A DNA stretch of 22,263 nucleotides from a virus. The stretch is from positions 1-22,263 of IMG/VR virus record IMGVR_UViG_3300037225_000271; one strand, written 5' to 3'. This document shows positions 1 to 22,263 of the stretch, one piece after another. A program made the position numbers and the translations under genes. The number at the start of each line of letters is the position of its first letter. The stretch's first letter is position 1. The notes under the pieces were generated by a model. That model was not told the DNA's origin and did not search any database. It saw only the letters and a list, made by a program, of their open reading frames with translations.

Positions 1-163
1 TTATTGGTCTTCGGGTATAAACATTTCTGAAATTATTTTTATATTGATTGGCACCATAAGCTGCAGAAGGATGTAAACAAACTTCTTCATTTCTATGAAT
101 TAAACCGAAGAATTTTTCTTCTACTTCTATTCCAAAAAACTTGCAGTCTTCACAGTATTTCAT
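1..163 (-). CDS. Partial small Cys-rich phage-type protein (3' end outside window)
   Basis: Reading leftward from an ATG at 163, an open frame of 54 codons runs off the window edge with no in-frame stop. The start is preceded by a good ribosome site (AAGGAA about 8 nt upstream). It opens MKYCEDCKFF and has a later CLHP, so it shows a CxxC pair followed by a Cys-x-His, as in small putative zinc-binding phage proteins. It lies 11 nt after the SDR stop, in the same direction, so it probably shares that transcript. It looks richer in A and T than the four genes upstream of it, which may mean a different origin. The function is unknown. Confidence 0.6.
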   Translation of the reverse strand, partial: MKYCEDCKFFGIEVEEKFFGLIHRNEEVCLHPSAAYGANQYKNNFRNVYTRRPI

Positions 164-174
164 TTTACTTTTCC

Positions 175-876
175 TTAATACCTCTTCCTTAAAATTTCAC
201 ACTCGCCCATCCTGATTGTTTTATATTCTTTAACTTGCGAGACGATATATTCCGCCACTTCTTCCGGCTGCATTAGTTTGTCTTTATCTTCCGCCATCGT
301 AAAGCCCGTATCCATTTTTCCGAGAAAGAAGTTCATGATAGTTACGTTGTGCTTCAATGCTTCAAATTGAAACGCCTTCATAAAGCCCCAAAGGGCGGAC
401 TTGCTCGCCGAATAAAGCATTTCGCCTTCCGATGGCTGGCCGACCGCTATTGAGTTGATGTTGATAATGGTGCCGCGCCCCTTCTTTTTGAAATGCCTAA
501 AGATGTCCCGTGTTAAAAGAACCGGAGCCATGAAGTTCACGGCCATGATTTCTTCCGCTTTTTCTATCGTCATGTCCCCTATTGGTTCATTGAGATACAT
601 TGCGGCATTGTTCACAAGGATGTCAACGTCAAGTATTCGCGCCATACCGATAAGACCTTTAGTCGTATGCGCGCCGTCAAGATGTCCGAGTTCGCCACCG
701 ACCTTATAGTTACCACGAAGCCGTGCGATTATCCCAGTGTTTGATATTTTTTCCGCAACCGCATCCAGCCGTGCAACGTCTCTACCATGCAGTATGACGC
801 CGTGCCCCTGCTTTGCAAACTCGATAGCAAGCGCCGCGCCTAACCCTTTCGAGCTGCCTGTTATAAGAACTCTCAT
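175..876 (-). CDS. Short-chain dehydrogenase/reductase (SDR)
   Basis: A classical SDR of about 233 residues, expected to be a cytosolic NAD(P)-dependent oxidoreductase acting on a hydroxyl or keto group. The Rossmann glycine motif TGSSKGLG is at residues 6-13, NNAA at 89-92, the catalytic Ser near 142, and YSASK with Tyr155 and Lys159. I chose ATG 876 over the in-frame GTG at 885 because it starts directly on the family's usual MRVLITG and forms an ATGA overlap with the stop of the FkbM gene. That overlap implies translational coupling. It is the fourth gene of a metabolic cassette (E1 fusion, alcohol dehydrogenase, methyltransferase, SDR). A role as ketoreductase in modified-sugar synthesis is inferred; the substrate is unknown. 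Confidence 0.88.
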   Translation of the reverse strand: MRVLITGSSKGLGAALAIEFAKQGHGVILHGRDVARLDAVAEKISNTGIIARLRGNYKVGGELGHLDGAHTTKGLIGMARILDVDILVNNAAMYLNEPIGDMTIEKAEEIMAVNFMAPVLLTRDIFRHFKKKGRGTIININSIAVGQPSEGEMLYSASKSALWGFMKAFQFEALKHNVTIMNFFLGKMDTGFTMAEDKDKLMQPEEVAEYIVSQVKEYKTIRMGECEILRKRY

Positions 877-1496
877 CTCTGCCACGCAAGAAAGGTCGTC
901 ACCACGACGCCCAGTTCAATGTTGTTATATCCCCAGTCTTCTGTTACCTTGTTATGAAACATGGGGTCAATCCGCTTCAAAAAATCATACATCACAGCCT
1001 TATGCTCATCCATATTCGGGTCGTGCAGATGCCATTGCACGCCCATTTTTTTAATGCACATCAACTCTTCATCTGTAAGCGCCGGGAGAAAATACCTCTC
1101 GTCCCCCTCACAGTTCGCTTTCAGGAAATCTATCCTGCCTAACTGTTTTATGATGGACGAAAAAGAAACAACGTTTACAAACTCGGGGATGCATCTGTCA
1201 TTTTTCCAATATCGCGTGCTCGCCGGGGTCGCATCCTGATTGTAGAATATTTCCGCCACTTCATCTTTGACGCCCACCGCCGCATGAATGGCCTCCACGC
1301 CCGGTATCTCTTTCAGCTCAAGAAACGGGGCTTCCGCGGGTTCATAAGCGATAATCCTGCCCGCGCCTTTTAGTTTGGCAAAATGGCAAAATTCGCCTAC
1401 ATGAGCGCCAATGTCGACCACAAGATCGCCCGGCTCAATGTCTATTACGCCGGGGATGATATTGGCTGCGCTGTTATCGTTCGGTGCAAGTGTCAT
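873..1496 (-). CDS. FkbM-family SAM-dependent methyltransferase
   Basis: A 207-residue protein with the FkbM-type methyltransferase fold. The SAM-binding motif I is VVDIGAHVGEF at about residues 26-36, followed by the acidic AYEPAE at the end of the next strand. The characteristic late motif is KANCEGDE, equivalent to the family's K-x-D-x-E-G-x-E. Members usually O-methylate sugars or secondary metabolites. It overlaps the alcohol dehydrogenase stop by ATGA at 1493-1496 and the SDR start by ATGA at 873-876, so it sits in the middle of a coupled operon. Length is near the small end of the family. Methylation of a sugar hydroxyl is an inference from family and context; the acceptor cannot be seen. 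Confidence 0.85.
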   Translation of the reverse strand: MTLAPNDNSAANIIPGVIDIEPGDLVVDIGAHVGEFCHFAKLKGAGRIIAYEPAEAPFLELKEIPGVEAIHAAVGVKDEVAEIFYNQDATPASTRYWKNDRCIPEFVNVVSFSSIIKQLGRIDFLKANCEGDERYFLPALTDEELMCIKKMGVQWHLHDPNMDEHKAVMYDFLKRIDPMFHNKVTEDWGYNNIELGVVVTTFLAWQR

Positions 1497-2407
1497 TTCT
1501 GCTCCATTTCTATAATGCAGCGTCCGATTTTGCCTGAGCGAACCACATCCAGTGCTGCATTAATTTCGTCCAGGCAAAAACAATCAGTAATAAGGCTTTC
1601 AAGTTTTATCCGGTTATGTCTCCAAAGTTTTTCTAAATATATCGGTATGTCTCGATTAGGATCGGTTGCCCCGCCTAAGCTTTCATAAGTAACGCCCTTA
1701 ATGTTGTCCTGAATAAAAACACCGTTATGGCAGTTCACAACATAATCTATTTGGTTAAAATTGCTTTTGGCAAGAGACGGATGTGTCACGCCGAACCTCT
1801 CCGCCATGTCCATTTTGTAGCGTGTTTTATCAACCCCGTATATTCTCCATGCGCCGATCAATTTCGCTGCCTGAATAATGCTTAATCCAATACCGCCACA
1901 TCCAATTACGGCAATGGTATGGTATGGCTTTAGATTAATCTCGTTAAAAACAACCCCAAAACCCGTCGTGATCGCACAGCCCATGAGGGCGGCAACTTCA
2001 AGCGGAACGTCTTTCGGGATCACCGTCAGGCGGTTCTCGGAGACAACGGCGTACTCGTTAAATGTCGTAACCGGACCGCCGCCGATAACCTGCCCGTTTT
2101 CATCTAAATACTTTGGCGGCGAGGCGTCGATGCCCGCGCCTTTTCGCCAATGCATGACAACATGCTCGCCGGTGATGACTTGCGTTACGCCCGGCCCCAC
2201 AGCCCCAACTACCCCCCCGCCCTCATGTCCCAAAAGGTGCGGAAGATACAGATCAGGCCCGTACTGGCCCGCGATTTCCCCGATCTGCTTGCCGCAAATA
2301 CCGCTTGCCATGACCTTGACCAGAACCTGACCGTATTCCAAATCCGGCACAACAAGATCATGGATGACCAATTCGGAGTTTAGTTTTTCAAGTACGGCTG
2401 CTTTCAT
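1493..2407 (-). CDS. Zinc-type alcohol dehydrogenase (MDR family)
   Basis: A medium-chain dehydrogenase/reductase of about 304 residues, catalysing NAD(P)-dependent alcohol/carbonyl interconversion. The GroES-like domain has SGICGKQ (a catalytic-zinc Cys) and GHEGGGVV with the expected His-Glu pair. The cofactor domain has VIGCGGIGLS. The four-cysteine structural zinc lobe seen in many alcohol dehydrogenases is absent from the segment after MHWRKGAG. ATG 2407 gives the family-typical MKAAVLEK start. A GTG at 2425 would add six residues and leave only 3 nt after the E1 stop, so it remains possible. The stop overlaps the FkbM start by ATGA. At about 304 residues it is shorter than the common 340-380. 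The substrate is unknown; it is probably part of the same pathway as its neighbours. Confidence 0.87.
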   Translation of the reverse strand: MKAAVLEKLNSELVIHDLVVPDLEYGQVLVKVMASGICGKQIGEIAGQYGPDLYLPHLLGHEGGGVVGAVGPGVTQVITGEHVVMHWRKGAGIDASPPKYLDENGQVIGGGPVTTFNEYAVVSENRLTVIPKDVPLEVAALMGCAITTGFGVVFNEINLKPYHTIAVIGCGGIGLSIIQAAKLIGAWRIYGVDKTRYKMDMAERFGVTHPSLAKSNFNQIDYVVNCHNGVFIQDNIKGVTYESLGGATDPNRDIPIYLEKLWRHNRIKLESLITDCFCLDEINAALDVVRSGKIGRCIIEMEQK

Positions 2408-2428
2408 ACACTTAAAAGTAAACACGGC

Positions 2429-3601
2429 CTAAAATAATCCCTTCTGCTCACAAATCATAACCGGCCTGCCTTCGGCCATACGATAGGCCTCGCACACCTG
2501 CCCGCTTGTAACCGGCTCATAAACGGGGAAGGAAAACGCCTTTCTAAATACTCCTGTTAGGTTTTGCGTATGAGTCAGCCCAGCGTAAAACGGCTTAACC
2601 GACCCCGCAACCGCCCGGACAAGCACCGGCATCTCGAATTGACCATCCGATATTATCTTAATCACATCAAGGGTATTGACAAGAGCGTCCATAGCGTTCA
2701 TGACAAATTCGTGCCGCTCAAAGAACAAGACAGGCCTGAATCCCTCAAGCGACATCCCCATTGCCAGGCCCACCATCAGATTTTCCGCCAGGGGCGTCTC
2801 GATCTTCTGATCATCTGGAACGTTCTTCAGCGTCCCATAGGCCGATCCGTGCCGGACGTTATACCCGATAAAGACAGTATCGGTATCCCTCGCAAGCCGC
2901 TCATTTTCTTTCCTGATGGCCTCCAGATACCCCCCCTGCCCCTGAATATCGCTCAATTCCGAATCGGCGGCGTAGGGCTTATGCTGGATCGCGGCTTCTT
3001 TCTTGAACTCAAGCCATTTGTTATTGCCGCTGCCGGAATGAGGACGGGTAGCTTTATAGCAATATTCATAAACGCATGGCGGCCAGTCACCAAAGCCCCC
3101 CACAACCCCCCATCTCTCCTGTATGGTCGCATTAACGCTCCGGTCATTATCCTCAACAACGAACGTGCAAGGCAGGTTCCATCCGTCGACATACCGCACC
3201 GCCTCGTAGAAGTGACCCTGATCCTCCGCACCGTCCCCAACAAAACACCATACCCGCGCCCGGCTGCCTTTCCTCTTGAGCGCCAGCGCCACACCCGCCG
3301 CTATCGCGGGAGTAGCCGCCACAATAGACGAGCTATAAAAGTTCAGCTTACGGTCAAAAACAAACATGCTCTTACCGTTTTCAATAAAGGTTTCGAGCTC
3401 CTTGGGAGAAATGCCCTTAAGCAAGGCGTGATAATGATTTCTGTGGGTGCTGAAAACGTAGTCTGTAGGCTTAATGTCCGTGAAAATATCAAGCAATTCA
3501 TCCTCGTTGCCGCCCGAAAGGTGTACCAAATAGGGCAACTCGCCCGCATCAAAACGGTCTGCAATGCGCTTCTCGAAAGCTATAAGATCACGTCTGTCCA
3601 C
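2429..3601 (-). CDS. TPP-dependent dehydrogenase E1-type alpha/beta fusion
   Basis: A 390-residue protein joining two halves usually encoded separately. Residues 1 to about 215 match the alpha-subunit (TPP/Mg-binding) domain, with GDG at 122-124 and the matching acidic/Asn (VVEDN) near 148-152. Residues about 225-390 match the pyrimidine-binding domain of the beta subunit, including TPLAEN with the Glu (273) expected to activate thiamine. The C-terminal transketolase-C domain of a normal beta subunit is missing. No E2 or E3 gene is nearby, so a classical oxidative decarboxylation complex is unlikely. A non-oxidative acyl or aldehyde transfer is the simpler inference. Start GTG 3601 is supported by GAGGGGG about 6 nt upstream and by TAGTG overlap with the preceding 27-codon ORF. 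Confidence 0.82.
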   Translation of the reverse strand: MDRRDLIAFEKRIADRFDAGELPYLVHLSGGNEDELLDIFTDIKPTDYVFSTHRNHYHALLKGISPKELETFIENGKSMFVFDRKLNFYSSSIVAATPAIAAGVALALKRKGSRARVWCFVGDGAEDQGHFYEAVRYVDGWNLPCTFVVEDNDRSVNATIQERWGVVGGFGDWPPCVYEYCYKATRPHSGSGNNKWLEFKKEAAIQHKPYAADSELSDIQGQGGYLEAIRKENERLARDTDTVFIGYNVRHGSAYGTLKNVPDDQKIETPLAENLMVGLAMGMSLEGFRPVLFFERHEFVMNAMDALVNTLDVIKIISDGQFEMPVLVRAVAGSVKPFYAGLTHTQNLTGVFRKAFSFPVYEPVTSGQVCEAYRMAEGRPVMICEQKGLF

Positions 3602-3684
3602 TACATCCCCCTCGATACCAAGTATGCCATCCAGATTACAAATACCGCCATTGTGCCGTAAAGAAATGTTATAAAGTCATTCAT
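3601..3684 (-). CDS. 27-residue putative single-pass membrane protein
   Basis: A very short ORF, ATG at 3684 to TAG at 3601-3603. It begins MNDFITFLYG and is dominated by a hydrophobic stretch (AVFVIWMAYLV), enough for one membrane span, followed by a basic end. Its ATG overlaps the stop of the 42-codon ORF as ATGA, and its TAG shares a G with the GTG start of the E1 fusion (TAGTG). A GGAGGT lies upstream but about 16 nt from the ATG, so coupling probably matters more. The two-sided overlap is the main argument that it is real. It may be a leader that couples E1 translation, a small membrane peptide, or chance. No family is recognised. Confidence 0.5.
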   Translation of the reverse strand: MNDFITFLYGTMAVFVIWMAYLVSRGM

Positions 3685-3809
3685 GTGAATAAATGCGGAT
3701 ACCTCCTGACGCCACTGTAAGGCGTTGACTCATCCCCCGTGGTATCCCCCGGCCCGGAACGCTGGGCACCTGGATCGCCATTAGGGGTACATATGGGGGT
3801 ATCTGTCAT
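3681..3809 (-). CDS. 42-residue Gly/Pro-rich hypothetical protein
   Basis: ATG at 3809 to TGA at 3681-3683, 36 nt after the small terminase stop in the same direction. The protein opens MTDTPICTPNGDPG and stays rich in Gly, Pro, Ser, Thr and Asp before ending RRYPHLFT. Its stop overlaps the next ORF's start by ATGA. There is no clear ribosome site, which weakens the call. Composition looks like a disordered linker or small structural peptide. Two other short frames overlap here (a 34-codon ORF from 3781 and a 10-codon ORF); I prefer this one because of the canonical 4-nt overlap. The function is unknown. Confidence 0.42.
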   Translation of the reverse strand: MTDTPICTPNGDPGAQRSGPGDTTGDESTPYSGVRRYPHLFT

Positions 3810-3844
3810 ACATGCGTGAACTTTTATGTAGTCTTTTCGGGTAG

Positions 3845-4336
3845 TTATTTCTTCTGTTCGATTGCTGTATTGGCTATCGACTTACGCTTTTCTTTCGGCT
3901 CCAACGCCATGATCCAAGAGGTGATTGAGAGGGCTGCGTCAATCTCTGTCCTGTCTCGCATGTCTGTGATATTCTTAGCGGTAAAGGCGTAGGCGGCCGG
4001 GGGGTAGAGGCCAGCTATGCCGTTTCTTACCATAAACTCTTTCTGTAACTCTTTTGCGTGCGTGAAGGCCTCGTGGAACTCGCGATGTCGCTTGCACCAC
4101 ATATGTAACGTCTGGATATTACTTCCTATACTTCTCGCAAACGCTTCGAGAAAGGGCAGGTCGTTCGGCTTTTCTATGGGTTCTTTTATGATCGTACCTG
4201 ACTTGGTAACATATTCTTTGATTATTTGGCGGGTTTGGGGGATGGTGAAATACTCTATAATCTGTTTGCAGTATTCAGGTTTGTATGTGGAGGGTCTTCC
4301 GCCGGCGTGTTTGGCTTTGGGTGAATCTGCAACCAT
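3845..4336 (-). CDS. Phage terminase small subunit
   Basis: A 163-residue protein with the usual pattern of phage DNA-packaging small subunits. An N-terminal GGRPSTYKPEYC segment leads into a helix-turn-helix DNA-binding domain that includes FARSIGSNIQTLHMWCKRHREF. A helical oligomerisation region follows, ending in the family-like FTAKNITDMRD. It would recognise the packaging site and hand DNA to the large subunit (ATPase/nuclease). The large subunit would be expected immediately downstream. Instead two tiny ORFs and a metabolic cassette follow, so the large subunit must lie beyond the left edge or be absent. Start ATG 4336; the ribosome site is weak (GGA about 11 nt upstream). The HNH gene upstream fits the common HNH-terminase neighbourhood. 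Confidence 0.82.
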   Translation of the reverse strand: MVADSPKAKHAGGRPSTYKPEYCKQIIEYFTIPQTRQIIKEYVTKSGTIIKEPIEKPNDLPFLEAFARSIGSNIQTLHMWCKRHREFHEAFTHAKELQKEFMVRNGIAGLYPPAAYAFTAKNITDMRDRTEIDAALSITSWIMALEPKEKRKSIANTAIEQKK

Positions 4337-4349
4337 TTATGTAATCCGT

Positions 4350-4514
4350 TTACCGGTAGTTTGTAAGCCGCTTGATTGCGGCTTGCCAGTGAGCACGAGG
4401 TGTCGGGCTTCTGTGTGTGATGAGTCCGCTTTGCACCATGTTAGCTCGGACTGGGGTTTGTTTAGTGCTGCGCTTGCCGCTTTGAGGCGGCTGCGCTCTG
4501 TCGTGTAAAGTCAC
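4350..4514 (-). CDS. 54-residue basic hypothetical protein
   Basis: GTG at 4514 to TAA at 4350-4352, ending 13 nt before the terminase start. GAGGGG lies 5 nt upstream of the GTG. The product is basic, rich in Arg, Lys, Ser and Thr (for example SGKRSTKQTPVRAN), and ends HWQAAIKRLTNYR. An internal ATG at residue 26 is an alternative start. The ribosome site sits in the arm of a 6-bp hairpin (4519-4532), so its translation could be structure-controlled. No family is recognised. The evidence is a single ribosome site plus position, so this could be a chance frame. Confidence 0.38.
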   Translation of the reverse strand: MTLHDRAQPPQSGKRSTKQTPVRANMVQSGLITHRSPTPRAHWQAAIKRLTNYR

Positions 4515-4518
4515 CCCT

Positions 4519-4550
4519 TCCCCTCAAGGGGAGGCAAAACTAAAGTTTTG
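4519..4550. repeat. Two adjacent short perfect hairpins
   Basis: Arms TCCCCT/AGGGGA (4519-4524 and 4527-4532, 2-nt centre) sit next to arms CAAAACT/AGTTTTG (4535-4541 and 4544-4550, 2-nt centre). Read leftward, they lie between the HNH stop (4570) and the 54-codon ORF. The GC-rich one buries the GAGGGG ribosome site of that ORF. Neither is followed by a clean T run in the leftward direction, so a regulatory hairpin or protein site fits better than a simple terminator. Confidence 0.45.
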
Positions 4551-4569
4551 AATGATATACAAACGTCAA

Positions 4570-5010
4570 TTAATGACAATTAATGAGATTGTTTATCGCT
4601 GTTAGGGTTGATTTGCTTAGTGGTTTGACAGATGTGACAGGGTGACACTCAGAGAGCAGCATTTTAATTATCTTCTCATTCGGAGCCGACAATGGGGATA
4701 TTCCATTAAAGACATGATTATCACCAATATAGTTCGCCTCAGGTTCCCATAACCCTGCATGTAGTTCTATGTGACAATTCGCACATAGAATAATAAACTC
4801 TGATTCTTTTATCTTCTCTACTAATGCCTTGCGTCCCTTACTCATCCATCGGGAAAGCGTATCTTTATAACCTTTTTTAGAATTGCAATCAATGTGGTGA
4901 GCGTGGAGGGCTTTCGCACATTGGTTATAACCACACCTCCGGCAATACGCTCCGATTACCTTCCAGAAAAACTCACCATTCCTTTGTCTTGTACTTTGCT
5001 TTTTTTCCAT
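4570..5010 (-). CDS. HNH endonuclease-like protein
   Basis: A 146-residue protein with a zinc-supported HNH nuclease core: YCRRCG (CxxC) near residues 22-27, HAHHID at about 36-41, and LCANCHIELH (CxxCH...H) at about 75-84. These supply the zinc cysteines and the His-Asn-His-type catalytic set of the fold, which nicks or cuts DNA using one metal ion. The C-terminal 60 residues have no recognised motif. It overlaps the end of the upstream zinc/HTH gene by 55 nt in another frame. HNH proteins next to terminase genes are common in phages and can be needed for packaging-linked DNA cutting; a homing nuclease is the alternative. Start ATG 5010 has only a weak ribosome site. Confidence 0.78.
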   Translation of the reverse strand: MEKKQSTRQRNGEFFWKVIGAYCRRCGYNQCAKALHAHHIDCNSKKGYKDTLSRWMSKGRKALVEKIKESEFIILCANCHIELHAGLWEPEANYIGDNHVFNGISPLSAPNEKIIKMLLSECHPVTSVKPLSKSTLTAINNLINCH

Positions 5011-5363
5011 CGGTAAATTGTCCTCTTGTCACAATTCATTATATTGGCAATATCCGCGATTGATATATGCGCAAGCAACATAGCGCCTATCGCACGACGT
5101 CTGGTATCTTTAATCTCAAGCAACCTATCGTGCGCCGTTGCTCGGTCTTCTATGAGCTCTGACAGGGTTTGATTGTAGTCGGTGCCGGGTAGGGTTTTTC
5201 TGAGGTCTTCGACCAACGGTTCGCGCCTTGCCTTGTTTCCGTTCACCCATAGCATCGGCATACAAAGCCCAGGACATGACCGGTGAACATTTTCACCATT
5301 AATGATAAACGTCATCATGCTGTTGTTGCAGCCAACGCATAATGGGTCGTTTAGTTTACTCAT
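4956..5363 (-). CDS. Zinc-finger plus HTH DNA-binding protein
   Basis: A 135-residue protein. The N-terminal half has CVGC (residues 9-12), then C30 and C34 (SCPGLC), a plausible four-cysteine zinc ribbon. The C-terminal half contains a helix-turn-helix (IADIANIMNCDKRTIYRWKK) resembling terminase-small-subunit or resolvase-type recognition helices. It ends in a basic tail. The start ATG 5363 has AGGGTG upstream. It lies 36 nt after the SSB-tail gene and overlaps the HNH gene. A regulator or packaging/replication accessory is plausible; there is no firm family match. Confidence 0.65.
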   Translation of the reverse strand: MSKLNDPLCVGCNNSMMTFIINGENVHRSCPGLCMPMLWVNGNKARREPLVEDLRKTLPGTDYNQTLSELIEDRATAHDRLLEIKDTRRRAIGAMLLAHISIADIANIMNCDKRTIYRWKKSKVQDKGMVSFSGR

Positions 5364-5399
5364 GCCGCACCCTAATCTATTCCGCCGTCAAGTCAAGGT

Positions 5400-5645
5400 T
5401 TAAAACGGAATATCCTCGTCCTTGCCGCTGATCTCATGCGCTATCTGGGACAGCACGCCGAGCGCTGTTTCCTTGTCGCCCAGGATCAGGCGGATCGGCA
5501 TCGCCTTCTCTGCGTAGGTATCCTTGCCGGTTTGCGGCTTTCCCCACTTCTCGTATTCCCCATAGCAGGCCGTAAGTTGATAGATTCCCTTGTACTCTGT
5601 TAATTTAACTCCGTTCTTTTCGTGCGTGTTTATGATCTCGCTCAT
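5400..5645 (-). CDS. Small protein with SSB-like C-terminal tip
   Basis: An 81-residue protein ending in GKDEDIPF. That is almost the acidic tip (D-D-D-I-P-F) by which single-stranded DNA-binding proteins recruit primase, helicases, RecO, exonuclease I and others. The body (about residues 8-70) has alternating polar and aromatic residues compatible with beta strands. It is only half the size of a bacterial SSB, and I cannot confirm an OB fold. A strong GGAGGAG lies 7 nt before ATG 5645. The start overlaps the stop of the 52-codon ORF as ATGA. Two small genes separate it from the primase/helicase, which supports a replication-fork role. It may be a minimal SSB or a decoy/recruitment protein. 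Confidence 0.68.
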   Translation of the reverse strand: MSEIINTHEKNGVKLTEYKGIYQLTACYGEYEKWGKPQTGKDTYAEKAMPIRLILGDKETALGVLSQIAHEISGKDEDIPF

Positions 5646-5800
5646 GGTTTCTCCTCCAGGTTTTCAAGTAAGTAAATTACACAGTCTAAACACTTAGAAC
5701 GCCCGTTAGTATATCTGCTTTCCAATTCAGATTCCAGCCGCTTCTTGATCTCCCTCAAAACGGGGAAAAATAACTGATACCATACGTCAACTTTCTGCAT
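5642..5800 (-). CDS. 52-residue helical hypothetical protein
   Basis: ATG 5800 to TGA 5642-5644. It opens MQKVDVWYQLFFPVLREIKK, then is charged and probably helical, with a CLDC pair near the end. It overlaps the preceding 76-residue gene by 14 nt and the next start by ATGA, so it fits exactly into the reading chain. The start has a moderate purine-rich upstream region (GGAG about 13 nt away). The function is unknown; a small accessory protein of the replication block is the natural reading of its place. Confidence 0.58.
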   Translation of the reverse strand: MQKVDVWYQLFFPVLREIKKRLESELESRYTNGRSKCLDCVIYLLENLEEKP

Positions 5801-6017
5801 CTTCCGCGATCTCCATTTCTAAACTGATTTCATAATTAGGTTTTTCACCATCAAAATAATTCATTACCATTAACGGTATAACTCCGTGCTTTTTTGCTAA
5901 TCGCTTACACATAACTAACCATGCTTGCCGTTTAGTGAAAGCATGAGCGTATAAAACAGTAACTTCCCTCTGGAAATTAAACACTCCTCTCCACAGTTGT
6001 TTTATGGGTGTTCCCAT
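5787..6017 (-). CDS. 76-residue hypothetical phage protein
   Basis: ATG 6017 to TGA 5787-5789. It follows the primase/helicase with a 16-nt overlap and precedes the 52-codon ORF. The middle (AFTKRQAWLVMCKRLAKKHG) is an amphipathic, basic helix, and the C-terminus is acidic (EMEIAEDAES). A purine-rich GGGGG sits just before the ATG. Small proteins with an aromatic start, a conserved Ala-Trp helix and an acidic end are common in phage replication modules, but I recognise no characterised family. Confidence 0.62.
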   Translation of the reverse strand: MGTPIKQLWRGVFNFQREVTVLYAHAFTKRQAWLVMCKRLAKKHGVIPLMVMNYFDGEKPNYEISLEMEIAEDAES

Positions 6018-7588
6018 TCCCCCACCTTCTTGAAATGACAGCCGGCCGCCAAAGTAAATTTACAGTTCATACCGTTAGGATTAACGACCTTACTTTTCCA
6101 TATCTTCCCCTTCACTATGGTCAGGATGTTGCCTGTTGTAATCGTCATGTAAAGCCTTGAACGGTTTAATGTTCCTGAACCACCATACCCATATTCTTTA
6201 TTTGGGTCTTTCTGAATAGATACAATTGCAATGCCGGTTTTTAACTTGTCGGCTATCTGTCTTAGTCTGGCCGGCATACGGTAGGCTTCCTCATCCGTAC
6301 CTTCATCAAGATAATCCACAATGTTTAATCCGTCAGGGTCTACACGATCAGGAAAGTTATCTGTTCTAAACTGGAATTTTATAGGTTTCCACGTTTTAAG
6401 TGCTACCTTGAACTCGTCCAGCCTTATCCGTAGCTCTGCACCGTTTTGCATTTCACTACTCATGTAATTTACTTGAAACTTGTCACGATTAAGGAAGGCA
6501 ACATTCAACATAAATGCCGTCTTGCCGGCATTCGACTCACCGGCAAGGACAATGATGTTTCCTTTATGAATTGTGACGTATTCATGTACTCCGAGCGGCA
6601 AAGTGACAGCATAGGGTGTGAGGTCTACATTCTCGTAGTCTATCAATTCTTCTTCTTGTTCTATAACTCTCCATGAACCATTTTTGTTTCCATGCCTAAC
6701 AATTAGACCTTCTCCCATTGCTCTTTTTAGACACATGGAAAGGTTCTGCAATTCTTCCCGTGTTGACAAATGTAGACGTTTTGCCATTTCTGTTGACAAA
6801 AAGTTGCCAAATGTTGACAAGAGTTCTTCTCGAAGCTCTTGCATTACGTTTCTTTCTTTTGACCTTACTCGCTTGTATGCACTTTCGATTTTTGTTTTCA
6901 ACTCTCCTAACGGAAACGGTGGCTCGCAGTTTTGTGCAATTATTTCACCTACTTTATAGGCATAATCAATTTCATACTTCCCCTTTGCAAGCGAATTAGA
7001 GAGGTGAAAAATGTCATTATCCCGTGTGCCGGCCTTGAATAACGTGTTGACATTTGTTGACGGTGTTAACATTTGTTGACTACTGCCTATTTGCTTAGCG
7101 TGCATATATATTGTACTTATATTATTTATATTATAAAAAGACAACTGCGAGGCCGGCTTGACAATCCATTCATAACCCTTGCCGTTGATGCCTTTGGATG
7201 GCGGCAAAACTATCGTGCTGCCTTCTGCCTGAAGGTCTGTCTTATCTTTAAACCCCACTTGCTTTTGCAATTTCTTGTCGCAGGCAAAATAATAGTGCCG
7301 GCCGCCACGGGGAGTCTGGACGCATGGAATTTCTAGACCGTCCGGCAATGCCTTCTCTATAGCATCAATGGCTTCTGGTGAATCGCAGTCGATCACAACC
7401 ACTTTTGAAATTGAACCTACAACGGCAGATATGCCGGCATCGGGATTTTTAGACCACCATTCTTTTATTTCTTCGTCTGATGCAATGCGTGATTGGAACT
7501 CTGTCCATGGAACTATTGGAGACTTGTTGCGTTGAGGTACTACTGAAAAACCTAATTGATGTTTGTACCAAAGGGCTTGATCTATCAT
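6002..7588 (-). CDS. Primase-polymerase / RecA-fold helicase fusion
   Basis: A 528-residue bifunctional replication protein. Residues 1 to about 145 form an AEP-type primase-polymerase domain (Prim-Pol, PF09250-like). VVVIDCDS contains the metal-binding DxD (67-69), TPRGGRHYYF contains the catalytic His (98), and TDLQAEGSTIVLPPS follows at about 117-131. A helical linker with a primase C-terminal character spans about 185-245. The C-terminal half is a RecA-like ATPase with Walker A GESNAGKT at 350-357 and a later AIVSIQKDP strand, as in DnaB/RepA-type helicases. It would prime and unwind DNA at the phage fork. ATG 7588 follows AAGGAA; a structured region (7600-7712) precedes it. Downstream are small accessory proteins including the SSB-tail protein. 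Confidence 0.87.
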   Translation of the reverse strand: MIDQALWYKHQLGFSVVPQRNKSPIVPWTEFQSRIASDEEIKEWWSKNPDAGISAVVGSISKVVVIDCDSPEAIDAIEKALPDGLEIPCVQTPRGGRHYYFACDKKLQKQVGFKDKTDLQAEGSTIVLPPSKGINGKGYEWIVKPASQLSFYNINNISTIYMHAKQIGSSQQMLTPSTNVNTLFKAGTRDNDIFHLSNSLAKGKYEIDYAYKVGEIIAQNCEPPFPLGELKTKIESAYKRVRSKERNVMQELREELLSTFGNFLSTEMAKRLHLSTREELQNLSMCLKRAMGEGLIVRHGNKNGSWRVIEQEEELIDYENVDLTPYAVTLPLGVHEYVTIHKGNIIVLAGESNAGKTAFMLNVAFLNRDKFQVNYMSSEMQNGAELRIRLDEFKVALKTWKPIKFQFRTDNFPDRVDPDGLNIVDYLDEGTDEEAYRMPARLRQIADKLKTGIAIVSIQKDPNKEYGYGGSGTLNRSRLYMTITTGNILTIVKGKIWKSKVVNPNGMNCKFTLAAGCHFKKVGEWEHP

Positions 7589-7599
7589 ATGTAGATTCC

Positions 7600-7712
7600 T
7601 TCCCCATAAAAAGAAACCCCATACAGGAGGCTAAGAGGCATTTGCATGACTCGCCTGACGGGGTTCTTCTTATGGGTTTTGGAATCGTGAATCACTTTTT
7701 ACCTCTTAGCCT
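7600..7712. promoter_or_regulatory. Structured leader/terminator region upstream of primase-helicase
   Basis: The 154-nt gap between the DUF7220-like gene and the primase gene is full of complementary segments. An 11-bp perfect inverted repeat pairs 7628-7638 (AGGCTAAGAGG) with 7702-7712. Nested and competing with it, 7616-7627 pairs imperfectly with 7654-7664 (CCTGACGGGGT). Read leftward, that second stem is followed by a T-rich TTTCTTTTT, so it resembles a rho-independent terminator. The two pairings share the same region and cannot easily both form in full, as in an attenuator. No small gene was seen in it. Confidence 0.5.
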
Positions 7713-7742
7713 AAATCTATTTTACAACTTCCCATCACATTG

Positions 7743-7961
7743 TCAAGGCATTTTTTCCGTTAGCCTTGTAAAGATTCTGCGTAGGCAGTAGCTTCTTGCC
7801 AGCGATATGACCGTAAACCATATCCCTATCCAGATGTTGCTTTTCAACGAAACGTGAATGTCGAAAAACGGGAAAATGATGATCTGGGACAGCAGGGCTA
7901 TGCCGTAGCCAACGGCCACGTTGACGCATGATTCAAGTGCGCTATGCTTGCGGCGCTGCAT
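7743..7961 (-). CDS. DUF7220-like small membrane protein
   Basis: A 72-residue protein with two likely membrane segments, around residues 12-34 (VNVAVGYGIALLSQIIIFPF) and 43-58 (IWIGIWFTVISLARSY), and a basic C-terminus containing RSYCLRRIFTRL. The pattern (an SALES-like start, GYG-ALLSQ, FP-F, IG-FT, RSY-RR-F) fits the phage/prophage family I know as DUF7220, whose function is not known. ATG 7961 lies inside the 3' end of the helicase-methyltransferase gene (20-nt overlap), so it is read from the same message. The frame at 7735-7929 is an out-of-frame shadow. The inner membrane location is inferred. Confidence 0.75.
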   Translation of the reverse strand: MQRRKHSALESCVNVAVGYGIALLSQIIIFPFFDIHVSLKSNIWIGIWFTVISLARSYCLRRIFTRLTEKMP

Positions 7962-10212
7962 TTACCGTCTCCTGAAATAAATCATCCTGGTTAAGCGAGA
8001 CAAGGTTCTGAACGGCGATCCTAAAGTAGCTGCCCTTAAGCTCGATGCCCAATGCCCGCCTTCTTAATTTTACCGCTACAAAAGCCTCGCTGCCGATGCC
8101 CATAAATGGCGTCAACACGGTTTCCCCCGGATTAGAATATAGCTTGATGCACCTTTCTATCGTTTCGAGTTGCAATGGACATATATGCTTTTCATCCATC
8201 GTGTCTCTCGCGCAATAATATTGCAGAGTATTGGTTTCGCTTATGTCTGTCCATATCCCATGCGCCCATGAAATCCACGTTTCATTGTCAAGCTCTCGGT
8301 TTTTTACTGGCTCAATGGGGATTGCATTTTCTCCGGGCTTCTTAAATATCAGGATTTGATCTATAAGGGCAGGGCGTGAATGTGAGGAATCTTTTTTCAT
8401 CTGGACAAACAAAAGGGATTTACACTTTACCCTGATGGCCTGAGATTGGGGATTCTTCTGGACAAAAGCCCTACCAACAAAAACCCATCCCATGTCTTGG
8501 TGTAGCTTTATAACATGTCCGGGGAAATCTTTGAGTCCGATATAGCCATCCCTGCTTGCCATTGCCGGAACGTCTGATGTATGGACACACGATAACCGCC
8601 CAGGCTTGGTGCATCGAAGAATATCTTTTACGATAAATCCGTAATGAGTAAAAAATTCATTCCAGTTCTTGCAGTTCCCTAAATCTCTTTCGCTGTTAGA
8701 ATAGACGAACAGGTCTGCAAAGGGCGGGCTATAAATCGAAAGGTCAATAGATTCGTCGGCCACTTCCTTTAACCTCAAAACGGAATCGCCCCTCATAGCC
8801 CTCCATGTATCGCCGATAACCAGATCCTCACAGTATTCCTCTTTCACTAATTCAACATCCATAATTTCGCCTTTCTCGTAAAGTTTAATGCGGTCGACCA
8901 TCTTTGTCCTGAGTCTGGTAGCCTGCAATTCCTTGCGCTTGATGTTTTCGTAGATTTCTAATTCGGGGGATGCTAAGATGATGTAAACATTAACCGGCCT
9001 TTTCTGACCAAATCGCCATTCACGCCGAATAGACTGATAGAATGTTTCCCATGAATCATTAAGACCAAAAAAGACCATATTATTGGCATTTTGGAAATTC
9101 ATCCCATACCCGCCGATTTTGCTTTTTGTAATTAGTACCGGATACTTCCCGTCCTGAAAATCCTCGAAGTTCTTTATCTTCGATTCAATGGAATCCGACC
9201 CCTTGACTTCTCTGCAATATCCATTAAGTGCTTTTTTAACAACCGCGCTTTCCTTATCTAATCCGCACCATATCAGCCATTGTTCTTCGGGTTCTCTTAT
9301 TAGGCCATTCAGGATTTCCAGTTTCACATCGACCATATCAGACCGGACCTTAGCCCTGTCTGATATTCCGGCCAGTCCATCAAAAAACAAAACGTCTTCT
9401 TGGTGGTATCCGATAACTTCTTGAATCAGAGGTGTTATGGTTAATTCTGGAAGGTCAAACCCTTCATCGTCATATCCTAAATCAGACGGTTTCATCATAA
9501 ACATTGCCCACGATGACATCCAATTAAGGAATCTTTCCTCGGCATGGTGCTTTATACGCCACTCCTGACCGCCCTTGTTTGAACCCTTCTTGATAATCAA
9601 CTTGCCGTTGAAATCAATGGTGTGTTCTTTATTAGCATTGATAAAAAACATGGCAAGCATTTCTTGATGGGTGCAGACCTCAAGAAACCATGCATGATTG
9701 CCGATTTCAATATAATCATTAGGTGCGGGTGTTGCCGTACAGCATAGTTTATGTTTGACGCCTCGGAAGATATCTATCAACTTGCGCTTGATCTTGCCGG
9801 ATATGGATTTCAGGATTGACGATTCATCCAACACGATAGAATCCACGTTGCCGGTGAAGTTGTCAATCAGTTCATAGTTCGTTATGTTTATTCCCTCTTT
9901 GAGTTGCGATTCATCATGGGCATAATTCAGGACAAGGCCTATCTTTGTGGCCTCTCTGATAGTCTGCCGACCAACCGATAAAGGCGCAACAATAAGGCAT
10001 CTACCGCCGATTAGCCGCGCCCATTCAAGCTGAATAAATGTTTTGCCCAATCCGGTATCAAGAAAGATTGCACACCGCCCTTTTTTGACAGCCCACTTCA
10101 CAATATCCTGCTGGAAATCAAAGAGGATGGGGTTTATCTCGCCCTTGTTTATAATCTTTCCAGACGAAAGATATTTGAATCGCTTGCTTTCCAAAAACTC
10201 TTGGTAGTTCAT
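7942..10212 (-). CDS. SNF2/DEAD-like helicase fused to DNA methyltransferase
   Basis: A 756-residue fusion. The N-terminal 440 residues are an SF2 helicase: DTGLGKT Walker A at 52-58, DESS (DEAH-box position) at 129-132, TATPAPND motif III at 159-166, and a C-terminal helicase lobe ending in QSIRREWRFGQ at about 393-403. The C-terminal 290 residues are an amino-methyltransferase: SPPF (motif IV) at 495-498 and TPFMGIGSE (motif I) at 701-709, followed by ALGIELKGSY. Catalytic motif before SAM motif is the beta-class order, and SPP(F/Y) is typical of N4-cytosine enzymes. Neither half looks truncated. It probably modifies phage DNA, perhaps coupled to translocation or replication. ATGA overlap joins it to the 62-residue gene upstream. 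Confidence 0.85.
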   Translation of the reverse strand: MNYQEFLESKRFKYLSSGKIINKGEINPILFDFQQDIVKWAVKKGRCAIFLDTGLGKTFIQLEWARLIGGRCLIVAPLSVGRQTIREATKIGLVLNYAHDESQLKEGINITNYELIDNFTGNVDSIVLDESSILKSISGKIKRKLIDIFRGVKHKLCCTATPAPNDYIEIGNHAWFLEVCTHQEMLAMFFINANKEHTIDFNGKLIIKKGSNKGGQEWRIKHHAEERFLNWMSSWAMFMMKPSDLGYDDEGFDLPELTITPLIQEVIGYHQEDVLFFDGLAGISDRAKVRSDMVDVKLEILNGLIREPEEQWLIWCGLDKESAVVKKALNGYCREVKGSDSIESKIKNFEDFQDGKYPVLITKSKIGGYGMNFQNANNMVFFGLNDSWETFYQSIRREWRFGQKRPVNVYIILASPELEIYENIKRKELQATRLRTKMVDRIKLYEKGEIMDVELVKEEYCEDLVIGDTWRAMRGDSVLRLKEVADESIDLSIYSPPFADLFVYSNSERDLGNCKNWNEFFTHYGFIVKDILRCTKPGRLSCVHTSDVPAMASRDGYIGLKDFPGHVIKLHQDMGWVFVGRAFVQKNPQSQAIRVKCKSLLFVQMKKDSSHSRPALIDQILIFKKPGENAIPIEPVKNRELDNETWISWAHGIWTDISETNTLQYYCARDTMDEKHICPLQLETIERCIKLYSNPGETVLTPFMGIGSEAFVAVKLRRRALGIELKGSYFRIAVQNLVSLNQDDLFQETVNAAPQA

Positions 10213-10397
10213 ATCTCAATCCACCTATTAACATACTTCCCCTTCGGCTTGATGCCGTGTACCGCTTCCATTATCTCAAGATCGTGGACTATCTTCATAA
10301 TATCGTCAACGTGCCTTGCGAGTTCCTTGTACTGAAATTCAGCGAACGCCTGACGTTCCGCCTTGCTCATTGACGCGAATGGGATGGTTGGGGTCAT
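10209..10397 (-). CDS. 62-residue helical hypothetical protein
   Basis: ATG 10397 to TGA 10209-10211, overlapping the helicase-methyltransferase start as ATGA. The sequence is mostly helix-forming (KAERQAFAEFQYKELARHVD, then IMKIVHDLEIMEAVHG) with a short basic and aromatic tail. AAGGA lies about 15 nt upstream of the start. Its strict coupling suggests a partner or regulator of the fusion enzyme. No family is recognised. Confidence 0.6.
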   Translation of the reverse strand: MTPTIPFASMSKAERQAFAEFQYKELARHVDDIMKIVHDLEIMEAVHGIKPKGKYVNRWIEI

Positions 10398-10412
10398 GGG
10401 GTTATTTCCTTT

Positions 10413-10445
10413 TTAGCCGTCTAAATGGTAAGTATGTTGCCATTT
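10413..10445. repeat. 33-bp direct repeat, copy 1
   Basis: Begins TTAGCCGTCTAAATGG and matches the copy at 10687-10719 at 29 of 33 positions. It contains a dyad, AAATGG, 11 nt, CCATTT. It lies directly upstream of the 62-residue gene (start 10397), so it could be an operator or leader hairpin for the leftward helicase transcript. Confidence 0.7.
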
Positions 10446-10525
10446 ATCCCGACACTTTGGCGGGATTGTAAGTAATTCTATCCAAGAATTGGCAATTTTA
10501 TCGCCTTTGTGCCGTTTATTGGTAA

Positions 10526-10596
10526 GGTGTCGGCGGGACTCGAACCCGATTCAAGGATCCACAATCCTTTGTCTTAACCAATTAGACGACCGACAC
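10526..10596 (-). tRNA. tRNA-His (anticodon GTG), slightly non-canonical
   Basis: A 71-nt cloverleaf on the minus strand. The acceptor stem is GTGTCGG/CCGACAC, the D arm is GTCT...AGAC with TTGG in the loop, and the anticodon stem is AAGGA/TCCTT with loop TTGTGGA, giving anticodon GTG (His). The T loop is TTCGAGT. Position 73 is C, as in tRNA-His. Two oddities: the T stem has only four clear pairs (CGGG/CCCG), one fewer than usual, and the nucleotide before G1 is T, so the G-1 identity base of histidine tRNAs is not encoded. No CCA is encoded. Phage tRNAs are common near early genes. It could be functional or slightly decayed. Confidence 0.8.
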
Positions 10597-10686
10597 AGCA
10601 CGCCCTAAAAATGAAATCTGGATTGATAAATCGCTTACTCCTAAAGAATACCAATTTATGGTGCATTATATGTGTAAGATGTCTTA

Positions 10687-10719
10687 TTAGCCGTCCAAAC
10701 GGTAAGTATGCTTCCATTT
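10687..10719. repeat. 33-bp direct repeat, copy 2
   Basis: Begins TTAGCCGTCCAAACGG. It lies 274 bp from copy 1, on the other side of the tRNA, and differs at four positions. Its dyad AAATGG/CCGTTT keeps pairing through a G-T wobble, so the inverted-repeat architecture is preserved despite a change. Confidence 0.7.
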
Positions 10720-10774
10720 TACTCAATGCCCCGTGCAATTTTACTCAATGAACACTTTCAACGTTTGTTGAAAA
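10716..10774. repeat. 13-bp direct repeats and adjacent palindrome
   Basis: ATTTTACTCAATG occurs at 10716-10728 and again at 10738-10750, 22 bp apart, about two helical turns. It is followed by the perfect dyad TTTCAAC-GTTT-GTTGAAA at 10757-10774. These sit downstream of the metallophosphoesterase stop. There is no T run after the dyad in the leftward sense, so it reads more like protein binding sites than a terminator. Confidence 0.55.
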
Positions 10775-10814
10775 TACCTGCAATAGTGAAAAAGTGCTGG
10801 TACATCCACTTGTG

Positions 10815-11723
10815 TTACACCTTCTTGCTTTGAGTGCCTGCAATGCCTACGCCCTCGCCCTTAACCTCAACAGTCAATTCACGACGATAAGGTGTATATC
10901 GTGCCTTTGTCATACCAAGTGTGGTCGGCGGGTATCCCCTACGTTCTCCGTAGCTGACCATTTGCGGCGTGTAGGTTCGCAAATATGATCCGGTAATCAA
11001 GGCCATTGTCTGGCGCTGATTGATGACCGTGCAATCCTCGTTAGGATACAGCCGGACAAAAGGCTTTGCTATCGCTTCATGCAGGTGTCCGGTAAGGATC
11101 AGATTGGCCTCTACCATGTCATGCGCTGCCTTCAGGCGGTTTACTTTCCCTCCTGCAGTGGCCGGCGCACCCGCACCGTGAAAGTTAAAGACACTTAGTT
11201 TTGCCGTATATTCCGGCGGTAGTTGTTCAGGGAATAGCTGAACTACGGCGCTTTTGATAGACGGATCGTGGACAAAGTAAATGTCAACGAAGGATGAAAA
11301 CCAGATGTCCGGCACGCCAAGCTGTTTGCATATAACACCATGCACCTCATACTGGTTGCGCCTGCTCATGTAGTTCCATTCGTGATTCCCGAATCCAAAA
11401 CCAAGGCACTTAGACGCAATCGGCGCGAACATCTCTATTATCTGCTTGCTCACAAATTCTGTATATTTGGCGAGTTCGGACAGCTTGAAATCAGGCGGAA
11501 AGCATAGCGGGTCAAAATGCGGATGCCCTGGCGTTATCCAATCCGCGTAATCTCCCAAGCCAAATACAAGGCCATTGTCATCATCAGCAACGGCCTTTAT
11601 ATCACGCTTGAGATGATCTCCTGCAGTACCTCTATTCAACCAATGCGCATCGGCTATGGCGTATATGCGAAACTCCGCAAACTTGTTCGGGTATGATATG
11701 ATTCTGAAACCGCCTGGCTCCAT
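10815..11723 (-). CDS. Calcineurin-like metallophosphoesterase
   Basis: A 302-residue protein with the full two-metal phosphoesterase signature: IADAHW (Asp25, His27), GLGDYAD at about 55-61, GFGNHE at about 110-115, FNFHGAG with His182, and TGHLHE at about 211-216. These residues bind two divalent metals and hydrolyse phosphodiesters. Related proteins include SbcD/Mre11-type nucleases, but the capping domain of SbcD is not obvious, so the substrate (DNA, RNA or nucleotide) is open. Its start shares an A with the upstream HTH gene's TAA (TAATG). A possible SbcC partner survives only as a 20-codon stub at 20639. Confidence 0.83.
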   Translation of the reverse strand: MEPGGFRIISYPNKFAEFRIYAIADAHWLNRGTAGDHLKRDIKAVADDDNGLVFGLGDYADWITPGHPHFDPLCFPPDFKLSELAKYTEFVSKQIIEMFAPIASKCLGFGFGNHEWNYMSRRNQYEVHGVICKQLGVPDIWFSSFVDIYFVHDPSIKSAVVQLFPEQLPPEYTAKLSVFNFHGAGAPATAGGKVNRLKAAHDMVEANLILTGHLHEAIAKPFVRLYPNEDCTVINQRQTMALITGSYLRTYTPQMVSYGERRGYPPTTLGMTKARYTPYRRELTVEVKGEGVGIAGTQSKKV

Positions 11724-11935
11724 TATTTGCCCTCCATAAGTTTCTTGTATAAATCTATATCTAACTCCGCCTTCAGGGGTTTAAGGGAAATTCCAATCCT
11801 GTCCAGTTTGCCGATGATACCATCAATGGACCGGCTCTTAAAGACTTTAAGAATATCATCCACCGTGCAACCGGCATTGGCCATCTTGCGGAGCATCTTA
11901 GTTTCTTCATCTGACCAGTATATACGCTTGTTCAT
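11723..11935 (-). CDS. SANT/Myb-like small DNA-binding protein
   Basis: A 70-residue protein starting MNKRIYWSDEETKMLRKM. The Trp followed by an acidic helix, a second helix (TVDDILKVFK) and a third with a basic face (SIDGIIGKLDRIGI) match the three-helix SANT/Myb-type fold used by small phage regulators. GGGGG is 4-8 nt upstream of ATG 11935. Its stop overlaps the metallophosphoesterase start (TAATG). It probably binds DNA; the target is unknown. Confidence 0.68.
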   Translation of the reverse strand: MNKRIYWSDEETKMLRKMANAGCTVDDILKVFKSRSIDGIIGKLDRIGISLKPLKAELDIDLYKKLMEGK

Positions 11936-11978
11936 ATTCCCCCTGTACCCTATTTCCCGTTAATCGCTTGGCGGGCGA

Positions 11979-12131
11979 TTATTGCCACTTCTCCGCAATC
12001 TTCTTTACCAGTTCCGGCCATGTCCACATCTTCCCTTTAATCTTCCCCTCTGCAATAGGTTCCGTATCCCCCATGACAATGTACTTCCAGCCGGTCTTTG
12101 TCTGCATGAGATAAATTGAGATGATTTTCAT
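11979..12131 (-). CDS. 50-residue hypothetical protein
   Basis: ATG 12131 to TAA 11979-11981. The start overlaps the stop of the DNA methyltransferase as ATGA. The sequence begins MKIISIYLMQTKTGWKYIVM (a beta-hairpin-like pattern) and ends with a tryptophan-rich helix (MWTWPELVKKIAEKW). That balanced two-part composition, with the exact coupling, makes it more than chance. The function is unknown. Confidence 0.62.
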   Translation of the reverse strand: MKIISIYLMQTKTGWKYIVMGDTEPIAEGKIKGKMWTWPELVKKIAEKWQ

Positions 12132-12766
12132 AATTCCAACACCCCCTGTCTGGGCCGTTCAATGGCGATGTCGCAATACTTCTTCTCAATCTCAATCCCG
12201 ATTGCCTTGCGACCTAATTGCTTGGCGGCGACTAAAGTCGTGCCGGAACCCATGAAGGGGTCGAGGATAGTACGGGAATCATGATAATCTTGAAGGATAG
12301 AACGGAAAAGAGATATTGGTTTTTGTGTGGGATGATACCGCTTGCCACGGTCTGCATTTACAACTCCGCCGTGCATAATTCTGTATATCTTGTCGAAACC
12401 CGATGTCTTGTTTGTCCATGCTAATTCAAAGGGACTGCCAAGCATTGCGTCTGCTTTAGGGTCAACCCGCTTATCCCAACAAATCCACCTGCCCCTATGT
12501 GGCAGTTGTGACGGATAACAATTCGCACCGAAGGAGACAACCTTGCACGGCATATTCAGCATAAATGACAAATCCATTAACTCACCGTCATTGGTCACAT
12601 ATTCCCAATCAACGGTTGATATTGGACTTTTCCAGTTTATCCCATACGGCGGGTCGGTCAGCACCAAGTCCACAGGCTCTAAATGCGGCAGGATGTCACG
12701 ACAATCGCCGTGGTAAATGGTTATGCCATATTGCTCATCGTGGTAGTAGGGCTTGGGTAATGTCAT
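12128..12766 (-). CDS. DNA amino-methyltransferase (DPPY type, probably m6A)
   Basis: A 212-residue stand-alone DNA methyltransferase. DPPYG (motif IV, catalytic) is at 38-42, HPTQKP (a hallmark of this subgroup) at 145-150, and DPFMGSGTT (SAM motif I) at 169-177, followed by AIGIEIEKKY. Motif IV before motif I gives the beta-class order. DPPY usually means N6-adenine, although N4-cytosine cannot be excluded. No restriction endonuclease is next to it, so it is probably an orphan phage enzyme that protects DNA or marks it for regulation. It overlaps its upstream neighbour by ATGA and its downstream neighbour likewise. Confidence 0.88.
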   Translation of the reverse strand: MTLPKPYYHDEQYGITIYHGDCRDILPHLEPVDLVLTDPPYGINWKSPISTVDWEYVTNDGELMDLSFMLNMPCKVVSFGANCYPSQLPHRGRWICWDKRVDPKADAMLGSPFELAWTNKTSGFDKIYRIMHGGVVNADRGKRYHPTQKPISLFRSILQDYHDSRTILDPFMGSGTTLVAAKQLGRKAIGIEIEKKYCDIAIERPRQGVLEL

Positions 12767-12954
12767 ACTTGCTCCACTAATTTTATATTCAGCCTCCTTG
12801 CTATCCTAATCGCGTCGTTCCTCGCCGTCTGCTCTCGCTTGAAGGGTGTCAGCCGTCCGGTAAGCGTGTAGTTCTTGCCAATATATATATGCCACCTAAA
12901 GGCTCTTGATGGTTCATATCCCTCGATACAAAGCTGGCCGATGACTGGCTTCAT
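12763..12954 (-). CDS. 63-residue basic hypothetical protein
   Basis: ATG 12954 to TGA 12763-12765. It is coupled on both sides by ATGA overlaps (RusA-like gene upstream, methyltransferase downstream). It has a strand-rich start (FRWHIYIGKNYTLTGRLTPF) and a basic C-terminal helix (ARNDAIRIARRLNIKLVE). The shape resembles small nucleic-acid-binding proteins, but I recognise no family. Confidence 0.62.
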   Translation of the reverse strand: MKPVIGQLCIEGYEPSRAFRWHIYIGKNYTLTGRLTPFKREQTARNDAIRIARRLNIKLVEQV

Positions 12955-13274
12955 GCTGCCTCCGTAATTGTAATTATTGTCTCTTCAGCGTCGCGGACAA
13001 CTTCTTGCGATTGCGTAACTTCCTTGACGAATTTGGTTGAATCGCCAGCAAGTATTCCTGCCTCCACAAGTCCGTCAATAACGGCCTTAAGACTTCTTCC
13101 GTCGGGGTCTGCACTACGATTCGTTCTGTGATGCACATGGATATTGCATATTTTATCAAATCGCGGACTTTCTTTCGCTGCCAGTGATTCATTGCGAGAA
13201 GCTGATTCCAAGTGGGTAACCTTATCGGTAGAACGATTCGCAAGCTTTTCATATTCTTCCTCCGTTACTCTCAT
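12951..13274 (-). CDS. RusA-like Holliday-junction resolvase-type protein
   Basis: About 107 residues. The C-terminal half has NRSADPDGRSLKAVIDGL then EAGILAGDSTKFV, matching the RusA arrangement (D-x-D-[N/G]...K...D-x-L...DD) that resolves branched DNA. One of the usual paired Asp residues before the Lys-rich strand is Gly here (GDS). I prefer ATG 13274 (MRVTEEEYEKL) because GGTGGGGGG lies just upstream and the start matches relatives. ATG 13337 would add 21 residues but has no ribosome site. The N-terminal 45 residues are charged and less conserved. Its stop overlaps the next gene by ATGA. Phages use such enzymes to clear junctions before packaging. Confidence 0.68.
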   Translation of the reverse strand: MRVTEEEYEKLANRSTDKVTHLESASRNESLAAKESPRFDKICNIHVHHRTNRSADPDGRSLKAVIDGLVEAGILAGDSTKFVKEVTQSQEVVRDAEETIITITEAA

Positions 13275-13358
13275 TTCATCCCCCCACCGTAGTTGTAGTG
13301 TAATCGGTGTAATCCCTGTCCGCGGTCGGTTTTGCATGGTATTTGTGCCGGAGCCTAT

Positions 13359-13586
13359 TCATTTAGGTTCCCACCGTGATCCCCTCTTTGTGTAGCCTCT
13401 TGTGTCCGCCTCTTTTCGCGCCTCTTCCCAGATCCAGAAGGGCACGCGCCACGTTACATCAAGGCTATGCGTGCTCTTATAATAGGTAGATCGGCCGCGA
13501 TCACACAGCCAGAAGAGGTAGCCGTCGGATACGTCCTGAAGGCGTTCGCCCCTGTGTCGGCCAAATGGCAGGATGGTGCCGGTCAT
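13359..13586 (-). CDS. DUF3820-like small protein
   Basis: A 75-residue protein starting with the family-like LPFGRHRGERLQDVSDGYLFWL. The pattern is P-F-G-x-x-x-G, then a D-(V/L)-x-x-x-Y-L-x-W-L helix, as in DUF3820 proteins and the C-terminal part of some exonuclease X-like proteins. It ends with a basic Trp-containing tail. It overlaps the HTH regulator stop by ATGA. The role is unproven; a nucleic-acid-linked function is inferred. Confidence 0.66.
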   Translation of the reverse strand: MTGTILPFGRHRGERLQDVSDGYLFWLCDRGRSTYYKSTHSLDVTWRVPFWIWEEARKEADTRGYTKRGSRWEPK

Positions 13587-13783
13587 TCGTTTACCACCAT
13601 TGAGACGTAAGGTATTTTATCCAACGGAATGTCCAGGATTTTTACAAGGCGCTTCGCAGTAGATTTGTGCGGCCTGCGGTGTCCGTGTTGCCACATGCTG
13701 ATTGTTGAATTGGGGAAACCCGCCTTCTGCAGTGCCTTGCGGCGTTCCTTAACCAGTTTCCTGAATAGGGATTGGTTCTTCAT
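13583..13783 (-). CDS. Cro/C1-type HTH regulator
   Basis: A 66-residue protein (MKNQSLFRKLVKERRKALQK...) with a Cro/C1 helix-turn-helix. The recognition turn is FPNSTISMWQHGHRRPHKST, followed by AKRLVKILDIPLDKI. It is the first gene of the leftward array and faces a divergent gene across 150 bp, the classic immunity layout. I prefer ATG 13783: an upstream ATG (13795) falls inside the promoter's -10 TATGAT, so it cannot be on the transcript from that promoter. At the chosen start the mRNA would be leaderless. No second, larger repressor gene is seen. The protein probably binds the repeats at 13800-13860 and controls both directions. Confidence 0.75.
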   Translation of the reverse strand: MKNQSLFRKLVKERRKALQKAGFPNSTISMWQHGHRRPHKSTAKRLVKILDIPLDKIPYVSMVVNE

Positions 13784-13790
13784 AACTACT

Positions 13791-13818
13791 ATCATACATT
13801 TTTACATTGATGTGTCAA
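13791..13818 (-). promoter_or_regulatory. Leftward promoter for the regulator operon
   Basis: On the minus strand, a perfect -35 TTGACA (13813-13818), a 16-nt spacer and a -10 TATGAT (13791-13796, 5 of 6 consensus). The predicted start is near 13784, immediately before ATG 13783. It overlaps a dyad, CATTGA-TGTG-TCAATG, so a bound regulator would block it. Confidence 0.75.
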
Positions 13819-13860
13819 TGGTAGTTTTTGCCTACCAATAAAATATTTTACTTTGATGTG
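13800..13860. promoter_or_regulatory. Operator-like repeats in the divergent control region
   Basis: The 15-mer TTTTAC(A/T)TTGATGTG occurs at 13800-13814 and 13846-13860 with one mismatch, 46 bp apart. Copy 1 sits inside the dyad CATTGA-TGTG-TCAATG (13805-13820). A second dyad, TGGTAG/CTACCA, lies at 13819-13837. They lie between the divergent promoters; regulator binding is inferred. Confidence 0.62.
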
Positions 13861-13868
13861 AAAAAAGC

Positions 13869-13898
13869 TTGACAAGATTGAATGCCCCATGGTAAAAG
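13869..13898 (+). promoter_or_regulatory. Possible rightward promoter
   Basis: A perfect TTGACA at 13869-13874, an 18-nt spacer and TAAAAG (13893-13898) as a weak -10. It also forms an inverted pair, TTGACA/TGTCAA, with 13891-13906. It lies about 38-67 nt before the first rightward gene (13936). The weak -10 makes this a moderate call; activation by a phage factor would be needed or helpful. Confidence 0.45.
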
Positions 13899-13935
13899 GG
13901 TGTCAACGATGAACAACTAAAACGCAAAGGATAAG

Positions 13936-14304
13936 ATGACCGACTTCGCCAGAGAGTTTGAGAGGAGAAAGGGAATGAATAATGCGGAAAGGTTAGAAAT
14001 GGTTTTGTCAAGAACGTTTCGTGGCATTCATCATTGTGGCAAGATAAAGAAACATTGCGAGGGCAGCGAACACGAAATGTGGGAAACGAATACCTATGGA
14101 GACCTAAGTACGTTCGATTTTGACGTATTGACGCGCCTTGTGATTGCCGCCCACGATGAATGTGTCCGCGCCTCTGTTTGTGCAAGCGGGCCGAATATGG
14201 TGAAAATTAGGGTATGGCCGCGTTTCGGCAGGGAAGGAAATATTTCCGAAAGGCATCCAACGATAGAAAAAGCAATAGCAACATTTAGGGACGGTAAGCC
14301 ATGA
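13936..14304 (+). CDS. 122-residue hypothetical early protein
   Basis: First rightward gene. AAGGATAAG before ATG 13936 is a good ribosome site. The protein starts MTDFAREFERRKGMNNAERL (charged helix), contains a Cys/His-rich stretch (HHCGKIKKHCEGSEHEMW) that might bind a metal, and ends with a strand-rich, basic part. No family is recognised. Its position suggests an early anti-host or regulatory protein. It ends with an ATGA overlap with the next gene. Confidence 0.68.
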   Translation: MTDFAREFERRKGMNNAERLEMVLSRTFRGIHHCGKIKKHCEGSEHEMWETNTYGDLSTFDFDVLTRLVIAAHDECVRASVCASGPNMVKIRVWPRFGREGNISERHPTIEKAIATFRDGKP

Positions 14305-14456
14305 ACCCCCTTGAAACCCGCTTAGGCAGGGCGTTTGACAATCAGCGATTGAGAGAGGCATCGGAGCATGAAGCGACCAAGGACATCGAAACCATCTTAG
14401 ACGAGCGCGAGCATGAGTTCGCGGATAAAGAAATAGAGGAAGAAATGGAGGACTAA
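14301..14456 (+). CDS. 51-residue acidic helical hypothetical protein
   Basis: ATG 14301 to TAA 14456, overlapping the preceding stop as ATGA. It is strongly charged and acidic, with almost continuous predicted helix (for example REASEHEATKDIETILDERE and a glutamate-rich end, IEEEMED). There is no recognised family. The exact coupling and tight spacing (1 nt) to the next ATG support it. Confidence 0.62.
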   Translation: MNPLETRLGRAFDNQRLREASEHEATKDIETILDEREHEFADKEIEEEMED

Positions 14457-14457
14457 C

Positions 14458-15351
14458 ATGAAGACCTACGAATTTGAAGGGGCGAAGTATGAGGAGACGG
14501 GGGTATGGGGACCACCACAAACAGGCGAGGTTTTTTTAGCCGACATGTCCTGCTTTTTAACTTCCGGTCGAGCAATGAGGGCATGTTATAACTACTGTGC
14601 CTCTCGTCGCATCCTGCGCCCCGTCGAGGAAGGGTTCAAGGTGGGGGACAGGGTGAAATCCAAGCTGAATGGGGCTGAGGCCGAGATTCTTGAGGTGAGG
14701 GGGAAAAAGATGGTATTGCGGTTTGATGATAACAGTTCGGGACTTTGGCATGGAAGGGATTGTTTTACCCCCGTTATTCCCACCCCCGACACCGTGACCA
14801 TCGGCTCCACGACCTACCGGAAGTTAAAAAGCCTGTCGCCAATTTCTGTTATCAGGTCGGTAAATGATTCAATCTGTCCGGCAATCAAACAAGGCATCGA
14901 GGATTACGCTGACAGGTTTAACAGTCTTTACTCAGAACCAAACCTGACTGATGTCCTCGACTGGTGCAAGACAGGCCCCAAACGTCTTGGGTGGGCAATC
15001 AAGGAAGGCTACATCGAGCGGGTTGAGAAGCTGAAGGAGAAGAGGGTGGCTATCGTTAAGTCAAAGCTACGGAGGTCATTGGGAGGCGATTACATAATGG
15101 ACAATAGCCATCCAATATTGTTACCCCTAAATACTGATATAGATATTAAATTTGAATGGGAGGAATGGCCCATGAAGAAGCACCTACTGAGCGCGATAGC
15201 CTTTTTCGCCCTGCTGATATTTTTGATGCTGTTTGAATTTTGGGTCATCGGCATCGTGCAGGTGAACCGGCAGAACTTTTGGAACGAGCGGCACATCACA
15301 GAAGTATGGACTGATCATTTCAATAAGAACTATGGAGGGTATGCAAGATGA
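14458..15351 (+). CDS. 297-residue hypothetical protein with C-terminal membrane segment
   Basis: GGAGGA lies 9 nt before ATG 14458. The first 60 residues are unrecognised. Around residues 60-100, FKVGDRVKSKLNGAEAEILE followed by short strands resembles an SH3/KOW-like barrel. A charged middle (about 110-210) ends in a basic patch. A hydrophobic stretch of about 25 residues (LLSAIAFFALLIFLMLFEFW) at about 243-262 is a probable membrane span, leaving 35 residues beyond it. An internal GGGAGG plus ATG at 15172 could also give a separate 59-residue membrane protein. It ends with ATGA overlap with the repeat gene. The function is unknown. Confidence 0.62.
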   Translation: MKTYEFEGAKYEETGVWGPPQTGEVFLADMSCFLTSGRAMRACYNYCASRRILRPVEEGFKVGDRVKSKLNGAEAEILEVRGKKMVLRFDDNSSGLWHGRDCFTPVIPTPDTVTIGSTTYRKLKSLSPISVIRSVNDSICPAIKQGIEDYADRFNSLYSEPNLTDVLDWCKTGPKRLGWAIKEGYIERVEKLKEKRVAIVKSKLRRSLGGDYIMDNSHPILLPLNTDIDIKFEWEEWPMKKHLLSAIAFFALLIFLMLFEFWVIGIVQVNRQNFWNERHITEVWTDHFNKNYGGYAR

Positions 15352-16352
15352 CCAAAACCATCAAGGGTTTTAAGGCTTTTGACAAAGGTCTTATCTGTAA
15401 AGGATTTCAGTACAAGGAAGGCGAGACATACGAGCACACTGGGGCGGTCAAGTGCTGCCCGGACGACACAGACGTTAAGCAGGGCAAAGGGGGCTTTCAT
15501 CTCTGCGAGAACCCCCTTGACGTGCTGAATTATTACAACCTTTGTGGTAGCGAATTTGCAGAAGCGGAGGCGCTTGGAGAAATAGACAAGCACGACCAGG
15601 ATTCCAAGGTAGCCACCACTAAAATCAAAATCGGCGCAAGACTGTCATTAAAAGGGTTCGTTGAAGCATCGGTCAGCTTCTTGCTGGATGTCTGTAAAGG
15701 GAATCTAAAAGATTACAGCAAACTGGCAGCGTCAGGGGATTACAGCAAACTGGCAGCGTCAGGGAATTACAGCAAACTGGCAGCGTCAGGGGATTACAGC
15801 AAACTGGCAGCGTCAGGGAATTACAGCAAACTGGCAGCGTCAGGGGATTCCAGCCAACTGGCAGCGTCAGGGTATTCCAGCAAACTGGCAGCGTCAGGGG
15901 ATTCCAGCAAACTGGCAGCGTCAGGGGATTACAGCCAACTGGCAGCGTCAGGGTATTACAGCAAACTGGCAGCGTCAGGGGATTACAGCCAACTGGCAGC
16001 GTCGGGGGATTACAGCCAACTGGCAGCGTCAGGGCATTACGGCCAACTGGCAGCGTCAGGGTATTACAGCAAACTGGCAGCGTCAGGGGATTCCAGCAAA
16101 CTGGCAGCGTCAGGGCATTACAGCCAACTGGAAATGACCGGCAGAAACAGCGTTGGTGCAGCTATCGGTATAGAAAATAAAATCAAGGGTGTTATTGGCG
16201 ATTGGATAACATTGGCAGAGTGGAAACATGACAAAAAGAAAGACCGATGGATACCCGTTCATGTAGCGTCGGCACAAATCGACGGCAAAAAACTCAAGGC
16301 GGATACATGGTACGAACTGAGGGGCAAGAAGTTTGTGGAGGTGAAGTTATGA
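15348..16352 (+). CDS. DUF7666-like protein with 16 nine-residue repeats
   Basis: A 334-residue protein. The N-terminal part (about residues 1-120) has KGFKAFDKGLICKGFQYKEG and GFHLCENPLDVLNYY, matching the phage family I know as DUF7666. Its members carry Ala/Gly-rich repeats in the middle. Here residues about 122-265 are 16 copies of [D/N/Y/H][Y/S]S[K/Q]LAASG, likely a repetitive beta solenoid. The C-terminal 70 residues close the solenoid (GRNSVGAAIGIENKIKGVIG) and end in strands. The start is supported by GGAGGG and an ATGA overlap. The role is unknown; a surface for binding a partner is inferred. Confidence 0.75.
   Translation: MTKTIKGFKAFDKGLICKGFQYKEGETYEHTGAVKCCPDDTDVKQGKGGFHLCENPLDVLNYYNLCGSEFAEAEALGEIDKHDQDSKVATTKIKIGARLSLKGFVEASVSFLLDVCKGNLKDYSKLAASGDYSKLAASGNYSKLAASGDYSKLAASGNYSKLAASGDSSQLAASGYSSKLAASGDSSKLAASGDYSQLAASGYYSKLAASGDYSQLAASGDYSQLAASGHYGQLAASGYYSKLAASGDSSKLAASGHYSQLEMTGRNSVGAAIGIENKIKGVIGDWITLAEWKHDKKKDRWIPVHVASAQIDGKKLKADTWYELRGKKFVEVKL
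15711..16142 (+). repeat. 27-nt tandem repeat array, 16 units
   Basis: In-frame repeats within the DUF7666-like gene. Units 1-15 share the 15-nt core CTGGCAGCGTCAGGG (one unit has TCG for TCA); unit 16 has decayed. Only five columns vary among units 1-15: column 1 (all four bases), column 5 (A/C), column 7 (A/G), column 10 (A/C) and column 24 (A/G). Codon-level identity points to recent duplication or conversion. Confidence 0.95.
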
Positions 16353-16540
16353 AGCACATCTGTTCATCATGCCTAAGCAATCTGGACACATTCGAGAAGG
16401 ATGAGGATACGGTCGTTGTGATGCCTTGCGAGTATTGCAAAATGGAAGAGTTGAACCTTGCCCGGATGTGCAACGAGAAGATGGAAACCATGATCATCAA
16501 CAGGAAGATCAGGCTGCCGAATATGGAGGCGTTCAAATGA
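16349..16540 (+). CDS. 63-residue zinc-ribbon-like protein
   Basis: ATG 16349, overlapping the preceding stop as ATGA, with GGAGGTG 6 nt upstream. It starts MKHICSSCLSNL and has a second pair, CEYC, near residues 27-30, so it has the CxxC...CxxC of a small zinc ribbon. A charged helix follows (ELNLARMCNEKMETMI). Longer in-frame sequence begins upstream at 16247, but coupling and ribosome site favour this start. The partner and function are unknown. Confidence 0.68.
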   Translation: MKHICSSCLSNLDTFEKDEDTVVVMPCEYCKMEELNLARMCNEKMETMIINRKIRLPNMEAFK

Positions 16541-16686
16541 AGAAAATCGAACCAAAGAAGCCTATGCAACGCACGATCGAGTGGATGATAGGGCGGTATC
16601 TGCCAGGATACCGGTTAGCTAAATTCAGAAGCGACAAGGGCAAAACAAAGAGGAAGGAGGGGCAAAGCGATGACAGAAAAAACTGA
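16537..16686 (+). CDS. 49-residue highly basic hypothetical protein
   Basis: ATG 16537, overlapping the zinc-ribbon stop as ATGA; GGAGG is 8 nt upstream. Lysine- and arginine-rich (MKKIEPKKPMQRTIEWMIGR...), ending in a dense basic tail (DKGKTKRKEGQSDDRKN). Nucleic-acid or membrane-surface binding is plausible. Its last 17 nt overlap the start of the coiled-coil gene. Confidence 0.6.
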   Translation: MKKIEPKKPMQRTIEWMIGRYLPGYRLAKFRSDKGKTKRKEGQSDDRKN

Positions 16687-17773
16687 AAAAGGAGTTGCTA
16701 CACAAGTAATCAATTTTGCGGTGGTCAAGTTCGACGCGAACGATGCCGCGATAGCAGAACTCAAACAGAAGTTCATGCCCCTGACAATTAAGGGGCTGGA
16801 CGACAAAGAAGGCTATGAGGCCGTACATAACGCGAGAATGGTCATGGTCAAACTACGGACCGGCATTGAAGGCCAGCGAAAGGGATTTAACGAAGATGCG
16901 CTAAGGTATCAGAAAGCCGTCAATAAAGACGCCAAGAGACTTACCGAATTGGCGGCACCCATCGAAGAACACCTTACCGCTGAGGAAAACAAGATCACGC
17001 AAGAGAAGCTACGGATCAAGCAGGCCGAAGAAAAGGCGGCCGCTGACAAGCTTCAAGCGCGGATTAACCGGCTGCAATTTGATCTGGGAATGAAGGATGA
17101 CGGCCAGAATTTTCGGCAGGCCTTCTCGCCGGATAGTCCAATTCAGGGTTACGTGATGCCCAAGGCGTTAGTTGCGCCGCTGTCTGATGAAGACTTTGAA
17201 AAGCTGGTCGGAGAGATTTACAAGAAAGACCTTGCGGAAAATGATCGGCTGGTTGCTATTGAGACAAAGCGGAGGGCGGATGAGGCAGAGCGCGAAAAGG
17301 CAAGGAAGGCAGAAGATGAGCGGCTGGCAAAGGTAGCAAAGGAGCAGGCGGCAGCTCAGGCGAAGATTGACGCAGAGAATAAGCGGATCGCCGAGGAAAA
17401 TGCGAAACTGGAAGCTGAGAAAAAGGCTATTCAGGAAAAGAAAGACGCAGAGGCAAGGGAAAAGGTACGGGAGCAGGAATTGAAAGAGGCCGCAGATAGA
17501 GCAACGGCAAAGGCTAAAGCCGATGCAGAAGCTAAAGCCAAAGCAGATCAGGAAGAAAAGGCGCGGATCGAGGCGGAAGTCAAGGCCAAAACGGAACGGG
17601 AATTAGCGCTCAGGCCGGATAGACAAAAAATTCTCGAATTTATCACCATGCTTGAAACGCTAATAATGCCCAGTACCGCAACCAAAGAAGGAAACGCTAT
17701 CGTCGTTTCAATAGCTGACGACATCGGCAAGCTGGCAAAACGGGTACGCAAACAAGTGAGGGAACTGAAGTGA
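16670..17773 (+). CDS. Coiled-coil recombination-module protein
   Basis: A 367-residue protein. Residues 1-95 have a Walker-free alpha/beta start (FAVVKFDANDAAIAELKQKF). Residues about 95-135 and about 195-310 are long, Ala/Lys/Glu-rich coiled coils. A C-terminal helical segment (about 320-367) ends basic. It sits directly before a RecE-like nuclease, with a GTGA overlap. Coiled-coil proteins at this place (for example the DUF1351 group in other phages) act in recombination blocks, but I cannot assign it firmly. AAGGAGGGG precedes ATG 16670. Confidence 0.7.
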   Translation: MTEKTEKGVATQVINFAVVKFDANDAAIAELKQKFMPLTIKGLDDKEGYEAVHNARMVMVKLRTGIEGQRKGFNEDALRYQKAVNKDAKRLTELAAPIEEHLTAEENKITQEKLRIKQAEEKAAADKLQARINRLQFDLGMKDDGQNFRQAFSPDSPIQGYVMPKALVAPLSDEDFEKLVGEIYKKDLAENDRLVAIETKRRADEAEREKARKAEDERLAKVAKEQAAAQAKIDAENKRIAEENAKLEAEKKAIQEKKDAEAREKVREQELKEAADRATAKAKADAEAKAKADQEEKARIEAEVKAKTERELALRPDRQKILEFITMLETLIMPSTATKEGNAIVVSIADDIGKLAKRVRKQVRELK

Positions 17774-18627
17774 TCGACACACCCGGCGTATACGCGAACA
17801 TGTCCTTTGATGATTACCTTGCTGACCCTTGCCCGGAGCCGTCGCTGACAAGATCGACCATTAAGGATTTACTCTTTCGTTCGCCGCTTCACGCCTTCTA
17901 TGGTCATCCGAGATTAAATCCAAATCGCAAGGAAAAAGAAAAGGTGAAGTTTGACATAGGGTCGGCGGCGCATTCAATCTTTTTGGAAGGTGAAGACATA
18001 GCGATTTTCCTGGACGTTGAAGACTGGCGCACCAAGGCGGCGCAAGCAGCAAGGGAAGAAATATATACCAAGGGGAAAATACCCCTACTCCGCAAACAGC
18101 ATGACGAAATAATGGCAATGGTGGAGGTCGCCCATGATTCGCTGAGACGATCAGAACTACAAACCGGAATAACAAACGGCGATTCTGAATTAACGTACAT
18201 TTGGAAAGAAGGCGGTATATGGTGCAGGACAAGGCCGGACTGGATTTCAAAAGACCGGACACTAATCATAGACTACAAGACAACTTCTACGAATGCCGAC
18301 CCGGAAACATATAATCGCGGCCTTGTAGTGAGTATGGGGCTAGATATTCAAAGTGCCTTCTATCCGCGAGGGGTGAAGGCTATCGAGAAGACCGAGCCGG
18401 ACATGATCTTTATGGTGCAGGAAATCGAAGAACCGTACCCATGCTCATTTATCCGGCTTGATATGATGTATGCAGACATGGGCAACCAGAAGGTTGAGCG
18501 CGGAATTAAGGTATGGCGCGAATGCTTAAAAAGCGGCGTGTGGCCTGGGTATCCGCAAACTATCTATACCGTTGAACCGATGCCGTGGAATCTGGCATCA
18601 TGGGAAATTGTTAAAAACAGGGGGTAA
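17770..18627 (+). CDS. RecE/PD-(D/E)XK-type nuclease
   Basis: A 285-residue nuclease of the RecE/Cas4-like PD-(D/E)XK group (DUF3799-type). The motifs GSAAHSIFLEG (about 64-74, with the conserved His), ELTYIW (Glu140), RPDW (Asp157) and IIDYKTT (Asp168, Lys170) are the catalytic set for metal-dependent 5'-3' digestion of double-stranded ends. Start GTG 17770 overlaps the previous stop; ATG 17800 would be 10 residues shorter. It is followed with a TAATG overlap by an ATPase. It would resect DNA for phage recombination. Confidence 0.8.
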   Translation: MIDTPGVYANMSFDDYLADPCPEPSLTRSTIKDLLFRSPLHAFYGHPRLNPNRKEKEKVKFDIGSAAHSIFLEGEDIAIFLDVEDWRTKAAQAAREEIYTKGKIPLLRKQHDEIMAMVEVAHDSLRRSELQTGITNGDSELTYIWKEGGIWCRTRPDWISKDRTLIIDYKTTSTNADPETYNRGLVVSMGLDIQSAFYPRGVKAIEKTEPDMIFMVQEIEEPYPCSFIRLDMMYADMGNQKVERGIKVWRECLKSGVWPGYPQTIYTVEPMPWNLASWEIVKNRG

Positions 18628-19691
18628 TGATGACATACGAATTCAAGAAAGCAGTCAGGGAAGAAGTTGGTTTATTGATCGGCCTTATTTCACCAAGCGG
18701 CGGCGGCAAGACATACTCCGCCATGAGAATAGCATCTGGCATTGTCGGCAAGGGCAACAGGTTTGCAGTAATCGACACAGAGGCAAGAAGGGCGTTACAT
18801 TATGCGTCTATGTTTGAGTTTGACCATTGCGAACTTGGATCACCCTTCCGGCCTTCTGCCTATGCAGACTCTATCAAGGTGGCAGACAAAGCGGGATACA
18901 GGGCTATCGTTGTTGACTCTGTTTCTCATGAATGGGCATCGGAAGGCGGAATTTTAGACTGGCAAGAAGAGGAATTAACCCGTATGGCCGGGGACGATTA
19001 CCGGAAACGCGAAGCCTGCAAGATGGCTGCATGGATAAAGCCGAAAATGGCGCATAAGCAGATGGTTCAAAGTCTTCTTCAAACGAAAGCCCACCTAATC
19101 CTTTGTTTCCGCGCTGAAGATAAATTGAAGATGGAAAAGGACAATCAGGGCAAAATGCAGATCGTCCCTATCGGCTGGCAACCGATATGCTCCAAGGAAA
19201 TGCCGTATGAGTTGACAGTTTCCTTCCTGCTTCACCCCGACAAGCCGGGTATTCCTATACCAATCAAGTTACAAGAGCAACATAAACCGATGTTTCCGCC
19301 CGGCAAACTGCTTGACGAGCTATGCGGACAGTCAATTTCAGCATGGGCTAAGGGAACGACCCCCCAGGATGCCCCACAATCAACTATCTCCCCCGACCAA
19401 GGGAAGACAGGCGAGGCAGAAACGGACGCAAATGAGGGCATAAAGCAAGAGCCGGGTCCCCCTAAACAGCGCACACCCGCACAGAAGAAGCTGGAAGTCC
19501 TGATTAGCGAGGCCGGAATTGACCGGGAGTTCTTCAAATCATGGCTTGTATCCATCGAATGGCTAAAGGCAAGCGCGGAGGGCAAGCTGTCAATGAACGA
19601 TTTGTCGCCGGCGCACCTGAAAAGCCTGTTGGATAAATTTCCATCTGCAAAAGAGAAGTTTTCGCTGTGGATCGACCAGCAGAACGCCTAA
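18627..19691 (+). CDS. Sak4/AAA_24-like RecA-fold ATPase
   Basis: A 354-residue ATPase. Walker A SPSGGGKTY is at about 22-30 and Walker B AIVVDSVSHEW at about 93-103; a later strand holds HLILCFRAED. Residues about 1-230 form the RecA-like core typical of phage AAA_24/Sak4-type proteins that promote single-strand annealing or recombination. A flexible, Gln/Pro/Glu-rich linker (about 240-285) leads to a helical C-terminal domain (KLEVLISEAG...). The gene starts TAATG directly after the nuclease, so both are made together. No RecT or Erf annealase is seen, which suggests this ATPase fills that role. Confidence 0.78.
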   Translation: MMTYEFKKAVREEVGLLIGLISPSGGGKTYSAMRIASGIVGKGNRFAVIDTEARRALHYASMFEFDHCELGSPFRPSAYADSIKVADKAGYRAIVVDSVSHEWASEGGILDWQEEELTRMAGDDYRKREACKMAAWIKPKMAHKQMVQSLLQTKAHLILCFRAEDKLKMEKDNQGKMQIVPIGWQPICSKEMPYELTVSFLLHPDKPGIPIPIKLQEQHKPMFPPGKLLDELCGQSISAWAKGTTPQDAPQSTISPDQGKTGEAETDANEGIKQEPGPPKQRTPAQKKLEVLISEAGIDREFFKSWLVSIEWLKASAEGKLSMNDLSPAHLKSLLDKFPSAKEKFSLWIDQQNA

Positions 19692-19706
19692 CCGAGGAGG
19701 TGAGTA

Positions 19707-19754
19707 ATGGGTTGTAAATGTGACTGTGTGGCAGGACGAGGCAGCAAAAATTGA
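19707..19754 (+). CDS. 15-codon Cys-rich mini-ORF, possible leader or frameshift site
   Basis: GAGGAGG at 19694-19700 is 6 nt from ATG 19707, the best-placed ribosome site here. The frame reads [15 protein letters not shown] and stops at 19752-19754. It overlaps the start of the 95-residue gene in another frame. It may be a translation leader, a small metal-binding peptide, or a sign that the two frames are joined by frameshifting. Confidence 0.35.
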   Translation: MGCKCDCVAGRGSKN

Positions 19755-20007
19755 CAAAGACGACCTTGAGCAGTTCTTTAAACTGCAAGGCGCTCTCGAC
19801 GTCGATATCCGAATCAACCGTATTCCCCGCGTGACTGTGCGCTCGGAGGCCGTCCTGACGGCAGAGACGTTTAGGGACAAGCTGATCGCCATGGCTGCCT
19901 TACGTGACGAGCAAGTGCCGGCGAGCATACTAAAGAAGGCGGATGAGTTGGAAGGCATGGAGGCAGAAAAAATAATAGCAGGAGTGGGGAATGGAGGAAG
20001 TGTATGA
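19720..20007 (+). CDS. 95-residue hypothetical protein
   Basis: GTG 19720 to TGA 20007. Alternating charged and hydrophobic segments ([20 protein letters not shown], then [19 protein letters not shown]) suggest a mixed alpha/beta domain with a C-terminal helix. The nearest strong ribosome site lies 19 nt from the GTG and belongs to the mini-ORF at 19707, so the start is uncertain (GTG 19726 is also possible). Coupled by ATGA to the pentapeptide gene. No family is recognised. Confidence 0.55.
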
Positions 20008-20642
20008 AGAAATACTTTGAGATAAAAAACAGGCTTGATGGATCGTTAATATTTTCGACGGAAACAACGTCAATAAAACTGGCCGTAAAAGCGGCGATCA
20101 AAGCGAAAATTAACCTTTCCGGGGCTGACCTTTCCAGGGCTGACCTTTCCGGGGCTGGCCTTTCCTGGGCTGACCTTTCCAGGGCTGACCTTTCCTTGGC
20201 TAACCTTTCCGGGGCTAACCTTTCCAGGGCTAACCTTTCAGGGGCTAACCTTTCCGGGGCTGACCTTTCCAGGGCTGACCTTTCCTGGGCTAACCTTTCA
20301 GGGGCTAACCTTTCCGGGGCTGACCTTTCCAGGGCTAACCTTTCCAGGGCTAACCTTTCAGGGGCTAACCTTTCCGGGGCTGACCTTTCCAGGGCTGACC
20401 TTTCCTGGGCTAACCTTTCCGGGGCTGACCTTTTTGTTACATCATGGAACCTTGGCTGCGGCTCGCTTAATGTTACGGTCGATGCAAAAATCGCCATTCA
20501 GATTTTATACCACTTCACGCGCCTTAAATGTGAGGACGCAAGAGTAAAAGAAATGCAGAAAAAAGCTGGCAAGCTGGCCAACAGATTTCACCTAATCGGA
20601 AGGGAGAGCGGATGTACAGTAGTGAGCGAGGATGAAACATGA
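20004..20642 (+). CDS. Pentapeptide-repeat protein
   Basis: A 212-residue protein. Residues 1-36 are a charged helix. Residues about 37-141 are 21 units of [N/D/G]LS[G/R/W/L]A, the pentapeptide repeat that forms a right-handed quadrilateral beta helix. The C-terminal 70 residues (Lys/Ala-rich helices, with [12 protein letters not shown]) cap it. Pentapeptide proteins can mimic DNA and inhibit gyrase, but that activity is not shown here and the function is unknown. GGAGG precedes ATG 20004, which overlaps the previous stop. Its stop overlaps the SbcC-like stub as ATGA. Confidence 0.78.
20112..20426 (+). repeat. 15-nt tandem repeat array, 21 units
   Basis: Units of the form (A/G)ACCTTTCC(G/A/T)GGGCT within the pentapeptide gene. 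Variation is almost confined to column 1 (A/G) and column 10 (G/A/T), with occasional TCA for TCC. A six-unit block (units 8-13) recurs at units 16-21, eight units or 120 nt later, so duplication has acted on a higher-order block too. Read on the other strand it gives a false ERSAPER-like frame. Confidence 0.95.
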
Positions 20643-20701
20643 AACCCCTATCTTTACGACTACGCGGCTTCACGGGTATCCAAAGAAATGATGTATTGTA
20701 A
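20639..20701 (+). pseudogene. 20-codon stub resembling the N-terminus of an SbcC/SMC-like ATPase
   Basis: ATG 20639 overlaps the pentapeptide stop as ATGA. The frame starts [16 protein letters not shown], the pattern with which I know SbcC/SMC-like ATPases of phages to open (a short strand, then F-x-G-I before the Walker A), then stops at codon 21. No Walker A follows in any frame nearby. It could be a deletion remnant or a coincidental small gene. A metallophosphoesterase, the usual SbcD-type partner, is present at 10815. Confidence 0.45.
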
Positions 20702-20777
20702 GATGAACACACACGATTTTTTTTCAAATCATTGTTATGTGGAAGCAATCAAGAGAAATTGTATAAAGGGGGACTAA
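20688..20777 (+). CDS. 29-codon candidate ORF
   Basis: ATG 20688 to TAA 20777, starting MMYCKMNTHDFFSNHC and containing three Cys and two His. The ribosome site is poor. It lies in the gap between the stub and the next gene. It could bind a metal, or be noise in a region of decayed sequence. Confidence 0.25.
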   Translation: MMYCKMNTHDFFSNHCYVEAIKRNCIKGD

Positions 20778-20795
20778 CCTTTTACGGAGGGGGAG

Positions 20796-21023
20796 ATGCA
20801 ATCATATCATGAAAAAGAATTGGTAGATGCTTTCTATGGAAAGGCGGAAGAATTAACAAAAAGGTTTGATGAACTTGGCGACAAAGTAACTCATGCAGTA
20901 ATCGGCAAAATGCCCGCCAAGGGTCAAGAGGTAAGTATCAATGGTCTTGTCTTCGTTGTTTATAATACGATGGACAATGGAAATGTTTTTCTTACATTAA
21001 AGAAGCCAAAGGAGCAACCATGA
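20796..21023 (+). CDS. 75-residue hypothetical protein
   Basis: GGAGGGGG lies just before ATG 20796. The N-terminal half is a charged helix (HEKELVDAFYGKAEELTKRF) and the C-terminal half is strand-rich (EVSINGLVFVVYNTM...FLTLKK). It overlaps the next gene by ATGA. There is no recognised family. Confidence 0.65.
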   Translation: MQSYHEKELVDAFYGKAEELTKRFDELGDKVTHAVIGKMPAKGQEVSINGLVFVVYNTMDNGNVFLTLKKPKEQP

Positions 21024-21391
21024 CTAAGCACAGCGACCTTGACTTGACGATTGCGGCGGCGAAGTTCTGCGGGTTTGAGATATTCCCTTTTCCAGATGGC
21101 ATGGGAGCAATCATAGGGATTCTCTGCAAATATGATGGTGCAGTGTTTTACTTTAATCCGCTGAGCAGAAGGGACGATCTGGATAAGGTGGTGGTGAGAT
21201 TACCAGTTAATAAAGTGAAAATCTTAATCTTGATAGAAGACCCGCCAAGATTTGAAATCGTCAATACTTGTGGTTTTGGCGAGATGTCTGTCCTGAGAGA
21301 CCTGTACATTAAAGAAGGTAAATACCCACAAGGCTACGCAAGGGCTATCCTGACGTTGGCAAGCGAGATTGGAAAGGAGGAGGGGAGATGA
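21020..21391 (+). CDS. 123-residue hypothetical protein
   Basis: AAGGAG 6 nt before ATG 21020, which overlaps the previous stop. An alpha/beta pattern with FNPLSRRDDLDKVVVRLPVN in the middle is reminiscent of small phage proteins with an N-P-L motif, but the match is too weak to name. The C-terminus is an Ala-rich helix. It ends with ATGA overlap with the next ORF. Confidence 0.62.
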   Translation: MTKHSDLDLTIAAAKFCGFEIFPFPDGMGAIIGILCKYDGAVFYFNPLSRRDDLDKVVVRLPVNKVKILILIEDPPRFEIVNTCGFGEMSVLRDLYIKEGKYPQGYARAILTLASEIGKEEGR

Positions 21392-21564
21392 ATCAGGCAG
21401 ATGTAGACCGAAGATTTTCAGATGCTGAAACGGCGGAACTCCTTGATGACGTATTATTATGGTTTTCTGAAAACCCCGATGAGTTAGAGGAATTTGAATC
21501 GTGGAGAAATAAGCAGAAGCCCCTTGGGGGTAAGGAGGGTGGCAGATGCCAGGTAAAACTATAA
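21388..21564 (+). CDS. 58-residue acidic hypothetical protein
   Basis: ATG 21388 overlaps the preceding stop as ATGA; GGAGGAGGGG precedes it. The first 40 residues are an acidic, helical segment (DAETAELLDDVLLWFSENPD), followed by a Gly/Lys-rich end (LGGKEGGRCQVKL) whose DNA also holds the ribosome site of the next gene. No family is recognised. Confidence 0.62.
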   Translation: MNQADVDRRFSDAETAELLDDVLLWFSENPDELEEFESWRNKQKPLGGKEGGRCQVKL

Positions 21565-21716
21565 GGATATTTAAGAATGGTGATGAACTTCGAGAAGCCC
21601 TTGATAGTTTATTAAGGATTGGTGATGTTTTGCTTTATCACGGCATTCCCCACGAAGTGATAGATGCTGGGGAACAAGGTAAGCGAGTAAGGGCAATAAA
21701 TGAGGAAGGAGGGTGA
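21546..21716 (+). CDS. 56-residue hypothetical protein
   Basis: ATG 21546, with AAGGAGGG 7 nt upstream, inside the end of the previous gene (19-nt overlap). It starts MPGKTIRIFKNGDELREALD (strand then helix), continues with a strand-helix pattern (IGDVLLYHGIPHEVIDAG), and ends with basic residues. It looks like a small compact domain; unknown function. Confidence 0.62.
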   Translation: MPGKTIRIFKNGDELREALDSLLRIGDVLLYHGIPHEVIDAGEQGKRVRAINEEGG

Positions 21717-21719
21717 GGG

Positions 21720-21896
21720 ATGAGTCTTTGTATTGTATGCCATGAAAAGAAGGCAACAGTTCCAGATAGAGAAACGATGTCAAGCCGTAATAAAATCTGT
21801 GCCGATTGCCATGCCGCCAGATTGTGCGGTGACTTGAAGCATGTTCTTGCTTTGCATAAAAAGAAGAAGGAGGCAACACAGCATGACGAAAGATAG
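21720..21896 (+). CDS. 58-residue Cys/His zinc-binding-like protein
   Basis: GGAGGGTGAGGG precedes ATG 21720. Two CxxCH motifs (LCIVCHEKK at about 3-11 and ICADCHAARL at about 26-35) suggest a small zinc knuckle, followed by a basic helix (LALHKKKKEATQ). CxxCH also occurs in c-type haem proteins, but there is no signal peptide, so zinc is more likely. The partner is unknown. Confidence 0.66.
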   Translation: MSLCIVCHEKKATVPDRETMSSRNKICADCHAARLCGDLKHVLALHKKKKEATQHDER

Positions 21897-21912
21897 GGTA
21901 AGGAGGCACAGT

Positions 21913-22263
21913 ATGAAAAAGCTAACAGCGAAATGGCTAAAAGATAATAACGCCTGTAGTGATGCGGTAGCACAATGGCAAAAAGAAGGTTGTGAACCCG
22001 ATCTGATTAAGGTGCTTAAACGGTGCATCGAGTTAAAGCATTGCGATTGGGGCAACTGGCTTATCGTCAGGCACATGACCTATAAGCAGTATGTGTCTTA
22101 TGCTGTGTACGCTGCTGAGCAGGTCGTTGATTTATACGAGAAAAAATATCCCGATGATAAGAGTTCGAGGAAAGCCATAGACGCTGCCAAGGCGTGTATT
22201 AAGAATCCCTCTGTGAAAAATAAAGAGGCAGCAGCAGAGGCAGCACGGGCAGCAGAGGCAGCA
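21913..22263 (+). CDS. Partial Imm-5-like protein with Ala-rich tail (runs off window)
   Basis: AAGGAGG lies 7 nt before ATG 21913. The frame of 117 codons is open at the right edge. The middle (GNWLIVRHMTYKQYVSYAVY, then AAEQVVDLYEKKYPDD and KAIDAAKA) matches the Imm-5-like pattern seen in putative immunity proteins and in many phages, where its role is unknown. The last visible residues are a run of Glu/Ala/Arg (EAAAEAARAAEAA), itself a low-complexity repeat, so the rest may be a long Ala-rich helix. It is truncated by the window, not by mutation. Confidence 0.68.
   Translation, partial: MKKLTAKWLKDNNACSDAVAQWQKEGCEPDLIKVLKRCIELKHCDWGNWLIVRHMTYKQYVSYAVYAAEQVVDLYEKKYPDDKSSRKAIDAAKACIKNPSVKNKEAAAEAARAAEAA

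Follow-up and report, generated by a model that had tools for sequence, protein, structure and literature searches.

This locus raises the question of why genes for sugar-type metabolic enzymes are found directly downstream of a small terminase (TerS) gene, where a large terminase (TerL) gene usually follows, and what reaction the enzymes would perform. The locus is part of IMG/VR virus record IMGVR_UViG_3300037225_000271; the whole stretch analysed, 22,263 nucleotides, is termed the window. The four cassette genes, which the initial annotation placed correctly, are all on the minus strand. The features are, from TerS onward:

3845..4336, minus strand: TerS, 163 aa (phrog_3064, E = 4e-23; phrog_309, 5e-8)
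3601..3684, minus strand: micro-ORF, 27 aa, single-TM-like, predicted from sequence only
2429..3601, minus strand: compact TPP enzyme ("E1"), 390 aa (Pfam E1_dh, 8e-19, and Transket_pyr, 2e-8; phrog_34187)
1493..2407, minus strand: Zn-dependent MDR alcohol dehydrogenase (ADH), 304 aa (ADH_N, 2e-14; phrog_2640, 8e-62)
873..1496, minus strand: FkbM-family methyltransferase, 207 aa (PF05050, 5e-8; TIGR01444, 7e-15)
175..876, minus strand: SDR oxidoreductase, 233 aa (adh_short, PF00106, 6e-38)
1..163, minus strand: Cys-rich ORF, 89 aa, of which only the 5′ part is present as the window edge cuts it

The initial description of the four genes as an E1-type TPP fusion, a zinc alcohol dehydrogenase, an FkbM methyltransferase and an SDR is correct. 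The genes are real, as seen from the domain matches and from open reading frames of 390 and 310 aa, longer than any stretch without a stop codon in 50 shuffled versions of the window (at most 219 codons). The best start of ADH is the ATG at 2407. The SDR starts at the ATG at 876 and displays the motifs TGSSKGLG and YSASK. The ATGA junctions reported among ADH, FkbM and SDR are exact, at positions 1493–1496 (ADH/FkbM) and 873–876 (FkbM/SDR). The TAG stop of the micro-ORF overlaps the GTG start of E1 (TAGTG), and the overlap may couple their translation. The phrog_3064 match shows that the gene 5′ of the cassette is a true small terminase and not an unrelated HTH gene.

A single-sequence search for viral relatives returns only a sister contig (L001); a profile search is needed. 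The sister contig has 13,598 bases in common with the window at 100% identity, and these span the 3.6–3.8 kb gap. An assembly join near this gap, which had been considered initially, is therefore unlikely; no sign of one is seen and it was rejected. The sister contig extends beyond the left edge of the window and the cargo continues there (L001 13436–20720), with a 157-aa ORF, GroES, a radical-SAM/SPASM enzyme, a B12-radical-SAM enzyme, a methyltransferase, TerL and a GT2 glycosyltransferase. The terminase genes are on the same strand of this one contig, as in a phage terminase region:

L001 9263–9754: TerS
L001 18365–19795: TerL

The window itself stops short of TerL and the PF03237 profile has no TerL match in it. 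The direct PHROG match of the sister-contig TerL is weak (phrog_979, 7e-5), and the protein is 67% identical to the TerL of loci L142 and L143, where it adjoins a portal gene. TerS and TerL are separated by 8.6 kb of cargo, which consists of E1, ADH, FkbM, SDR, GroES, two radical-SAM enzymes, a methyltransferase and small ORFs. TerS relatives are present in 30 viral loci, with TerL next in most; the two genes adjoin in 24 of 27 TerS relatives. As TerL is found 8.6 kb on, and as TerS and TerL normally adjoin, the cassette is an insertion between them and not a substitute for TerL; absence or replacement of TerL is ruled out. The cassette is indeed directly downstream of TerS, as first noted, but TerL is displaced rather than missing, and the four genes are part of a cargo of about 13.

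Relatives of E1 are encoded by viruses in at least 442 stretches; in cellular genomes they are scarce and often split. ADH adjoins E1 in 84 of 95 E1 loci and an SDR is located within 6 kb in 36 of the 95. A radical-SAM/SPASM enzyme occupies the place of ADH in eight E1 loci and the two occur together in none. The pattern is seen again in three archaeal genomes that were not used to define it. The sister contig has ADH plus a distant radical-SAM/SPASM enzyme, by a loose profile cut, and locus L093 displays a weak radical-SAM match on the opposite strand, beside its ADH. It is solely from the mutual exclusion that we infer the same function for the Zn-ADH and the radical-SAM enzyme in this module. 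The radical-SAM profile matches the sugar-acting enzymes BtrN, DesII and cytosylglucuronate decarboxylase.

The TPP enzyme is exchanged as well. A scan anchored on ADH shows E1 only in 51 loci, split transketolase only in 26 and both in none, and the ADH tree has eight changes of TPP-type label, at least six of them forced by well-supported branches. One type stands in for the other next to the same ADH, and both stop after the PYR domain. The conserved core is a Zn-ADH or a radical-SAM/SPASM enzyme, a compact E1 or a split transketolase, and an SDR. Hundreds of viral contigs carry it, for the most part within glycan gene clusters or among head/packaging genes, and E1-ADH-SDR is a recurrent, widespread viral module with exchangeable parts. 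FkbM is only occasional beside the core and is an add-on; the four genes as one conserved unit are ruled out. Thus the same set is found together elsewhere, in many phages, with respect to ADH, E1 and SDR but not FkbM. Loci L101–L111 (Alphaproteobacteria and others), with full-length E1 alpha/beta and an SDR, were left out; their E1 belongs to a different, ordinary E1 family (27%–34% identity). A literature search of incomplete coverage found no paper on the phage ADH-E1 pair, by which novelty is not proven.

In the nearest relatives ADH-E1-SDR is directly upstream of TerL, beside the head-tail adaptor, or after the capsid gene. The initial view that such a set is uncommon in packaging regions is not supported as worded, as close relatives also hold it among head/packaging genes. 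The likeness to surface-polysaccharide genes is borne out, and the core is often within glycan gene clusters of other phages.

The E1 protein is a fusion of an E1alpha-PP domain with an E1beta-PYR domain and consists of these two only; there is no Pfam match to the Transketolase_C domain. The phrog_34187 match (E = 9e-143) covers residues 6–388 of 390, i.e. the full PP and PYR fusion. The profile ends at E1alpha ~214 and E1beta ~177, of ~330. The TPP/Mg residues D122, N151, E272 and H343 are retained. The AF2 model (pLDDT 93.9) has Z values of 21–23 to transketolase and E1beta, and compared with residues 18–477 of human transketolase it displays the PP and PYR fold in one chain (Z 21, 350 residues, rmsd 3.5). 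The sequence is nearer to E1 than to transketolase and misses both family cut-offs, with 91 bits vs the curated 394 for pyruvate dehydrogenase E1 (TIGR03182) and 30 vs 488 for transketolase. On domain content and score, a pyruvate dehydrogenase was rejected.

We favor, by a modest degree, a phage-borne sugar-tailoring cassette between TerS and TerL, in which C2 transfer and redox steps would yield an extended or branched glycan sugar. It is supported by the linkage of ADH, E1 and SDR, the swaps of TPP enzyme and oxidoreductase, the retained TPP/Mg residues, the sugar-acting enzymes that the radical-SAM profile matches, the heptose-type and glycosyltransferase genes next to the core in T4-like phages, and the GT9 domains near the trio in close relatives. 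In the chemistry that we infer, ADH (or the radical-SAM enzyme) would oxidize a sugar alcohol to the ketone or run in the opposite direction. The TPP enzyme, without the C-terminal domain of a true E1, would transfer a two-carbon ketol or acyl carbanion to a carbonyl sugar and not to lipoamide, and the SDR would reduce its product. The resulting C2-extended or branched sugar would be O-methylated by FkbM and attached to a host-surface or virion glycan by glycosyltransferases, here the GT2 after TerL. In the window phage the ADH step is perhaps impaired. Alternatively, going by its E1-like sequence, the TPP enzyme could perform a true 2-oxo-acid decarboxylation. The window is without the kinase and nucleotidyltransferase found in T4-like phages, which counts against sugar tailoring; the route would therefore need host sugar nucleotides or parts not yet seen, and the phage sequence is a fragment. 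The Rossmann segment missing from the window ADH counts against it as well, as do the two cases of ADH together with a radical-SAM match, in the sister contig and in L093. A broader proposal is tentative and on the doubtful side: an exchangeable-slot viral pathway (Zn-ADH or radical-SAM/SPASM; compact E1 or split transketolase; SDR) would make an undescribed sugar, and small phages would place it in the head/packaging region for late expression, modifying the virion or the surface of the dying host. Here the radical-SAM enzyme may be replacing a crippled ADH.

An unlikely alternative is heptose supply, whereby a stripped transketolase would make a ketose phosphate (e.g. sedoheptulose-7-P) for ADP- or GDP-heptose, with ADH and SDR adjusting it and no branched sugar formed. 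In T4-like phages the core is beside an HldE-type kinase, an HldE-C-type nucleotidyltransferase and an HldD-type epimerase, which follow E1, and glycosyltransferases; GT9 heptosyltransferase domains are near the trio in close relatives L014 and, weakly, L012. The filling of the TPP slot by split transketolases and the 350-residue model match also suit a transketolase. However the E1 sequence is nearer to E1, the canonical heptose route needs neither a coupled ADH nor an SDR, and neither the window nor the sister contig nor the nearest relatives have these heptose genes; no HldE-like kinase, nucleotidyltransferase or HldD-like epimerase is present among the sister-contig ORFs between TerS and TerL. 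Viral metabolic genes of the central-metabolism kind have been reported in general, and E1 is matched by the E1_dh and Transket_pyr models and by PDH E1 models. Even so, it is very improbable that a pyruvate/acetoin dehydrogenase E1 or a pentose-phosphate transketolase boosts carbon and energy metabolism in infection here. The matches are far under the PDH cut-offs, the C-terminal domain is lacking, the scanned ORFs of the window and sister contig (an incomplete genome) include no E2 or E3 gene, and E1 is linked instead to ADH/SDR, sugar and glycosyltransferase genes.

Decay of the cargo, so that the cassette no longer works in the window phage, is improbable, though the ADH gives it some support. 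About 31 residues of its Rossmann half, and with them part of the cofactor domain, are absent by an in-frame loss when aligned with all relatives. None of 79 other viral copies has this loss, and every full-length one is at least 333 aa. AF2 confidence falls to 62–82 at residues 211–250 around the gap, and the branch in the ADH tree is long (0.84 vs a median of 0.17). This unique absence indicates that the window ADH may be impaired. On the other hand the other three enzymes, E1, FkbM and SDR, are whole and retain their catalytic motifs, every reading frame is open, with translational coupling, and the distant radical-SAM/SPASM enzyme five genes downstream could substitute for ADH, as in other loci. 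That a locus of a bacterial chromosome, or a chimeric assembly, was mistaken for a phage is hardly credible. The enzyme families are cell-like and have relatives in some cellular genomes, but TerS upstream and TerL and a portal-like gene downstream are on one contig, the second contig is identical across 13.6 kb, and the module is overwhelmingly in viral contigs. The cassette is not a fixed bacterial locus, an outcome considered initially.

Glycan genes are known in phages and their chemistry is rarely guessable. For the favored sugar-tailoring cassette, the one-for-one swaps of TPP enzyme and partner oxidoreductase narrow the reaction to TPP-dependent two-carbon transfer flanked by redox. They also open a long unassigned cyanophage gene, "transketolase central region", to direct testing, and are a reason not to annotate viral genes of this kind as pyruvate dehydrogenase or as pentose-phosphate auxiliary genes.

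In the T4-like cyanophages S-SM2 and P-TIM68 the homologous E1 (50% identity over the full length), annotated as "transketolase central region-containing protein" (phrog_34187), is next to a homologous Zn-ADH (40%–42%). In the Prochlorococcus phage P-TIM68 the block includes a homologous SDR as well. In both phages the block is one part of an extended cluster that also encodes a kinase, a nucleotidyltransferase, an epimerase and glycosyltransferases, whereas the window phage has the genes between its two terminase genes, in the order E1-ADH-FkbM-SDR and accompanied by GroES and radical-SAM enzymes. Pyruvate dehydrogenase E1 (alpha2-beta2) has in common with the phage enzyme an E1alpha-like PP domain, an E1beta-like PYR domain and the TPP/Mg residues. 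Unlike it, the phage enzyme is one chain of 390 aa without the second half of E1alpha and the C-terminal domain of E1beta, and no E2/E3 neighbors are seen. In 2-deoxystreptamine biosynthesis a Zn-dehydrogenase and a radical-SAM dehydrogenase (BtrN) perform the same oxidation; the module's radical-SAM profile matches BtrN, but the substrates differ.

The C2-branched-sugar pathways of yersiniose (YerE), avilamycin/everninomicin eurekanate (AviB1/B2, EvdU5/S3) and paulomycose (Pau11/12, ketoreductase Pau7) may be likened to the cassette by chemistry, in that a TPP enzyme, E1-like in the actinomycete cases, acts with oxidoreductases on sugars. For the E1-like pairs AviB1/B2, Pau11/12 and EvdU5/S3, or for YerE, addition of a two-carbon branch to keto-sugars has been proposed or demonstrated, with a ketoreductase step to follow (PMC4753412, PMC10338323). 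These pathways differ from the phage cassette in being cellular; YerE is an acetolactate-synthase-type flavoprotein, and Pau7 is an aldo-keto reductase and not an SDR.

The window, a complete IMG/VR contig of 22,263 bases, is a fragment of a phage. The initial annotation described four same-strand genes following TerS, and this is correct. Its description of ATGA overlaps joining ADH, FkbM and SDR is matched exactly.

3845–4336, minus strand: TerS, small terminase (phrog_3064), with the cassette downstream
2429–3601, minus strand: E1-type TPP enzyme (E1)
1493–2407, minus strand: zinc alcohol dehydrogenase (ADH)
873–1496, minus strand: FkbM methyltransferase
175–876, minus strand: SDR

A TM-like micro-ORF of 27 aa (MNDFITFLYGTMAVFVIWMAYLVSRGM) at 3601–3684 on the minus strand has a stop codon that overlaps the E1 start codon. 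Elsewhere in the window are a single tRNA-His gene with a GTG anticodon (10526–10596, minus strand), a 756-aa SNF2-type helicase fused to an N6/N4 DNA methylase (7942–10212, minus strand), a DUF7666 protein in which a YSKLAASGD-like nonapeptide recurs about 15 times (15348–16352, plus strand) and a pentapeptide-repeat protein (20004–20642, plus strand).

A sister contig, IMGVR_UViG_3300036885_000127 (27,043 bases), is 100% identical to window positions 1–13,598 and extends past the left edge. Beyond SDR it encodes, in order, an 89-aa Cys-rich ORF, a 157-aa ORF, GroES, a radical-SAM/SPASM enzyme, a B12-binding radical-SAM enzyme, small ORFs, a methyltransferase and the large terminase (TerL), followed by a GT2 glycosyltransferase, another radical-SAM-like gene and a portal-like gene. 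By itself this TerL gives a weak phrog_979 match; it displays 67% identity to the TerL of contigs L142/L143, which adjoins a portal gene. TerS and TerL are 8.6 kb apart in this phage, whereas 24 of 27 TerS relatives have a TerL-sized ORF (recognised as TerL in 16) that overlaps TerS or starts less than 260 bases away. The cassette is therefore an insertion separating TerS from TerL. In two of the three exceptions GroEL follows TerS and TerL lies 5.1 kb further along; for the third, no assignment could be made for the large ORF that comes next. The insertion belongs to a lineage with chaperonin genes also in or near the TerS–TerL interval. A GroEL (Cpn60) gene lies between TerS and TerL in the TerS relatives L128/L129 (9785–17053), and GroES, part of the TerS–TerL cargo here, is found just before TerL in L142/L143.

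The TPP enzyme has a full-length match to phrog_34187 (9e-143). Coverage by the 59-row family profile ends at about residue 214 of E1alpha and about residue 177 of E1beta. The fold of its AF2 model (pLDDT 93.9) corresponds to the E1beta PYR domain (Z 23) and to PP+PYR of transketolase (Z 21, 350 residues); a C-terminal domain is absent. The TPP/Mg and catalytic positions D122, N151, E272, H343 and H57 are invariant or nearly so. This is a TPP enzyme pared to two domains; its scores fall far under the PDH and transketolase cut-offs, and a role in a PDH complex is unlikely.

The window ADH lacks about 31 residues around the cofactor-domain strand GGKVIMVGQP, which is unique among the viral copies examined. 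AF2 confidence falls at the missing segment and the protein has a long branch on the ADH tree; the catalytic zinc ligands and GCGGIG are kept. A random assembly error is an unlikely source, because both contigs carry the same allele. Perhaps the enzyme is impaired or altered, or perhaps the downstream SPASM enzyme has taken its place.

The new finding is that the cassette core (E1, ADH and SDR) forms a module that is widespread and virus-enriched and whose TPP and redox parts can be swapped. Among 95 E1 loci, which like the ADH loci are best matches to the query and include many close kin, ADH adjoins E1 in 84, a single family of radical-SAM/SPASM (rSAM) enzyme takes its place in eight, and neither is found in three (one truncated by the contig end). 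No locus of the 95 has both ADH and the core-family rSAM beside E1. Two results call for caution here: at a looser cut the sister contig has ADH and a distant SPASM enzyme (68 bits vs 398–556 for the core family), and locus L093 has a weak rSAM hit on the opposite strand. Three archaeal genomes retrieved later have rSAM directly adjoining E1 without ADH; a fourth has neither. The TPP part varies similarly: of 80 viral loci from an ADH-anchored search, 51 have E1, 26 a transketolase split into PP and PYR genes (also without the C-terminal domain), three neither and none both. On the ADH tree, whose counts are intended to allow for kinship, the E1/split-transketolase label switches at least eight times, six of these forced by well-supported branches. 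SDR homologues accompany the pair at 36 of the 95 E1 loci and 50 of the 80 ADH loci. Recurrent one-for-one swaps with zero co-occurrence would be expected of isofunctional parts of one pathway.

A profile scan found at least 442 viral stretches encoding E1 relatives, of which the best 80 were examined. Scanning 84,980 prokaryote genomes yielded 23, with 12 in the compact family; sampled phyla gave hits in 5/279 and 2/287 genomes. The virus bias is a tendency and not a rate, since these scans are unequal in sensitivity. Viral copies are fused; alpha and beta are separate genes in several bacterial copies, in four of five copies from the sampled archaeal phylum and in one huge phage. In that phage (LR756501, 735 kb; split E1 at 8385–10603 of locus L006) a radical-SAM/SPASM gene sits between beta and alpha in a glycosyltransferase-rich region. 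One archaeal split E1 (L148, contig 43 of genome G093) has in-frame TGA codons, i.e. a pseudogene or another genetic code, with neither ADH nor rSAM nearby.

The genomic settings also differ. Among the nearest relatives, ADH-E1-SDR lies directly before TerL (L010, L011), precedes a head-tail adaptor (L012, L013) or follows a capsid-type gene (L014); in L055 it is ahead of TerL and portal. The window E1 groups with those of L010, L011 and L013 (SH-aLRT 96), outside the large T4-like clade. Because the trio occupies different packaging and head positions among relatives, its placement there is a recurrent one, seen at several separate sites, rather than a single frozen insertion. In L012 and L014 the trio has glycosyltransferase and methyltransferase genes as neighbours; such genes are also found within the structural region of the TerS relative L127. 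Beside the trio, L014 also encodes (10437–14240) a 1267-aa protein with two methyltransferase domains and GT9 heptosyltransferase domains.

In the likeliest scheme for its function, ADH or rSAM would adjust the oxidation level of a sugar carbonyl, a two-carbon ketol/acyl unit would be added by the TPP enzyme and SDR would reduce the product, which FkbM may O-methylate and GT2 may attach. The main rival to C2-unit addition is a transketolase feeding heptose synthesis. Downstream of ADH-E1 in T4-like phages come an HldE-type kinase, an HldE-C-type nucleotidyltransferase, an HldD-type epimerase and glycosyltransferases. The exchange of ADH for radical-SAM has a precedent in 2-deoxystreptamine, where a Zn-dehydrogenase and BtrN are alternatives; the rSAM profile matches BtrN. 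C2 addition followed by reduction has precedents in YerE, AviB1/B2, Pau11/12 and EvdU5/S3; in these systems transfer of a C2 branch to a keto-sugar by a TPP enzyme has been shown or proposed, with ketoreduction afterwards (PMC4753412, PMC10338323). The initial reading of the cassette as phage cargo for surface sugars holds in large part, and in this respect the locus is of an already known kind, the phage glycan cluster.
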